Below, piece by piece: positions 1 through 64,000 of a stretch of DNA of 64,000 bases; the stretch's first letter is position 1; the number at the start of each line of letters is the position of its first letter. The stretch spans positions 1,178,001-1,242,000 of the forward strand of contig NZ_LT629786.1 in NCBI RefSeq assembly GCF_900105675.1, written 5' to 3'. The notes below the pieces were generated by a model, which made no database searches, had not been told where the DNA came from, and worked only from the letters and a program-made list of their open reading frames with translations. The translations under genes were made by a program, and so were the position numbers. This stretch comes from Pseudomonas synxantha (GTDB lineage Bacteria > Pseudomonadota > Gammaproteobacteria > Pseudomonadales > Pseudomonadaceae).

Positions 1-432
1 TTCGCCGATCCAGTCGCGGCTGAGATCGTGCTCAAAAGCGGTGTGAAGTTGACTTACTTGCCGTTGGATGTGACCCATAAAGTCCTCACCAGCGATGCGC
101 GCCTGAAAAAAATTGCGGACCTTAACAACAACGCGAGCAAGGTCGTCAGCAGCATTCTGAATGAGTACGTCAAGGGTGACATGGAGCACTACGGCATTCC
201 GGGCGGTCCGGTCCACGATGCGACCGTGGTTGCCTACCTGCTCAAGCCTTCGCTGTTCAGCGGTCGTCAGGCCAATATGGTCGTAGACAGCCGCGAAGGT
301 CCGACTTTCGGCCAGACCATCGTCGATTGGTATGACGGACTCAAGCAGGAGAAAAATGTGTTCTGGGTGGAGAACGGCGACGCCCAAGGCTTCTTCGATC
401 TGCTGACCGAGCGTCTGGCGCGTCTGAAGTAA
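1..432 (+). CDS. Nucleoside hydrolase, C-terminal part (cut by window start)
   Basis: The reading frame is open from the first base to a TAA at 430-432, giving 143 residues of a protein whose start lies outside the window. The sequence resembles the C-terminal half of inosine/uridine-preferring nucleoside hydrolases, which split ribonucleosides into ribose and free base. The visible segment GGPVHDATVVAYLL fits the family's late conserved block, where the His and Asp contribute to the active site and the metal-ribose site. The N-terminal DTDxGxDDA metal motif cannot be seen. No signal peptide can be judged. The family call is confident, the substrate is not. Confidence 0.85.
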   Translation, partial: FADPVAAEIVLKSGVKLTYLPLDVTHKVLTSDARLKKIADLNNNASKVVSSILNEYVKGDMEHYGIPGGPVHDATVVAYLLKPSLFSGRQANMVVDSREGPTFGQTIVDWYDGLKQEKNVFWVENGDAQGFFDLLTERLARLK

Positions 433-465
433 GGCGTTTACCGGTCAGCGTCCGCTGGCCGGTTC

Positions 466-672
466 TTATTTGTGCGCTTGTGCACCCATGTGGTCGGCCG
501 GGTATTTCTCGAATACCTGGCCGATGAAGGCTTGTGCGGCTTGGGTGCCCAGCTCCTTGACCAGCAGGTCGATACCGATGATCGCCATTTCTTCCGGGCT
601 TGCGGGGCTGTAGGAGCTTTGCCCTTGGGGCCATTTGGCTTTGATGTCGGCTTGGATCGTTACGGTGGTCAT
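466..672 (-). CDS. Small hypothetical protein (68 aa)
   Basis: I do not recognise a family. The frame is open upstream to 753, but I chose the ATG at 672, which gives a compact 68-residue protein beginning MTTVTIQADI. The segment before it (NCARWNRIPAHCPVL) does not look like coding sequence. The product has no signal peptide or membrane segment. Its middle (about residues 30-58) could form an amphipathic helix. It converges on the nucleoside hydrolase gene, with a 33-base gap between the two stop codons. Confidence 0.55.
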   Translation of the reverse strand: MTTVTIQADIKAKWPQGQSSYSPASPEEMAIIGIDLLVKELGTQAAQAFIGQVFEKYPADHMGAQAHK

Positions 673-827
673 GGACGTCTCACGGGCTGAAAGTACTGGG
701 CAATGCGCTGGAATGCGGTTCCAGCGGGCGCAGTTAAGCATTTTACGCGGCATTTGGCACTGCTACTTAGGCATGAAGGAAGGGGTGTGCGACACTGCCA
801 GCCTGTCCAATAGCCGGGAAACAACGC

Positions 828-1133
828 GTGCAGATCAATTTGAACAACCCTGAGGAGCTGACCCAGGCGACCGTGCGCGAACTGCTTGCCAGCGCCAGTG
901 ACGATGAACATACCCAACTGCGGGTGACCAAGGAGGGTATTGCCTATATTTCTTCAGGGATCGTGGGAGGCGTTGACATCGACGGCCTGCTCTTTCGCCT
1001 GGAGACCTGGTCAAAGGGCTCCGGGTATGTCGGCATCGTCGCGGCAAGCGACGAAGTCTGGGTCATGCAGATTTTTAACGCGCTGAAGCAGAATTGGCCT
1101 ACACCTTCTTCTGACTACATTGATATCTACTAA
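828..1133 (+). CDS. Hypothetical protein, GTG start (101 aa)
   Basis: A 101-residue cytoplasmic protein starting at a GTG at 828. The upstream sequence carries only a weak ribosome binding site. The protein has an N-terminal acidic helical part (NPEELTQATVRELLASASDDE) followed by strand-like segments ending in SSDYIDIY. It has no signal peptide, membrane segment or cysteines. It stands alone between a convergent small gene and the I78 lipoprotein gene. I cannot assign a function. The coherent hydrophobic pattern and third-position G/C support it as a real gene. Confidence 0.6.
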   Translation: MQINLNNPEELTQATVRELLASASDDEHTQLRVTKEGIAYISSGIVGGVDIDGLLFRLETWSKGSGYVGIVAASDEVWVMQIFNALKQNWPTPSSDYIDIY

Positions 1134-1277
1134 GTGCGTTCATATCTAGTCACGATTGACAGGGCGCTTGACTGCTGTGAGTGAGGCAGACTTGCGCGCA
1201 GGCGGTTAACGTCTTGAAACCAATCGCTTTGACTGCTGTCGCACGATCTCTGTCCATTTTTTATCATAGGAGGCTTC

Positions 1278-1598
1278 ATGCCTTGGAAGCTCGCATCATT
1301 CGGTACTTTGTTGGCAGCACTCGCGTTGGCGGGTTGCAGCACCCCGGGTGCCTCTGAGCCAGGCAAAGACGCCACCGCGACCGATGCCGGTCATAGCCGC
1401 TGTGAGTCGAAGGCCGCCGAGTTTGCAATCGGCCAGAAGGCCTCGCCCCAGTTGCTGGAGCAGGCCCGTACGCGTGCCGGTGCGCAGAATGCACGCATTC
1501 TCAAGCCCAACGATATGATCACGCTGGAGTATCGCTCCGACCGCTTGAACCTGAATACCGATAACAACCTGGTAATCACTCGGGTCAATTGCGGCTGA
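1278..1598 (+). CDS. I78-family peptidase inhibitor-like lipoprotein
   Basis: A 106-residue exported protein. Residues 1-20 form a lipoprotein signal ending in the lipobox LAGC, with Cys20 as the lipidated residue and Ser after it, which suggests an outer-membrane destination. The mature part carries the I78 pattern: a Cys near residue 42, a central FAIGQKASPQLLEQARTRAG segment, DMITLEYRSDRLNL, and a terminal VITRVNCG. I78 proteins are small proteinase inhibitors or periplasmic stress proteins, and the two Cys residues probably form the family disulfide. A ribosome binding site AGGAGG lies 5-10 bases upstream. A bidirectional terminator follows. Confidence 0.8.
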   Translation: MPWKLASFGTLLAALALAGCSTPGASEPGKDATATDAGHSRCESKAAEFAIGQKASPQLLEQARTRAGAQNARILKPNDMITLEYRSDRLNLNTDNNLVITRVNCG

Positions 1599-1625
1599 TC
1601 GCCCTGCGGCTTTTGCATCGCCCAT

Positions 1626-1657
1626 AAAAAACCCCGCCACATGGACGGGGTTTTTTT
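1626..1657. terminator. Bidirectional Rho-independent terminator
   Basis: The arms AAAAACCCCG and CGGGGTTTTT flank a 9-base loop. There is a T-run on the plus side and an A-run on the other side, so the site can end both the I78 gene (plus) and the cold-shock gene (minus), which converge here. Confidence 0.85.
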
Positions 1658-1671
1658 AGCTCAGCGGGGAA

Positions 1672-1884
1672 TTACTCGCCGCGAACCTGTGCAGCTTGCA
1701 TACCCTTTTGGCCTTTCTCAGCCACGAAGGAAACAGTCTGGCCTTCTTTCAGGCTTTTGAAACCGTCGCTTTCGATAGCTTTGAAGTGTACGAACAGGTC
1801 GTCACCGCCACCTTGAGGAGTGATGAAGCCGAAGCCTTTTTCATCGTTGAACCATTTAACGGTGCCGGTTTGGCGATTAGACAT
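1672..1884 (-). CDS. Cold-shock protein, CspA/CapB family
   Basis: A 70-residue single cold-shock domain, the usual size for the family. RNP1-like KGFGFI and RNP2-like DLFVHF motifs are both present, after the typical N-terminal GTVKWFN. These proteins bind single-stranded nucleic acid and melt RNA structure in the cytoplasm. The start at 1884 (MSNRQTG) has GGAG about 8 bases upstream. The open frame reaches 1995, but the extra residues are not family-like. The nearly 300-base upstream region has no other gene and could hold a long 5' leader, as is common for csp genes. The paralogue cannot be named from sequence alone. Confidence 0.92.
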
Positions 1885-2039
1885 GGTGTATCTCCAAGAA
1901 ACATATATTTTCAGTAGTGCTGTGCTGCTCAGGCCAACTGGGCACACTGGGCTATCATAGTCGAAATGTTCGACTTGGGAGCCCCCCCAAGGCATTGTTT
2001 GCCAATCAATCGCGTTGCGTTTGATCCTTGGACCGGCTG

Positions 2040-2062
2040 AAAGCCCCGATCTACGGGGCTTT
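2040..2062 (-). terminator. Hairpin, weak terminator of the small exported protein gene
   Basis: Perfect 9-base arms AAAGCCCCG and CGGGGCTTT with a 5-base loop. On the minus strand the hairpin ends in only three T residues and lacks a longer U-tract, so termination may be incomplete. It lies between the exported protein gene and the cold-shock gene, both on the minus strand. Confidence 0.5.
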
Positions 2063-2173
2063 GCGGTGAAATATCAGCTGTTAAAAAAAGCCGTAAAACC
2101 TGCATATTTTGTGCGAAATAGCAGTTTTGAGGCCGTTTTTTCAGTGAAATGGCCGTCTGATCAGTGGTCAATC

Positions 2174-2488
2174 TTACTTTTTCTTCACGACTTTGCAGGA
2201 CGAAATAGCCGTGACTGCTTTGTTTTTAAGCTCCGGGCTGGCGTTCTGGTTGGTCATGAGTTCCTTGATCTCGGCAGAGCTCAATTCGGCATTGATCTTG
2301 TCGGCGCCACACTCGCAGTGGGCTTTGGCAGTCTTGACGTCTACGTTCCGACTGGCGGTGGCGCTGCAGTCGCTCACAAAGCTGTCACGGGCACCAGCTG
2401 GCCAGTTGGAGGGGGCTGCGGCCTGTGCGCCGAGGGAAAGGAGGCTCAGGGTAGCGGCGACAGCGAGGGTAGAGGTGAAACGCATCAT
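2174..2488 (-). CDS. Small exported hypothetical protein (104 aa)
   Basis: Residues 1-24 form a clear Sec signal peptide with a cleavage site near AQA-AAP. The mature part is about 80 residues with four Cys (DCSATAS, HCECGAD, SSCKVVKKK), which could pair in the periplasm, and a basic tail. No family is recognised with certainty. Small cysteine-containing periplasmic proteins of this form are common in Pseudomonas. Two ATG codons stand in tandem at 2488 and 2485, with GGAG upstream. Either may be used. Transcription runs toward the cold-shock gene. Confidence 0.7.
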   Translation of the reverse strand: MMRFTSTLAVAATLSLLSLGAQAAAPSNWPAGARDSFVSDCSATASRNVDVKTAKAHCECGADKINAELSSAEIKELMTNQNASPELKNKAVTAISSCKVVKKK

Positions 2489-2812
2489 GGGATGCTCCTT
2501 TGGGTCGAGGACGAACGGCGATTCTCAGTGGGTTTGAGGCCCGGCGTACAGCTCAAGTTCACTTTTGCAGCTATAAAGCCTCGAAATGCTGTTTACACAA
2601 AGCTTCGCCGGCGCGACGACCGTTCATCTGTGCTAGCATCCTCGCCTGGCTATTTCCCGGCGCGCCATTTGCCGCCTTGCCAGGTCCTTTTTGTTCACTC
2701 CAGTCACTCTGGTTCGATTATCGGTTGGCCGAAAGGCTCCTGCCGCTGTAAGGCAGGCGTTCTTCATTGAACGGCCTGGTGTTGGATCTTGTACTGGCTC
2801 ATCCCAACCCAC

Positions 2813-2833
2813 GTGACCTTTGGTAGGGGTCAC
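2813..2833 (+). promoter_or_regulatory. Candidate thrS translational operator (tRNA-Thr anticodon-arm mimic)
   Basis: GTGACC and GGTCAC form a 6-bp stem. Adding a U-G pair leaves a 7-base loop UUGGUAG: U at position 33, GGU at 34-36 and A at 37, the same as a tRNA-Thr(GGU) anticodon loop. The stem ends 8 bases before the GGAGG ribosome binding site of thrS. In E. coli the thrS leader mimics the tRNA-Thr anticodon arm at an equivalent position and is bound by ThrRS to block translation. A second hairpin (CCTGCC/GGCAGG, 2739-2757) lies upstream. The rest of the 364-base gap from 2489 shows no gene. Confidence 0.5.
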
Positions 2834-2852
2834 CACTAGGAGAGGAGGCGCC

Positions 2853-4775
2853 ATGCCAACTATTACTCTTCCCGATGGCAGTCAACGTTCATTCGATCAT
2901 GCGGTTTCCGTCGCCGAGGTCGCCGCATCCATTGGTGCCGGCCTGGCCAAGGCCACCGTGGCCGGCAAGGTCGACGGCAAGCTGGTTGATGCCAGCGACC
3001 TGATCACCAGCGACGCCAGCCTGCAAATCATCACGCCCAAGGACCAAGAGGGGCTGGAGATCATTCGCCACTCTTGTGCACACTTGATTGGTCATGCGGT
3101 GAAGCAGCTGTATCCGACCGCCAAGATGGTGATTGGCCCGGTTATCGAAGAAGGCTTCTATTACGATATCGCCTACGAGCGTCCCTTCACCCCGGACGAC
3201 CTGGCGGCCATCGAGCAGCGCATGCACGCGCTGATCGAAAAAGACTATGACGTCATCAAGAAGGTCACCCCGCGTGCCGAAGTGATCGACGTGTTCACCG
3301 CGCGTGGCGAAGACTACAAGCTGCGCCTGGTCGAAGACATGCCGGACGAGCAGGCCATGGGCCTGTACTACCACGAAGAATACGTCGACATGTGCCGCGG
3401 CCCACACGTGCCGAATACGCGCTTCCTGAAATCGTTCAAGCTGACCAAGCTGTCCGGTGCCTACTGGCGCGGCGATGCAAAAAACGAACAACTGCAACGG
3501 ATCTACGGCACGGCCTGGGCAGACAAGAAGCAGCTGGCCGCCTATATCCAGCGCATCGAAGAAGCCGAAAAGCGCGACCACCGCAAGATCGGCAAGCGCT
3601 TGAATCTGTTCCACCTCCAGGAAGAAGCGCCGGGCATGGTGTTCTGGCACCCGAACGGCTGGACCCTGTACCAGGTACTCGAGCAGTACATGCGCAAGGT
3701 TCAGCGCGAAAACGGTTACCTGGAGATCAAGACGCCCCAGGTCGTTGATCGCAGCCTGTGGGAGAAATCCGGGCACTGGGCCAACTACGCCGACAACATG
3801 TTCACCACCCAGTCGGAAAACCGCGACTACGCCATCAAGCCAATGAACTGCCCATGCCACGTGCAGGTGTTCAACCAGGGCTTGAAGAGCTACCGTGAGT
3901 TGCCGATGCGCCTGGCCGAGTTCGGTGCCTGCCATCGTAACGAGCCCTCGGGTGCGCTGCACGGCATCATGCGCGTGCGTGGCTTTACCCAGGACGATGC
4001 CCACATCTTCTGCACCGAAGAGCAGATGCAGGCCGAATCCGCCGCGTTCATCAAGCTGACCATGGATGTCTATCGCGATTTCGGCTTTACCGAAGTCGAG
4101 ATGAAGCTGTCCACTCGTCCGGAAAAACGCGTCGGCTCCGACGAACTGTGGGATCGCGCCGAAGCGGCACTGGCCGCAGCGCTGGACAGTGCGGGGCTTG
4201 CGTACGACCTGCAGCCGGGGGAGGGCGCATTCTACGGTCCGAAGATCGAGTTCTCGCTGAAAGATTGCCTTGGCCGCGTCTGGCAGTGTGGTACCCTGCA
4301 GCTCGATTTTAACCTGCCGATCCGTCTGGGAGCCGAATATGTCTCCGAAGACAACAGCCGTAAGCACCCGGTCATGCTGCACCGGGCGATCCTCGGCTCG
4401 TTCGAGCGGTTCGTCGGCATCCTGATCGAGCACTACGAGGGCGCGTTCCCTGCGTGGTTGGCTCCAACCCAGGCAGTGATCATGAATATCACTGATAAAC
4501 AGGCAGATTTTGCCGCTGAAGTTGAAAAAACTCTCAATGAAAGCGGATTTCGTGCCAAGTCCGACTTGAGAAATGAAAAGATCGGCTTTAAAATCCGCGA
4601 GCATACTTTGCTCAAGGTTCCCTATCTTTTGGTTATCGGAGATCGGGAAGTCGAGATGCAGACTGTCGCTGTGCGTACTCGTGAAGGTGCTGACCTGGGC
4701 TCGATGCCCGTCGCCCAGTTCGCTGAGTTCCTCGCGCAAGCGGTTTCCCGGCGTGGTCGCCCAGATTCGGAGTAA
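2853..4775 (+). CDS. thrS: Threonyl-tRNA synthetase
   Basis: A 640-residue class II synthetase that charges tRNA-Thr. The order is an N-terminal TGS domain (about 1-62), an editing domain with the HxxxH pair H73/H77 in [10 protein letters not shown] and the later MCRGPH segment, the class II catalytic core with [10 protein letters not shown] carrying the zinc-ligand Cys near 334, and a C-terminal anticodon-binding domain. The start at 2853 has GGAGG 6-10 bases upstream. The frame extends to 2820, but those residues run through the leader hairpin. The stop overlaps the first base of infC. Regulation may be through the leader hairpin at 2813-2833. Confidence 0.97.
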
Positions 4776-5326
4776 TTACTATTAAGCGTGAAATGAGACA
4801 AGATAAACGAGCTGCACCGAAAGCCCCGATCAACGAGAATATCTCGGCACGCGAGGTTCGGTTAATTGGGGCTGAGGGTGAGCAGCTTGGGATTGTGTCA
4901 ATTGAAGACGCGCTTCTTAAGGCTGAAGAAGCCAAGCTCGATTTGGTGGAAATTTCCGCCGATGCTGTACCGCCTGTCTGCAAGCTGATGGACTACGGCA
5001 AATCGATCTTCGAGAAGAAGAAGCAGATTGCCGCAGCCAAGAAAAACCAGAAGCAGATCCAGGTTAAAGAAATCAAGTTTCGTCCAGGGACGGAGGAAGG
5101 GGATTACCAGGTAAAACTGCGCAACCTGGTACGTTTCCTGAGTGATGGGGACAGGGCCAAGGTATCCTTGCGATTCCGCGGCCGTGAGATGGCCCACCAG
5201 GAGCTGGGGATGGAACTCCTCAAGCGGGTTGAAGCTGACCTGCTCGAGTACGGTTCGGTCGAACAGCATCCTAAGATGGAAGGACGCCAGCTGATCATGG
5301 TCATCGCCCCGAAAAAGAAGAAGTAA
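4775..5326 (+). CDS. infC: Translation initiation factor IF-3 (AUU start)
   Basis: A 183-residue IF-3 with both halves present: the N-domain with [14 protein letters not shown] and the C-domain with [20 protein letters not shown] and a terminal APKKKK. IF-3 keeps 30S subunits free and rejects non-canonical start codons. The first in-frame ATG is at 4793, but pseudomonad IF-3 begins MTIKREM, which corresponds to ATT at 4775. That ATT shares one base with the thrS TAA. An AUU start is the known basis of IF-3 autoregulation. Choosing the ATG would cut off six conserved residues. It is co-transcribed with thrS, rpmI and rplT. Confidence 0.95.
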
Positions 5327-5386
5327 TCAACAGGGCACGGCAGGCCTTCTGATTATGTTTATCAACTGAATGCGGAGTATCCGAAC

Positions 5387-5581
5387 ATGCCAAAGATGAA
5401 GACTAAAAGTGGTGCTGCTAAGCGGTTTCTGAAAACTGCTAACGGTATCAAGCACAAGCACGCTTTCAAGAGCCACATCCTGACCAAAATGTCGACCAAG
5501 CGTAAGCGTCAACTGCGCGGTAGCAGCTTGCTGCATCCGTCTGACGTGGCAAAAGTCGAGCGCATGCTGCGCCTTCGTTAA
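5387..5581 (+). CDS. rpmI: Ribosomal protein bL35
   Basis: A 64-residue, strongly basic protein of the large subunit, the normal length for bL35, starting [14 protein letters not shown] and ending MLRLR. It lies 60 bases after infC and 30 bases before rplT. In E. coli, L20 represses translation of rpmI and rplT by binding the upstream mRNA. The 60-base leader here is a possible equivalent, but I could not confirm a pseudoknot by eye. Confidence 0.97.
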
Positions 5582-5611
5582 TTTTTGGATCAAGAATAGA
5601 GGAAGTAACTC

Positions 5612-5968
5612 ATGGCTCGTGTAAAGCGTGGCGTCATTGCCCGTAAACGTCACAAAAAAATTCTGAAACTTGCTAAAGGCTACTACGGCGCACGCTCACG
5701 CGTATTCCGTGTTGCCAAGCAAGCGGTAATCAAGGCAGGCCAATACGCCTACCGTGACCGTCGTCAGAAAAAACGTCAGTTCCGCGCTCTGTGGATCGCT
5801 CGTATCAACGCTGGTGCACGTGTTAACGGTCTGTCCTACAGCCGTTTCATCGCTGGCCTGAAAAAAGCGTCCATCGAGATCGACCGTAAGGTTCTGGCTG
5901 ATCTGGCAGTGAACGAAAAAGCGGCGTTTGCTGCGATTGTCGAGAAAGCTAAAGCCACCTTGGCTTAA
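5612..5968 (+). CDS. rplT: Ribosomal protein bL20
   Basis: A 118-residue basic protein, the usual length, beginning [19 protein letters not shown]. The long N-terminal arm that threads into 23S rRNA is seen as the Arg/Lys-rich stretch up to about residue 60. The globular part includes [17 protein letters not shown]20 is needed for early 50S assembly and is a translational repressor of its own operon in enterobacteria. A GAGGAAG ribosome binding site precedes the start. Two hairpins follow before pheS. Confidence 0.97.
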
Positions 5969-5982
5969 GTACCCCCGACAGT

Positions 5983-7094
<1,112 letters not shown>

Positions 7095-7120
7095 TCGTAA
7101 CGAATCTTTAGGAGAGCAGG

Positions 7121-9499
7121 ATGAAATTCAGTGAACAATGGCTGCGTGGCTGGGTAAGCCCGCAGGTAAGTCGTGACGAGCTGGTTGCGCGTCTGTCGAT
7201 GGCCGGTCTTGAGGTCGATAGCGTTACGCCGGCCGCCGGTGTTTTCAGCGGTGTAGTGGTGGGCGAGGTGTTGAGCACCGAGCAGCATCCCGATGCCGAC
7301 AAGTTGCGTGTGTGCCAGGTCAGCAATGGCGCGGAAACCTTCCAGGTCGTGTGCGGAGCGCCTAACGTGCGTCCGGGCCTGAAGATCCCGTTCGCCATGA
7401 TCGGCGCCCAACTGCCGGGCGACTTCAAGATCAAGAAGGCCAAGCTGCGTGGTGTTGAGTCCAACGGCATGCTGTGTTCCCAGGCCGAGTTGCAGGTGGG
7501 AGAGGGCAACGATGGCCTGATGGAACTGCCGGCCGACGCGCCAGTGGGCCAGGACATCCGTGTCTATCTGGAATTGGAAGACGCCAGCATCGAGGTCGAC
7601 CTGACCCCGAACCGCGGCGATTGCCTGTCCCTGGCGGGCCTGGCCCGTGAAGTGGGCGCGCTGTACAACACGCCTGTCACCCGTCCAGTCGTCGCTGCCG
7701 TGCCGGCAGTGCACGACGAAGTACGCTCGATTGACGTGCTGGCGCCAAACGCCTGCCCGCGTTACCTGGGGCGTGTGATCCGTAACGTCGACCTGTCCAA
7801 GCCAACCCCGCTGTGGATGGTGGAACGTTTGCGTCGCGCAGACGTGCGCAGTATCGACGCCGCTGTCGACATCACCAACTATGTGATGCTGGAGCTGGGC
7901 CAGCCGCTGCACGCTTTTGATCTCGCCGAAATCAATGGCGGCATCCGCGTGCGCATGGCCGAAGAAGGCGAGAAGCTGGTGCTCCTGGATGGTCAGGAAG
8001 TCAGCCTGCGTGCCGACACCCTGGTCATCGCCGACCACTCCCGCGCCTTGGCGATTGCCGGCGTAATGGGCGGCGAGCACAGCGGCGTGTCAGCGACCAC
8101 CCGTGACGTGTTCCTTGAAAGCGCATTCTTCGACCAGATCGCTATTGCTGGCAAGGCGCGTTCCTACGGCCTGCACACCGATGCGTCGCACCGCTACGAG
8201 CGTGGCGTGGACTGGAAGCTTGCCCGTGAAGCCATGGAGCGCGCCACTGGCCTGCTGCTGGACATCACTGGTGGCGAAGCCGGCCCGATCACCGAAACCG
8301 TCAATCAACAGTACCTGCCGTCGATTGCGCCTATCACCCTGCGCGCCAAAAGCGTCGAGCAAATGCTTGGCCTGGTGATCGAACCGACTGAAATCGAGCA
8401 ACTGCTGTCGGCCCTCGGCCTGGGTATTTCCTCGAGTGGGGAAGGGCAGTGGCAAGTTGAAGTACCAAGTCATCGCTTCGATATCAGCCTGGAAGTCGAC
8501 CTGATCGAAGAGCTGGCGCGGCTGTACGGCTACAACCGCCTGCCGGTTCGTTACCCGCAAGCGCGCCTGGCGCCACAGCCGAAGACCGAGGCGCGTGCGC
8601 ACCTGCCAGAGTTGCGTCGCCTGCTGGTAGCCCGTGGCTATCAGGAAGCTGTGACTTACAGCTTCATCGATCCAAAGCAGTTCGAGCTGTTCAACCCCGG
8701 TGTTGAGCCACTGTTGCTGGCTAACCCGATCTCCAACGACATGGCCGCCATGCGTTCGTCGCTGTGGCCGGGTCTGGTGAAAGCGCTTTCCCACAACTTG
8801 AACCGCCAGCAAGACCGCGTGCGCCTGTTCGAAAGCGGCCTGCGTTTCGTGGGTCAGCTCGATGGTCTTAAGCAGGAACCGATGCTGGCCGGCGTCGTCT
8901 GCGGTAGCCGCCTGCCGGAAGGCTGGGCGCAGGGCCGCGACGTCGTAGACTTCTTCGACGTCAAGGCTGACGTGGAAGCGGTGCTGGGCTTTGCCGGTGC
9001 GCTGGATGCCTTCACCTTTGTGCCGGGCAGCCACCCAGCATTGCATCCGGGCCAGACTGCGCGTATCGAGCGCGAAGGTCGCCTGGTGGGCTTCATCGGT
9101 GCTATTCACCCGGAACTGTCGAAAACCCTGGGGCTGGATCGCCCAGTCTTCGTTTTTGAGCTGGTCCTGGCTGAAGTTGCCACGGGCAAGATGCCTAAAT
9201 TCAGCGAGTTGTCGCGCTTCCCTGAAGTGCGTCGTGACCTGGCGCTGATCGCCGACCGTGACGTCGCCGCCACTGCCGTTCTGGATGTAATCCGTGAAAA
9301 TGCAGGGGAATGGCTGACAGACCTCAGGCTATTTGACGTCTATCAGGGTAAAGGCATTGATCCGCATAGAAAAAGCCTTGCCGTTGGCTTGACCTGGCAG
9401 CATCCATCGCGCACTCTTAATGACGATGAGGTGAATACCACGACGCAAAATATCCTCACCTCGCTCGAACAAAGGTTGAACGCCACGTTAAGGAAGTGA
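7121..9499 (+). CDS. pheT: Phenylalanyl-tRNA synthetase beta subunit
   Basis: A 792-residue subunit, full length for the long bacterial form. It carries an N-terminal EMAP/tRNA-binding domain (about 40-150), the B3/B4 editing region, the B5 domain, a catalytic-like domain that lacks the aminoacylation motifs, and a C-terminal ferredoxin-fold anticodon-binding domain ending LEQRLNATLRK. The RBS AGGAGAG lies 7-13 bases upstream. ihfA starts three bases after the stop, so the two are likely translationally coupled. Confidence 0.97.
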   Translation: MKFSEQWLRGWVSPQVSRDELVARLSMAGLEVDSVTPAAGVFSGVVVGEVLSTEQHPDADKLRVCQVSNGAETFQVVCGAPNVRPGLKIPFAMIGAQLPGDFKIKKAKLRGVESNGMLCSQAELQVGEGNDGLMELPADAPVGQDIRVYLELEDASIEVDLTPNRGDCLSLAGLAREVGALYNTPVTRPVVAAVPAVHDEVRSIDVLAPNACPRYLGRVIRNVDLSKPTPLWMVERLRRADVRSIDAAVDITNYVMLELGQPLHAFDLAEINGGIRVRMAEEGEKLVLLDGQEVSLRADTLVIADHSRALAIAGVMGGEHSGVSATTRDVFLESAFFDQIAIAGKARSYGLHTDASHRYERGVDWKLAREAMERATGLLLDITGGEAGPITETVNQQYLPSIAPITLRAKSVEQMLGLVIEPTEIEQLLSALGLGISSSGEGQWQVEVPSHRFDISLEVDLIEELARLYGYNRLPVRYPQARLAPQPKTEARAHLPELRRLLVARGYQEAVTYSFIDPKQFELFNPGVEPLLLANPISNDMAAMRSSLWPGLVKALSHNLNRQQDRVRLFESGLRFVGQLDGLKQEPMLAGVVCGSRLPEGWAQGRDVVDFFDVKADVEAVLGFAGALDAFTFVPGSHPALHPGQTARIEREGRLVGFIGAIHPELSKTLGLDRPVFVFELVLAEVATGKMPKFSELSRFPEVRRDLALIADRDVAATAVLDVIRENAGEWLTDLRLFDVYQGKGIDPHRKSLAVGLTWQHPSRTLNDDEVNTTTQNILTSLEQRLNATLRK

Positions 9500-9502
9500 C
9501 GT

Positions 9503-9805
9503 ATGGGGGCTTTGACGAAAGCTGAGATGGCGGAACGTCTGTACGAAGAGTTGGGTCTGAACAAGCGCGAGGCCAAGGAATTGGTCGAGCTGTTTTTTGA
9601 AGAGATCCGCCACGCTCTGGAAGACAACGAACAGGTCAAGTTGTCCGGTTTCGGCAATTTTGACCTGCGGGACAAACGCCAGCGGCCTGGCCGCAATCCA
9701 AAAACGGGAGAAGAAATCCCGATCACGGCTCGCCGTGTGGTCACCTTTCGTCCAGGGCAGAAGTTAAAGGCCCGAGTTGAGGCTTATGCTGGAACCAAGT
9801 CATAA
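9503..9805 (+). CDS. ihfA: Integration host factor alpha subunit
   Basis: A 100-residue HU/IHF-fold protein beginning [20 protein letters not shown], with the beta-arm segment [26 protein letters not shown] and its DNA-intercalating proline. IHF bends DNA sharply and serves in recombination, replication and promoter architecture. The alpha rather than beta call rests on sequence and on its standard position after pheT. The gene overlaps the following MerR-like gene by 20 bases. Confidence 0.97.
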
Positions 9806-10142
9806 CGACGAGCTACCCGTCATCCCAGGCAAACGCTACTTCACCATTGGTGAAGTCAGCGAGCTGTGTGCGGTAAAGCCGCACGTGCTGCGCTATTGGG
9901 AGCAGGAGTTTCCTCAACTCAACCCCGTCAAACGCACCGGGAACCGTCGGTATTATCAGCGCCAGGATGTGCTGATGATCCGACAGATCCGCGCGTTGCT
10001 GTACGACCAGGGGTTCACCATCAGCGGCGCACGCCAGCGTATGTCCGGTGATGAAGCCAAAGACGACACCACCCAGTACAAGCAACTGATCCGCCAGATG
10101 ATCTCCGAACTGGAAGATGTGCTGGTGGTGCTGAAAAAATGA
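9786..10142 (+). CDS. MerR-family regulator (ihfA-linked, CueR-like fold)
   Basis: A 118-residue protein with an N-terminal MerR winged helix-turn-helix ([22 protein letters not shown], about residues 18-40) and a C-terminal coiled segment ([14 protein letters not shown]). There are no metal-binding Cys residues and no effector domain. This small MerR-like protein next to ihfA is conserved in pseudomonads, and its target is unknown to me. I chose the ATG at 9786 (MLEPSHND), inside the end of ihfA. The frame also has an ATG at 9777 (MRLM), which is less family-like. Confidence 0.85.
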
Positions 10143-10232
10143 TTCAAGCTTTAAAAATACTTCCACATTTCAAAAGCTTGCGGTATATTCCGATTCGCTT
10201 CGTTAAGAAGCGAACCCAGTAACACGCCTAGT

Positions 10233-10309
10233 CGGGGCGTAGCGCAGTCCGGTAGCGCACTAGCATGGGGTGCTAGGGGTCGAGTGTTCGAATCACTCCG
10301 TCCCGACCA
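10233..10309 (+). tRNA. tRNA-Pro (anticodon GGG)
   Basis: The 77-base sequence folds as a tRNA: acceptor stem CGGGGCG with CGTCCCG, anticodon stem CTAGC/GCTAG around the loop ATGGGGT (U33, GGG anticodon, G37), T-arm with TTCGAAT, and an encoded CCA end at 10307-10309. It reads Pro codons CCC and CCU. It lies 90 bases after the MerR-like gene, and an intrinsic terminator follows. The 3' end is a common target for integrating elements, and mobile-like remnants follow it here. Confidence 0.96.
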
Positions 10310-10322
10310 TATATTCTTAAAG

Positions 10323-10356
10323 AATCCAATCACTTAGCGGTGATTGGATTTTTTTA
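10323..10356 (+). terminator. Rho-independent terminator after tRNA-Pro
   Basis: Arms AATCCAATCAC and GTGATTGGATT with a short loop, followed by a run of T residues to 10356. It is positioned to end the tRNA transcript. Confidence 0.85.
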
Positions 10357-10654
10357 TGGCTGTCGGTTTTACGTGAAGTGGAAATTTGCCCCCACTTTTT
10401 GCCCCACTCAGAATCCTATATTTCTGTCGTGTGAAAACTTGAAGAGGTGCTGATAATTAGGGTGGGGGGCTGAGCGTCCAGCGCGATGTGACATTCAATC
10501 ATCGACCTCACTGATATCCAATGAGATGAGCCCCTCGAGTTCGGACGCAGCGCCAGGTTGCGGAAGCAGCTTCAACATAGCGAGCGGAGGTTGCTTGCGC
10601 TTTTGGAACGTCGCGCCAGCAACGGAATTACTCGGACGCCGAAGCTCCGGCGGC
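10357..10654. other. Gene-poor stretch behind tRNA-Pro
   Basis: No intact gene is supported. Near 10390-10407 there is a tandem CCCCCACTTTTTGCCCCAC sequence of the sort I recall upstream of integrases inserted at tRNA 3' ends, but no integrase reading frame survives. The minus strand 10495-10650 reads as protein-like residues ending ASELEGLISLDISEVDD, in the same frame as the start of the broken gene at 10655-11052. It may be the real C-terminus after a second frameshift. Confidence 0.45.
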
Positions 10655-11052
10655 TCAAGCGCCTGGTTCTCCGGGAAGCTCCACGGCATCGTCTAGGCTC
10701 GACGTGTCAGGAGGGTAATCCTGATCATGCTCAATGGAGCGTTCCTCTTCTAATTGGGCTTCTGGTCGTACTGGGGTAGGGGTCATGGCCCTGTGAGCCT
10801 CGACTTCCTGGGCGGCTAGCTCTAGAGAGTTGGAAGGTCCGACTTCTGGTGCGGAAGGTTGTGCCGGGTCACCCCCAAGATATTGGCCACACTAATTGTG
10901 ATCTGTTCGTTGCTTGGTCGCGTAATGATTGCAGCCAGCTGCTTTTGCGATAGGTGCGTTAGTTTTGCAGTCCGTGCTAAAGCACTCTTGCGCACTGTTT
11001 CGTACGCTTTTTCGATTTCACGTTCTTTGGGTTCCGCGGGTGATCTAGGCAT
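10655..11052 (-). pseudogene. Frameshifted gene of mobile-element type
   Basis: From ATG 11052 the frame codes for a basic, helical protein (MPRSPAEPKEREIEKAYETV, then LTHLSQKQLAAIITRPSNEQ) that runs to SVANILG at a run of five G on the coding strand (10872-10876). In that frame it stops at 10822. Reading one base back at the G-run gives a continuing open frame (GDPAQPSAPEVGPSNSLELA, later PTPVRPEAQLEEERSIEH) that ends at 10655. Six G instead of five would join both parts. I do not recognise the family. A sequencing error, a real mutation or programmed slippage are all possible. Confidence 0.5.
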
Positions 11053-11633
11053 AGGGATCACCTGTCAGGGTGACGCTCGCAGGCGCAGCAAGGTGCACAA
11101 AGCAATGCACTACCTGGCCAAGGATGAGAATACGCAGTACTTGAGGGTGAAACCCAGAGGGGCTCGATGTCTGCGTAAGGGGCAGTTGCGTACGCAGACG
11201 CCATGTATGTTGACGCCAACGAAGGCTCTCATTTGAAAGGCACTTGTCGCGGAGCTCTTCGATATATCTTTGGTTCATCCGTTACTTGGCAGCAGCGTGG
11301 TCGGCTCACCGATGAGAGGTTAACCACTTGCTCGAGCACTCTGGCCGGTGCTGTAGCCCCTATAGACTCAGTTCTTGAAACCCTGATACCAGCGAGTTAC
11401 TGAACGCAATGAAGACACTCACCAAGTGTGATATTTCGACATGTGAATACCTTTAGGCGGCTAACAAAGTGACTCGTGTGCGCCTGCTATCATGTTGATG
11501 TGACGCGACGGCGGAGTTCGGAAAACTCTTCGGGAACGAGGGTGATGTTCCGATAATGACGGGCAATCTCCGACTGCTGGCTGATTGAGCAAGTACAGCC
11601 AGTCAGAAGGAGATTTTATTTAAGTGACCCCAA
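11053..11633. other. No intact gene; possible gene fragment at 11490-11612 (-)
   Basis: Most of this stretch shows nothing supportable. On the minus strand between a TAA near 11613 and a TGA at 11490 the frame reads about 40 residues that look like real protein, including SQQSEIARHYRNITLVPEEF followed by SELRRRVTST. It has no start codon of its own, so it is best read as the C-terminal remnant of a lost gene. The family is not recognised. Confidence 0.4.
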
Positions 11634-12560
11634 CTAGTTGGTTATTAACTGAGGCTCCTGCCTTGGAAAGGCTAGATCATTGCCGGTAATGCGAATACAG
11701 TCTATGAAGGACTCAATGATGTGTGATTTACTTCGCTGGATGGGTCTGACAATGCTTACTGTAAAAGGAATGGAAGTTGAAAGCCTTCGAACTTGGAGGC
11801 CTTGGCTTGCATAAGCGTTCGCCGCAAGAGGGTTGATGATTGATACGCCCACCCCATGTAAAACCATCTGGCAAATAGTTGCCGAATTGTCGACTTCGAG
11901 GATTTGCCGACGATTGATGCCCTGTGTGCTGAACAGGTTGTCTAATTGATGCCGATAAGGATCGTTGGGTGCGAGATGGACGAAGGTGTGGTTCGCCAGG
12001 GAGGCTGGGTCGATTACCGTTTGGTGACACAGAGGGTGATGAGGAGGCAGTATGCAAACCTCATCAAGCCTCAGTAAAGGCTCAGCGATTGTCCCCATGG
12101 GGGCTGTGGAACCTTCGATCAAACCGAGATCATAGGACTGCGATGATAGACTTTCTTCTAATACGGGAGAGTCATGTGTGGTTAGGCTAATGTTCAATTC
12201 AGGATAATTTAAGAGGAACTTTGAAATCGAACCAGGGAGTAATGTTTGCGACAGAATGGGCAAGCTTGCAATGGTTATTTTTTCAAATAAGCCTTGTTTT
12301 ATTTCTGCGGCCGCTAGGCCGATTTTTAATAAGCCATCATAAGTTTTAGTTATTTCGTTGTAAAGGGCTAGACCCTGTCTGGTCGCTTTCAGTCGACCTT
12401 TGGATCTTTCGAATAATTGCATGCCTATGCAGCTTTCGAAGCTGGATAAGTCGCGGCTAACAGTCGGTTGTGAGGTGCCTAGCGCGTCAGCGGCTCCGGT
12501 AATGCTCCCGGACGCCATAACCGCTTTAAATATTTCAACGTGTCTTATTGAAACCTTCAT
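11634..12560 (-). CDS. LysR-type regulator of the amino-acid island
   Basis: A 308-residue LTTR with an N-terminal winged helix-turn-helix (ASGSITGAADALGTSQPTVS, about residues 16-35) and a two-lobed effector domain to the end. It resembles the branch containing LysR of lysA and the opine regulators NocR/OccR, which sense amino acids or opines. I chose ATG 12560 (MKVSIRH), with AGGGA upstream. The frame also opens at 12587. It lies beside an ATP-grasp gene read the other way and in the same island as a lysA copy, so lysine, diaminopimelate or an island product is a plausible effector (inference). It is A/T-rich compared with the core genes. Confidence 0.85.
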   Translation of the reverse strand: MKVSIRHVEIFKAVMASGSITGAADALGTSQPTVSRDLSSFESCIGMQLFERSKGRLKATRQGLALYNEITKTYDGLLKIGLAAAEIKQGLFEKITIASLPILSQTLLPGSISKFLLNYPELNISLTTHDSPVLEESLSSQSYDLGLIEGSTAPMGTIAEPLLRLDEVCILPPHHPLCHQTVIDPASLANHTFVHLAPNDPYRHQLDNLFSTQGINRRQILEVDNSATICQMVLHGVGVSIINPLAANAYASQGLQVRRLSTSIPFTVSIVRPIQRSKSHIIESFIDCIRITGNDLAFPRQEPQLITN

Positions 12561-13003
12561 GGTCAGTCCCTGATTGATTGGCAGCACGTTTTAATTTTAA
12601 GAAATTTCACAGAATAATTTTTTATTATTGAGGCGCCGAAGTCTCTAACTTTCGGACTGCGAGTCATCCACCCATTTGAGGCGGGGGGCAACGCGCCTAC
12701 CGGCTGAAATCCATGATCGCCGAGTGATGATACACCTGCGCATGCTAGTTATAAACTAATGGACACAATTTTAGTACGCAGGGAGGTGAATAGTCACCGC
12801 AGGGCAAACAGGCGAGTGCCAAGCACCAGGTGGTGACGCGGTTGCTACGGATTGCTATGATTGGTCGAAATTTACGATGAACCCAGTCGGGTTTTTATTG
12901 GATGAATGTTCAATTATAAAAATAGCGTTTCTATCGCTAGGAATCGCTAGAGTCATTTCAAAGGAACACGTGTTCCGCTCAATTAAAAAACAGGGAGTTA
13001 GAT
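12561..13003. promoter_or_regulatory. Divergent promoter region, LysR / ATP-grasp
   Basis: About 440 bases between two divergent genes, with no coding potential that I can support. A small hairpin AACCC/GGGTT followed by TTTATT at 12880-12898 could terminate or attenuate transcription toward the ATP-grasp gene. The last 50 bases before that gene are very A/T-rich. It is the natural place for LysR binding, though I cannot fix one T-N11-A site. Confidence 0.45.
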
Positions 13004-14269
13004 ATGGACTACGTACTGATGGTTGACTGCACGGATGTCACTTCGGCAATCATCATCGCCGCTAATAAAAGAGGAGTCGGCGTTATCTTTGTCAGGTCTG
13101 AGCTGACACGTAATCACACGTCGTTAACGAATGACTTCTTTAGTGAAAATGCTGTAGAGACTTACGATATCGAGTCGCCTCTTGATGCAAAAAAAATTGA
13201 AGAGGTCATGAGGCTCATCAGCAAAAAATATCCAATATCAGCCGTCTTTACCCCCCTTGACGATATTGTTGAACTGGTTGCTGCGGCAGCCAAGGGTGCG
13301 AACCTTAAAGGCACATCCCATCTAGGTGTGGCCAATGCCAAGAATAAGGGCCTGGCCCGGGAACTCCTTAAAGCCGAAAGGTTGACTCAATGTGGATATC
13401 GCACATGTCGAACGCTCGGCGAGCTGCCGGCGGCGGTGAGCTTTATAGGTTATCCCTGTATCGTCAAACCCGTGTCTGGATTTGCCAAATATCTGACGGC
13501 GCACCTTGAGACACCGCAAGACCTACGAAAATTCATGGATGAATATGTGTCGACGCGTAACGACATAGACAGCGCTTTTCGCACCTTTATTTCAGACGAG
13601 TACACCGTTGAGGAATATATCTGCGGGCAAATGTACTCTGCGGAAGTGGCGAAAAATGAGCACGGTTTTTATCCATTAATGCTGACTAAGCGCGATCGTG
13701 CAAAGCACAATGAGTTATTGGAGATTGAGTCAACCATGGCCCCGCGTGGCCACTATCCTGATGAGAGTGCGATTTTTGAATACTGTGAAAAAGTAGTCGA
13801 TTGCCTGAAACTTGATGTCGGTATTTTTCACATCGAGGTCATTGTCAACGAGGGGGGCGTTGATTTGGTTGAGGTGAACCCGCGTTTTATGGGGGGCGCT
13901 TTGTCGACGCTCTTTCAGAAATCCACATCGCTGAGTGCTTTTGATATTTTGCTGGATACCTATCTAGGGAAGGTTGTAGATGTTCAGACAAAATCTAGGC
14001 TGTTCTCTACTTCTCGGCGCCTCGCACCCATGGAGAAAACGGTTGCACAGGCTACTGTTGATGCGGGTTACATTAAAGAGCACTTTCCGTGGGTCAGGGA
14101 ACACTCAATTGCTATTCACAAAGGGCAGACGATATTACCGATGACCGGTAATGACTCCTCTCTGGGTTATATTCATATCGTTGCTGAACACTACTCGACT
14201 GCTCTGGATCAAGCCAAGGCGACGATCAATATGATTTCGGCCGCCACAGGTATCAAGTTAGCGAACTGA
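13004..14269 (+). CDS. ATP-grasp ligase (amino-acid/peptide ligase-like)
   Basis: A 421-residue ATP-grasp enzyme. Residues 1-110 form a Rossmann-like pre-ATP-grasp domain. The central ATP-binding part includes YPCIVKPVSGFAKYLTAHL and the EEYICGQMYSAEVA lid region. The metal-binding DLVEVNPRFMGGALS segment lies near 285-300. Enzymes of this type join a carboxylate, activated as acyl phosphate, to an amine, as in L-amino-acid ligases and carnosine-type synthases. The substrates cannot be read from the sequence. RBS GGGAG upstream. It stands between the LysR regulator and a convergent lysA copy. Confidence 0.85.
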   Translation: MDYVLMVDCTDVTSAIIIAANKRGVGVIFVRSELTRNHTSLTNDFFSENAVETYDIESPLDAKKIEEVMRLISKKYPISAVFTPLDDIVELVAAAAKGANLKGTSHLGVANAKNKGLARELLKAERLTQCGYRTCRTLGELPAAVSFIGYPCIVKPVSGFAKYLTAHLETPQDLRKFMDEYVSTRNDIDSAFRTFISDEYTVEEYICGQMYSAEVAKNEHGFYPLMLTKRDRAKHNELLEIESTMAPRGHYPDESAIFEYCEKVVDCLKLDVGIFHIEVIVNEGGVDLVEVNPRFMGGALSTLFQKSTSLSAFDILLDTYLGKVVDVQTKSRLFSTSRRLAPMEKTVAQATVDAGYIKEHFPWVREHSIAIHKGQTILPMTGNDSSLGYIHIVAEHYSTALDQAKATINMISAATGIKLAN

Positions 14270-14320
14270 AGTGGAAAAAATGGCTCCTATTCAATTGCTG
14301 AGTAGGAACCACAGCATGAG

Positions 14321-15580
14321 TTACAGCGCGTGCAGTAATTGTCCGGCTTCTAGCTCCAGCTTCAGAAGGTCGGCATAACTTTGGCGGTTTCTGATCACTT
14401 TCAGTTGGTCTCCATCTTTCAATACCTCCGGGAGCAACGGACGCGTATTGTAGTTTGACGACATGCTTGCACCATAAGCCCCACAATCATGAAAGATCAG
14501 CAGGTCACCAATCTCTACCTCGGGCAGGAGGTAGGAAATGACTTCCCCACCTTCCTTCTGAGTAAACACATCGCCTGACTCACAAAGGGGACCGGCAATC
14601 ACTGTCGGCCGTAGGCCTTCGCTCTTTATTTGCCCTGTTGGGCTCATAACACTCACACGATGGATTGAGCCATACATGGCCGGACGAATCAGATCGTTGA
14701 AACCGGCGTCCACGAGAACGAAGAAGTTCTGGCCCATGGGTTTGTAAGCCCGCACTTCTGCGACCAAGATTCCGGCTTGCGCAGCCAGATAGCGGCCAGG
14801 CTCGATTTCCAGGCTGACTGGGTGTCCCAGGAATTCTTCTATCTTCTGACGTGCTGAGTGCCAGAGCTGAAAATAATGCTCGGGGTCAATTTCCTCCTCA
14901 CGGTCAGTGTATGGAATCGACAGCCCGCCGCCCGCGGATATCGCTTCAATATCGACCCCCAGGAGCTTGACCTCGTTCACCATAGCGTCGCAGACACGCG
15001 CCAGATGCTCATAGTCGGCTCCCGAACCGATGTGCATGTGAAGGCCCACCAGTTTCAGCCCATGATGGTGAATCAACTCGATGCTGCTTTGGATTTCGGT
15101 GTGCCATATTCCGTGTTTACTGTGCTCTCCACCCGTATTCGTCTTGCGCGTGTGGCCATGACCGAACCCCGGATTGATCCGCAACCATACCTCATGCCCA
15201 GGGCTCAGGGCTCCCAACTGTTCAAGCATCTGCGGGGAGCCTGCGTTGACCGGGATCTTCAGTTCAACCAGGCGGGCTAGGGTGCCTGCGTCAATCAAGT
15301 CTGCGGTGAAAACGATGGGTGAGTGGGGGCCGTCAACGCAATAGCCCGCGCTCAGGGCACGCTCGACCTCTCCCAGCGACACGGAGTCGATCAACACGCC
15401 TTCTTCGCGCATCAGCGACAGGATGTGAATATTGGAGCAAGCCTTCTGCGCATAACGTATGAAATCGAAGGACTTCAGTTTTCTGATCTGCCGACGGATG
15501 ATTGGCGCGTCGTATAACCAGAGCGGCGTGCCAACTGAGTGGATCGCCGGGATGATTGAATCGAGTAGATCTTTTGTCAT
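14321..15580 (-). CDS. lysA: Diaminopimelate decarboxylase, enterobacterial-type second copy
   Basis: A 419-residue fold-type III PLP enzyme that converts meso-diaminopimelate to lysine. It matches E. coli LysA closely along its length: YAQKACSNIHIL holds the PLP lysine, then SVSLGEVERAL, GFGHGHTRKTNTGGEHSKHG, HMHIGSG, EPGRYL, the catalytic Cys in PLCESGD and GASMSSNYNTRPLLPEVL. The start at 15580 has AAGGA upstream. The frame opens earlier, inside the intergenic region. Pseudomonads carry their own lysA elsewhere near dapF (established), so this is probably an extra copy, either part of a biosynthetic route or a self-protecting isoform. Confidence 0.92.
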   Translation of the reverse strand: MTKDLLDSIIPAIHSVGTPLWLYDAPIIRRQIRKLKSFDFIRYAQKACSNIHILSLMREEGVLIDSVSLGEVERALSAGYCVDGPHSPIVFTADLIDAGTLARLVELKIPVNAGSPQMLEQLGALSPGHEVWLRINPGFGHGHTRKTNTGGEHSKHGIWHTEIQSSIELIHHHGLKLVGLHMHIGSGADYEHLARVCDAMVNEVKLLGVDIEAISAGGGLSIPYTDREEEIDPEHYFQLWHSARQKIEEFLGHPVSLEIEPGRYLAAQAGILVAEVRAYKPMGQNFFVLVDAGFNDLIRPAMYGSIHRVSVMSPTGQIKSEGLRPTVIAGPLCESGDVFTQKEGGEVISYLLPEVEIGDLLIFHDCGAYGASMSSNYNTRPLLPEVLKDGDQLKVIRNRQSYADLLKLELEAGQLLHAL

Positions 15581-15603
15581 GATAATCCTTAACGAGTGTG
15601 CGG

Positions 15604-15957
15604 TTACTGAGCAGCGCTGGCCGGACGGGTTGAAAACCAGCGGGCCGAACATAAAGTAAACAAAGCAACGATAATGAGACTGGCGATTACGGGGAGCGCG
15701 CTGACATGATCAATTGCGTACCCACCTGCCACCGCCACAACAGCCATGCCCAAAGGCGCAATCGAATGGAAGGTCACCATGACGACGCTGATCTCTTGTA
15801 CGGGTGTTTCGGTCAGCAGGTCATTGTAAGCACGCATGAAAACAACTTCGAAGATGAACATGAAAATAAAGTAGGTCGGTATGACAAGGGCGCTAGAGGA
15901 GACCAGGAAGGGTGCCGCCAGCGCCGCAAGCCCCAACATAAATGTTTGATCATTTGA
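15604..15957 (-). pseudogene. MFS transporter remnant, C-terminal part
   Basis: About 117 codons read as the last three to four membrane segments of a major-facilitator transporter: MLGLAALAAPFLVSSSALVI, TYFIFMFIFEVVFMRAYNDL, then APLGMAVVAVAGGYAIDHV and SLIIVALFTLC. There is no start codon or N-terminal half. Upstream the frame runs into the end of the adenylation gene in a different frame, near 15957. A deletion seems to have removed the first two thirds of this gene. It lies 23 bases before the lysA start in the same direction. Confidence 0.8.
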
Positions 15958-17518
15958 GAGAGAGTCGGATCCGGGCCTGGGTCTCAGTAGTGGGGCGAGT
16001 CTTGTCTTCCGACAACTCAAGTTCCCAAGAGTGTGACTCACGTAGTGTCTTGCGATCGACTTTGCCGTTATCGGTATAGGGAATGGCCTCTACCACCAGG
16101 AACCTGGCCGGTACCATGTAGTCGGGGAGGCGATCAGCCAAGCTGGTACGAATAGCCGCCGCGCTCAGTTCTACGCCGGGTTCGAATGTTAGATATGCCG
16201 AAAGACGGGTGTTGCCACTCGGCGCCCGAATGCCCACTACCACAGCTTCCTTTACCCCTGGGCAACGATTCAGGTGCGCCTCGATCTCTCCGGGCTCTAC
16301 GCGATGTCCGGCCACTTTCAACTGGTCGTCTATCCGTCCCAAAAGGTCGATGCGGCCATCAGCATCTTGTTTTGCGATGTCCCCTGTTCGGAACGCCATT
16401 CCGTATGGGGTATCGATAAAGCGTTCGCGGGTAAGCTCGGGCTGCTTGAAGTAGCCGTCGGCAATACCGGTGCCGGTGATGAGCAGTTCGCCAGGTTGTG
16501 CGTCGGTGACTTTGCGCAGCGACTCATCGACAATGATAGGCGTCAATTCCGCAGGGAAACCCACCGGCACGAAGCCGGCATATTCTTGTTCAGGGTGGCA
16601 CTCCCAATGGCAGCTATAAAGCGCTTCTGTCAGGCCGTACAGGTTGAACAATCGGGCGGGAATATCACAGGCGAAAAATCTTGAGGGAAGATCGCCAGGC
16701 ATTACATCGCTGCTACTGAACACATAGCGTAGCGTCCGGTTCTGTTTGAACTCAGGTTCTTCAATCATCCCGGCCAACAGGGCTGGCACCGCCAGGAATA
16801 CCGAGATCCGGCTCTGATTGATGGCATCGACCAGTTTCGACGGGCTTCTATGCTCGCCGGGCGGCAGTACAACGATCACGCAGCCTGACAGCAGAGGCCA
16901 GAAAATTTCCCGGACAAGGTTGGTGACGCTCAAGGTGGTGCGCAGTAACTGTCGGTCTTTTTTGCTTAGAGGGAATCGCGTTTGCAACCAGCGCTGTCCG
17001 CTGACCAAGGCGCGATGGGATAGCATGACCCCTTTAGGTTGCCCGGTGGAACCCGAGGTGTAAAACAAGAAGGCTAGGCTATCGGCGTCGACGGCAGGCA
17101 GGTTCTGCAGGTCGTGGGCGTGCAGCGTGTCAATGAGTCGAATCAGGGTCAGCCTGACTCCAGCCCATGAACCGACAAAGTGCTCGCTTGCCCGGTCTGT
17201 CACCAACGCCTGAGCGTCGGAATGGTTCAAGATCGCAGCTCGGCGCTCGTCCGTATCTTCCGGGTCGATGGGGACGCATGTGCAGCCGGCCTTGAGGATG
17301 CCAATGACCCCCGCCAGCATGTCCAATGATCGCGGAACCTGGATCGCAACTCTGCTACCGGTGGGGATGCCCTCGGCGATCAAGCTGCGTGCAACCTGGT
17401 CAGCCCGTTGTTCCAGTTGCGCATTGCTTATTGGTAAGTCATTGAACATCGCCGCTGTAGCGTCGGGAGCCAGCGTTGCTCGCGCAGTCAGAAAGTCATG
17501 TAAGCATTCGTTAAACAT
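15950..17518 (-). CDS. Stand-alone NRPS-type adenylation domain, carrier domain lost
   Basis: A 522-residue ANL enzyme. Core motifs are visible: A3 LFYTSGSTGQPKGVMLSH, A5 NLYGLTE, A7 FRTGDIAKQDADGRIDLLGR, A8 KVAGHRVEPGEIEAHLN and A10 YTDNGKVDRKTL with its catalytic Lys. Such domains activate an acid with ATP and pass it to a carrier thiol. After residue 510 the text ETQARIRLSLK begins like the first helix of a carrier domain and then stops, just where the MFS fragment starts in another frame. By eye the A4 region (LSVTNLVREIFWPLL) lacks the Asp that usually holds the alpha-amino group, so the substrate may be unusual. Confidence 0.85.
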   Translation of the reverse strand: MFNECLHDFLTARATLAPDATAAMFNDLPISNAQLEQRADQVARSLIAEGIPTGSRVAIQVPRSLDMLAGVIGILKAGCTCVPIDPEDTDERRAAILNHSDAQALVTDRASEHFVGSWAGVRLTLIRLIDTLHAHDLQNLPAVDADSLAFLFYTSGSTGQPKGVMLSHRALVSGQRWLQTRFPLSKKDRQLLRTTLSVTNLVREIFWPLLSGCVIVVLPPGEHRSPSKLVDAINQSRISVFLAVPALLAGMIEEPEFKQNRTLRYVFSSSDVMPGDLPSRFFACDIPARLFNLYGLTEALYSCHWECHPEQEYAGFVPVGFPAELTPIIVDESLRKVTDAQPGELLITGTGIADGYFKQPELTRERFIDTPYGMAFRTGDIAKQDADGRIDLLGRIDDQLKVAGHRVEPGEIEAHLNRCPGVKEAVVVGIRAPSGNTRLSAYLTFEPGVELSAAAIRTSLADRLPDYMVPARFLVVEAIPYTDNGKVDRKTLRESHSWELELSEDKTRPTTETQARIRLSLK

Positions 17519-17882
17519 ACCCTGGGCCTCTATCTATTCAAATCCATGTGATGCTGTCAAATTTTGCAGCGCCCAGTCGTTATGAAGACTTATACAGCGG
17601 TGCTGTAATAGGCATCTTCAAAGTGATGCAGGCTAAGTGAAAAGTTTGCGGACTGAGGTAGGTATAAGAAACGCACCGCCTACTTTGTGCCAAAGCTATA
17701 TCAAAACTGCAGAGAAGAAAAATATCCGATTTTCTGTAAGGTATTCGTTTTTGATATGGCTTGACAATATTATTTGCGTGCCTTCAGGATGAGTGAGTTG
17801 TGCGTTGACGTCAGTCTAATTAAGTTTTGAATTGAAGGGTTGTGGGCGGTTGTTTGGTCGGAATATTTTAACGGAATGGTAA
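17519..17882. promoter_or_regulatory. Divergent promoter region with a 14-bp inverted repeat
   Basis: This is 364 bases between the adenylation gene (minus) and the ACT-domain gene (plus). AAGCTATATCAAAA at 17693-17706 is repeated in inverted form as TTTTGATATGGCTT at 17749-17762, 13 of 14 positions matching, with 42 bases between. That makes a candidate regulator site with two half-operators. TTGACA at 17761 is a possible -35 box toward the ACT gene, but no good -10 is seen. Confidence 0.5.
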
Positions 17883-18314
17883 ATGGGTATGGTCAATTTT
17901 GAGTTGGTGTTCAGAGTGCACGCACCTGCGTATTCGATATATAAGTTGAAAGGTGTTCCAGAGGCTGCTTGCTTATCAGTGGGCACGGATTTTGTATCGT
18001 TATCGATTGCACTGAATGAAACCACTCTGATTTGCACGAGCAATATTCAACTCGCGGGTTGTGTAGTCGAGCAGGCCAGTCTTGCCTGGCGTTGCCTTGA
18101 AGTGGTCAGCGAACATCCAGCGGATGTCGTGGGTTTGATAGCCTTTGTCAGTAATACTTTAGCCGGCGCAGGTATCAGTATGCTGACGATTTCCTCTTTT
18201 GCCGGTGACTACTTTTTTGTAAAAGAAAAGTCGCTCGATCACGCCATCACGGTACTGAGTGCCGCGGGTAGCATCTTTACCTCTATTACCGAGCCGCAGG
18301 GGTGCGCAGAGTGA
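17883..18314 (+). CDS. ACT-domain protein (CASTOR-like)
   Basis: A 143-residue protein. The C-terminal half (ADVVGLIAFVSNTLAGAGIS, then MLTISSFAGDYFFVKEKSLDHAI) is a typical ACT domain of the type in aspartate-kinase regulatory parts and CASTOR proteins. The N-terminal half resembles a second, diverged ACT fold. ACT domains bind amino acids and give allosteric control. A free-standing one in a cluster with LysA suggests sensing of lysine or a related amino acid (inference). It is coupled to the next gene, whose preferred GTG start overlaps this stop. Confidence 0.75.
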   Translation: MGMVNFELVFRVHAPAYSIYKLKGVPEAACLSVGTDFVSLSIALNETTLICTSNIQLAGCVVEQASLAWRCLEVVSEHPADVVGLIAFVSNTLAGAGISMLTISSFAGDYFFVKEKSLDHAITVLSAAGSIFTSITEPQGCAE

Positions 18315-19363
18315 GTCAAGTACGCTCATTGGAGGACCTCGCCGAATTGGGGAGGAAGGTCTGTGCCGTAGAGCCTGTCTTATTGGAGGGTAAATACAGT
18401 TTTACCAAAGACCGAGAGGTTTATTTGCGAGCCACGTTGGTCAGGAGGCTGGATCTGGAGGTTCGCATGCAGGACTGGGTGGCCTCCCGCGTTTCTGCAG
18501 ACATGCTGCTTTCTCGCCTCTCCCACCGTTGTCGCTTGGGCGAAAGGGTGCAATGGCCACAGCACTTTCCAGTACAGATCGTCGACTCCGATTACAATGC
18601 TGCATTGTTGAATAATGTGTTTCTCTATTTTCCGTTCGGGGCCGGACTTCGCAGCGAAGAAGAACAACATATATTCGGCTTCGAACTGGTAGCGGTGTCC
18701 ACCAGGATTTTCAATGAAATACATATTCCGGCATTGGAAATTATCGGTTCGAAAAATGCAAAGGCGTTAGTTGAAGAACGGCTTTCCAAACGATTAGAAG
18801 AGGTTGTTTGCCTGTACTCCCTGTTGCATGAAATGTGTCATCGGGTTGGCGTGTGGCGAGTGATTCCTTCAAAAGACAAATCGTTGTGCATCAGTGGCAT
18901 GAACCTAGCGATTGTTGGAGAGCTCTGGGCTGATCTACAGCTTGTTGAAAATGCCAAGGAATTCCCGGAGCTTGTGCTGTTCATCTTTTTGAATCGTATT
19001 TTCTGGTATGCCCGCAAGGGATATAGCGTCAGCGTACAGCACGGTGACTTGAACACTGACAATGATGCTTGGGGCGGGGTTTACCTGTGGGTGAGGTTGC
19101 GCGACGCCGGGGCCCTCTCCATTAATCAGGTGACTGGAAAGTTGGATTTCGAGTTGGACGCTATGGCGGATGTATTCAGTGCCTGTTATCGGGAACTTGA
19201 GGCGTTAGGGGCATCCTGCCTTGAAGCGGGAGCCGAAGGGGATGCGCTCGTCAATCAATGGAAGTTGAGTGTGTTGTCTGGTGCCCTTGAGCAACAAGTT
19301 TTGCCCTTTGAGTTGCAGGAAATTTATGCGCTGTGCAGGGGAGTGCCTGAATCGTTTCATTGA
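18311..19363 (+). CDS. HExxH-motif protein of unknown family
   Basis: A 350-residue soluble protein whose family I do not recognise. Residues 173-177 are HEMCH in SLLHEMCHRVG, followed about 27 residues later by GELWAD, a spacing and Glu seen in gluzincin-type metalloenzymes. It could be a peptidase, an amidase or a non-proteolytic metal protein. There is no signal peptide. The second half has WGGVYLWVRLRDAGALSI and a helical tail. The start is probably the GTG at 18311, overlapping the ACT stop as GTGA with AGGGG 8 bases before it. GTG 18302 is in frame too. It is read together with the ACT gene and probably the reductase and methyltransferase genes. Confidence 0.65.
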   Translation: MSQVRSLEDLAELGRKVCAVEPVLLEGKYSFTKDREVYLRATLVRRLDLEVRMQDWVASRVSADMLLSRLSHRCRLGERVQWPQHFPVQIVDSDYNAALLNNVFLYFPFGAGLRSEEEQHIFGFELVAVSTRIFNEIHIPALEIIGSKNAKALVEERLSKRLEEVVCLYSLLHEMCHRVGVWRVIPSKDKSLCISGMNLAIVGELWADLQLVENAKEFPELVLFIFLNRIFWYARKGYSVSVQHGDLNTDNDAWGGVYLWVRLRDAGALSINQVTGKLDFELDAMADVFSACYRELEALGASCLEAGAEGDALVNQWKLSVLSGALEQQVLPFELQEIYALCRGVPESFH

Positions 19364-19419
19364 TGTAATTGTGTCGTATCGAGTTTGCTCAGGCTTGTTT
19401 CATACATAAAGGACTGTTT

Positions 19420-20214
19420 ATGAGAACTATACATATGTTGGGCGCAGGGCACATGGGGGGAGCCATTCTTTACGGCCTTCGCCAACAACTGAAGGGTACT
19501 GATAGTCTTCGTGTCATCGAGGTTGATGCCGAACGTAGCGCCCGGTATTCCAGTGATGGTTTCCAAGTCAGTACCCGCCTCGAAACGATTGAGGATGACG
19601 ACATTATTGTTCTGGCAGTTCCTCCGCAGCGGTTCGCGCAGGCGTTGATGCAGAACGAACGACTCAAACGGCATCGCGGCCCGGTTATTTCCGTCATGGC
19701 AGGCATTACTTTGAATACGCTGACCCGTGAGTTGGGACATTGCAACGTCGTGCGTTCGATTCCCAACACACCGTCGCAGGTGGGGGAAGGCGTGACGCTG
19801 TATTACGCCCCGAAGTCAGCCAGTCCTGAGCTGACATCTGCTGCACAGCAGGTGTTCGGTGCAATCGGCGTTGTGATTCGTGTTGAGGACGAAACGCAGA
19901 TTGATTCAGGTACGGCCCTGGGCGGTGGCGGCCCAGCGTTGGTTGCTTTTTTTGCCGACGCCTTGCAGGAGTATGCTCATGACGAAGGTTTCGATGCCCA
20001 ACAGGCTGCGCTGATTGCCACTCAGTTACTGCACGGCACTGCCCGGTTGATACGTGAAACCGGCAAGCCCGCGTGGCAAGTCTGTAAGGATGTACAGACC
20101 AAAGGCGGTACAACGGAGCGTGCCATCGATACGTTCATTGATGCGGATCTCAAGGGTATCGTCAAGGCAGCCCTACAGGCGGCGGCGCGTCGCTCGGTAG
20201 AGCTGGGACAATAA
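19420..20214 (+). CDS. Pyrroline-5-carboxylate reductase-like enzyme (ProC family)
   Basis: A 264-residue NAD(P)-dependent imine reductase, near the usual ProC length. The N-terminal Rossmann motif is MLGAGHMGGAILYGL. VMAGITLNTL, VVRSIPNTPSQVGEGVTLYY and the C-terminal dimer region with GGTTERAIDTF all fit the family. The usual reaction is pyrroline-5-carboxylate to proline. Relatives reduce piperideine carboxylate to pipecolate or other cyclic imines. In this island, beside LysA, a lysine-derived imine is a sensible guess, not shown. I chose ATG 19420 (RBS AAAGGA). The frame also opens at 19369. Confidence 0.85.
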   Translation: MRTIHMLGAGHMGGAILYGLRQQLKGTDSLRVIEVDAERSARYSSDGFQVSTRLETIEDDDIIVLAVPPQRFAQALMQNERLKRHRGPVISVMAGITLNTLTRELGHCNVVRSIPNTPSQVGEGVTLYYAPKSASPELTSAAQQVFGAIGVVIRVEDETQIDSGTALGGGGPALVAFFADALQEYAHDEGFDAQQAALIATQLLHGTARLIRETGKPAWQVCKDVQTKGGTTERAIDTFIDADLKGIVKAALQAAARRSVELGQ

Positions 20215-20232
20215 CCAGAAAAGGATAGCCCG

Positions 20233-20940
20233 ATGAGTGCTCAGGTAAACTTGCAATCAGACTCTCCGAACATCGATCCTCAGCCGAAGGAGGATGTCAG
20301 TTATTCCCTCTATTTTGGTTTGGGTCAGTCACTCACGCTTTTGGATCACCCTGAAGTGTTCAAGGTCAGCGCAGCCGGAAAAGCATTCGGTTCATTATTG
20401 ACAAGGCGCTTCGGAAGGCAATACGCCGATGCTCGCTTTCTCGATATAGGAACGGGCAGTGGAGTGCACTCGCTGCTTTTGCGCCGCCTGGGCATGAAGT
20501 CGGTCACTGCCACGGACATTTCAGCCCAGGCTATCGACGTGGCGAAGATCAATGAGGTCGCCAATCTTGGCACTGAGGATGTCCGGTTTATCCTCAGTGA
20601 TCTGTTTGATGGCATGGACCCCACCACCGACGCCTTTGATGTGATTCTGTTCAACCCGCCAGGCTGGCAGACCCCGTCGACAGAGTTTCTACAGGCACTG
20701 CAACACTCGGAGTCTGCCCAGGGGCTGGCCATTGAGGCGATGTTTTATGGTGATCGCACGCTCAAGCGCTTCTTTGATGAAGTGCCTTTATTTCTCAAAT
20801 CTGGCGCAAAACTTATCATTGGTCTGAACTCGCTGGTGGGCATTCCGGCCGTGATGCAGGCATTGTGTCAAAAACACGATGCCGATTACCACATTGACTG
20901 GTGCTTGTTAGGGAATCCTGGCCTGATGTCCACGCGGTAG
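20233..20940 (+). CDS. SAM-dependent methyltransferase, HemK/PrmA-like, C-terminus probably replaced
   Basis: A 235-residue class I methyltransferase. Motif I is LDIGTGSGVHSLLLRR (about residue 72) and motif IV is NPPGW in VILFNPPGWQTPS. An NPP(Y/W)-type motif usually marks methylation of planar nitrogens in amino acids, bases or small molecules. It sits 18 bases after the ProC-like gene with AGGAT upstream. The last residues (LLGNPGLMSTR) overlap, on the other strand, the start of a DUF1203 gene, so the native C-terminus was probably lost at the island edge near 20,900. Confidence 0.78.
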   Translation: MSAQVNLQSDSPNIDPQPKEDVSYSLYFGLGQSLTLLDHPEVFKVSAAGKAFGSLLTRRFGRQYADARFLDIGTGSGVHSLLLRRLGMKSVTATDISAQAIDVAKINEVANLGTEDVRFILSDLFDGMDPTTDAFDVILFNPPGWQTPSTEFLQALQHSESAQGLAIEAMFYGDRTLKRFFDEVPLFLKSGAKLIIGLNSLVGIPAVMQALCQKHDADYHIDWCLLGNPGLMSTR

Positions 20941-21032
20941 CGCTTGATATTAAGCGAGTCCAGCTCGGGGTCAGATAGCCCAAAAAGCGCCTTGAACGGC
21001 TCTGGAGAAAGGCCGGAAATACGAAAAGTCAT
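20886..21032 (-). pseudogene. DUF1203 gene, 5' fragment
   Basis: Starting at ATG 21032, with AGGAG seven bases upstream, the frame codes MTFRISGLSPEPFKALFGLS and goes on through DPELDSLNIKRYRVDIRPGFP, the conserved N-terminal block of DUF1203 proteins (a family near 150 residues). After PGFP the similarity stops, and the frame ends within eight residues inside the methyltransferase gene. So only about 41 native codons remain. The break marks a recombination junction between ordinary chromosome and the island. Confidence 0.8.
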
Positions 21033-21287
21033 GTGTGGCTCCTGTCGTTTGTGTCTGCGCATAAGACAGGCACCCTCGCAGGCTCGCTATCCGTTTCTTG
21101 CCTTCAAATTCCTTAGGAGATGACCGCTGGATGGGTTGTAGGAGTGCTTAAGCGAAGCAGCTACCACCCTTACGCCCCAACACAGCCTTCCGATCCTCCG
21201 TTCGTCCAATGCCCGGCACTCGCAGCTACAGGCCAAGTCCAATGGTTTAAGTGCGTATTTGTCGTGCTTTTACAGCGGAGAGACAGC

Positions 21288-21485
21288 ATGGAAATCAACG
21301 AGAACGCCCCAGGCAATATTTCACAGCAGGCAGTAACGCGCGGCACGGACAACGAGACCGGTCATGATCCAAAGCGCGATGAGGAGCATGTCCCGTTGCC
21401 ACCGGACGATGAGGCACCCCTCGAGGAAGATATGTCGGACGTGGACGCTGCCGACTCAGTAGCCAGTGAGCATCCTGATAACTGA
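21288..21485 (+). CDS. Small acidic hypothetical protein (65 aa)
   Basis: ATG 21288 has GGAGAG 7 bases upstream. The 65-residue product is polar and acidic (PLPPDDEAPLEEDMSDVDAA), with no membrane segment and probably no stable fold alone. I know no function. The frame extends back to 21120, but those residues look non-coding. A small terminator follows, which supports a separate transcription unit. Confidence 0.6.
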   Translation: MEINENAPGNISQQAVTRGTDNETGHDPKRDEEHVPLPPDDEAPLEEDMSDVDAADSVASEHPDN

Positions 21486-21501
21486 GCATTTAGATCAACG
21501 G

Positions 21502-21522
21502 ACCCGGCCAAGCGCCGGGTTT
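21502..21522 (+). terminator. Short hairpin terminator
   Basis: ACCCGGC and GCCGGGT pair around a 5-base loop, followed by only two or three T residues. It is a modest terminator for the small acidic protein gene. Confidence 0.5.
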
Positions 21523-21877
21523 GCCTAATAGGCCATTGGCTTTTCAGCGTTAGAAGCTGGATAGATCGACGTACAAGTCGCTGTCGGGGCTCGGTTTGCA
21601 TTTAAATGCCAGCGCAAAATAATTACGCTATTGTCGGCATGAGGCTTATCGAAAAGGCCGAGAAGTTAAAGCAACCCAGCTGCGGAGACTGATATGCGTG
21701 CCGAAGACATTCTCGCCGACGACACAAACGAAGCAACATTTGAAGGCGTGACCGTACGTAAAGGGACGGTGGGCGCCTTTTTGGCAAACGTACGGGTTTG
21801 GAGTGATTCGGACGCGAGCATGGATGATCAACTGCTAGCCGAGCGCGAGATTATTCAATCTTTACCCGCTCTAAAGG

Positions 21878-23301
21878 CCAGCCCTTTCAAGGTCTTCTGT
21901 AAAATCCCCCTGAAATTTCATTCAGGGGATACCTAAACGATGTGGGCGGAAGTTCTAGCGCGTTTCGAGAAAAAAGCACCTGCCAGTGTCATGGCCAAAC
22001 TGGCGCTGCAGCAGGCTATTGCCCCCGAGTGGATTGATCAGGTTTTCGAAGAACACCGGCAACGGCAGTATTCTCGTGAGCTATTGTTCTCGACCATCAT
22101 CAAGCTAATGTCCCTTGTTTCATTGGGTTTTAAGCCATCTCTGCACGCCGCCGCGCGACAACTGGAAGACCTTCCTGTTAGCCTGGCGGCGCTCTACGAC
22201 AAGATCAGTCGTACCGAGCCTGCTCTGTTGCGCGCCCTGATTACGGGCTGTGCACAGCGCCTGGCTCCAACCATCCGGGAACTGGGCTGCACGGCGATGC
22301 TGCCGGGCTGGCAGGTTCGGGTAGTGGATGGTAATCACCTGGCATCCACTGAGAAACGTCTGGGAGCTTTACGCAACGAGCGCGGCGCCGCTCGTCCCGG
22401 TTTTTCGGTTGTTGCATACGATCCCGATCTGGATCAGGTCGTCGACCTTCAGGCGTGTGAGGATGCCTACGCAAGCGAGCGCGTTTGTGTGCTGCCTTTA
22501 TTGGCCAATGCCGAGCCCGGCCAAGTGTGGCTGGCTGACCGGCTTTATTGCACGCTCCCGGTTATGGAGGCTTGTGAGCAAGTCCAAACTTGCTTTGTCA
22601 TTCGTCAGCAAGCCAAGCATCCACGTTTGATTCAAGAGGGTGAGTGGCAAGAGCCAGTACCTGTGGAAACTGGCACTGTGCGTGAGCAGATCATCCAGGT
22701 CAAAGGCGGTTACCAATGTCGGCGTGTCGAACTGACGCTTCATTCGCCAACGGACTCCGGCGACAGCAGCTTGATGTTCTGGAGCAACCTGCCTGAGAGC
22801 GTCAGTGCACAACAGATCGCCGAACTGTATCGCCGCCGCTGGAGCATTGAAGGTATGTTCCAGCGACTGGAAGCGATCCTGGAAAGTGAGATCGAAACCC
22901 TTGGCAGCCCAAAGGCTGCCTTACTCGGGTTCGCAACGGCGGTATTGGCTTACAACGTCCTGGCTGTTCTCAAACGCAGTGTTGAACAAGCTCATCGGGA
23001 TACCCAGCCTGAAGGATGGGAAGTCTCGATTTACCATTTAGCGGTTCAGGTCAGGAGTGGATATGAGGGAATGCAGATTGCGCTGCCCTCGGAACATCTT
23101 CCTGTCATTCCGTTGGAAAAACTGGCTCAGCACTTATTGGCGCTTGCCAAAAATATCCAACCTAAACAAGTTGCGAAAAGCCCCCGTGGCCCCAAGGTAC
23201 CCAAGCCCAAAACATGGGTTAAAGGCACCGCGGTGAATGCGCATGTTTCAACGGACAGGGTACTTAAGGCTGCCAAAACGAAAAGACCTTGAAAGGGCTG
23301 G
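21878..23301 (+). mobile_element. IS4-family insertion sequence, 1424 bp
   Basis: The terminal inverted repeats are CCAGCCCTTTCAAGGTCTTC at 21878-21897 and its near-perfect inverse at 23282-23301 (19 of 20 positions). Both ends are flanked by CTCTAAAGG (21869-21877 and 23302-23310), a 9-base target duplication, or 10 if an ambiguous G is counted. One transposase gene fills the element, and its stop lies in the right repeat. It interrupts a small gene and shows no second cargo gene. Confidence 0.93.
21940..23292 (+). CDS. IS4-family transposase
   Basis: A 450-residue DDE transposase. The acidic triad is visible as Asp in VRVVDGNHLAS, Asp in VWLADRLYC and Glu in YRRRWSIEGMFQRLE, the last being the Y-(2)-R-(3)-E signature of IS4 enzymes. 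The basic tail ends KAAKTKRP inside the right inverted repeat. It appears full length, so the element may still be active. Confidence 0.95.
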   Translation: MWAEVLARFEKKAPASVMAKLALQQAIAPEWIDQVFEEHRQRQYSRELLFSTIIKLMSLVSLGFKPSLHAAARQLEDLPVSLAALYDKISRTEPALLRALITGCAQRLAPTIRELGCTAMLPGWQVRVVDGNHLASTEKRLGALRNERGAARPGFSVVAYDPDLDQVVDLQACEDAYASERVCVLPLLANAEPGQVWLADRLYCTLPVMEACEQVQTCFVIRQQAKHPRLIQEGEWQEPVPVETGTVREQIIQVKGGYQCRRVELTLHSPTDSGDSSLMFWSNLPESVSAQQIAELYRRRWSIEGMFQRLEAILESEIETLGSPKAALLGFATAVLAYNVLAVLKRSVEQAHRDTQPEGWEVSIYHLAVQVRSGYEGMQIALPSEHLPVIPLEKLAQHLLALAKNIQPKQVAKSPRGPKVPKPKTWVKGTAVNAHVSTDRVLKAAKTKRP

Positions 23302-23448
23302 CTCTAAAGGCGATCGGGCTCCTTGATGTGTTTGAGCCTAAAGATTCCCGACTGCGTGAGTTGATCGCCAGGGCGGGCGTGCCACAGTGAGTGCATGGTC
23401 GAATCCGGATGGTAGTCACCCTGGTTAGCAAGATCAGAGATTGCCGCA

Positions 23449-24945
23449 TCACCTGGCATGACGCTGCGAGCGAACCGTTGCTCCTCTGATCACATCTGTG
23501 CGAATGGCCGACGGTTGGCCAGCGTTGTTGCGTGCATAGCTGCATAACGTGATCGGCAACTCTGCTATGTCAATGAAAATGCCGTCCATGGCCAGGGTGT
23601 AGCGATCGTCGTCAATATCGCCACATGTGGTGCTGACCGCCGCGTTCACGCTGTAGTAGTAATGCTGGCTGAAACCGTTGTGCTGGGTTTCCCAGGCGAC
23701 GTGATAGCGGTGCTTGAGCTGCGGTGCCGGTGCCGGGTTGGTCAGGAATACCGAATGGGTGAACGCATTGCGCAGCAGCGCTTCGGTCAGCGGCTGCTCG
23801 GCCTTTTGCACCCCGAGTATGCACAGCACATGCGGCCCCAGCTCTGGGCCGATGGGCTGATTGATGTAGGCTTCATCAGAGGCGGCAGCCACTTGGTAAC
23901 CGTGCGTGCGTGCGCAATCGCTGATGTCATTCACGGCTTTGAATCGATAGAACGGTTCCTGGATTGAAAACCTCAGGTTCCAGGTCGGACGAATAATTTT
24001 GTCGGCGGCGTCACGTTGTAAATGCACATAGGGTTTCAGGTTCCACGGTTCGTCCAGCGTGATTTCAACGGCCTTGAGCTGGCAGGTCGGGGTGTCGTTA
24101 CGGAAAACGCCGTCTACAAAGCAGTAGTACAAGTCGTTGGCGGGGTAGCTGTAGTTGAATTTGGCAGCTTCGCACGCCGAGTTGTTCTGGCAGCTATTGA
24201 GAATGTCCTTCTGAATGGCAGACGCGACTTTGCTGATGATGCTGGTGATTTCATTGGTGTTACGGTCCAGCATCGGACTGCCGGAGCTGCCTGGACGCAG
24301 GCCGTTGCAGCGGTTGCGCAAGGCGCTGGGGAACACGCCGGGATGTTCGGCAAAACTGTTGAGGGTCGACTCTACGCAGGCACTCATGCGCAGGCCTTTT
24401 TTCAGGAATCCGGTCGGCGCTCCCACGTTAATCACTTCTCGATCCGACGTCTGCCGTTGGGAGGCCAGCTTGAGTGGCATGATCGCGCCGGCCACCAGCA
24501 CGCCCAGTGATGTATCCAGTTCGAGCACGGCCAGGTCAGTGCCCGCCATGCTGCTCCAATGTGCTGTCTTGACTGTGTAGGTGACACGCTGTTCGGGCGT
24601 GTCATGAAAGTAATTGAAGGTCACCTCGGCGGTAAATGCCTGGCGCACGCGCGCCGTACCGTAGCTGTAGAACACACAATGCCCGGCGGTCAGCACATAA
24701 GCCGGGCCGACGGCCTTACCCTGGCGGTTGCGCGTGTCGAGCAGAACGGCATTGCAGGTCTGGCCTAAGGCGTTTTTCAGTGAACCGATGCCGGTCCACT
24801 GCGGATACCGTTGGTTTTTATTTTCAAGTGCCACGGAAGGTGACTGTTCAGTAAGTCCCTCAGCCAGGTCTCTGGCGTGGCTGGGCCAGACAGTGCCGAG
24901 CAACAGGAAATACAGGATGACGCAGGCGGTGTGAGTAAGTGACAT
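23449..24945 (-). CDS. Exported trypsin-like serine protease
   Basis: About 498 residues. A signal peptide (MSLTHTACVILYFLLLGTVW, cut near SHA-RD) is followed by a chymotrypsin-fold domain: His in VLTAGHC, Asp in AGTDLAVLELD and Ser in RPGSSGSPML. The last 230 residues form an extra domain with several Cys and the segment NGFSQHYYYSVNAAVSTTCG, with no family that I recognise. It probably acts in the periplasm or outside the cell. I chose ATG 24945, with GAGG 9 bases upstream. In-frame ATGs at 24957, 24969 and 24990 would lengthen the signal region. Confidence 0.82.
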   Translation of the reverse strand: MSLTHTACVILYFLLLGTVWPSHARDLAEGLTEQSPSVALENKNQRYPQWTGIGSLKNALGQTCNAVLLDTRNRQGKAVGPAYVLTAGHCVFYSYGTARVRQAFTAEVTFNYFHDTPEQRVTYTVKTAHWSSMAGTDLAVLELDTSLGVLVAGAIMPLKLASQRQTSDREVINVGAPTGFLKKGLRMSACVESTLNSFAEHPGVFPSALRNRCNGLRPGSSGSPMLDRNTNEITSIISKVASAIQKDILNSCQNNSACEAAKFNYSYPANDLYYCFVDGVFRNDTPTCQLKAVEITLDEPWNLKPYVHLQRDAADKIIRPTWNLRFSIQEPFYRFKAVNDISDCARTHGYQVAAASDEAYINQPIGPELGPHVLCILGVQKAEQPLTEALLRNAFTHSVFLTNPAPAPQLKHRYHVAWETQHNGFSQHYYYSVNAAVSTTCGDIDDDRYTLAMDGIFIDIAELPITLCSYARNNAGQPSAIRTDVIRGATVRSQRHAR

Positions 24946-25245
24946 AAGGGGCCTCGACATAGAAGTCATTGATTGGCTGAAATTACCCAATCAGGCCAAG
25001 GCAGGAGGCATACATGACTATTGCGTAACCCTTGGTGCGAGTGCGGATTGAAGTTGAAAGCCGATCACGTCGGGTCCATCAGCGACCGGGCGTTCGTCCT
25101 GGCGTCTTGGCAGCGAACCGTCAGTGTGATTTTTATAGCTTTATTGGGGAGTGGTCAGTGCACCCGCATTGCTCACTCTCATCGCTTGCGCTAGCCCTCT
25201 ATTTTGCTATCTTGCCCGCTCGTATCGCAGTGGAAGCATCGAAGC

Positions 25246-25572
25246 ATGGATTTATGGAAGACGTTGGCAGCCATCATCACGGTGTCGATCAGTGCTGACG
25301 TAATGGCGTGGTATGTCGAAAATCCAGTAGAGCGGGCGCTGACCGTCACGACGCTGTTTCCGACCATGATCCTCGGCGGAACAACAGCATTCACAATGTA
25401 TGGTCCCTCGTTGATGAAAAAAGCCAAGAACGATGCGCTCGCATTCATAGGCTCTGATGGTGAGATCCGCGGCGCGCAGTTTGAGCAAGCTTCTCGCTAC
25501 TATCGCTCGACCTATAACCCGCCGCTAATGTCTGACATGCAGTTGGCGCGAGCGATCGTCGTGGCGTACTGA
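25246..25572 (+). CDS. DUF2388 exported protein
   Basis: A 108-residue protein with an N-terminal signal (MDLWKTLAAIITVSISADVM). The C-terminal half NDALAFIGSDGEIRGAQFEQ, followed by LMSDMQLARAIVVAY, matches the DUF2388 pattern of pseudomonad periplasmic proteins with unknown role. The middle has an uncommon hydrophobic stretch (TLFPTMILGGTTAFTMYG). I chose ATG 25246. An upstream ATG at 25204 has no good ribosome binding site. A terminator follows. Confidence 0.75.
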   Translation: MDLWKTLAAIITVSISADVMAWYVENPVERALTVTTLFPTMILGGTTAFTMYGPSLMKKAKNDALAFIGSDGEIRGAQFEQASRYYRSTYNPPLMSDMQLARAIVVAY

Positions 25573-25641
25573 GTACAACCTTTCACACCCTCTTCACATT
25601 CATGTGTTTATGGTTACTCCAGCTCCTGGTGAAAACTTCTT

Positions 25642-25667
25642 AGCCCGTGCCCCATCGCGGGCTTTTC
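25642..25667 (+). terminator. Rho-independent terminator after the DUF2388 gene
   Basis: AGCCCG and CGGGCT pair, with a T-rich tail TTTCTTT. It separates the DUF2388 gene from the convergent LysR gene. Confidence 0.7.
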
Positions 25668-25714
25668 TTTGTCTGCGATTTCAGGGGCTGTGTACTACAG
25701 GCAAAAGGGGATGA

Positions 25715-26593
25715 TTACGTTGCCACAGCCGACATCAGCAGCTTGCGAATTTCCCCGGTAATTGCACTTTTGGTGCCTTGCTCCAAGATCCCCACTCGGC
25801 GCACCGCCAAGTCTCCCGGCAATGGCAGTACACGCAGGCTTGGGTCTTTGTGCCAGTCGAAATTTTTCAGCAGCGGCACAATAGCAACTCCGACTTGCTG
25901 GCGTACCAGGTCTGCGATGCCGATGATCGAGTTCAGCTCGAGGATTTCCAGCGGTTCGACCGATTCACTCTTGATGATCGACTGCACCTTGCGGCCCACG
26001 GCGGTGGAACGGTCATAGCGAATGAACGGCTGGGTCCTGAGCAGTTCCACAGCGTCATTGATGCCTGCGGTTTGCGCAGTATTGGCGAGCATGACGATGG
26101 GCTCGTTGTAGAGTAGGGTCCAGCTCAATCCATCGAAGTTCTGCCGCGCGGTCTCGATCAGCAATGCCGCGTCGAGCTTGGCAGCGTGTACCAGGTTGAC
26201 CACTTCGTCGGAGCGGGCGGTCATCAGGTTGACCGATATGCGCGGGTGCAGCTTTTTCAGTTGCACCAGGCAATTGGCGAGCAGGCCCATGCCGGAGGTA
26301 ATGCCGCCGATGGACACTTCCCCTTCCATGGCCATGCCATCGGGCGCCTCTGCAATCATTTGCTCGTAGTCCGCCAACAGGCGCTTGGCCTTGGGCAGCA
26401 ACAACACGCCATCGCGGCTCAGCTTGATCTGCCGCTGGCTACGGTCGAACAGCGGCCGGCGCATCTCTTCTTCGAGGGCGCGCATTTGCTGGCCGACGGC
26501 GGCGTTGGTGAGGGCCACACGGTCGGCGGCGGCGGCAAAACTGCCGTACTCGGCGACGGCGATAAACGTCTTGAAGAAACGAATGTTGCTCAT
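25715..26593 (-). CDS. LysR-type regulator of the amide/omega-amino-acid locus
   Basis: A 292-residue LTTR starting MSNIRFFKTFIAVAEYGSFA. The helix-turn-helix (SFAAAADRVALTNAAVGQQM) lies at about residues 18-37. The effector domain carries VSIGGITSGMGLLAN and ends RKLLMSAVAT. It is divergent from the alpha/beta hydrolase gene, with 131 bases between, so it probably controls the transport and catabolic genes that follow to 38.5 kb. The effector is unknown. ATG 26593 was preferred over 26611 for fit to the family. Confidence 0.88.
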   Translation of the reverse strand: MSNIRFFKTFIAVAEYGSFAAAADRVALTNAAVGQQMRALEEEMRRPLFDRSQRQIKLSRDGVLLLPKAKRLLADYEQMIAEAPDGMAMEGEVSIGGITSGMGLLANCLVQLKKLHPRISVNLMTARSDEVVNLVHAAKLDAALLIETARQNFDGLSWTLLYNEPIVMLANTAQTAGINDAVELLRTQPFIRYDRSTAVGRKVQSIIKSESVEPLEILELNSIIGIADLVRQQVGVAIVPLLKNFDWHKDPSLRVLPLPGDLAVRRVGILEQGTKSAITGEIRKLLMSAVAT

Positions 26594-26625
26594 GGGTAGG
26601 CCCGCGCTCATGGGTACGTCGGCAT

Positions 26626-26644
26626 AGTAAAGCTTTTGTTTACT
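26626..26644. promoter_or_regulatory. Candidate LysR operator (AGTAAA-N7-TTTACT)
   Basis: A 19-base interrupted palindrome AGTAAA, seven bases, TTTACT in the divergent gap between the LysR gene and the alpha/beta hydrolase gene. Position and symmetry suit a regulator site. It does not fit T-N11-A strictly, so confidence is low. Confidence 0.4.
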
Positions 26645-26724
26645 CTGGTTAAAGTTAAATTAGTTTTTCTTTTTATAGTGCTCGACCAATACTCAAGTCC
26701 GAACTGACTCGGCGAACTTTCCAA

Positions 26725-27591
26725 ATGAGCAATCCAGATATCAGCCCTGAAAGCGCAGCATTACGTGCGGCAAAAAACGTGTATCACCTCGGCGCCACCA
26801 CCGTGTACTCCCACTATGAGGACAGCCGGTTTGCCTACACCCTTTACGTGCCTGAAAGCATCGAGGACCGCACCCGGCCGGTAGACCTGGTGGTTTCGCT
26901 GCACGGCTCGACCCGCGCAATGGAGATTTATCGCAATGGTTTCGCGGAATTTGGCCGCTGGAACGATTGTGTGATCCTGTCGCCGCTGTTCCCGGTCGGC
27001 GTGTTGGGCGACGGCAATGGTGATGGCTACAAGCAGATGGTCGAAGGCGATATCCGTTACGACCAAGTGTTGCTCGACATGATCGCCAGCGTTGGCAAGC
27101 GCTACGGTCGCAGCTTCGATACCTTTGCACTGTTCGGCTATTCCGGTGGTGGGCAATTCACCCATCGCTTCTGCTACCTGCATCCCGAAAAACTCTGGGC
27201 GGCGTCCATCGGCGCACCGGGTTCGGTGACCCTGCTCGATGCCGATCAGGACTGGTGGGTCGGCGTGCGGGACTTTGCCACACGCTTTGGTAAACCGTTG
27301 AACCTGCCAGCTTTGCGGCGATTGCCCGTGCATATGGTGGTGGGGGATTCAGACCTCGAAACCTGGGAGATTACCCACCGTGAAGGCGGCAAGCACTACA
27401 TGGCCGGTGCCAACGCTGCCGGGCGTACGCGACCGGAACGTCTGGCTACCTTGAAGGCCAGCTTCGAGGCCGCCGGTGTGCAGGTGCACTTTGACCTGCT
27501 GCCCAACGTCGCGCACCAGGGCATCAAGGCCATGCCGGCGGCCCAGGATTTTTTCGCCAAGGTGTTGCGCCACAAGCGCAGCCTGGGCTGA
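26725..27591 (+). CDS. Alpha/beta hydrolase (esterase/feruloyl-esterase-like)
   Basis: A 288-residue hydrolase without a signal peptide. The nucleophile elbow is GYSGGG in LFGYSGGGQFTHRF (Ser near 141). An oxyanion region is VVSLHGSTRAM. The acid is probably in VVGDSDLETWE, and the His is in LLPNVAHQGIKAM. The general shape is of PHB-depolymerase-like or esterase-like enzymes. It is first in a run of catabolic genes with a peptide ABC importer, which suggests it removes an acyl or ester group from the imported substrate (inference). A 126-base gap to the binding-protein gene leaves room for another promoter. Confidence 0.8.
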   Translation: MSNPDISPESAALRAAKNVYHLGATTVYSHYEDSRFAYTLYVPESIEDRTRPVDLVVSLHGSTRAMEIYRNGFAEFGRWNDCVILSPLFPVGVLGDGNGDGYKQMVEGDIRYDQVLLDMIASVGKRYGRSFDTFALFGYSGGGQFTHRFCYLHPEKLWAASIGAPGSVTLLDADQDWWVGVRDFATRFGKPLNLPALRRLPVHMVVGDSDLETWEITHREGGKHYMAGANAAGRTRPERLATLKASFEAAGVQVHFDLLPNVAHQGIKAMPAAQDFFAKVLRHKRSLG

Positions 27592-27717
27592 TTCACCGCT
27601 GCAAGCTGCACTCAGAACAGACCGTATAACAATAACCAAGGATTCACTCATTCTGATGCCGGTCCTGCCTTGGCCCACGCCAACGACCGGGACATTTCTT
27701 CAAGGAGTCTTTCTCCC

Positions 27718-29286
27718 GTGAACAATTACGTAAAGACGGCACTGGCCGTCGCGTTATCGGCGTGCACGTTTTCCATGGCCGTCGCCCAAGACAAGGTCAT
27801 CAGCGTTGGCCTCAACGGTGATATCCGCAGCACCGACCCGGGCGTCAACCGTGATGACAATACCGATGCGGTAATGATGCATATCGTCGAAGGCCTTGTG
27901 GCGTACCGCGAAGACACCAGCGTCGCGCCGATGCTCGCCAGTGCGGTCGCCGTGTCGCCGGATGGCCTGCGCTACACCTTTACCCTGCGCGACGGCGTGC
28001 ACTTCCAGAATGGCCAGTTGCTGGCCGCCAAGGACGTGCAATGGACTTGGCAGCGTTACCTCGACCCCAAGACCCAGTGGCGTTGCCTGGCGGAGTTCGA
28101 TGGGCGCGGTGCGGCCAAGATTATCGATGTCGCCGCCCCCGACGCAAACACCGTGGTGTTCACCCTGGACCAGGCCAACGGCTTGTTCCTCGCCGCCATG
28201 GCGCGCCCGGATTGTGCCGGCGGCGGCATCCTGCACCCGGACTCCCTGGCTGCCGATGGCAGTTGGCACGCACCGATTGGCACCGGGCCGTTCACCCTGG
28301 GCAAATGGCAGAAGGGCCAGTACGTCGAGCTGGAGCGTTTCAAGGACTACAGCTCACGGGCCGAGGCCACGGCGGACGGCTACACCGGCAACAAGCAGGC
28401 GTTTGTCGACAAGGTGCGGTTTGAAGTGATCCCCGATTCCGCCTCGGCCAAGGCCGCGTTGCTGTCGGGTGGCGTGGACCTGCTGCCGGATGTCACGGCG
28501 ATGGACGCTGCGCAACTCAAGCAGGTGAAGAATCTGCAGGTCCAGGTCAGCCCTATCATGACCATCAGCGGCCTGCTTTTCCAGACCCGCGACCCGTTGC
28601 TCAAGGATGTGCGCATCCGCCGTGCGGTGGCGTTATCCCTGGATTACTCGCAGATGGTCGCGGCGTTGTCCGACGGCTTGTCGGTGGCCAACAACTCAAT
28701 CATTCCCACTGCGAGTCCGTACTACGACAGCACCGCGCACCAGGGTTATACCTACAACCTCGACGAGGCCCGGCGCCTGTTGAAGGAGGCCGGCTACCGC
28801 GGTGAAAAAATCCGCATGCTGGTCAACAAACGCTACCCGCAGATGTTCGACATGGGTTTGCTCAGCCAGGCCATGACCCAGGCGGCAGGGCTGAACATCG
28901 AGATGGAAACCCTGGAGTGGGGCACACAGTTGGAGCGTTACCAGACCGGTAGCTACCAGATGATGTCGTTCTCCTATTCGGGACGTTTCGATGCGGCGCA
29001 AAGCTACGAATCGGTGATCGGCGACAAGGACAAGGAACCGCGCAAAGTCTGGGACAACCCCGAGGCCCTGGCGATCCTGCGTGAGGTCCAGCGCGAAGTG
29101 GATCCCGCCAAGCGCCGGCCCCTGTTCGACCAACTGCACACGCTGATGCTCAAGGATGTACCGATGGTGGTGATCTACAACGGCACTGCCATCGGCGCCA
29201 TGGGTAAGCGTGTCGAGGGTTATCGTTCCTGGCCTGTTGCCAAGCCGCGCCTGTGGGGCGTGAAGCTGGCCGACACTTCCAAGTAA
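27718..29286 (+). CDS. Peptide-type ABC transporter substrate-binding protein
   Basis: A 522-residue periplasmic binding protein of family 5 (DppA/OppA/SapA type). The start is a GTG at 27718 with AAGGAG 11 bases upstream. This gives a signal peptide VNNYVKTALAVALSACTFSM, cut after AVA. The mature part has the family pattern: a DPGVNRDDNTDAVMMHIVEG early segment, VRIRRAVALSLDY and MLKDVPMVVIYNG near the end. Ligands are usually peptides, but family members also carry opines, glutathione, amides or oligomers. It leads a four-gene importer. Confidence 0.92.
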   Translation: MNNYVKTALAVALSACTFSMAVAQDKVISVGLNGDIRSTDPGVNRDDNTDAVMMHIVEGLVAYREDTSVAPMLASAVAVSPDGLRYTFTLRDGVHFQNGQLLAAKDVQWTWQRYLDPKTQWRCLAEFDGRGAAKIIDVAAPDANTVVFTLDQANGLFLAAMARPDCAGGGILHPDSLAADGSWHAPIGTGPFTLGKWQKGQYVELERFKDYSSRAEATADGYTGNKQAFVDKVRFEVIPDSASAKAALLSGGVDLLPDVTAMDAAQLKQVKNLQVQVSPIMTISGLLFQTRDPLLKDVRIRRAVALSLDYSQMVAALSDGLSVANNSIIPTASPYYDSTAHQGYTYNLDEARRLLKEAGYRGEKIRMLVNKRYPQMFDMGLLSQAMTQAAGLNIEMETLEWGTQLERYQTGSYQMMSFSYSGRFDAAQSYESVIGDKDKEPRKVWDNPEALAILREVQREVDPAKRRPLFDQLHTLMLKDVPMVVIYNGTAIGAMGKRVEGYRSWPVAKPRLWGVKLADTSK

Positions 29287-29297
29287 GGCGTAGCGAT

Positions 29298-30251
29298 ATG
29301 TTTCGATTCATCTCACACAGGCTCGGCATGGCGGTGCCGACCCTGTTGCTGATCTCGGTGATTGTGTTTGCCTTGATCCGCCTGATCCCCGGCGACCCGG
29401 CCTTGCTGATGCTCGGCGACATGGCCGACCCGCAAAGCCTGGCCGATATGCGCAGCAGCCTGGGGCTGGACCACTCGGTGGTGACCCAGTACCTGATCTG
29501 GATAAAGTCGGTGCTTAGTGGCGACCTCGGGGCGTCCATCAGCAGCCGCCAGCCGGTTTTGGATTTGCTGGTGGAGCGCTTCAGCGTCAGCGCCACGGTG
29601 GTGCTGGTGGCGGTGCTGTTGGCAACCCTGCTGGCAACCCTGCTGGCGGTGCCGGTGGGTCTGCTCGCGGCCTGGAAGCAAAACAGCGCGATGGACCTGG
29701 GTCTGGTGATGACGGCGACGCTGTTGCTGTCGGTGCCGAGCTTCTGGTTGGGCTTGTTGCTGCTCTACGTGTTCGGTATCCAGCTGGGCTGGCTGCCGGT
29801 GATCGGCTACGTCGGCTTTGGCAGCGATCCGATGAAAGCGCTGACTTATGTGGTGCTGCCAATCGTGACCCTGACCCTGGTTGAGTTCGGCGCCATCGCC
29901 CGAATGGCACGGGCCAGCACCATTGAAGTGTTGCGCCTGGAATATATCGCCCATGCCCGGGCCAAGGGCTTGTCGGAGGGCGCGGTGCTGTGGAAACACG
30001 CCCTGCGCAATGCCTTCGCACCGACCTGGACCCTGATCGGCCTGATCCTCGGCAACCTGCTCGGCGGCATTGCGGTGCTGGAAACCGTGTTCACCTTGCC
30101 CGGTATCGGCCGGCTGATGGTCGACGCGATCTTCTCCCGCGACTACCCGGTGTTGCAGGGCTGTCTGTTGCTGATCACCTGCATCTATGTGTTGGTCAAC
30201 CTGTTGGTGGATCTGCTGTATCCGCTGTTCGATCCAAGGGTGAAGCTATGA
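29298..30251 (+). CDS. ABC transporter permease, DppB-like
   Basis: A 317-residue inner-membrane protein with six predicted membrane segments, starting MFRFISHRLGMAVPTLLLIS. The family inner-loop sequence is YIAHARAKGLSEGAVLWKHA, the EAA-like contact with the ATPase. It lies 11 bases after the binding-protein gene. Its stop overlaps the next start as ATGA. Confidence 0.92.
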   Translation: MFRFISHRLGMAVPTLLLISVIVFALIRLIPGDPALLMLGDMADPQSLADMRSSLGLDHSVVTQYLIWIKSVLSGDLGASISSRQPVLDLLVERFSVSATVVLVAVLLATLLATLLAVPVGLLAAWKQNSAMDLGLVMTATLLLSVPSFWLGLLLLYVFGIQLGWLPVIGYVGFGSDPMKALTYVVLPIVTLTLVEFGAIARMARASTIEVLRLEYIAHARAKGLSEGAVLWKHALRNAFAPTWTLIGLILGNLLGGIAVLETVFTLPGIGRLMVDAIFSRDYPVLQGCLLLITCIYVLVNLLVDLLYPLFDPRVKL

Positions 30252-31117
30252 ACTTGAAGACGCCTGCCTTGCCCGGCGTAGCGGCGATCCCGCCGCGTCG
30301 ACGCCGACGCTACCCGCCGCTGAATGCGCTGATTGGCGGCGGCTTGCTCGCAGCCCTGGTGTTGTTGGCCTTGCTCGGCGTGGTGTGGACGCCATACGAC
30401 CCGCTCAAGCTCGACCTGCTCTTGCGCCTGCACGCACCGAATGCCGTGCACTGGCTGGGCACCGATGAATTTGGCCGGGATGTGTTCAGCCGCTTGATCA
30501 TCGGTGCGCGCACCAGCCTGTGGATCAGCCTGCTGTCGGTGAGTGTGGCGGTGGTCTGCGGCACGCTGATCGGCATGCTCGCCGGTTACCTGCGCGGCTG
30601 GACCGACCGCATCCTGATGATGCTCAACGATGCGCTGCTCGCGTTCCCCGGCATCCTCATGGCCCTGGGCATCATGGCGATTGTCGGGGCCAGCCAGTAC
30701 GGCATCGTGCTCGCCCTGGGCATTGCCTACACGCCTTCGGTGGTGCGGGTGGTGCGCGGCAGTGTGCTGTCATTGCGTGAGCTGGAGTTTATCGAGGCCT
30801 CGCGGGTGATCGGCAACTCCGAGCTGTACACCATGTTCCGCCACATCACGCCCAACTGCCTCGCGCCGTTGTGTGTGCTGGCCACCAGCATGTTCGGCTG
30901 GGCGTTGCTCTCGGAGAGCGCGCTGAGCTTCCTCGGCCTTGGCGTGCCACCACCGGCCGCGACCTGGGGCAGCATGCTCTCGGCGAGCCGCACCTATATC
31001 TCGAACGCGCCGTGGCTGGGGATCTTCCCGGGCATCTTTATCAGCCTGACGTTGCTTGCTATCAATCTGTTCGGCGATGCCTTGCGTGATCGTCTCGACC
31101 CGCGCATGAGGAAATGA
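30248..31117 (+). CDS. ABC transporter permease, DppC-like
   Basis: A 289-residue permease with an N-terminal Arg-rich cytoplasmic tail (PPRRRRRYPP), five to six membrane segments, the LGTDEFGRDVFSRLIIGAR hallmark of DppC proteins and the EAA loop FIEASRVIGNSELYTMFRHI. The ATG is at 30248, overlapping the dppB-like stop by four bases. A longer upstream frame is only a shadow. Confidence 0.92.
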   Translation: MNLKTPALPGVAAIPPRRRRRYPPLNALIGGGLLAALVLLALLGVVWTPYDPLKLDLLLRLHAPNAVHWLGTDEFGRDVFSRLIIGARTSLWISLLSVSVAVVCGTLIGMLAGYLRGWTDRILMMLNDALLAFPGILMALGIMAIVGASQYGIVLALGIAYTPSVVRVVRGSVLSLRELEFIEASRVIGNSELYTMFRHITPNCLAPLCVLATSMFGWALLSESALSFLGLGVPPPAATWGSMLSASRTYISNAPWLGIFPGIFISLTLLAINLFGDALRDRLDPRMRK

Positions 31118-31119
31118 GC

Positions 31120-32751
<1,632 letters not shown>

Positions 32752-32789
32752 GTACTGCTGCACCCCAGGCCACGGCATTAAACCCAGCC

Positions 32790-32814
32790 CTTCGCAAATC
32801 GACGATTTGCGAAG
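32790..32814. promoter_or_regulatory. Perfect 25-bp palindrome between the ABC and porin genes
   Basis: CTTCGCAAATCG is followed by one central A and then its exact inverse CGATTTGCGAAG. It is 66 bases before the porin start. There is no T-run, so it is not a normal terminator. It could be a regulator site for the porin or a strong mRNA hairpin between the two genes. Confidence 0.5.
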
Positions 32815-32880
32815 CGGGCGAAGCCATGGCCGAAGAAAACAAAAACAACCCCACTCAACCTGTCTGCCAGGAACCTACAC

Positions 32881-34161
32881 ATGAATAACCGCATCAACAA
32901 AGTTGTCGCTAGTGCCAGCGTCATGGGCGCCGGTTTCATGCCCTTGTTTGCCCAGGCCGGCTTCGTCGCCGACAGCAAAGCGGCGCTGGAGTTGAAGAAC
33001 TACTACTTCAACCGCGACTACCGCGAGTCCAGCGGGCAGAACAAACGTGCCGAATGGGCGCAGGGTTTTATCCTCAAACTCGAGTCGGGCTTTACCGACG
33101 GTACCGTGGGTTTTGGCCTGGACGCGGTGGGTATGTTGGGCATCAAGCTCGATTCGAGCCCGGACAACTCCGGCACCGGGCTGCTGGCACGTTCCAGCAT
33201 GGCCGAGCCAGGCTCCCCCAGCTACGCCCGCCGCGCCCATGACAACTACTCAAAACTGGGCCTCACCGGCAAGGCGCGCCTGGCCAAAAGCGAGTTGCGC
33301 GTGGGTTACATGGTGCCTGACCTGCCGACGCTGCAGCCGAACCTGAGCCGCCTGTTCCCGCAGAGTTTCAGCGGTACCGCAGTGACCTCCAAGGACATCG
33401 ACAAGCTGACACTGACCGCCGGCCAACTGGACCAGGTCAAGCAGCGCGACTCAACCCACTACGAGGATATGGGGCTTACCAGCCAGTACGGCGCCTACAA
33501 AAGCAGCGCCAAGAGCGATGAGTTCCGCTACGCCGGCGGCGAGTACGCACTCACGCCGACGACCTTTGTGACCTACCAGTTCGGGCAACTGGAAAGCCTG
33601 TACCAACAGCATTACCTGGGCTTGAAAAACAGCTTTAAGTTGGGCCCGGGCACGTTCAAGACCGATATCCGCTATTTCAGCGCCAGTGAAGACGCTGCAG
33701 GCCTGGCCGGCAAGGTGGATAACCGGGCGTTGAGTACGCGCATCGGCTATGGCCTCTACGGCCACAACCTCAGCGGCGGTTACCAGGAACAGTACGGCTC
33801 GACGCCGTTCACCTATGTGGACGGCACCAACACCTACCTGTTCACCGAGTATCAACTGGCCAACTTCTCCCAAACCGGCGAGCGCGTGTGGCATGCCCGC
33901 TATGACTATGACTTCGCCTCGCTGGGCATTCCGGGCCTGCTGTTCTCGACGCGTTATGCCAAGGGCGACAACGCCAAGGTCATCGGCTTCAACGGCGAAG
34001 GACGCGAGTGGGAGAGGGACTTGAGCCTCGGCTATGTGGTGCAGAGCGGCACGTTCAAGGATGTCTCGCTGCGTTGGCAGAACGCCAGCGCGACGAGCAA
34101 CTTCGCCCGTGACACCAACGAAAACAGAGTGATCCTGGGTTACACCGTGGCGCTCTGGTAG
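32881..34161 (+). CDS. OprD-family outer-membrane porin
   Basis: A 426-residue 18-strand porin of the OprD/Occ family. The signal peptide spans residues 1-27, with cleavage after QAG-FVADS or nearby. ALELKNYYFNRDYRE, the usual first mature strand, and EWAQGFILKLESGFTDGTVG follow. The barrel repeats to a final VILGYTVALW with an aromatic C-terminal residue. OprD porins admit amino acids, peptides or aromatic acids, often for the pathway coded next to them. Here it sits between the ABC importer and the cytoplasmic enzymes, so it likely carries the same compound over the outer membrane. Confidence 0.92.
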   Translation: MNNRINKVVASASVMGAGFMPLFAQAGFVADSKAALELKNYYFNRDYRESSGQNKRAEWAQGFILKLESGFTDGTVGFGLDAVGMLGIKLDSSPDNSGTGLLARSSMAEPGSPSYARRAHDNYSKLGLTGKARLAKSELRVGYMVPDLPTLQPNLSRLFPQSFSGTAVTSKDIDKLTLTAGQLDQVKQRDSTHYEDMGLTSQYGAYKSSAKSDEFRYAGGEYALTPTTFVTYQFGQLESLYQQHYLGLKNSFKLGPGTFKTDIRYFSASEDAAGLAGKVDNRALSTRIGYGLYGHNLSGGYQEQYGSTPFTYVDGTNTYLFTEYQLANFSQTGERVWHARYDYDFASLGIPGLLFSTRYAKGDNAKVIGFNGEGREWERDLSLGYVVQSGTFKDVSLRWQNASATSNFARDTNENRVILGYTVALW

Positions 34162-34168
34162 CGGTAAT

Positions 34169-34199
34169 GGCGTGCAACAGGAACAGCCTGTTGCACGCC
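34169..34199 (+). terminator. Strong hairpin after the porin gene
   Basis: Perfect 13-base arms GGCGTGCAACAGG and CCTGTTGCACGCC around AACAG. No T-run follows, so it is more likely an mRNA-stabilising or attenuating hairpin between the porin and serine hydrolase genes than a complete stop. Confidence 0.55.
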
Positions 34200-34227
34200 C
34201 AAGCAGTGGAAAGAGGGGATAGATCAG

Positions 34228-35745
34228 ATGACGAGTTTGCCGTTGCGGCGGGCACTGCCCAGTCAACAACGCGTATCGGCGCGTGGCGTAAGTGATTTCA
34301 TCGAAGCGGTGAACGCTGCGGACCTGGAGTTGCACAGCTTCATGCTGTACCGCGATGGCGCGGTGGTAGCCGAAGCGTTTTGGGCGCCTTATTGCGCCGA
34401 ACGCCTGCATGTCCAGCATTCGGCGACAAAAAGCTGGGTGTCCATGGCCGTCGGGCTGTTGGTGGATGACGGCGTGCTGTCGCTGGACGCCAAGGTGGTG
34501 GATTTTTTTGCCGCCGATTGCCCGGCATCCATCAGCGCCAACCTGGCGGCCATGACCGTGCGGGATTTGCTGACCATGCGCACCGGCCATCGCCAGGGCA
34601 TTTCTGGTGGCGCCTGGCGCGGGCGCAGTGACAGTTGGGTGCGGTTGTTCCTCAATGAGCCGGTCGAAGACCCGCCAGGGCACCGGTTTATCTATAGCAG
34701 TGCGTCGAGCTTCATGCTCTCGGCGATTGTCAGCGTAGTCAGCGGCCAGACGGCGTTCGAGCTGTGCAACGCACGTATCTTCCAACCCATGGGCATGGGC
34801 CCCATCGAGTGGGATCTGGCTCCTGGCGGTTTCAACACCGGTGGCAATGGCCTCAGTTGCCGCACCGAAGACTTGCTCAAATTCGGCGTGTTGCACTTGC
34901 AACACGGCAATTGGCAGGGGCAGCAATTGCTGTCCCGAGAATGGGTGGCCGAAGCGACCCGTGGGCACGTCGATGATGTATGGATGGGCGCCTTCAATGG
35001 CAAGCGCTACCTGAGTCGCGACGAGTCGAGCGGCGCGGCTGTCACGCGCCGCGAAGGCTACGGCTACCAGTGGTGGATGACCCTGCACGGTGGGTATTAC
35101 GCCTCCGGCGTGTTTGGCCAGCAGTGCATTGTGCTACCGCGCCATAACGCGGTGATTGCGTTTACCGCGGGACTCGCCCTGGGCGAGCGGCGCTTGCACA
35201 GCCTGCTCTGGGAGCATCTTTTGCCGGCGCTGGACGTACCCAGCGAAGGCTCGGCGGATGCCGCGCTGGCGGCGCTGCTGGCCCATCAACAACGGCCAGT
35301 CATGTCTGGCGCCGCGAGCTCGCCGCGCCAGGCTGAATTCAGCACTACGTTTGCCATGCAGGCCAACGAAGACCAGGTCAGCGAAGTGCGCCTGGAGTTC
35401 GGGCCTGAGTATTGTGACTTTTACCTCACCGACCCCCGTGGCACCCATTGCATCCGGGCCGGGTTGAGCGCCGGCATCGAAACCCAGACCAGCATGACCG
35501 GCCACTATCTGCATCACCAATACCAGCCGGAACTCACCCCCGTGGTGGCGCAGGCGCGCTGGACCGAAGACCGGGTGTTGAGCATGACCTGGCAGTTTGT
35601 CGAGACGGCGTTTTGTGATCGGGTCACCTGCCGTATCGAACACGGCACCTTGTACGTGGACCGCAGCGTCAACGTAAACGCAGGCCCGTTGCAGCGCCCG
35701 ACGCTGGCCGGCCATCCAACCATCGCTTCGCAGGAGTCGCCATGA
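34228..35745 (+). CDS. Serine hydrolase, beta-lactamase/NylB-like fold
   Basis: A 505-residue penicillin-recognising hydrolase. The nucleophile motif is S65-A-T-K68 in HSATKSWVSMAVGLLVDDG, the Tyr motif is Y156-S-S in RFIYSSASSF, and a Gly-rich third motif is in LHGGYYASGVFGQ. There is no signal peptide, so it acts in the cytoplasm. The same fold serves carboxylesterases, D-peptidases and 6-aminohexanoate-dimer hydrolase NylB. A C-terminal domain of about 150 residues (after 360) looks like a lipocalin-like barrel. RBS AGAGGGG. Its stop overlaps the aminotransferase start as ATGA, so the two enzymes are probably made together. Confidence 0.85.
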   Translation: MTSLPLRRALPSQQRVSARGVSDFIEAVNAADLELHSFMLYRDGAVVAEAFWAPYCAERLHVQHSATKSWVSMAVGLLVDDGVLSLDAKVVDFFAADCPASISANLAAMTVRDLLTMRTGHRQGISGGAWRGRSDSWVRLFLNEPVEDPPGHRFIYSSASSFMLSAIVSVVSGQTAFELCNARIFQPMGMGPIEWDLAPGGFNTGGNGLSCRTEDLLKFGVLHLQHGNWQGQQLLSREWVAEATRGHVDDVWMGAFNGKRYLSRDESSGAAVTRREGYGYQWWMTLHGGYYASGVFGQQCIVLPRHNAVIAFTAGLALGERRLHSLLWEHLLPALDVPSEGSADAALAALLAHQQRPVMSGAASSPRQAEFSTTFAMQANEDQVSEVRLEFGPEYCDFYLTDPRGTHCIRAGLSAGIETQTSMTGHYLHHQYQPELTPVVAQARWTEDRVLSMTWQFVETAFCDRVTCRIEHGTLYVDRSVNVNAGPLQRPTLAGHPTIASQESP

Positions 35746-37067
35746 ACGATTTTTCCAACCCTTCAGTTTCCGCGCGCGGCGCGTTCTGGGCGCCATTTAC
35801 CCCGATGCGCCAGTTCCAGCAACAACCGATGATGTTCGCCAGCGCCGACGGTATGCACTACACCACCACCGATGGGCGCCGCGTACTCGACGCAATGGCG
35901 GGGCTGTGGTGCGTGAACGCCGGGCATGGCCAGCCGAAAATAGTCGAAGCCATTCGCGAAGCGGCGGGGCGCCTGGACTTTGTCTCGTCGTTCAAGATGA
36001 GCCATCCCCAGGCCCTGGAAATGGCCGAGCGCCTGATCGACATCAGCCCCGCCGGTATGGAGCAGGTGTTCTTCACCAACTCTGGATCTGAAGCGGTGGA
36101 TACTGCGTTGAAGATCGCGCGGGCGTATCACCAGGCGCGTGGTGATTGCCGTCGGACCAAATTTATCGGGCGTGCCAAAGGCTACCATGGCATGGGCTTC
36201 GGTGGGCTGTCAGTATCCGGTATCGGTCGCCAGAAACGTGACTTTGGCCCGCTGCTGGGGGAGGTCTCGCACCTGCCATTGCCCTATGACGCGGGCATGC
36301 GTTTCAGCGTTGGGCAGCCGCAGCAGGGCGCCAGTTACGCTGATGCGCTGACACAACTGCTGGATATCCAGGACCCGAGCACCGTGGCCGCGGTGATTGT
36401 CGAGCCGGTGACCGGCTCCGGCGGGGTTTATGCGCCGCCCCAAGGCTATTTGCAACGCTTGCGCGAGATTTGCACACGGCACGGCGTGCTGTTGATTTTC
36501 GACGAGGTAATCACCGGTTTTGGCCGCGTCGGCGCGCCCTTTGCCGCGCAAGCCTTTGGCGTGCTGCCGGACCTGATCACTACCGCCAAGGGCCTGACCA
36601 ACGGCGCCGTGCCCATGGGCGGCGTGCTGGTCAGTGGCGCGGTGTATGAAGCGTTCATGGCCGGGCCGCAGAATGTCATCGAACTGATGCACGGCTACAC
36701 CTATTCCGCGCACCCACTGGCGTGTGCGGCCGGGTTGGCGACCCTGGAGGTGCATCGTGAATTGGGCATCAACCAGCACGTCAACGCGGTGAGTGGGCTG
36801 TGGCAGTCGACCGCACTCGCGCTGCAAGGCATCGGCGCGGTGCTGGACGTACGCGCGATCGGTTTGCTCTGCGCGGTGGAGCTCGAGCCGCGTACTGGTT
36901 TCCCCGGCGCGCGTGGCAGCGAGGTTGCGCAGTGGTGCTTCGACAACGGCGTGCTGGTGCGCGGCTCGGGTGACACCATTGTGATTTCGCCGCCGCTGGT
37001 CATCAGCCCGCAGGAGATCGCCCAGGTGTTCGAAACCCTGGCGAGTGCCCTGAAACACGTCGCCTGA
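35742..37067 (+). CDS. Class III omega-amino acid:pyruvate aminotransferase
   Basis: A 441-residue PLP enzyme. The PLP lysine is K283 in TTAKGLTNGAVPMGG. DEVITGFGR (about 254-262) gives the PLP-pyridine Asp, FTNSGSEAVDTALKIAR (111-127) binds phosphate and KGYHGMGFGG follows. Its closest look is to beta-alanine/omega-amino acid:pyruvate aminotransferases, which turn a terminal amine into an aldehyde. An aldehyde dehydrogenase gene follows 14 bases after, so the expected sequence is amine to semialdehyde to acid. The chain length of the substrate cannot be told. Confidence 0.9.
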   Translation: MNDFSNPSVSARGAFWAPFTPMRQFQQQPMMFASADGMHYTTTDGRRVLDAMAGLWCVNAGHGQPKIVEAIREAAGRLDFVSSFKMSHPQALEMAERLIDISPAGMEQVFFTNSGSEAVDTALKIARAYHQARGDCRRTKFIGRAKGYHGMGFGGLSVSGIGRQKRDFGPLLGEVSHLPLPYDAGMRFSVGQPQQGASYADALTQLLDIQDPSTVAAVIVEPVTGSGGVYAPPQGYLQRLREICTRHGVLLIFDEVITGFGRVGAPFAAQAFGVLPDLITTAKGLTNGAVPMGGVLVSGAVYEAFMAGPQNVIELMHGYTYSAHPLACAAGLATLEVHRELGINQHVNAVSGLWQSTALALQGIGAVLDVRAIGLLCAVELEPRTGFPGARGSEVAQWCFDNGVLVRGSGDTIVISPPLVISPQEIAQVFETLASALKHVA

Positions 37068-37081
37068 AGGGAGTCCAAGGT

Positions 37082-38500
37082 ATGTCGGATCTGTTTGAGT
37101 TCTATATTGACGGTGCCTGGGTCAAGCCTCACGGCACGGCCATTGAGCCCGTGGTAAATCCATCCACCGAGCAGGTGGTTGCGCGCATCACCCTTGGCGA
37201 CAGCCACGATGTGGACCGCGCAGTCGGCGCGGCCAGGCAAGCGTTTGCCGGGTTCGCAGCAAGTTCGCTTGAGGCGCGTGTCGACCTGCTGCAACGCATT
37301 ATCCAGGCCTACAAACTCCACAGCGAAGCGCTGGTCGAAGCGGTACACCTGGAAATGGGCGCGCCGCTGTCCCTGGCCCGCAGTGCACATGTGCCGGCAG
37401 GCCTGGGCCATCTGGTGCAGGCGCTGGAAGTGCTACGCGATTACCGCTTCGAACGCCGCGTCGGCCAGACGCTAGTGGTGCGTGAGCCTATCGGTGTGTG
37501 CGCCCTGATTACCCCTTGGAACTGGCCACTTAATCAACTCACCTGCAAGCTCGCACCCGCCCTGGCGGTGGGCTGCACCGTCGTACTCAAGCCAAGTGAG
37601 TGTGCGCCATTGTCGGCGCATATCGTCGCGCAAATCCTGCATGAGGCCGGGGTGCCGAAGGGGGTGTTCAACCTGGTCAACGGTAATGGGCCGGTGGTTG
37701 GCGCTGCGCTGGCCAGCCATGCCGAGGTGGATATGGTGTCGTTTACCGGCTCGACCCGCGCCGGCATCGCAGTGGCCAAGGCGGCGGCCGATACAGTCAA
37801 GCGTGTGTCCCAGGAGCTGGGCGGCAAATCCGCGAATATTCTGCTCGACGACGCCTATCTGCCTAGCGCGGTGCGTCACGGGTTACAGGCGTGCATCCGT
37901 AACAGCGGCCAGTCGTGCAATGCGCCGACGCGCCTGCTAGTACCGCGCGCGCAGCAACAGGCTGTGATTGATATCGTCCGGGAAGTGCTGGCGCAGGTGT
38001 GTTTCGACGACAGTCAGCCGACCTGCGCCATCGGCCCTGTGGCGAACGCCCTGCAATTTGAACGGGTTCAGGCCATGATCGTTAAGGCCATCGCCGAGGG
38101 TTCGCGATTGATCGCCGGAGGACTGGGACGACCACGGGGGATTGAGCGCGGGTACTACGTGCAACCTACGGTATTTGCCGACGTCACCCCGGACATGCTC
38201 GTGGCGCGGGAAGAAATCTTCGGCCCGGTCCTGGCGATCATGCCGTACGACAGCGAAGCCGAGGCGATAGCCATCGCGAACGACAGCCCTTATGGCTTGT
38301 CAGGCTACGTCACCTCGACCAGTCTTGAACGCAGCCGTAGGGTTGCGCGGCAATTGCGCACCGGCATGGTCCATCTCAACGGCGCCCGGGCCGACCAGGC
38401 AGCGCCGTTTGGAGGCTACAAGCAGTCGGGTAACGGGCGGGAGTGGGGCGAGTTGGGGTTTGAAGAATACCTGGAGAACAAGTCATTGTTTGGGTATTAA
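37082..38500 (+). CDS. NAD(P)-dependent aldehyde dehydrogenase
   Basis: A 472-residue non-acylating aldehyde dehydrogenase. The catalytic Cys279 is in NSGQSCNAPTR, the general base Glu245 is in SQELGGKS, Asn147 is in TPWNWPL and the cofactor FTGSTRAG loop is at 221-228. The product context suggests oxidation of a semialdehyde such as succinic or adipic semialdehyde to a dicarboxylic acid. It is the last gene of the plus-strand run that begins at the hydrolase. AGGGAG lies upstream. Confidence 0.9.
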   Translation: MSDLFEFYIDGAWVKPHGTAIEPVVNPSTEQVVARITLGDSHDVDRAVGAARQAFAGFAASSLEARVDLLQRIIQAYKLHSEALVEAVHLEMGAPLSLARSAHVPAGLGHLVQALEVLRDYRFERRVGQTLVVREPIGVCALITPWNWPLNQLTCKLAPALAVGCTVVLKPSECAPLSAHIVAQILHEAGVPKGVFNLVNGNGPVVGAALASHAEVDMVSFTGSTRAGIAVAKAAADTVKRVSQELGGKSANILLDDAYLPSAVRHGLQACIRNSGQSCNAPTRLLVPRAQQQAVIDIVREVLAQVCFDDSQPTCAIGPVANALQFERVQAMIVKAIAEGSRLIAGGLGRPRGIERGYYVQPTVFADVTPDMLVAREEIFGPVLAIMPYDSEAEAIAIANDSPYGLSGYVTSTSLERSRRVARQLRTGMVHLNGARADQAAPFGGYKQSGNGREWGELGFEEYLENKSLFGY

Positions 38501-38601
38501 CGGTTTCAGAGGTACGCGACGGAGCGGCAAATAGATTAACCGCCCCTTTGCTCGCTAGTTGGCGCTAACACGCGAACAAAGCCGACTGCTTCGGTTGGTC
38601 G

Positions 38602-38853
38602 TTAAAGATCCTCGGACCGGCGTATTTCGCTACCGGCTTCACGGGTGGTGAAAAACGTATGTGCCTCGGCAATCGCATTGCTCATATGGCTGCGCCTGCG
38701 CGACACTTCGGCATTGAACGTCAGCAGCAGAAAACTATAGACACCGCTCAATATGCCAACGAGCACCACACCGAAAATGCGCAGTAAACGGCGTGCGGCG
38801 TTTGGGGTGGAGAGGAGGGATTGATCTGGTGCAGGTACGTCTTGAGTTTCATT
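38602..38853 (-). pseudogene. Fragment of a membrane sensor protein (N-terminal part)
   Basis: On the minus strand an open frame without an ATG start reads LLSTPNAARRLLRIFGVVLV, then GILSGVYSFLLLTFNAEVSR and RRSHMSNAIAEAHTFFTTRE before TAA at 38602. This looks like the N-terminal membrane anchor of a large pseudomonad hybrid sensor kinase. No kinase or periplasmic sensor domain follows, so it is a leftover from a deleted gene. Frame and residues are seen. The family assignment is from memory. Confidence 0.6.
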
Positions 38854-38924
38854 GTGACAAACATAGAGACGTGGGGCTCGGGTAGGAATGAGACGATTCT
38901 CAAAAGCTTTCGGCCCCCTGCGGC

Positions 38925-40334
38925 TCAGATCGCAGCCTGCGTTGATCTTCCTGTGTCACGCCTGCTGCGCGTTAGCTGATAAGCCACGGCCAGCCATATA
39001 AACCATCCTGGCATGACCATCAAGGCAACGCGGGTGTCAGGTCTCAATGCCAGCAGGCACAGAACGAAACCCATAAAAGCCAGTGAAAGCCATGCCATTG
39101 GCACGCCGCCTGGCATCTTGTAAGCAGATTTTGCGTGAAGCTCAGGACGCTTTTTGCGATAGGCGATGTAGGACACGAGGATGGTCGACCACGTGAAGAT
39201 CACCAGAATCGCTGACACAGTGGAAACGATGGTGAAGGCCGTCATGACTTCCGGAACGATGAACAGCACGAGTACGCCCAGCAGCATCAACAGCGTGGTG
39301 AAGGCCAGGCTCAGCAGAGGCACGCTGTTGCTCGACAGTCGCCGAAAAATACCCGGAGCATTGTCCTGATTCGCCAGCCCGAACAGCATACGGCTGGAGG
39401 AGAATACGCCACTGTTGGCCGATGAAGCGGCGGATGTCAGCACCACGAAGTTAACGATGCCGGCAGCTGCGGGAAAGCCGGCGACGAGGAAAAGTTCGAC
39501 AAAAGGACTTTTTACAGGTGACACCTGTTGCCAGGACGTTACCGCAATAATGCAGCCTAATGCCAACACGTAGAACAGGATGATTCGCAACGGAATCGAG
39601 TTGATTGCCTTGGGTAAGGTCCTCTCCGGAGACCGGGTTTCTGCCGCAGCGGTGCCGATCAGCTCGGTGCCGGCAAATGAGAATATCGCCATCTGAAAAC
39701 CGGCAAAAAAACCAAGCAAACCGTTAGGGAATGCAGCCTGCTTGTTCACTAGATGGCTCAGGGACGCGGTAACGCCATTGGGGGATACGAACGAGCTGGC
39801 AATCAGCACGATGCTGACCCCAATAAGCGTCACGACGGCGATGATCTTAATGATCGCGAACCAGAATTCGACTTCACCGAAAAGCCTGACCGTCAGCACG
39901 TTCAAGGTAAACAGTGTCGCCAGCATCCCGATAGCCGGTATCCAGGCAGGCAGGTGGGGGAACCAGTACTGAAAAAAGCCACCAACGACGACGGCATCGC
40001 CGATCACGGCAACGCACCAGCTCAGCCAATACGACCAGCCGAGAAAAAATGCGGCGCGAGGTCCCAGGTAAGCGCCGGCAAAATCGGCAAAGGTTTTGAA
40101 ATTCAAATTGGAAAGCAGCATTTCGCCCATGGCACGCATGACGAAGTAAACGAACAGGCCAATGATCATGTAGATGAGGATGATCGAGGTGCCGGAGAGG
40201 GCGATGATCTTTCCGGAGCCCATGAACAAACCTGTACCAATGGCGCCGCCCATTGCCATTAGCTGGATGTGACGATTGCTGAGCGTGCGCTGCAACGTGG
40301 GTTGTTCAACCCGCTCTGATGAATTCGATTTCAT
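38925..40334 (-). CDS. APC-family amino-acid permease (CycA-like)
   Basis: A 469-residue inner-membrane protein with about 12 membrane segments. It starts with the APC consensus RHIQLMAMGGAIGTGLFMGS and has FAGTELIGTAAAETRSPERT in the middle, both typical of the AAT subfamily that includes CycA (D-alanine, D-serine, glycine), AroP and GabP. The overall look is nearest to CycA, but the substrate is not proven. It is in one direction with the acetylpolyamine amidohydrolase-like gene upstream, with 187 bases between. Confidence 0.88.
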   Translation of the reverse strand: MKSNSSERVEQPTLQRTLSNRHIQLMAMGGAIGTGLFMGSGKIIALSGTSIILIYMIIGLFVYFVMRAMGEMLLSNLNFKTFADFAGAYLGPRAAFFLGWSYWLSWCVAVIGDAVVVGGFFQYWFPHLPAWIPAIGMLATLFTLNVLTVRLFGEVEFWFAIIKIIAVVTLIGVSIVLIASSFVSPNGVTASLSHLVNKQAAFPNGLLGFFAGFQMAIFSFAGTELIGTAAAETRSPERTLPKAINSIPLRIILFYVLALGCIIAVTSWQQVSPVKSPFVELFLVAGFPAAAGIVNFVVLTSAASSANSGVFSSSRMLFGLANQDNAPGIFRRLSSNSVPLLSLAFTTLLMLLGVLVLFIVPEVMTAFTIVSTVSAILVIFTWSTILVSYIAYRKKRPELHAKSAYKMPGGVPMAWLSLAFMGFVLCLLALRPDTRVALMVMPGWFIWLAVAYQLTRSRRDTGRSTQAAI

Positions 40335-40521
40335 TTCAAAACCTCTTGATCTTATGTTTTTGAGTTTTGGCAGAAAAGTGGGTATCCAGCGCCACTGTCA
40401 GGATGCAATGGCGGGTGACGGCATTGGTTTATCTGGGTGATGACGTCCCCCTGCACATGCCTGTGGCGTCACTTACAGGTGAACTGGCCGTGCGCATATA
40501 GGCGGCTTTGGCCGGGGGCGT

Positions 40522-41565
40522 TCAGGCGCGTTTGCTCTCGAAGCCATGCAATACGTTCACCGCATTGATTCCGATTTCATCGACCATGTAGCCGCCTTCC
40601 ATCACGAAGAGGGTGGGGCAACCAACGTTCGCTATCAGCTCGCCAATCCCGATGAAATCCTCGCTTTCCAACAGGAAATGACTGATGGGGTCGTCCTTGA
40701 AGGTGTCGACGCCCAATGAGATCACCAATACTTCCGGCGCGAATTGCTGAAGTTTCTTGCAGGCGTGAAGCAGGGCGTCGCGGTAGCTGTCCCAGGCGGT
40801 GTTTTTCGGCAATGGGTAATTGAGGTTGAACCCTTCGCCACGGCCGGCACCGACCTCACCGCTGAACCCTGAGTAGTACGGATAGGACACGCTTGGCTCG
40901 CCGTGCAGCGAGACGAACATGACGTCATTGCGCTGGTAAAAAATGTTCTGGGTGCCGTTGCCGTGATGAAAGTCGACGTCGAGTACCGCGGCACGTTTGG
41001 CGCCCTGGGTGATCGCCTGCTGTGCGGCAATGGCCGCATTGTTGAGATAGCAGTAACCCCCCATGTATTCACGCGCCGCGTGATGGCCCGGCGGACGGCA
41101 AAGGGCAAAGGCGCTGTCGTGGCCTTCATCGATAAGTGCCAGACCTGTCAGTGCGATATCGGCACTGGTCTTGACCGCCTGCCAGGTGGTGGCGGTGATG
41201 GGTGAACCGGCATCCATTGCATAAAAGCCGAGTTTGCCGTCAATAAAGGTTGGCACCTGGTCGTTGGCCAAATCGCGTACAGGCCATACCAGTGGCAATG
41301 CATCATGAGTGCGTCCTGTCGCGCACCATTCTGACCACGCGCTTTCCAGGAAGCTCACGTAGCGCTCGCTGTGCGCGTTGACGTAGCACGACCGGTCAAA
41401 CACGCGGGGTTCGACTATCTGGCCAAGGCCTACTTGCTTGACACGGTTGTGAACGGTGTCGGCCCGACTGGGCTGCTCGAACGACGGCTTGAGCACGCCA
41501 TCCTTCAATTCAGTGCCATGGTGCAGACGGTGGGAATCACTGAAAACTGTAAACATTCTGCGCAT
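40522..41565 (-). CDS. Acetylpolyamine amidohydrolase / class II HDAC-like enzyme
   Basis: A 347-residue deacetylase of the arginase/HDAC fold. Zinc and catalytic motifs are seen: RPPGHHA with tandem His, VDFHHGNGTQ with Asp and His ligands, and SLGVDTFKDDPIS, then EGGYMVD near the C-terminus. Bacterial members remove acetyl groups from polyamines or small acetamides. Two possible starts, 41565 and 41556, are close and neither has a strong RBS. It is divergent from an Lrp gene and lies upstream of an amino-acid permease gene, suggesting one locus for uptake and release of an amine or amino acid. Confidence 0.88.
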   Translation of the reverse strand: MRRMFTVFSDSHRLHHGTELKDGVLKPSFEQPSRADTVHNRVKQVGLGQIVEPRVFDRSCYVNAHSERYVSFLESAWSEWCATGRTHDALPLVWPVRDLANDQVPTFIDGKLGFYAMDAGSPITATTWQAVKTSADIALTGLALIDEGHDSAFALCRPPGHHAAREYMGGYCYLNNAAIAAQQAITQGAKRAAVLDVDFHHGNGTQNIFYQRNDVMFVSLHGEPSVSYPYYSGFSGEVGAGRGEGFNLNYPLPKNTAWDSYRDALLHACKKLQQFAPEVLVISLGVDTFKDDPISHFLLESEDFIGIGELIANVGCPTLFVMEGGYMVDEIGINAVNVLHGFESKRA

Positions 41566-41675
41566 CCGTTAATGTGAGCCAGTGAAAATATTCTGTTCTG
41601 GTCAGGGCGCGATTTCTTTGCTTTGTTTTCGGGATTCTCTATATTTATCGGGTGATTTAACTCGGAAATGACGTA

Positions 41676-42176
41676 ATGAAGAAAAATATATCCAGGCGTA
41701 TCAGCCTCGATGAGACTGATCTGGCCATTCTTGAGTTATTGCAGGAGGACGCGAGCATTTCCAACGCCGAACTCAGTGAGCGACTTTCGTTGAGCCTCAC
41801 GCCTTGCTGGCGACGGCGCAAGAGAATGGAGGAGGCGGGGGTGATAAAGGGTTATCAGGCAACCCTTGATCGAAGAATGCTGGGGCTGGATATCATGGCA
41901 TTCGTGCACATCCGCTTTTCTACCCACGCCGATCACGCTCCGGACGCCTTCGAGGCAGTGATTGCGCAATTGCCAGAGGTATTGGCCTGCCACAAGATCA
42001 CCGGTGACGCCGACTACGTGCTCCAGGTGTTGGCAGAGGATCTTGATAGCTATAGCGACTTTATCGAGCAAGTGCTGAGGCGGCAGGTGGGTATCGCGTC
42101 TATTCAGTCGAGCCTGGCTTTGCGCGAAATCAAGGCCGGTAGTCGCATCGCCATACCTAAATTGAGCAAGGGGTAA
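41676..42176 (+). CDS. Lrp/AsnC-family regulator
   Basis: A 166-residue regulator with an N-terminal winged helix-turn-helix (ISNAELSERLSLSLTPCWRR, about 30-49) and a C-terminal RAM/AsnC ligand domain (HKITGDADYVLQVLAEDLDS). The WRRRKRMEEAGVIKGY segment is typical. It probably senses an amino acid and controls the divergent deacetylase and permease genes, with 110 bases between. A terminator follows at 42306. Confidence 0.92.
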   Translation: MKKNISRRISLDETDLAILELLQEDASISNAELSERLSLSLTPCWRRRKRMEEAGVIKGYQATLDRRMLGLDIMAFVHIRFSTHADHAPDAFEAVIAQLPEVLACHKITGDADYVLQVLAEDLDSYSDFIEQVLRRQVGIASIQSSLALREIKAGSRIAIPKLSKG

Positions 42177-42305
42177 TGGAGGTGGGGCGCCGCGCATACG
42201 TTCGGTGTCCGGAGCATTCCTTGCCAATCGCACCGGCATTGCGTTCGCAAAGACCCTGGCCTTTGATCAGCAATAAAACGCCTGACGCCTATTTGATTAA
42301 ACGGT

Positions 42306-42333
42306 AAAAGCCCGGCATGTCTGCTGGGCTTTT
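42306..42333. terminator. Bidirectional terminator between Lrp and dehydratase genes
   Basis: Arms AAAAGCCCGGCA and TGCTGGGCTTTT with one G-T mismatch around TGTC. It serves the convergent Lrp (plus) and dehydratase (minus) genes. Confidence 0.85.
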
Positions 42334-42378
42334 CTGCGTTGGCTTCTCAAGCGGGGCGGCTATGCCCTCGCTCGCTTG

Positions 42379-44163
42379 TCAATGAGAATGTCGCGGCTCA
42401 CCACTGCGGGCAATCACGCGCAGATGCAGAGTTGCAGGCTCCAGGCACCCACCTGTTGAAAGCTGTCCCACCAGTTGCCGGTACAGTTCCTGCCAGGGTG
42501 TCTGGGAGGGTGGGAGGTTCGGCGTCCACTCGAGTCGACGCCGGCTCATCTCGGCCTCGTCTATCAGCAGGTTGACCGTGCGTGTGTTCAGGTCGACCTT
42601 CAGGCGGTCGTTGGTTTTGAGCAACGCCAAGCCACCGCCTACCGCTGCTTCGGGGGACATGTTGAGAATTGACGGGCTTGCCGACGTGCCGCTTTGGCGC
42701 CCATCGCCCAGGCAGGGCAGGGAGTCGATGCCTTGTTTGATCAGGGCGGCGGGAGGCGCCATGTTCACCACTTCTGCACTGCCGGGGTAGCCCACGGTGC
42801 CCACACCGCGGATGACCAGGATGCAGCGCTCGTCGATATCCAGCGCCGGGTCGTCGATGCGGGCGTGGTAGTCCTCTGGCCCTTCGAACACGATCGCCCG
42901 GGCCTCGAAGCTGTTTTCTGCGCCGGGTTCGGACAGGTAGGTCTTGCGAAAAGCTTCGCCCACCACCGACATTTTCATGATGGCGCTGTCGAAGAAGTTG
43001 CCGCTGAGCACGATGAAGCCGGCGCGGTGCTTGAGTGGTGTTTCAAAGGGGTAGATCACATCGGCGTTGCTGGTCAGGGCACTGCTGACGATTTCGCCGA
43101 TGGTCTTGCCGCTTACCGTCGCGCAGTCTTTATGCAGACGCCCGGCTTTTTGCAGTTCGTGCATCACGGCCGGCACCCCGCCGGCGCGGTGGAAGCCTTC
43201 GCCGAGGTACTTACCCGCCGGCATGCAATTGACCAGCAGCGGCACGTCCTCGCCAATCCGTTGCCAGTCATCCAGGCTCAGTTCGACGCCCATGTGCCGG
43301 GCAATCGCAATCAGGTGCGGAGGGCAATTGCTGGATGCGCCGAGTGCCGAGGCGACGGCGATCGCGTTCTCGAATGCCTCACGCGTCATGATCTGCGACG
43401 GCCTTACGTCGTGCAGGACCAGCTCGCAAATGCGCTTGCCGGTGGCATAAGCCATCTGCCCGCGCTCACGGTAGGGCGCGGGAATGCTCGCACAGCCAGG
43501 CAACGACATCCCCAAGGCTTCGGCCAACGCATTCATCGACAGGGCGGTGCCCATGGTGTTGCAGTGCCCAACGGACGGCGAGGCCGCCGTGGTCATCTCC
43601 ATGAAGCCTTCGTAGTCGATTTCGCCGGTGGCCATCAGATTGCGCGCATGCCAGAGCACGGTGCCGGAGCCGATCAACTCGCCCTTGTGGTGACCGTCGA
43701 GCATCGGGCCGCCGGACAGGACAATGGCGGGCAGGTCGGTGGTTGCGGCAGCCATCAGGCAGGCCGGCGTGGTTTTGTCGCAACCGGTGGTGAGGACTAC
43801 GCCGTCCAACGGGTAACCGTGGAGGATCTCCACCAACCCCAGATACGCCAGGTTACGGTCCAGTGCGGCCGTGGGCCGACGCGATTGCTCAGCGATCGGA
43901 TGCACCGGGAACTCCATGGGGATGCCGCCGGCATCACGAATACCGGCCTTGACGCGTTGCGCCAACTCCAGATGATGACGGTTGCAGGGGGTCAGGTCGC
44001 TGCCGGTCTGGGCGATGCCGATGATCGGGCGTCCCGATTGCAGTTCTTCGCGGGTCATCCCGTAGTTCATGTAGCGTTCAACATACAGGGCAGTCATGTC
44101 CGCGTGGGCAGGGTCATTGAACCATTGCTCGCTGCGCAGGCGACGTTTTGGCATTTCATTCAT
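42379..44163 (-). CDS. Sugar-acid dehydratase, IlvD/Edd family (XylD/AraC-dehydratase type)
   Basis: A 594-residue Fe-S dehydratase. The cluster Cys residues are expected in LTPCNRHH, TTGCDKTTPACLMAA and the SVGHCNTMGTA segment. GGVPAVMHEL and GRQSGTSASPSILNMSPEAA are family blocks. It resembles D-xylonate and L-arabonate dehydratases more than true dihydroxy-acid dehydratase, and its neighbours agree. It turns an aldonate into a 2-keto-3-deoxy acid. The start may be 44163 or 44154 (MPKRRLRSEQWF). It lies 50 bases after the FAH-family gene, probably one operon. Confidence 0.9.
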   Translation of the reverse strand: MNEMPKRRLRSEQWFNDPAHADMTALYVERYMNYGMTREELQSGRPIIGIAQTGSDLTPCNRHHLELAQRVKAGIRDAGGIPMEFPVHPIAEQSRRPTAALDRNLAYLGLVEILHGYPLDGVVLTTGCDKTTPACLMAAATTDLPAIVLSGGPMLDGHHKGELIGSGTVLWHARNLMATGEIDYEGFMEMTTAASPSVGHCNTMGTALSMNALAEALGMSLPGCASIPAPYRERGQMAYATGKRICELVLHDVRPSQIMTREAFENAIAVASALGASSNCPPHLIAIARHMGVELSLDDWQRIGEDVPLLVNCMPAGKYLGEGFHRAGGVPAVMHELQKAGRLHKDCATVSGKTIGEIVSSALTSNADVIYPFETPLKHRAGFIVLSGNFFDSAIMKMSVVGEAFRKTYLSEPGAENSFEARAIVFEGPEDYHARIDDPALDIDERCILVIRGVGTVGYPGSAEVVNMAPPAALIKQGIDSLPCLGDGRQSGTSASPSILNMSPEAAVGGGLALLKTNDRLKVDLNTRTVNLLIDEAEMSRRRLEWTPNLPPSQTPWQELYRQLVGQLSTGGCLEPATLHLRVIARSGEPRHSH

Positions 44164-44213
44164 GATTCATTTCTCTCTTGTCATTATTGGCTGAATCGAC
44201 AATCGGTTGGGAT

Positions 44214-45395
44214 TCAGCGGGCGAGCAGGCCGCGGGACGCCAGATTGCGCAACAAGGCGCCGACCCCAAATGTCCAGGGGGTAGCGGCAGAGCTGTGGGT
44301 CACCTGGTTATGCAGGCTACCGAGCAACGGGCTGCTGATACGGACGCGGTCGCCCAGCTTGTGGGTAAAACCGCTGCCGGCCTGATCGCGGTCTTCAGTG
44401 GGGGCGAACAGCGTACCGAGAAACAGCAGAAAACCATCGGGATATTGGTGATTGGCGTTGAGCGTCTGACCCACCAGGTCCTGTGGGTCGCGGCTGATCT
44501 GACCCATGGAGCTTGAGCCTTGCAGCCGATAACCGTCTTCGCCTTGTACCTCTAGATCGACCACGCAGGCCCGCACATCATCCAGGCCGAAGTGTTCGTC
44601 GAACAGGCGAATAAACGGCCCAATGGCGCAGGAGGCATTGTTGTCCTTGGCCTTGCTCAGCAACAGCGCGCTGCGGCCTTCGAAATCGCGCAGGTTGACG
44701 TCGTTGCCCAGGGTGGCGCCGTGGATCTGGCCACGGCTGTTCACCGCCAGCACCACTTCGGGTTCCGGATTGTTCCACTGCGAGCCGGGATGAATGCCGA
44801 TGTGGCTACCGCTTCCCACCGCCGCGAGGATAGGTGCCTTGGTGAAGATCTCCGCATCCGGGCCAATGCCGACTTCCAGGTATTGCGACCACATCCCCCG
44901 TTCGATCAGCAATGCCTTGAGACGCATGGCTTGCTCCGAGCCCGGTACGATCGAGCGCAGGTTGTCGCCAATTACGCTGCGGACGGTGGCGCGCACAGCC
45001 TCGGCTTTTGCCATGTCACCGCCGGCCTGCTCCTCGATCACGCGCTCGATCATGCTGGCGGCGAACGTGACCCCGGCGGCCTTGATCACTTGCAAGTCCA
45101 GGGGCGGCAGCAAGTAGGGTCTGGACGGATCGGGAGCGGGGCCAGTGTTGGCGAGCAGCGCTTCGACACTGGCGATGAAGGTGCCGGGCGTCTGCCTTAC
45201 GGCCGCCAGTGGAGATGGCGTTTCCAGCAGGTCGCTCAGTGTTGCAAAACGCTCCGACAGATCAAACACACCGTCGCTGCGCAGCACTATCGGCGAGGGG
45301 CCCGCGATACTGCCTGGCACCCATGCGCGGCCGATCAGGGTGGCGGCCATACCATCGACCGGCAGGGTATTTTCGGGAGTCAGCAATAACGGCAT
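44214..45395 (-). CDS. FAH-family 2-keto-3-deoxy sugar-acid dehydratase (XylX-like)
   Basis: A 393-residue protein of the fumarylacetoacetate hydrolase superfamily. The metal-binding Glu pattern is EVGIGPDAEIFTKAP and NNPEPEVVLAVN. GATLGNDVNLRDFEGRSALL is a characteristic block. In Caulobacter xylose metabolism, XylX of this family dehydrates 2-keto-3-deoxy-D-xylonate to 2,5-dioxovalerate (alpha-ketoglutarate semialdehyde). The dehydratase beside it and the semialdehyde dehydrogenase across the regulator support that role. The sugar (xylonate, arabonate or hexarate-derived) is not fixed. Confidence 0.85.
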   Translation of the reverse strand: MPLLLTPENTLPVDGMAATLIGRAWVPGSIAGPSPIVLRSDGVFDLSERFATLSDLLETPSPLAAVRQTPGTFIASVEALLANTGPAPDPSRPYLLPPLDLQVIKAAGVTFAASMIERVIEEQAGGDMAKAEAVRATVRSVIGDNLRSIVPGSEQAMRLKALLIERGMWSQYLEVGIGPDAEIFTKAPILAAVGSGSHIGIHPGSQWNNPEPEVVLAVNSRGQIHGATLGNDVNLRDFEGRSALLLSKAKDNNASCAIGPFIRLFDEHFGLDDVRACVVDLEVQGEDGYRLQGSSSMGQISRDPQDLVGQTLNANHQYPDGFLLFLGTLFAPTEDRDQAGSGFTHKLGDRVRISSPLLGSLHNQVTHSSAATPWTFGVGALLRNLASRGLLAR

Positions 45396-45473
45396 GGCGA
45401 ATTTTCCTGGTTCGTAAAGCCTTCACGCTAGGGCGGCGAGTCGATAAACTCCAATGAGATATATTCAGTATTT

Positions 45474-45490
45474 GATAACGTCAGGTTATT
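45474..45490. promoter_or_regulatory. LysR-type operator, copy 1 (ATAAC-N5-GTTAT)
   Basis: ATAAC, five bases, GTTAT at 45475-45489, fitting the T-N11-A form of LysR sites. It lies in the 114-base divergent gap between the FAH gene and the LysR gene, 21 bases before the LysR ATG. The same palindrome reappears before the semialdehyde dehydrogenase gene. Confidence 0.65.
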
Positions 45491-45509
45491 AGTAGCCCAG
45501 GGAATAGTC

Positions 45510-46460
45510 ATGTCCGATCTGTCCTTCTCCAGCTTCTGCGGCTGGCTGAAATTCCGTCATCTTGTGTTGATCGATACGTTGGGACGCACGCGCAACATGC
45601 ACCTGGCGGCGCAACAGATGAACCTCAGTCAGCCGGCCATCAGTAAGATGCTCAAGGAAATCGAAAGCCTGCTCGGCTTCGCCCTGTTCGAACGATTGCC
45701 GCGCAGCATGCCGCCGACCGCCCTGGGTGAGCATGTGCTGCGTTATGCGCAGATTGCCTTGAACGACGCACGTTCGTTTGTCGAGCAAATCAGCAGCCTG
45801 CGGGAGGGCGGTCATGGCTCCCTCAAGGTCGGAGGGATTTTTGCCGCAACGGCGGCGGCTTTGCCCGAAGCGGTCCTGCAGATCAAACAGCGCTGGCCGC
45901 TGCTTTCGATTGAAGTAGTGGAGCAGACCAGTAATCGCCTGATGGAGATGCTTGAAGAGAAGCAGCTGGATCTTGCGGTGGCCCGGTTTACCGATCAAAG
46001 CCAGCAGCGACGCTATGACTTCGAGCCCTTGGCCCCCGAACCGTTCTCGATCGTGGTTAACGGTCGTCACCCGCTGGCGGACGCCGGCCGCCTCTCGTTG
46101 CAACAATTGGTGGACTTGCCGTGGATTCTCTATCCGGTCGGCACACCGATTCGTGGTCGCATGGAACAAGCCTTTGCCGAAGCCGGGGTCGGGATGCCAC
46201 GCAACACCATTGACACCATTTCCATGCAGACCTTCCTCCAGGTCTTACAGCGCGGGCCGATGATCGGGATGCTGCCCAGCGCCATGGTCAACCCGCTGCT
46301 CGAAAGCGGCCAATTGAAGACGCTCGACACCCCGCTGCACTTGGTGCCGCAGGACTACGGAATTCTCACGCGCAAAGGCGAACAACTGGTAGGGGCGGCA
46401 CTGGAGTTCGCCGAAATACTCAAGGAAAACGCACGCCTGGCCAGGGATCAACCGGGTTAA
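45510..46460 (+). CDS. LysR-type regulator of the sugar-acid pathway (GbpR-like)
   Basis: A 316-residue LTTR. The helix-turn-helix is NMHLAAQQMNLSQPAISKML (about 30-49). The effector domain follows, with LKVGGIFAATAAALPEAV. It looks like the GbpR/PcaQ-type branch that answers to sugars and aromatic acids. It sits between the two arms of the pathway and is divergent from the FAH and dehydratase genes. RBS AGGGAA. Autoregulation through the palindrome at 45474 is likely. Confidence 0.9.
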   Translation: MSDLSFSSFCGWLKFRHLVLIDTLGRTRNMHLAAQQMNLSQPAISKMLKEIESLLGFALFERLPRSMPPTALGEHVLRYAQIALNDARSFVEQISSLREGGHGSLKVGGIFAATAAALPEAVLQIKQRWPLLSIEVVEQTSNRLMEMLEEKQLDLAVARFTDQSQQRRYDFEPLAPEPFSIVVNGRHPLADAGRLSLQQLVDLPWILYPVGTPIRGRMEQAFAEAGVGMPRNTIDTISMQTFLQVLQRGPMIGMLPSAMVNPLLESGQLKTLDTPLHLVPQDYGILTRKGEQLVGAALEFAEILKENARLARDQPG

Positions 46461-46483
46461 GGGGCGAAAAATGGCGGTTGTTG

Positions 46484-46502
46484 CGATAACGGATCGTTAT
46501 CG
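46484..46502. promoter_or_regulatory. LysR-type operator, copy 2 (CGATAAC-N5-GTTATCG)
   Basis: Perfect 7-base arms CGATAAC and GTTATCG around GGATC, with the same ATAAC-N5-GTTAT core and T-N11-A spacing as copy 1. It lies 85 bases before the dehydrogenase ATG, near a promoter position. Confidence 0.7.
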
Positions 46503-46586
46503 GATAATCAACAAATGCCATTGGGAAAGAATCGTTTGGCGGCAGTAGAGTACCGACCAGATTCCCATCTGGGTCAGGAGACTCTC

Positions 46587-48167
46587 ATGCCCGAACTGTC
46601 CGGACACAACTTTATCGCCGGTGGCCGCAGCGCTGCCGGGTCGGTGTTGCTGCACAGCGTGGACGCTACAACCGGGCAACCACTGCCCACAGGTTTCGTC
46701 CAGGCCACGGTCGAGGAGGTGGATGCCGCAGCCATGGCGGCTGCCCGGGCTTATCCCGCCTTTCGCAACCTGTCGGCCGAGCGCCGAGCGCAATTTCTGG
46801 AGGCCATAGCCAGTGAACTGGACGCCTTGGGCGATGACTTTGTGGCCCTTGTCTGTCAGGAGACTGCGTTGCCGGCGGCACGTGTACAGGGTGAACGATC
46901 CCGCACCAGTGGCCAGATGCGCCTGTTCGCCCAGGCCCTGCGCCACGGCGGCTTTTACGGAGCGCGTATCGACTTGCCGTTGCCCGCCCGCCAACCCTTG
47001 CCCAGGGGCGATCTGCGCCAGTGCCGCTTGGGCCTCGGCCCGGTAGCGGTATTCGGCGCGAGTAATTTTCCGCTGGCATTCTCCACCGCAGGCGGTGATA
47101 CCGCTGCCGCGCTCGCCGCGGGCTGCCCGGTCGTATTCAAGGCCCACAGCGGGCACATGGCGACCGCGGAACGGGTGGCCGAAGCCATCATCCGCGCCGC
47201 CGAGCAGACCGACATGCCCAGAGGCGTGTTCAACATGGTCTTCGGTGCTGGCGTGGGAGAAGCTTTGGTCAAGCACCCCATGATTCAAGCCGTCGGCTTC
47301 ACCGGTTCACTCAAGGGCGGTAGGGCGCTGTGTGACATGGCGGCTGCGCGCCCGCAACCGATCCCGGTGTTTGCCGAGATGAGCAGCATCAATCCGGTAT
47401 TAGTATTGCCGGAAGCCTTGCAGGTACGGGGCGAGCGTGTCGCGACCGAGCTGGCGGCTTCGGTGGTCATGGGGGCAGGGCAGTTCTGCACCAATCCTGG
47501 CTTGGTCATCGGCATTCGCTCAGCGGCATTCAGCCGCTTCGTGCAAACGCTGAGTACATTGCTGGCCGATCAGCCGGGGCAAACCATGCTCAATGCCAAT
47601 GGCCTGCGCAGCTATGTCCAGGGCTGTGAAGCCTTGCTGGAGCATCCGCAGATCACCCATTTGGCCGGGCACGTACAGCAGGGTAATCAGGCCAGCGCGC
47701 AGTTGTTCCAGGCCGATGTCGAGCTGCTTCTGACGAGCAATGTCATGCTGCAGGAAGAAATCTTCGGCCCGGCCACGGTGGTGGTGGAAGTGGCTGATCG
47801 GGCTGAACTGTTGGCGGCCTTGCAGGGTTTGCGCGGCCAACTGACAGCCACCCTGATCGGTGAGCCGGCTGAACTCGAGCAGTGTGCTGACCTTGTGGCC
47901 GTGCTTGAGCAAAAAGTTGGGCGGGTGCTGATCAACGGTTACCCGACCGGGGTGGAGGTTTGCGATGCCATGGTCCATGGCGGGCCTTGGCCGGCGACGT
48001 CCGATGCCCGTGGCACCTCGGTAGGCACCTTGGCCATCGATCGGTTCCTGCGGCCGGTGTGCTACCAGAACTTCCCCGATGGCTTGCTTCCCGACGCCTT
48101 GAAGAACAGCAATCCCTTGGGGCTGATGCGCCTGGTCAATGGAGAACACACGGCCCAGTCACTGTAA
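46587..48167 (+). CDS. 2,5-dioxovalerate (alpha-ketoglutarate semialdehyde) dehydrogenase
   Basis: A 526-residue aldehyde dehydrogenase of the long KGSADH type. It begins MPELSGHNFIAGGRSAAGSV and has GASNFPLAFSTAGGDTAAAL, the cofactor FTGSLKGG and the catalytic Cys in GAGQFCTNPGL. It oxidises alpha-ketoglutarate semialdehyde to alpha-ketoglutarate, the last step of the Weimberg-type route started by the dehydratase and FAH proteins on the other strand. ATG 46587 has AGGAG 7 bases upstream. The frame opens further at 46515 without RBS. Confidence 0.92.
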   Translation: MPELSGHNFIAGGRSAAGSVLLHSVDATTGQPLPTGFVQATVEEVDAAAMAAARAYPAFRNLSAERRAQFLEAIASELDALGDDFVALVCQETALPAARVQGERSRTSGQMRLFAQALRHGGFYGARIDLPLPARQPLPRGDLRQCRLGLGPVAVFGASNFPLAFSTAGGDTAAALAAGCPVVFKAHSGHMATAERVAEAIIRAAEQTDMPRGVFNMVFGAGVGEALVKHPMIQAVGFTGSLKGGRALCDMAAARPQPIPVFAEMSSINPVLVLPEALQVRGERVATELAASVVMGAGQFCTNPGLVIGIRSAAFSRFVQTLSTLLADQPGQTMLNANGLRSYVQGCEALLEHPQITHLAGHVQQGNQASAQLFQADVELLLTSNVMLQEEIFGPATVVVEVADRAELLAALQGLRGQLTATLIGEPAELEQCADLVAVLEQKVGRVLINGYPTGVEVCDAMVHGGPWPATSDARGTSVGTLAIDRFLRPVCYQNFPDGLLPDALKNSNPLGLMRLVNGEHTAQSL

Positions 48168-48256
48168 TAACGGCTGCACTGCCGGATGAGTGCTCATTCG
48201 GCTTGACCCATTCGATAAAAATAATCAGGCATATCCATATGCCCAGGGGTTACCTC

Positions 48257-49639
48257 ATGCAAACCATATCCGAGCATTCGCCCGCGCAGGCGCCATCTCG
48301 CGAACTCGACTTTGAAAACCAGACCTACCGCAAAGTCATCTGGCGCATCCTTCCCGTCCTGCTCTTGTGTTACATGGCAGCCTACCTGGACCGGGTCAAC
48401 ATCGGCTTTGCCAAACTGGATATGCTCAATGAGCTGCAGTTCAGCAACACGGTCTATGCGTTGGGCGCCAGTATGTTTTTCTGGGGGTATTTCCTCTTCG
48501 AAGTCCCCAGCAATCTGCTGCTGCATCGCTTCGGGGCACGATTCTGGATCGCCCGGATCATGCTTAGTTGGGCAGTGATCTCCATGGCGGTGGCCTACAC
48601 CGTGCCGCTGGCGGGGTTCTTCGGTATCCAGTCAAGCAGCATGTTTTATGTGTTGCGCTTCCTCCTGGGGGTGTGTGAAGCCGGCTTCTTCCCCGGCGTG
48701 ATTCTGTACCTCAATTATTGGTTTCCAACGCACCGGCAAAGCCGCGTGATGTCCGGCTTCCTGATGGCCATGCCGATCAGCCTGACACTGGGCGGCATGT
48801 TGTCCGGTTGGCTGATGAACAGCATGCAGGGCGTGCACGGCCTGTCGGGTTGGCAGTGGATGCTGATCATCGAGGGTCTTCCGTCGATCATCATGGCCTT
48901 CATCGTGATCGTCTGCCTGGCGGACAACATCGACAAGGCCAAGTGGCTTTCAGCGGCGGAAAAAGCCCTGCTCAAGGCCAACCTGCAAACCGATAACCAC
49001 GGCAAGGCGACGCGTTTGAGTGAGGTGTTCTTCAACCCGAAGGTGTGGTTGCTGGTGTTGATTTTGCTGACCTTCAACACCGGCTTCTACGGCCTGGCAT
49101 TCTGGATGCCCTCGATTATCAAGAGCAGCGGTATCACCAACAGTTTGCATATTGGCTTCCTGACCGCCATACCCTATGCGGTCGCCACGGTGGTGATGCT
49201 GCTCAACGCTCGACACTCCAACCGTACCGGCGAGCGGCGCCTGCACGCGGCCATACCTGCCTTTATCGGTGGGGTCGGCTTGATCTTCAGCGCTTTCTTC
49301 GCCGACAACCTGGTGTTGTCCGTACTCTTCCTGAGCGTCGCCGCCTCCGGGATTCTCAGCCTGATGCCGATTTTCTGGACCCTGCCGGGGACCTTGTTGT
49401 CGGGCGTAGCGGCTGCAGCCGGCATCGGCATGATCAACGCCATCGGCAACCTGTCGGGGTTCACCGGGGCGATGATCACTGCAGTGGCTGAGAACCTCAC
49501 CGGCAACATCAACAATGGCACCTATGTGTTGGCCCTGTGTCTGTTCGTCAGTGGCGGGCTGATCCTGGCTATCCCGGTGTCTATGCTCGGCAGGGCGCCG
49601 AAAGCGGCAAGCACCTCAGTGGCGCTGGAAACCGCATAG
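48257..49639 (+). CDS. MFS sugar-acid transporter (ACS family, GudP/DgoT-like)
   Basis: A 460-residue 12-segment major facilitator of the anion:cation symporter family. It has YLDRVNIGFAKLDML near the N-terminus and FFPGVILYLNYWFPTHRQSR, both typical of galactonate, glucarate and tartrate carriers. It probably brings in the sugar acid used by the local pathway. It follows the dehydrogenase gene by 89 bases in the same direction. AGGGG before ATG 48257 favours this start over ATG 48239. Confidence 0.88.
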   Translation: MQTISEHSPAQAPSRELDFENQTYRKVIWRILPVLLLCYMAAYLDRVNIGFAKLDMLNELQFSNTVYALGASMFFWGYFLFEVPSNLLLHRFGARFWIARIMLSWAVISMAVAYTVPLAGFFGIQSSSMFYVLRFLLGVCEAGFFPGVILYLNYWFPTHRQSRVMSGFLMAMPISLTLGGMLSGWLMNSMQGVHGLSGWQWMLIIEGLPSIIMAFIVIVCLADNIDKAKWLSAAEKALLKANLQTDNHGKATRLSEVFFNPKVWLLVLILLTFNTGFYGLAFWMPSIIKSSGITNSLHIGFLTAIPYAVATVVMLLNARHSNRTGERRLHAAIPAFIGGVGLIFSAFFADNLVLSVLFLSVAASGILSLMPIFWTLPGTLLSGVAAAAGIGMINAIGNLSGFTGAMITAVAENLTGNINNGTYVLALCLFVSGGLILAIPVSMLGRAPKAASTSVALETA

Positions 49640-49725
49640 ACACGCGCCAAGGAAATTTCCCACATCCAACCCCGATACCCGGTTGTTAGGCTCCAACTCT
49701 TTGACCTACTTCAAGGAGTTTCCCG

Positions 49726-50418
49726 ATGACAAAACGTCTAGCCGCCGAGTTCTTCGGTACATTCTGGTTGGTACTGGGTGGTTGCGGCAGTGCTGTGTTG
49801 GCTGCCGCATTTCCTGAGTTGGGCATTGGTTTTGTAGGCGTGGCATTGGTATTTGGCTTGACGGTATTAACCATGGCCTACGCCGTCGGCCATATTTGCG
49901 GCGGGCATTTCAATCCGGCGGTCACCTTGGGTTTGCTCGCCGCTGGGCGTATTGATGGCAAGGATGTGGTGCCCTATATCCTCACTCAGGTTCTGGGCGC
50001 GATTGCGGCGGCCGGGGTGTTGTACCTGATCGCCAGCGGCAAGGCCGGGTTTGATGTAACGGCGGGGTTTGCCACCAATGGTTATGGCGAGCATTCACCC
50101 GGGGGCTTCTCGTTGCTGTCGGTAGCGGTCACCGAGTTTGTGCTCACGGCGTTTTTCCTGCTGATCATCCTGGGCGTCACCGATAAACAGGCGCCGGCGG
50201 GTTTTGCGCCGCTGGCCATCGGGTTTGCCCTGGTCTTGATTCACCTGATCAGTATTCCTGTAAGCAACACGTCGGTTAACCCGGCGCGCAGTACGGGTGT
50301 GGCGCTGTTCCAGGGCGATTGGGCGATGACCCAGTTGTGGGTGTTCTGGGTGATGCCTTTGCTTGGCGCAGTGGCTGGTGGCCTCGTGCACCGTTTTGCC
50401 TTGGCGACAAAACAATAG
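49726..50418 (+). CDS. aqpZ: Aquaporin Z
   Basis: A 230-residue water channel with six membrane segments. Both NPA boxes are present: [11 protein letters not shown] (about 63) and [12 protein letters not shown] (about 185). Arg after the second NPA and the His and Cys of the narrow filter match water-selective AqpZ rather than GlpF. AAGGAG lies 7 bases before the ATG. It stands alone and ends in a REP-like region. Confidence 0.95.
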
Positions 50419-50832
50419 TCGCTAACTCCAACATCCTGGTGGGCTGCCAGGCCGCCATCGGGAGCAAGTCGAATCGTCGCACCGCCCCTCCCACAGGGGC
50501 CTGCGGTGCACCTGAAGTTGTGTAGATACCCATCCGCTGATGGGCCAAGCCAGCAGGCCCGACACGATCTTGTTGCATTGCCGGTTAATTGAACGGGAAA
50601 GTGCCTGAATTAATAAGAAGTATGGCTAATTGCAACTAGTGGCTATTGGCTGCTAACGCTCTATATCAGTGCATTTGGCAATGTTTTGTATTTAATTCCC
50701 CCGTAATCCGGAACTAGCGCTATAACTTCCAGTCGATACCCCCGGCTAACTCCCGTATGGGCTGTGGCGAACTAATGGCATTGTTCGGTAGTTCCAAATA
50801 GCCATACTTTTCGCAATCTTAGATATTCCTAG
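50419..50832. repeat. Intergenic region with REP-like hairpin and shared 18-mer
   Basis: A palindrome with arms GCACCGC/GCGGTGC and inner CCCCT/AGGGG lies at 50479-50509, of REP type. The 18-mer AGTTGTGTAGATACCCAT follows at 50516-50533 and reappears at 60468 (inverted) and 60968. An 11-base inverted repeat AAGTATGGCTA-type lies at 50618-50628 and 50799-50809. No gene is seen. The promoter of the secretion operon must lie here. Confidence 0.6.
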
Positions 50833-52533
50833 ATGATGTCGTCAGCCCCCATTGATGCCTGCAAGCTGCCTATCCCGCACACCGACCAGGTGTGCACGTG
50901 GCTGATGCAGCATGCCGGGCTCAAATCCCTCGACCTGGAGCGCGCCCAGCGCTTATCCACTGACCCCCGCGACCTGCTGGGGTTACTGACGCGCCTGGGC
51001 TTGGTCTCCGAGGTCGAGCTGGCGCGTGCCTGGGCCGATCTGCTGGATGCGCCCTTGCTGCTGGCCGACGCCGCGCCGCCGCTGCTTGACCCGCTGCCGG
51101 TCTTGACCGAGCGCTTTATGCGGCATTACCAAGTGGTGCCCATGGGCTGGAGTGAAGGTGGCCTGCGCGTACTGGCCGCCAACCCGGCGCAGCTGTATCC
51201 GTTCCAGGCCCTGGCTTACGCCTGTCAGGTGCCGGTGTGGCTGGCCGTCGGCCCGCGTAATGAAGTCGACACACTGATCGAACGCTATTACGGCCAGGGC
51301 CGTTCCGCCATGGGCACCCTGATCGAGAACCTCGACGAGCAGGACGGCGCCCTTGAAGACATCGAGCACCTCAAGGACATGGCGTCCGAAGCGCCGGTGA
51401 TTCGCCTGGTCAACCTGATCCTGCAACGTGCGGTGGAACAGCGCGCTTCGGACATCCATATCGAGCCCTTCGAAAACCAGTTCAAGGTGCGCTATCGCAT
51501 CGACGGCGTGCTGCACGAGGCCGAAGCGCCGCCCGCCAGTTCATCGGCGGCGGTGATCTCGCGGGTGAAAATCATGGCGCGCCTGGACATTGCCGAACGG
51601 CGCCTGCCCCAGGACGGGCGCATCATGCTGCGCATCCAGGGCAAGGAACTGGACCTGCGCGTGTCCACGGTGCCCACCAGTTTTGGCGAATCGGTGGTGA
51701 TGCGCCTGCTGGATCGGCAAACCGTGCAGTTCGACTTCCCCAGCCTGGGTTTTGACGGCCAGCGCCTGGCGGCCTTCCTCGACCTGCTCGAACGGCCCCA
51801 CGGCATCCTGCTGGTGACCGGGCCCACCGGCTCGGGCAAAACCACCACGCTCTACACCGCCTTGTCGCGGCTCAACACCAGCGAACGCAAGATCATCACC
51901 GTGGAAGACCCGGTGGAATACCAGCTCGAAGGGATCAACCAGATCCAGGTCAAGCCGGCCATCGGCCTGGACTTTGCCGGAGTGCTGCGCGCCATCGTGC
52001 GCCAGGACCCGGACGTGATCATGATCGGCGAAATCCGTGACCTGGAAACCTGTCGCATCGCCGTGCAGTCCTCCCTCACTGGGCACCTGGTCCTTTCAAC
52101 CCTGCACACCAACAGCGCTGCCGCGAGTATCACGCGCTTGCTCGACATGGGCGTGGAGAGCTACCTGATTGCCTCCACCGTCAGCGGCATTCTCGCCCAG
52201 CGCCTGGTGCGGCGCCTGGACCCGGCCACGCGGGTGGCCTTCGAAGCGCCGCCGGCATTGATCCAGGAACATGGCCTGGATCGATTGACCGAGCAACGTC
52301 CGATCCTGCTCTACCGTGGCGATTACCACGGCCGCAGCGCGCTCACCGAGTTGCTGGTGATGAACGACGAATTGCGCAGCCTGCTGATGCGCCACGCCGA
52401 CGCCGCCACCCTTGAGCAGGCGGCCCGCCGCGGCGGTTTGCGCACCTTGTATGAAGACGGTTTGCGCCAGGCGCTGGCGGGCGTCACGTCCCTGGAAGAA
52501 GTGCTGCGCGTGACCCGTGGAGAGGACGTGTGA
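50833..52533 (+). CDS. gspE: Type II secretion ATPase GspE
   Basis: A 566-residue secretion ATPase. Residues 20-150 form the GspE N-domains that meet GspL. Walker A GPTGSGKT is at 330-337, then the Asp box ITVEDPVEYQLEG, Walker B VIMIGEIRDLET and the His box GHLVLSTLHTN. The usual four-Cys zinc motif near the C-terminus is absent: the stretch after LVRRLDP has no Cys. ATG 50833 and 50836 are both possible. It starts the operon and overlaps gspF as GTGA. Confidence 0.93.
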   Translation: MMSSAPIDACKLPIPHTDQVCTWLMQHAGLKSLDLERAQRLSTDPRDLLGLLTRLGLVSEVELARAWADLLDAPLLLADAAPPLLDPLPVLTERFMRHYQVVPMGWSEGGLRVLAANPAQLYPFQALAYACQVPVWLAVGPRNEVDTLIERYYGQGRSAMGTLIENLDEQDGALEDIEHLKDMASEAPVIRLVNLILQRAVEQRASDIHIEPFENQFKVRYRIDGVLHEAEAPPASSSAAVISRVKIMARLDIAERRLPQDGRIMLRIQGKELDLRVSTVPTSFGESVVMRLLDRQTVQFDFPSLGFDGQRLAAFLDLLERPHGILLVTGPTGSGKTTTLYTALSRLNTSERKIITVEDPVEYQLEGINQIQVKPAIGLDFAGVLRAIVRQDPDVIMIGEIRDLETCRIAVQSSLTGHLVLSTLHTNSAAASITRLLDMGVESYLIASTVSGILAQRLVRRLDPATRVAFEAPPALIQEHGLDRLTEQRPILLYRGDYHGRSALTELLVMNDELRSLLMRHADAATLEQAARRGGLRTLYEDGLRQALAGVTSLEEVLRVTRGEDV

Positions 52534-53726
52534 GCCTGTTCAAATTCCGCGCCCTGGACAGCCAGGGCGTTGCCCAGAGCGGTACGCTGCACGCCGCTGA
52601 CCAGGCCGCCGCCGTCGCCGCCGTGCACAAACGTGGCTGGTTGCTGCTGCACATCGAAACGGCGGGCAGCCCTTTGTTGCACAAGACACGCGGGCAGTTG
52701 AAAGGCGCCGCGCTGGTGAGTTTCACCCAGCAGCTGGCCACGCTGCTCGGCGCTGGCCAGCCCCTTGAGCGCTCGCTGGGCCTGCTGCTCAAGCAACCTG
52801 GCCAACCCCAGGTGCGGGCATTGATCGAACGTATCCGCGAGCAGGTCAAGGCCGGCAAGCCGTTGTCGGTCGCGTTGGAGGAAGAGGGCGGTACGTTTTC
52901 CCCGCTGTACCTGAGCATGGTGCGCGCCGGTGAAGCCGGTGGGGCGCTGGAAGCGACCCTGCGCCAGCTCAGCGATTATCTGGAACGCAGTCAGTTACTG
53001 CGTGGCGAGGTGATCAACGCACTGATCTACCCGGCGTTCCTGGTGGTCGGCGTGCTGGGTTCGCTGGCGCTGTTGCTGGCTTATGTGGTGCCGCAATTCG
53101 TGCCGATCTTCCAGGACCTGGGCGTGCCGATTCCGCTTATTACCCAAGTGATCCTGGAGCTTGGCGAGTTTCTGGGCGCCCATGGCCTGGTGTTGCTGGC
53201 CGGCTTGTTGATTAGTACATGGACCCTGGCAGCACGCCTGCGCGACCCCGGTCGGCGCGAACGTTTTGACCGTCGTCTGTTGGGCGTGCGCGTAATCGGC
53301 CCGCTGCTGCAACGGGTACAAGCTGCCCGCCTGACCCGCACCCTCGGCACTTTGCTCAGCAATGGCGTGGCGTTGCTGCCGGCGTTGGTCATCGCCCGGC
53401 AGGTCTGCAGCAATCGTGCACTGCAGGCGCAAGTGACGCTGGCGGCGCAACGGGTCAAAGGCGGCGGCACACTTGCCGATGCGTTTGGCCGCCAGCCGCT
53501 GCTGCCGGAGTTGGCCCTGCAAATGATCGAGGTCGGCGAACAAGCCGGTGAACTGCCCAGCATGCTGCTCAAGGTCGCCGACATCTTTGACATCGAAGCC
53601 AAACGCGCAATCGAACGTCTGCTCGCGGCGCTGGTGCCGACCCTGACCGTGGTCATGGCCGTGCTGGTGGCGGTGATCATGCTCGCGATCATGCTGCCGC
53701 TGATGAGCCTTACCAGCCATATATGA
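52530..53726 (+). CDS. gspF: Type II secretion inner-membrane protein GspF
   Basis: A 398-residue protein with two repeated cytoplasmic GspF helical domains (about 65-190 and 268-390), each followed by membrane segments. VGVLGSLALLLAYVVPQFVP and VVMAVLVAVIMLAIMLPLMS are visible. The start is GTG 52530, overlapping the gspE stop. It anchors the ATPase at the pseudopilus platform. Confidence 0.93.
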   Translation: MSLFKFRALDSQGVAQSGTLHAADQAAAVAAVHKRGWLLLHIETAGSPLLHKTRGQLKGAALVSFTQQLATLLGAGQPLERSLGLLLKQPGQPQVRALIERIREQVKAGKPLSVALEEEGGTFSPLYLSMVRAGEAGGALEATLRQLSDYLERSQLLRGEVINALIYPAFLVVGVLGSLALLLAYVVPQFVPIFQDLGVPIPLITQVILELGEFLGAHGLVLLAGLLISTWTLAARLRDPGRRERFDRRLLGVRVIGPLLQRVQAARLTRTLGTLLSNGVALLPALVIARQVCSNRALQAQVTLAAQRVKGGGTLADAFGRQPLLPELALQMIEVGEQAGELPSMLLKVADIFDIEAKRAIERLLAALVPTLTVVMAVLVAVIMLAIMLPLMSLTSHI

Positions 53727-53746
53727 ACCTTCATGGAGTTGAATCA

Positions 53747-54157
53747 ATGAAAACCAGGCATCGCCAACGCGGCTTCACCCTATTGGAAATGCTCGCGGTG
53801 ATCGTGCTGCTGGGTATCGTCGCGACCATTGTGGTGCGCCAGGTCGGCGGCAATGTGGACAAGGGCAAATACGGCGCGGGCAAAGCGCAACTGGCCAGCT
53901 TGAGCATGAAGATCGACAGTTACGCCCTGGACGTGGGTGCGCCACCCAACAGCCTGCAACAGTTGGTGGACAAGCCTGCCAACGCCTCCAGCTGGGCTGG
54001 CCCCTATGCCAAGCCTTCGGAATTGAAAGACCCGTTCGGCCATGGCTTCGGCTATCGCTTCCCCGGTGAGCACGGCGCCTTCGACCTGGTCTTCTACGGC
54101 CAGGACGGCCAGCCCGGCGGTGAGGGCTACAGTGCCGACCTGGGCAACTGGGAATAA
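53747..54157 (+). CDS. gspG: Major pseudopilin GspG
   Basis: A 136-residue pseudopilin with a type IV prepilin leader: RQRGFTLLEMLAVIVLLGIV, with G/F cleavage and Glu at mature +5. The GspG C-terminal part is typical (DPFGHGFGYRFPGEHGAFDL and the Asp-rich calcium site GQDGQPGGEGYSADLGNWE). ATG 53747 was chosen over 53723 so that the leader is short and basic. It needs a prepilin peptidase, which is not coded here. Confidence 0.93.
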   Translation: MKTRHRQRGFTLLEMLAVIVLLGIVATIVVRQVGGNVDKGKYGAGKAQLASLSMKIDSYALDVGAPPNSLQQLVDKPANASSWAGPYAKPSELKDPFGHGFGYRFPGEHGAFDLVFYGQDGQPGGEGYSADLGNWE

Positions 54158-54164
54158 CCCGCCC

Positions 54165-54590
54165 ATGACCCAGCGCGGCTTTACCCTGCTGGAGATGCTG
54201 GTGGTGCTTGTATTGATCGGCATCGCGGCCGGGTTGCTGGCGTTCGGGGTGCGCCAGGGGCTGCAGGTGGCCCAGGAGCGCCGGGTGGTCGGGCAGATGG
54301 TCGAGGCACTGCGCACCACGCGGGCGGGGGCGATTATCAGCGGCCAGGCTGCACGCACCGAGTTCGACCTCCAGGGCCTGAGCTTCCAGGCCCCAGGGCG
54401 TGCGCCGCAACACTGGCCGGCCCAGTTGCAGGTGACGTTGCACAGTGCCGAGGCGGCGGGCGCCGCCGTGGTGTTCTACCCCGATGGCAGCTCCACCGGC
54501 GGCAACCTGTTGCTGGCCAACGGCACGCGGCGTTGGCGTATCGACATTGGCTGGCTCACGGGCAGCGTGCAGTCCAAGGCGCTGCCATGA
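54165..54590 (+). CDS. gspH: Minor pseudopilin GspH
   Basis: A 141-residue pseudopilin, leader MTQRGFTLLEMLVVLVLIGI and a beta-rich C-terminal part. ATG 54165 is seven bases after the gspG stop. Its own stop overlaps gspI as ATGA. It probably sits near the tip of the pseudopilus. The GspH identity rests on order and size. Confidence 0.85.
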   Translation: MTQRGFTLLEMLVVLVLIGIAAGLLAFGVRQGLQVAQERRVVGQMVEALRTTRAGAIISGQAARTEFDLQGLSFQAPGRAPQHWPAQLQVTLHSAEAAGAAVVFYPDGSSTGGNLLLANGTRRWRIDIGWLTGSVQSKALP

Positions 54591-54919
54591 AGTACCAGGC
54601 CGGCTTTACCTTGCTGGAAATGCTCGCCGCCCTGACGTTGATGGCGGTGTGCAGCAGTGTGTTGCTGGTTGCCTTCGGCCAGAGTGCGCGCTCGTTATCG
54701 CAAGTGGCCCGGAGCGACCGGCTCACCCATGCTGCGCTCACGGTGCTCGACCAGGAAGCGGCCGGCCCGTTGACCGAGGGCACCCGCCAGGGCGAACTCG
54801 ATGGCATCCATTGGCAGTTGACCAGCACGCGACAACAGCCCCGTCTGTTTCGCCTCGACCTGAGCCTGCGCGAAGGCTCGCACCAGGCCCGTTTCAGCAC
54901 CTTGAAGGCACGCCTGTGA
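54587..54919 (+). CDS. gspI: Minor pseudopilin GspI
   Basis: A 110-residue pseudopilin with leader MKYQAGFTLLEMLAALTLMA and Glu at +5. The Ala-rich first helix and the short C-terminal domain are as in GspI. It overlaps gspH (ATGA) and gspJ (GTGA). Confidence 0.87.
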   Translation: MKYQAGFTLLEMLAALTLMAVCSSVLLVAFGQSARSLSQVARSDRLTHAALTVLDQEAAGPLTEGTRQGELDGIHWQLTSTRQQPRLFRLDLSLREGSHQARFSTLKARL

Positions 54920-55524
54920 AGCGCCGCGAGCAGGGCTTCACCTTGCTGGAGATCCTCGTGGTGCTCAGCCTGCTCTCGGTATTGGTGCTGCTGGTGGGCG
55001 GTGCGTTGCTCGGGGCCAACCGGGCGGTAGCCAAGGCCCAGGGCTATACCGCCAGCCTGGATGAAATGCGCGCCGCCCAACAGTTCTTGCGCACCGCCAT
55101 CAGCGAGGCGCTGCCGTTGGATGTTGCTGAAGACGACAGCCAGGCCGATGGGTTTTTTATCGCGACGCCAGAGCGCTTGCAGTTTGTGTCGACCTTGCCC
55201 GGCGTGCTCGGCGGTGGCATCCAGCGCTTTACCCTGCAACGGGTCGAGCAGGATCTGCAGGTGGCGTTCTCGCAGCCGGAATCGCACAAACATCCCCTGC
55301 GCGACGATCCCCAGGTGCTGCTGCATAACGTCGAGGCGCTGCGATTCAGTTTTCGTGGTGTCTCGCCATTGGGCCAGCCCACCGGCTGGCTGAGCACATG
55401 GCCCTGGCCCAAGCGGTTGCCCGCTGCGGTGCGCGTCGACGCCAGCGTCAACGGGCCGGTGCCGTGGGTGACCCAGGTGATTGCCCTGCGCCTGAACCTG
55501 TCCAGCGCGAGTATTGAGGAATGA
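54916..55524 (+). CDS. gspJ: Minor pseudopilin GspJ
   Basis: A 202-residue pseudopilin starting at GTG 54916: VKRREQGFTLLEILVVLSLL, with Glu at mature +5. The larger C-terminal domain has VEALRFSFRG and WPWPKRLPAAVRV, which match GspJ. Overlaps on both sides show translational coupling. The longer upstream frame is a shadow of gspH/gspI. Confidence 0.88.
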   Translation: MKRREQGFTLLEILVVLSLLSVLVLLVGGALLGANRAVAKAQGYTASLDEMRAAQQFLRTAISEALPLDVAEDDSQADGFFIATPERLQFVSTLPGVLGGGIQRFTLQRVEQDLQVAFSQPESHKHPLRDDPQVLLHNVEALRFSFRGVSPLGQPTGWLSTWPWPKRLPAAVRVDASVNGPVPWVTQVIALRLNLSSASIEE

Positions 55525-56222
55525 GGCGCCAACGCGGTGCGGCGCTGTTGCTGGTGCTGTGGGTGCTGGCCTTGCTCAGCGTGTTGCTCGGCGGTCTGGC
55601 GGGTTGGGTACAGCTGGAAAGCCGCCAGGCGCTGTGGCATCGCCAGCACACTCAGACGCTGCTGGCTGCCGAAGCCGGGATCGCCCAGGTCATGGCTGAT
55701 GGGCATTGGGTGGCGGATGGGCGCACTATCGCGCTGACCTTCGACGACGCCCGCCTACAGGTGCGCCTGCGCAGTGAGCGCGGCAAGCTGTACCTGGTCA
55801 ACGCCCATACCGATGACCTGCTGCGCCTGGCCCTGGCCTGCGGTGCCACACCGGCCCAGGCCCAACAATTAATCAAGACCCTCGAAGCCCGTCGTAAACA
55901 GGGCCTGGCACCGTTTCGGGTGCTGGAAGAAGTACGTCAACTGCCCGGCATGACCCAGGCGCTCTACAGCCAACTGGTGCCGGAACTCACCTTGTGGAGC
56001 GACCTGGACCGACCCGATCCGGCATTCGCCAGCGCCTTGATGCGCAAGGCACTGAACCTGCCGCGCCAAAACGCCGAGGGCGTCGACCCTGGCCAGGTGC
56101 TGGAAATCGACAGCCGCGCCGAACGCCCCGGCGGCTATCAGGCGCGCCTGCAACTCACCGTCTTATTGAGCCCCGCGGAGGACAGCGCACAGCCCTATCG
56201 GGTCGTGCGGTGGCAAGAATGA
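55521..56222 (+). CDS. gspK: Minor pseudopilin GspK, short
   Basis: A 233-residue pseudopilin-like protein with leader MRRQRGAALLLVLWVLALLS. It has no Glu at +5, as is normal for GspK. GspK is usually near 300 residues, so this one is short and appears to lack part of the globular insertion. The helical domain (GATPAQAQQLIKTLEARRKQ) is present. It caps the pseudopilus with GspI and GspJ. Overlaps gspJ and gspL by four bases each. Confidence 0.85.
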   Translation: MRRQRGAALLLVLWVLALLSVLLGGLAGWVQLESRQALWHRQHTQTLLAAEAGIAQVMADGHWVADGRTIALTFDDARLQVRLRSERGKLYLVNAHTDDLLRLALACGATPAQAQQLIKTLEARRKQGLAPFRVLEEVRQLPGMTQALYSQLVPELTLWSDLDRPDPAFASALMRKALNLPRQNAEGVDPGQVLEIDSRAERPGGYQARLQLTVLLSPAEDSAQPYRVVRWQE

Positions 56223-57211
56223 ATCGACTCGAACCTATCGCCAGGCAGTGGCGCGGCAGCCTGTTGCAACAAGGCTGGCGGCTGTGGCTCACGGAGTTGC
56301 GCGGCTGTGTGCCGAAGTGGCTGGCCCTGCAGGAGCCCCCTGAGCAGGTCCATCATTGGCCGCTGACGACGCCGGTTGCGCCGGGCAATGCACGCCAGGT
56401 GCTGATGCTCGCCCACGACATGGTGTTGCAGCAACGCGTGCAACTGCCCCTGGCTGCCGCGCGCAACCTCACGGAGGTGGTCGGCTATGAACTGGACCGC
56501 TACACCCCGTTCGACGCCGAGCAGCTGTACTTCGTGGCTCGCCAGGAGCGGCGCACGTCCAGTCACCTTGAGGTAACACTGGTGGCGATCCTGCGCGAGC
56601 GCCTGGACCAGATCCTTAGTGACTGCGCCGCCCTTGGCTTGCATCCGCACCGCGTGGACGTGGCGGGCCTGGGCATCGACCTGCTGCCCGCGCCGCTGCG
56701 CCCGCGCCAACGTCCAGCCGGAAAGCAGTTGCAGCGCAGCTTGCCGTGGTTGTGCGGCGCCTTGCTGATCGCCGCGATGCTGTTATGGCTCAACGACCGC
56801 CAGCGCGTACTCGACACCATGCACGCCACCGTACAGCAGCAAAAAGCCCAGGTCGCCCAGGTGCAAGCGGTACGCCAGCAACTGCTCAATACCCGCGGCG
56901 CAGCACAGTACCTCACCCAGCGCAAACTGGCACAGCCGCCCCTGGCCGCGCTGCTGAACGACTTGACCACCTGCCTGCCCGCCGACACTTGGCTTGACCA
57001 GTTGGCCGTCAAGGAGGGCGAGGTGACGTTCTCTGGCCAGAGTGCCAAGGCCAGTGGCCTGATCACCCGCATCAAAGCCTGCCGACGCCTGGAAAATGCT
57101 CAGTTCGAAGGGGTGATCCAACCCGATGCGCGCACCGGCAAGGACCAGTTTGCCTTGCGTGCCCACTTACGCCAGGAGGCCGCCGATGCGCCGACCCCTC
57201 ACACCCCGTGA
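56219..57211 (+). CDS. gspL: Type II secretion platform protein GspL (PilN-like C-domain)
   Basis: A 330-residue inner-membrane protein. Residues 1-170 form the cytoplasmic ATPase-binding part (YELDRYTPFDAEQLYFVARQ), one membrane segment is LPWLCGALLIAAMLLWL near 180-197, and the periplasmic coiled and ferredoxin-like part follows. It is a little shorter than classical GspL. ATG 56219 overlaps the gspK stop. The 5' extension of the frame is a shadow. Confidence 0.85.
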   Translation: MNRLEPIARQWRGSLLQQGWRLWLTELRGCVPKWLALQEPPEQVHHWPLTTPVAPGNARQVLMLAHDMVLQQRVQLPLAAARNLTEVVGYELDRYTPFDAEQLYFVARQERRTSSHLEVTLVAILRERLDQILSDCAALGLHPHRVDVAGLGIDLLPAPLRPRQRPAGKQLQRSLPWLCGALLIAAMLLWLNDRQRVLDTMHATVQQQKAQVAQVQAVRQQLLNTRGAAQYLTQRKLAQPPLAALLNDLTTCLPADTWLDQLAVKEGEVTFSGQSAKASGLITRIKACRRLENAQFEGVIQPDARTGKDQFALRAHLRQEAADAPTPHTP

Positions 57212-57788
57212 ACGTCGCGGCGGGGCCTTGTTGATTCTCGCCGTGGTGCTCGGTGCGGCCTATTGGCTGTTGATCGACAGCTGGTTTGCCGGGCCGCTGC
57301 GGGCCATGGGCGAACAAGCCGAACAATTGCGTGAACAGCAGCAACGCTACGCCAGCGTATTGCGCCAGGGCGATGCGTTGCGCGAGCAGCTTGAGCGGGC
57401 GCGGCTAGACCCGGCCAGCAGCGCCAGCCTGTTGCCCGGCGATGATCCCGATGTGGTCGCTGCCGACCTGATGCAGCGCCTCGCCGACCTGATCAACAGC
57501 CACGCCAACCTTGGCGGCGGCTGCACCCTGACCCAACGCAAACCCATCACTGCCGAACAGGACGACAGCGAGCCTTACCGCCAGGTCAAGGTCAGCCTCA
57601 CGCTCAACTGCGCCATCGAACCGCTGACCGCGATCCTGCATGCGCTGGAATATCAGCCGCCGTTTCTGTTTGTCGATGAGCTGCGCATTCGCCGCAGCAA
57701 ACAGGCGCCGTCCACTGGCGGGGCGGGCAAGCTGACGGTGCAGCTGCTGGTGCGTGGTTACCTGCAACCTGCGCGGGTGACGCCATGA
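57186..57788 (+). CDS. gspM: Type II secretion platform protein GspM
   Basis: A 200-residue bitopic protein. A basic N-terminus (MRRPLTPRERRGG) is followed by one membrane segment LLILAVVLGAAYWLLID and a coiled stretch rich in Gln and Arg (about 45-75), then a periplasmic domain. ATG 57186 lies 26 bases inside gspL. It partners GspL in the inner-membrane platform. Confidence 0.85.
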   Translation: MRRPLTPRERRGGALLILAVVLGAAYWLLIDSWFAGPLRAMGEQAEQLREQQQRYASVLRQGDALREQLERARLDPASSASLLPGDDPDVVAADLMQRLADLINSHANLGGGCTLTQRKPITAEQDDSEPYRQVKVSLTLNCAIEPLTAILHALEYQPPFLFVDELRIRRSKQAPSTGGAGKLTVQLLVRGYLQPARVTP

Positions 57789-58285
57789 TCGGCTCACTAC
57801 GCCCATTGGAATGGAGCTTGCTCGGCCTGGCCGGCTTATTAGGGCTGTTGATGGCGGTGATCCTCAGCAGCATCGGCGACGAACCGCGGTGGCTGCCCGC
57901 AGCGCCGGTGCCTGCGCAGCCCTCCGTCAGTGTGCAAGCCGCTCCTGCGCTGGCGTTGCAGGATCTGGCTGCCACCTGGCAAGCACCGCTGTTCAGCCCG
58001 GACCGCCGCCCGGACCGGGTGATGGGCAAGGTGCGGGTGGCCAGCCTGGCCAACCTGACCCTCAGCGGCATCATGATCACCGGCAACCTGCAAATGGCCA
58101 TGCTCAAGCAAGCCGATGGCCCGGCGCTGACTGTACGCCTGGGCCAGACCCTGCCCAACGGCTGGCGCCTGGAACACCTGACCCCGCAATACGCCCGTTT
58201 CGCCCTGGACGGGCGCACCCAGACCCTGAGCCTCTACGGCAAGCGGTTACCCCTGATTTCCCATCCCCGCGAGCCCCTCCCTTGA
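57785..58285 (+). CDS. GspC/HxcP-like inner-membrane linker
   Basis: A 166-residue protein with one N-terminal membrane segment (LLGLAGLLGLLMAVILSSIG), a Pro/Ala-rich linker and a homology-region domain with LANLTLSGIMITGNLQMAML and GQTLPNGWRLEHL. It takes the place of GspC, linking the platform to the secretin, and lacks a PDZ or coiled tail. HxcP of the Hxc system has this form. It overlaps gspM (ATGA) and lies five bases before gspD. Confidence 0.78.
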   Translation: MIGSLRPLEWSLLGLAGLLGLLMAVILSSIGDEPRWLPAAPVPAQPSVSVQAAPALALQDLAATWQAPLFSPDRRPDRVMGKVRVASLANLTLSGIMITGNLQMAMLKQADGPALTVRLGQTLPNGWRLEHLTPQYARFALDGRTQTLSLYGKRLPLISHPREPLP

Positions 58286-58290
58286 TCGAT

Positions 58291-60417
58291 ATGCGCACTT
58301 CGCTGTTTTGCCTGGCCACTGCCGTCTCCCTGGGCGGCTGTGGATCGTTGCCTGATACCCTCGACCCGGACGCCGACCTGCTGCACGAAGCACTGCAGGG
58401 TACCGGCTCGCAACGCCCGCCGCCCGAGTCGCCCGTGGTTGAAAACCCGCAGCCGGCCACCCCGGCACCGCCGCAACGCCAGTTGATTCGCGGCAATCAA
58501 AGCTTCGTGCGCCAGCCCACCGCGCCCGCGAAAGTGCCGGAGCAGGGCGGCGACATCGTGTTCAACTTCGCCGACCAGCCCATCGAGGCGGTAATCAATA
58601 GCGTGATGGGCGACCTGCTGCACGAGAACTACAGCATCGCCGAGGGGGTGAAGGGCAATGTCAGCTTCTCCACCTCCAAACCGGTGGACAAGCAACAGGC
58701 GCTGTCGATTCTCGAGACGCTGCTGTCGTGGACCGACAACGCGATGATCAAGCAGGGCAACCGCTACGTCATCCTGCCGGCCAACCAGGCGGTGGCGGGC
58801 AAGCTGGTGCCGCAGATGCGCGTGGCGCAACCGTCCAGCGGCCTCTCGGCGCGGCTGTTCCCGCTGCGCTATATCTCCGCCACCGAGATGCAGAAACTGC
58901 TCAAGCCGTTTGCCCGAGAGAATGCATTTCTGTTGGTCGACCCGGCACGCAATGTACTGAGCCTGGCCGGCACCCCGGAAGAGTTGGCCAACTACCAGGA
59001 CACCATCGACACCTTCGACGTCGACTGGCTCAAGGGCATGTCGGTGGCGGTATTCGGCCTGCAACGCGCCTCGGTGGCCGAGCTGATGCCCGAGCTGCAA
59101 GCCATGTTCGGCGCCGACAGCGGCACGCCCCTGGCAGGCATGCTGCGCTTCCTGCCGGTCGAGCGCACCAATTCGGTGGTGGCGATCTCTTCCCAGCCCG
59201 AGTACCTCAGCGAGGTGGGCGACTGGATTCGCACCATTGACGAGGGCGGCGGCAACGAGCCGCAGATGTATGTGTACGACGTGCGCAATATGAAGGCCGC
59301 CGACCTGGCCAAGTACCTGCGGCAGATCTACGGCAACGGCGCGATCAAGGACGACACCCCCGCCAAGGTCGCCCCGGGCTTGCGTACGACTACATTGTCA
59401 TCGTCCACCAGCGCCGGTTTGCAAGCCAACACTCCTGTGCCAGCCCCCGAGGAGCCCGAGCCGCAGAGCGGCGAGAACACCCCGGCGACCCCCACCAGCG
59501 ACCTCGAGGCCGGCACCCGCATCACTGCGCAAAAGAGCAGCAACCAACTGCTGGTGCGCACCCGCCCGGCGCAGTGGAAAGAGATCGAAGCGGCGATCAA
59601 GCGCCTGGACAACCCGCCGCTGCAAGTGCAGATCGAAACCCGCATCCTCGAGGTCAAGCTTACCGGTGAACTGGACCTGGGCGTGCAGTGGTACCTCGGC
59701 CGCCTGGCCGGCAATTCCACCAGCACCACGGTGGCCAATGCTTCCGGCAGCCAGGGCGCACTGGGCGGTGGTGGAGCAGGGCTGGGGGCGGCGGACTCAT
59801 TGTTCTACTCTTTTGTCAGCTCCAACCTGCAAGTGGCCCTGCACGCCCTGGAAACCAACGGCCGTACCCAGGTGCTGTCGGCGCCGTCGCTGGTGGTGAT
59901 GAACAACCAGCCGGCGCAGATCCAGGTGGGCGACAACATTCCCATCAGCCAGACCACCGTTAACACCGGTGACGCCGACACCACCCTGAGCAGCGTCGAA
60001 TATGTGCAGACCGGGGTGATTCTGGACGTGGTGCCGCGCATCAATCCAGGTGGCCTGGTGTACATGGATATCCAGCAGCAGGTCAGCGATGCCGAGAATC
60101 AGGTCGGTAATAGCGACACGCCGGTCAACCCGCGGATCTCCACGCGTTCGGTGTCCACCCAGGTGGCGGTGCAGAGTGGGCAGACGGTGTTGCTCGGCGG
60201 GTTGATCAAGCAGGACAACGCTGAGAGTGTCAGTGCCGTGCCTTACCTGGGCAAAATCCCGGGGTTGCGCTGGTTGTTTGGCAATACCAGCAAGTCCAAG
60301 GACCGTACGGAGTTGATCGTGTTGATCACGCCTCGGGTAATTACCAGCAGCAGCCAGGCGCGGCAGGTGACGGATGACTATCGCCAGCAGATGCAGCTGT
60401 TGCGGCCCGCTCAATAA
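58291..60417 (+). CDS. gspD: Type II secretin GspD, lipoprotein form (HxcQ-like)
   Basis: A 708-residue secretin. Residues 1-17 are a lipoprotein signal, MRTSLFCLATAVSLGGC, with Cys17 followed by GS, which favours the outer membrane. N0-N3 domains follow (DIVFNFADQPIEAVINSVMG, then repeated KH-like folds with a Ser/Pro-rich loop at about 360-410). The secretin core ends VPYLGKIPGLRWLFG and ELIVLITPRVI. A self-lipidated secretin needs no pilotin, as known for HxcQ of P. aeruginosa. ATG 58291. A TTG at 58282 is possible. Last gene of the operon. Confidence 0.93.
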   Translation: MRTSLFCLATAVSLGGCGSLPDTLDPDADLLHEALQGTGSQRPPPESPVVENPQPATPAPPQRQLIRGNQSFVRQPTAPAKVPEQGGDIVFNFADQPIEAVINSVMGDLLHENYSIAEGVKGNVSFSTSKPVDKQQALSILETLLSWTDNAMIKQGNRYVILPANQAVAGKLVPQMRVAQPSSGLSARLFPLRYISATEMQKLLKPFARENAFLLVDPARNVLSLAGTPEELANYQDTIDTFDVDWLKGMSVAVFGLQRASVAELMPELQAMFGADSGTPLAGMLRFLPVERTNSVVAISSQPEYLSEVGDWIRTIDEGGGNEPQMYVYDVRNMKAADLAKYLRQIYGNGAIKDDTPAKVAPGLRTTTLSSSTSAGLQANTPVPAPEEPEPQSGENTPATPTSDLEAGTRITAQKSSNQLLVRTRPAQWKEIEAAIKRLDNPPLQVQIETRILEVKLTGELDLGVQWYLGRLAGNSTSTTVANASGSQGALGGGGAGLGAADSLFYSFVSSNLQVALHALETNGRTQVLSAPSLVVMNNQPAQIQVGDNIPISQTTVNTGDADTTLSSVEYVQTGVILDVVPRINPGGLVYMDIQQQVSDAENQVGNSDTPVNPRISTRSVSTQVAVQSGQTVLLGGLIKQDNAESVSAVPYLGKIPGLRWLFGNTSKSKDRTELIVLITPRVITSSSQARQVTDDYRQQMQLLRPAQ

Positions 60418-60437
60418 TCCTGGCTGCACCGAGTACC

Positions 60438-60590
60438 AATGTGGGAGGGGGCTTGCCCCCGATGAGCATGGGTATCTACACAACTTTGGTACGCCGCTGC
60501 TCTTCTGCAATGGAGCTTGCTGCCTGGCAGCTTATAGCTATCTAACTGATGCACCGCGATCCAAATGTGGGAGGGGGCTTGCCCCCGATG
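60438..60590. repeat. Two REP elements
   Basis: Identical 27-base copies at 60438-60464 and 60564-60590 share the core GGGGGCTTGCCCCC with AATGTGGGA before it and GATG after it. This is the common REP type of fluorescens-group genomes. The first is followed by the inverted copy of the 18-mer found after aqpZ. Confidence 0.85.
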
Positions 60591-60611
60591 GCGGCCTTAG
60601 GGCCGACCAAG

Positions 60612-60935
60612 ATGCTGGATCAGACCGAGTACATATCCGTTATTTGGGCAACGGCCACTTAGGGTTCCGCTTTTACAGCGGGTCACTTTTGAAAAGCGCA
60701 AAAGTAACCAAAACGCTCTTGCCCCACCACTCGGCACCTCGCCCAGGCTCGGTGTGCCCGTAATCCGACAGGGATTTGGGGGGCCGCCGCCACGCGCCAT
60801 CCATGGCGCGGGGCGGCTAAACCGGCATCCCTGCCGGTTTACCCCCCAAATCCCTGTCGAATTCCGGCCAGCGTGGTTTGACGGGGCGCCTAAGATCAAG
60901 ATCAAAAGCAGATCAAGATCAAGAGCGGCTCGTTT
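60612..60935. repeat. Complex dispersed repeat with nested palindromes
   Basis: An outer perfect 17-base inverted repeat GACAGGGATTTGGGGGG (60767-60783) and its inverse (60842-60858) encloses two hairpins: CGCGCCAT/ATGGCGCG at 60793-60810 and TAAACCGGCA/TGCCGGTTTA at 60818-60841. The flank contains the direct repeat AGATCAAGATCAA. I recall near-identical copies scattered in pseudomonad genomes, where they yield spurious ORFs. No protein is supported. The stretch 60418-61430 holds only this, the REPs, the 18-mer copies and an A/T-rich promoter region. Confidence 0.75.
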
Positions 60936-60967
60936 CGCATCGTGGTTACTGACGGTCGCTACGTCAG

Positions 60968-60985
60968 AGTTGTGTAGATACCCAT
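60968..60985 (+). repeat. Third copy of the 18-mer AGTTGTGTAGATACCCAT
   Basis: Exact match to 50516-50533 and, inverted, to 60468-60485. The three copies bracket the type II secretion operon and mark REP-associated sequence. Confidence 0.8.
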
Positions 60986-61079
60986 GCCCCGATGAGGGAG
61001 TGTCAGTGAGCACATCTGTGACTGACCCAACGCCATCGGGGTGTAGAACCCTCCCACAAGGGTATGCGCACGTTCCAAT

Positions 61080-61098
61080 TAAAAAAATAATCATTTTT
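61080..61098. promoter_or_regulatory. Possible Fur box
   Basis: The 19 bases around AATAATCATTTTTA match the Fur consensus at about 13 positions by eye, mainly in the right half. It is over 300 bases before the receptor start, in an A/T-rich tract where chance matches are likely. Confidence 0.25.
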
Positions 61099-61430
61099 AT
61101 GAATAAAGATATTTGTAAATAATGAAATTAGAGAATATTAGCTTATACCAAAACAGCATTATATTTTTAAAATTCATTCCGTTATGTTTGAGTTCAACAG
61201 CCTACCCCTGACCTCGGATGGTACCCAGCGTGATTCAGATTCTGCGCGCCTGACCGGGTAATCCCGCCGCAGCAGAATCGTTGGACGGGAGCTCAACGTA
61301 TGTTGCCACCTCACACCCCGCGCTTGCCCCACACCTAGCCCAAACCGCGCCCACCCCCTGGAACGCCGGCCACGCCGCACCAAGCAGCGTGCCTGCCCGA
61401 CTTCGCGATTTGGAAAAGCTGGGAATGGAT

Positions 61431-63824
61431 ATGAAGCACGTTCTACCACCCACCACCGCCCTGGCGTTGACCCTGCTGGCCGCAGCGACACAGGCCCAGG
61501 ACGACAGCACACTCTCCACCGTCGTGGTCACCGGTAACCGTGGCGCCGAGCAGCGCACGGTCACCAGCAGCCCGGTGCCCATTGATGTGGTCAGCGCCAA
61601 GCAATTGCAAAGCACCGGCAAGCCCGGGTTGATGGAAGCATTGAGCGCGGTGATCCCATCGCTGACCCTACCGGAAAAAACCGGCTGGGACGCCAGTGGC
61701 ATCGCACGAGCGCCGAACCTGCGTGGTTTGAGCGCCGCCGAAGTGCTGGTGCTGGTCAACGGCAAGCGCCGCCATACCAGCGCCACCCTGAATATCAACG
61801 GTATCAACACCGGTGCGGCACCGGCCGACCTGGACCTGATTCCCATCAGCGCCATCGACCATGTGGAAGTGCTGCGCGATGGCGCCGCCGCCCAGTACGG
61901 TTCCGATGCCATCGCCGGGGTGATCAACGTGATCCTCAAGGCCGACGCCAGCGGCACCTCGGTAACGAACGCGGGGCTTGGCTATGACGGCAAGAAGCAG
62001 ACCGTGCAACAAAGCCTCAACAAGGGCTTCGAGATCGGCAACGGCGGCATCGTGCAGCTGGCCCTGGATGCGCGCAGCCAGAACGACGACAACAAGGCCA
62101 GCGCCAACGGCTATAGCTATGAACAAGCCTATGACCTGGCAGGCAAGTCCACCTACGGTGGCTACGGCACGCCCAAGACCAACCTGCTGACCCTGGGCTA
62201 CAACGCCGAGCTGCCGATTGACGACAGTTTCAGCCTGTACTCCTTCACCACCTACTCGCGACGCAAGGCCGAGCAGGGCCAGAACTTCCGCTTGCCGACC
62301 ATCACCAACACCATTACTACCGGGCCCAACGGCTACCCGGCCGGGTACACCCCGACCTGGTACATCGACGAGGACGATTTCCAGGCGGCGTTCGGTGGCA
62401 AGGGCAGCGTGGGCGAGTGGGACTGGGACCTGTCCACCACCTACGGGCGTAACGAAGCGGAGCAGGGCACCACCCACAACCAGAACCCGTCCCTGGGCGA
62501 GGCCACGCCGAACAGCTTCACGTCCGGCACCTGGATTTCCACCGAGTTGACCACCAACCTGGACTTCAAGCGCGGCTTTGATATCGGCCTGCAAAAACCC
62601 TTGGACCTGTCCTATGGCTTCGAGCATCGGCGCGACACCTATGAGGTGCAGGCCGGTGACTACGCCTCCTATGCCAACGGCGGCTACTGCGTGGCGCCGG
62701 GTAATTGTGCGTCCTCGGGAGCCCAGGTCACCAACGGCATTTCTGCGCAGGAACAAAGCAGCGCCTCGCGCAACAGCCTGGCCGGCTATGTGGACGTGGG
62801 CTTCAACCCGTTGCCGGACTGGTATGTCGGCACCGCCCTGCGCTATGAGCATTACAACCAAGGCGTGGGCGCTACCCGCAGCGGCAAGCTGACCACCCGC
62901 TACGACTTCACGCCGCAGATCGCGGTGCGTGCCACGGTGAGTAATGGCTTTCGTGCGCCGTCCCTGGCCAACAGTTTGTTCAGTGCGCGCTCTACCACCT
63001 ACGGCGTGGTGGACGGGGTGTACCAGTCGATCAACTACGGCGTGCTGCCAGTGGGTTCGGCGGCGGCCAAGGCGTTGGGCGCCGAAGAGCTCAAGCCCGA
63101 GCGCTCGACCAATTTCAGCCTCGGCTTGACCCTGACCCCCACCGAGCGCCTGAGCTTCACCGCCGATGCCTACGTGATCAACCTGCGCGACCGCATCACC
63201 CTCACCGGCACCTTGCTCGGCCCGCAAGTCACCCAGGTGCTGCAGAACAATGGCGTCAACTCCATCTCCGGCGGCCAGTACTTTATCAACGGCGCCGATA
63301 CCCGCACCAAGGGCCTGGACCTGGTCAGCAGCTACAACCAGGACCTGGGCACGTTCGGCGCCCTGAAATGGACCGCCGCGTTCAACTGGAACCAGACCCG
63401 GATCCTCAATTACAAGCAGTCCACCAACATCCTCGGCACTTCCTTTGATCTGATGGACCGCCAGGCGCGCAACCTGATCACTGGCGTGCAGCCCACTACC
63501 AAGCTGATCCTCGGCGGCGACTGGAGCATCGGGCGCTTGAACCTCAACCTGGCCCTGACCCGCTACGGCTCCTACAAGGAAGTGAACTCCTCGGCCAACC
63601 GCGACCTGGACCGGGTCTACAGCGCCAAATGGATCACCGACCTCGACCTTGGCTACAACCTCACCCAAGACCTGAACATCGCCATCGGCGCCAAGAACCT
63701 GTTCGACCAATACCCCAAGAAGCAAGGGGTGCCGAGCAGCACCATGGTCGCCAGCTACGGCACTTATTCGCCCTACGGTTTTACCGGCGGGTATTACTAC
63801 ACCCGGCTGACTTACGCCTTCTAA
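61431..63824 (+). CDS. TonB-dependent receptor
   Basis: A 797-residue outer-membrane receptor. The signal peptide is MKHVLPPTTALALTLLAAAT, cut near AQAQ-DD. A TonB-box-like DSTLSTVVVTG and the plug domain (PNLRGLSAAEVLVLVNGKRR and DHVEVLRDGAAAQYGSDAIA) follow. The 22-strand barrel ends GGYYYTRLTYAF with a terminal Phe. The ligand is unknown. The next gene looks like a polar amino-acid ABC permease, so the ligand may be something other than a siderophore. Starts at 61425 and 61431 are both near a GGA. Confidence 0.92.
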   Translation: MKHVLPPTTALALTLLAAATQAQDDSTLSTVVVTGNRGAEQRTVTSSPVPIDVVSAKQLQSTGKPGLMEALSAVIPSLTLPEKTGWDASGIARAPNLRGLSAAEVLVLVNGKRRHTSATLNINGINTGAAPADLDLIPISAIDHVEVLRDGAAAQYGSDAIAGVINVILKADASGTSVTNAGLGYDGKKQTVQQSLNKGFEIGNGGIVQLALDARSQNDDNKASANGYSYEQAYDLAGKSTYGGYGTPKTNLLTLGYNAELPIDDSFSLYSFTTYSRRKAEQGQNFRLPTITNTITTGPNGYPAGYTPTWYIDEDDFQAAFGGKGSVGEWDWDLSTTYGRNEAEQGTTHNQNPSLGEATPNSFTSGTWISTELTTNLDFKRGFDIGLQKPLDLSYGFEHRRDTYEVQAGDYASYANGGYCVAPGNCASSGAQVTNGISAQEQSSASRNSLAGYVDVGFNPLPDWYVGTALRYEHYNQGVGATRSGKLTTRYDFTPQIAVRATVSNGFRAPSLANSLFSARSTTYGVVDGVYQSINYGVLPVGSAAAKALGAEELKPERSTNFSLGLTLTPTERLSFTADAYVINLRDRITLTGTLLGPQVTQVLQNNGVNSISGGQYFINGADTRTKGLDLVSSYNQDLGTFGALKWTAAFNWNQTRILNYKQSTNILGTSFDLMDRQARNLITGVQPTTKLILGGDWSIGRLNLNLALTRYGSYKEVNSSANRDLDRVYSAKWITDLDLGYNLTQDLNIAIGAKNLFDQYPKKQGVPSSTMVASYGTYSPYGFTGGYYYTRLTYAF

Positions 63825-63843
63825 GGCCTGCGAGGAATAGCAC

Positions 63844-64000
63844 ATGCCCATTGTTGCCAAACCCTACGACCTGCTCGATGAGGTCAGCGTCCAACCGCTG
63901 CGTCAGCGCCGTGTCGCCACGCCGATCAAGGCGCTGCAAGTAGTGCCCGCCCGACATCCCTGGCGCTGGGCCGGGTCGATCTTCGCCGCGCTGGTGCTGC
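63844..64000 (+). CDS. Polar amino-acid-type ABC permease, N-terminal part (cut by window end)
   Basis: ATG 63844 with GAGGAA 9-14 bases upstream. The 52 visible residues start MPIVAKPYDLLDEVSVQPLR and lead through VVPARHPWRW into a first membrane segment AGSIFAALVLL. The VVPARxxxRW sequence before the first segment is typical of pseudomonad polar amino-acid ABC permeases. It is 19 bases after the receptor stop, probably one operon. The catalytic or EAA regions lie beyond the window. Confidence 0.6.
   Translation, partial: MPIVAKPYDLLDEVSVQPLRQRRVATPIKALQVVPARHPWRWAGSIFAALVL

What the first reader, a model, noticed from the sequence alone, without database searches (positions are those of the whole stretch)
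11634..20940. Undescribed amino-acid biosynthetic island built around a second LysA, an ATP-grasp ligase and a free adenylation domain
Seen: LysR, ATP-grasp, LysA (enterobacterial type), A domain, MFS remnant, ACT, HExxH protein, ProC-like reductase and methyltransferase, in an A/T-rich block between a tRNA-Pro and a cut DUF1203 gene. Known: ATP-grasp and A domains activate carboxylates, and the tabtoxin cluster pairs LysA-like and ATP-grasp enzymes with an MFS exporter. Inference: the island made a lysine- or DAP-derived small molecule, with LysA as a precursor enzyme or resistant target and the ACT protein as sensor. I know no described cluster with this set.
Basis: partly seen in the sequence, partly recalled or inferred. 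Interest (0 to 1): 0.85.

Follow-up and report, generated by a model that had tools for sequence, protein, structure and literature searches.

The report
Gutted cluster for hydrazine-type peptide
This stretch is the wreck of a larger gene set whose intact copies in other Pseudomonas look built to make an unknown small molecule with a rare nitrogen-nitrogen bond; a deletion of about 11,000 bases removed the core here, and two neighbouring genes that seemed to belong come from a different gene set.

The parts
10233..10309 (+). tRNA-Pro (ggg); left edge of a hypervariable insertion site
   Evidence: ARAGORN; similarity to 5 of 5 nearest relatives fetched ends at 10313-10347
11634..12587 (-). LysR-type regulator
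   Evidence: NF008239 358.1 bits, cut-off 288; 81-85% to G026/G029
13004..14269 (+). ATP-grasp protein, L-amino acid ligase-like
   Evidence: ATP-grasp_4; PDB 3vot E 8.7e-11; 81-84% in G026/G029
14321..15652 (-). second LysA, E. coli type (true start probably about 15580, by comparison with G029)
15604..15963 (-). C-terminal 124 residues of an MFS exporter (400 residues in relatives)
   Evidence: tblastn 73-78%; blastn edge
15959..15969 (.). deletion junction; the two sides are 10,951 bp (G029) and 10,953 bp (G026) apart in relatives
15968..17518 (-). A domain = residues 1-517 of NRPS1 (1150 residues, A-T-C-T, in relatives); carrier and condensation domains lost
17883..18314 (+). ACT_7 domain protein, overlaps the next gene by 4 bp
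   Evidence: PF13840; overlap in 3 of 3 loci
18311..19363 (+). HExxH protein with predicted PolE (Fe/pterin oxidase) fold
19365..19368 (.). right end of the block shared with relatives
19420..20214 (+). ProC-like reductase, second unrelated remnant
20233..20940 (+). methyltransferase, about 50 residues shorter at its C-terminus than its relative in L057, second unrelated remnant

Best explanation
Positions 11634-19363 are a probably transferred, internally deleted copy of a hydrazine-type NRPS cluster. In the intact copies LysA, with its LysR, would raise lysine supply; the SidA-type monooxygenase would make N6-hydroxylysine; the MetRS-like protein would adenylate a second amino acid and ester-link it to the hydroxylamine; cupin 2 would rearrange the ester into a hydrazine. 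NRPS1 (A-T-C-T) and NRPS2 (Cy-A-T-TE, Cys-like A code) would build this unit, or something made from it, into a cysteine-containing peptide that the TE releases and the MFS protein exports. The ACT/HExxH pair would oxidise an amino-acid building block in the manner of PolE, and the ATP-grasp would join an amino acid. Shown from sequence: anatomy, synteny, deletion, motifs; predicted: the PolE fold. Inferred: every reaction, their order, and the product. In this genome the core is gone, so the pathway cannot run as such; LysR, ATP-grasp, LysA, ACT and HExxH remain open frames.
For: All 12 genes stand in one order in both relatives, and the window's seven match them on both sides of one cut. HExxH (70% or more) and ATP-grasp (80% or more) occur in the same 3 of 398 Pseudomonas genomes. 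Deleted genes: Lys_Orn_oxgnase, Cupin_2, tRNA-synt_1g, Condensation, AMP-binding, PP-binding, Thioesterase. Cupin 2 has H56, H58, E62, H96 in both relatives, spaced like RHS1 D63, H65, E69, H103 (passage); RHS1 itself (5uqp) matches at E 1.7e-4. MetRS-like protein keeps HVGH and KFSTS but is under the cut-off of all seven methionine--tRNA ligase models listed. NRPS1 is 50% identical over its length to a Streptomyces angustmyceticus NRPS beside the same trio. Lysine-supply genes in the azaserine cluster are a published parallel (passage).
Against: No reaction or product is shown. 5uqp is only the ninth-ranked of 23 cupin matches. The N-hydroxylase is only slightly closer to a lysine enzyme (MbtG 306 bits) than to an ornithine one (282). 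The 12 genes include no Spb39/Tri27-type FAD oxidase as in the hydrazinoacetate pathways, so how the conjugate is used is unclear. The Cy motif lacks its first Asp (hand reading). The HExxH protein fails the DUF6421 profile and Foldseek ranks DPP III slightly ahead of PolE.
Confidence: 0.75

Rival explanations
1. LysA is a self-resistance copy: the product attacks DAP decarboxylase (hydrazines trap PLP, recalled), and LysR-LysA is kept after the pathway dies because it still protects against producers.
For: In G066 an independent remnant beside gyrB keeps LysR and LysA intact while ATP-grasp between them and nearly all else are gone. LysA is intact in 4 of 4 loci read and very unlike the genome's own LysA (37%).
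Against: LysR plus LysA is a self-contained regulator-enzyme pair and could persist for lysine supply. Other window genes are also intact, and dN/dS is low for all six genes tested with no clear excess of constraint on LysA (0.08-0.11). No target data.
Confidence: 0.15
2. The retained genes (LysR, ATP-grasp, LysA, ACT, HExxH) still form a smaller working pathway without the N-N core.
For: All five are open, with low dN/dS against the relatives, and P. syringae-group proteins 96-97% identical to HExxH and ATP-grasp exist.
Against: The deletion may simply be young, and dN/dS mostly reflects time before it. Exporter and synthetases are cut.
Confidence: 0.07
3. The cluster makes the phytotoxin tagetitoxin, since P. 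syringae pv. tagetis holds the MetRS-like gene.
For: A MetRS-like orthologue, 77% identical to that of G029, is named from pv. tagetis.
Against: By name, none of the insertion loci in Table 5 of PMC11760712 is a gene of this cluster (section 7 read). Tagetitoxin is called specific to that pathovar there (passage), while this cluster is in P. viridiflava and HS6. It is recalled to lack an N-N bond.
Confidence: 0.03

Closest known systems
MetRS-like/cupin hydrazine synthetases with a lysine N6-hydroxylase (PyrN, Spb40, Tri28, RHS1; PMC8664883, PMC11705231; predicted as a group in PMC2922099; passages read)
   Same: Intact relatives carry the trio, the cupin metal-ligand positions and the adenylation motifs
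   Different: No FAD oxidase or saccharopine dehydrogenase among the 12 genes; extra LysA/LysR, ATP-grasp, PolE-fold/ACT pair, second cupin and two NRPSs. The window copy has lost the trio
Azaserine (azs) cluster (PMC10445470, passages read)
   Same: Hydrazine synthetase plus a Cy-A-CP NRPS and genes thought to supply lysine
   Different: Cys-like instead of Ser A domain, TE included, A-T-C-T NRPS in front, no succinylation genes seen
Streptomyces angustmyceticus plasmid p1 cluster (L084, undescribed as far as I searched)
   Same: NRPS1 50% identical over its length, beside N-hydroxylase, cupin and MetRS-like protein
   Different: Hydrolase and MATE exporter; LysE and a LysR not related to the window's beyond the general family; no second NRPS, LysA, ATP-grasp, ACT or HExxH among the features annotated in the stretch
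PolE (DUF6421), Fe/pterin L-Ile desaturase of polyoxin (PMC12614342, abstract and passages read)
   Different: No DUF6421 profile match; 26 instead of 21-23 residues before the Glu; gene coupled to a separate ACT protein

Membership tests
MetRS-like/cupin hydrazine synthetase cluster (intact relatives) | N-hydroxylase, cupin and MetRS-like gene side by side | tested here: met
   G026 and G029, same order
MetRS-like/cupin hydrazine synthetase cluster (window copy) | the same trio | tested here: not met
   deleted; the two sides of the gap are contiguous at 15963/15968
MetRS-like/cupin hydrazine synthetase cluster (intact relatives) | four metal-ligand positions of the cupin | tested here: met
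   H56, H58, E62, H96 with the spacing of RHS1 D63, H65, E69, H103; His in place of Asp at the first
MetRS-like/cupin hydrazine synthetase cluster (intact relatives) | adenylation motifs of MetRS kept, but not the housekeeping MetRS | tested here: met
   HVGH, KFSTS; below all seven methionine--tRNA ligase cut-offs listed
MetRS-like/cupin hydrazine synthetase cluster (intact relatives) | N-hydroxylase specific for lysine; N-N product | tested here: inconclusive
   MbtG (Lys) 306 bits, ornithine enzyme 282 bits; activity not testable here
Hydrazinoacetate pathways (s56-p1, triacsin, azaserine) | FAD oxidase (Spb39/Tri27 type) beside the trio | tested here: not met
   none among the 12 genes by Pfam and reading
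PolE / DUF6421 | Pfam DUF6421 profile | tested here: not met
   no family at E up to 5; a G370 protein that does match it (61.8 bits) is 23% identical to the window protein (E 4e-8)
PolE / DUF6421 | HE/DxxH followed after 21-23 residues by Glu | tested here: not met
   HExxH in 7 of 7 sequences, next Glu after 26 residues in 7 of 7
PolE / DUF6421 | PolE fold | tested here: met
PolE / DUF6421 | Fe and pterin dependence | not testable with these tools
   needs an assay
Diaminopimelate decarboxylase (LysA) | equivalog cut-off | tested here: met
   TIGR01048 382.5 against 297.9
Tabtoxin cluster | its gene set | not tested
   no tabtoxin sequence was fetched; the intact relatives answer the question more directly

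The most novel reading that the evidence does not exclude
Intact copies make an unknown hydrazine-containing, cysteine-derived peptide in plant-associated Pseudomonas, using an undescribed Fe/pterin oxidase subfamily (PolE fold, outside DUF6421) controlled by a separate ACT subunit, much as aromatic amino-acid hydroxylases carry a built-in ACT domain (recalled). LysR-LysA doubles as immunity against the PLP-trapping product and so outlives the cluster in non-producers.
Probability: 0.12. Interest if true: 0.8.

Novelty: new variant of a known kind. Interest (0 to 1): 0.5.

Why it matters
It turns an odd gene list into a known kind of pathway with two intact source loci, so that the product can be looked for. 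It adds a hydrazine-synthetase NRPS architecture with a Cys-type Cy module and a candidate Fe/pterin oxidase subfamily paired with an ACT protein. It also shows that the window's own copy is dead and that two of the nine genes are bystanders, which saves work on the wrong strain and the wrong genes.

Tried and rejected
Single-island view: rejected on synteny. Protease reading of HExxH: no Pfam match and PolE fold by VIA-align, although Foldseek lists two DPP III chains first by E-value (9.4e-8 and 1.2e-7, SnPolE 2.3e-7); a PDB profile search with the 7-sequence alignment found no relative (best E 0.22), so the PolE link rests on the predicted fold and the G370 bridge. Tagetitoxin: no support. 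Decay by dN/dS: 0.05-0.20 in all pairs of six genes, no clear difference between remnant and intact copies, and many dS values exceed 1. Plasmid origin: HExxH not in 72,556 plasmid records at E 1e-5. A second copy of the tRNA-Pro 3' 24 bases: none in the genome within 2 mismatches, so no integration event is proven. ATP-grasp of a Pantoea trio cluster: only 20% identical to the window's. Papers holding 'Pseudomonas sp. HS6': 2, unrelated by their listing. A-domain codes (NRPS1 T-N-R-A-F-S-L-Y-S-K, no Asp first; NRPS2 D-L-F-N-L-S-L-I-W-K) were read by hand against recalled PheA positions; the Cys match, the Cy motif and the C motif are recalled. All soft.

Rows dropped: 81 of 144 genomes matched; apart from G000, G026, G029 and G066 these were partial LysA matches, short A-domain matches or one 28-base match, and were not used. 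In one search, 368 of 398 genomes matched the methyltransferase, mostly weakly; 21 besides the own genome had E 1e-40 or better, 4 of those 21 were fetched. In one search seven further ATP-grasp matches of 27-30% were not used. In one search, 568 proteins passed, 120 were listed; few were used. G370 (27%) served only as a bridge. In one search short matches far to the right (30-63 kb) were set aside.

Full report
What is in the window. The window is part of a 6.84-Mb Pseudomonas chromosome (G000). Its pheT-ihfA region is 93% identical to the nearest genomes of the panel (G017, G067) but 81% to P. viridiflava (G026; 115 genomes), so it is probably not a P. syringae-group strain. Directly behind tRNA-Pro (10233-10309) similarity to all five nearest relatives fetched ends at 10313-10347, and those five share little with each other there: a hypervariable site.

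Two remnants, not one island. The block 11633-19368 has two close relatives in a panel of 398 Pseudomonas genomes: G026 and G029, found with HExxH (76 and 75%) and again with ATP-grasp (81 and 84%). G026 is P. viridiflava p23.C6 by its 54,866-bp contig; G029 is Pseudomonas sp. HS6 by a protein whose contig has the same length, 6,547,752. Similarity begins at 11633 or 11674 and ends at 19365 or 19368, that is, close to the LysR and HExxH stops. ProC-like and methyltransferase lie outside it. They form a pair in 4 of 4 other Pseudomonas loci fetched (L057-L060), in L057 next to EamA and DAO-family genes; here the methyltransferase is about 50 residues short and no EamA gene was found downstream. 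At DNA level neither gene was found in 143 other relatives, apart from one 34-base match in G059 inside the methyltransferase (its other matches lie further right).

The deletion. Window positions 15963 and 15968 lie 10,951 bp apart in G029; 15959 and 15969 lie 10,953 bp apart in G026. Missing here and present in both relatives, in one order: T-C-T of NRPS1, NRPS2 (Cy-type condensation, A, T, TE), a Cupin_3 protein, a Lys/Orn N-monooxygenase, a Cupin_2 protein, a MetRS-like protein and the first 276 of 400 residues of the MFS exporter. The 'free adenylation domain' and the 'MFS remnant' are the two sides of this cut. Orthologues of the MetRS-like protein exist elsewhere, among them Pseudomonas sp. 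UV AK001 (91%) and P. syringae pv. tagetis (77%).

What the intact cluster does (inference from families). N-hydroxylase, cupin and MetRS-like protein form a published trio that joins N6-hydroxylysine to an amino acid through an N-N bond (PMC8664883, PMC11705231, passages; seen as a conserved gene group, with P. syringae listed, in PMC2922099, passages). Cupin 2 has H56, H58, E62 and H96 in both relatives, spaced like RHS1 D63, H65, E69 and H103, and RHS1 (5uqp) is a direct though not the best sequence match. The MetRS-like protein keeps its adenylation motifs but stays under all seven methionine--tRNA ligase cut-offs listed; 1 of its 120 listed relatives is a fusion with a cupin (P0109), as in PyrN. 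The best structural relative of the N-hydroxylase is the lysine enzyme MbtG, narrowly ahead of an ornithine enzyme. NRPS1 is 50% identical over its length to an NRPS in Streptomyces angustmyceticus that sits beside the same trio, an independent association. Its A domain lacks the usual Asp in both, which suggests a substrate without a normal alpha-amino group; the A domain of NRPS2 reads like a Cys code, but its Cy motif lacks the first Asp, so a thiazoline is not assured. These three are hand readings.

LysA. It is a true, E. coli-type LysA with a LysR of NF008239 (that this model covers E. coli LysR is recalled), 37% identical to the genome's other LysA. Lysine supply for N6-hydroxylysine is the simplest role and has a published parallel in azs (PMC10445470, passages). 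Resistance is a rival: in G066 an independent wreck next to gyrB keeps only LysR, LysA and scraps. dN/dS does not decide.

Transfer. HExxH and ATP-grasp are 96 and 97% identical to proteins named from P. syringae pv. helianthi and genomosp. 7, while the host's housekeeping region is far from P. viridiflava. The other three loci read (G026, G029, G066) are not at tRNA-Pro. Recent horizontal transfer is likely; DNA of the P. syringae copies could not be fetched.

Literature. Searches for this gene set listed no paper describing it, judged from listings and, for the papers named above, passages; two searches listed only 20 of 33 and 10 of 82, and the library lacks most subscription journals. By name, none of the insertion loci of the pv. 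tagetis study is in this cluster (PMC11760712, section 7 read).

Verdict. Observation partly confirmed, interpretation partly supported. The finding is a dead remnant of a new variant of a known kind of pathway; its interest lies in the intact relatives.

Noticed in passing
L035 (G066:C46) 7148-9772: An independent remnant of the same cluster beside gyrB: LysR and LysA intact, ATP-grasp between them gone, plus about 107 bp and 68 bp of sequence from the ACT-upstream and NRPS1 regions.
   Followed up: partly
L057 (G081) 5820-13890: ProC-like and methyltransferase genes stand with a LysR (59% to the window's), EamA, DAO, radical SAM and PhyH genes: another possible amino-acid cluster.
   Followed up: no
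L008 (G370) 8055-13098: A DUF6421 gene beside prephenate-dehydratase-like, EamA and ATP-grasp genes and what reads like an aminotransferase: PolE family and ATP-grasp in another setting.
   Followed up: partly
L085 (Pantoea agglomerans pAR24_C) 8357-16413: The N-hydroxylase/cupin/MetRS-like trio on a plasmid typed as conjugative, followed by FAD oxidoreductase, MFS, ATP-grasp and GNAT genes.
   Followed up: partly
window 21198-21485: DNA 67-79% similar to many other Pseudomonas genomes although the frame 21120-21485 has no Pfam match above cut-off.
   Followed up: no
window 21940-23292: IS4-family transposase gene; 70 bases at 21866-21935 recur at 94% elsewhere in the genome.
   Followed up: no
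window 23449-24990: Trypsin-like protease gene right of the block.
   Followed up: no
   Followed up: no
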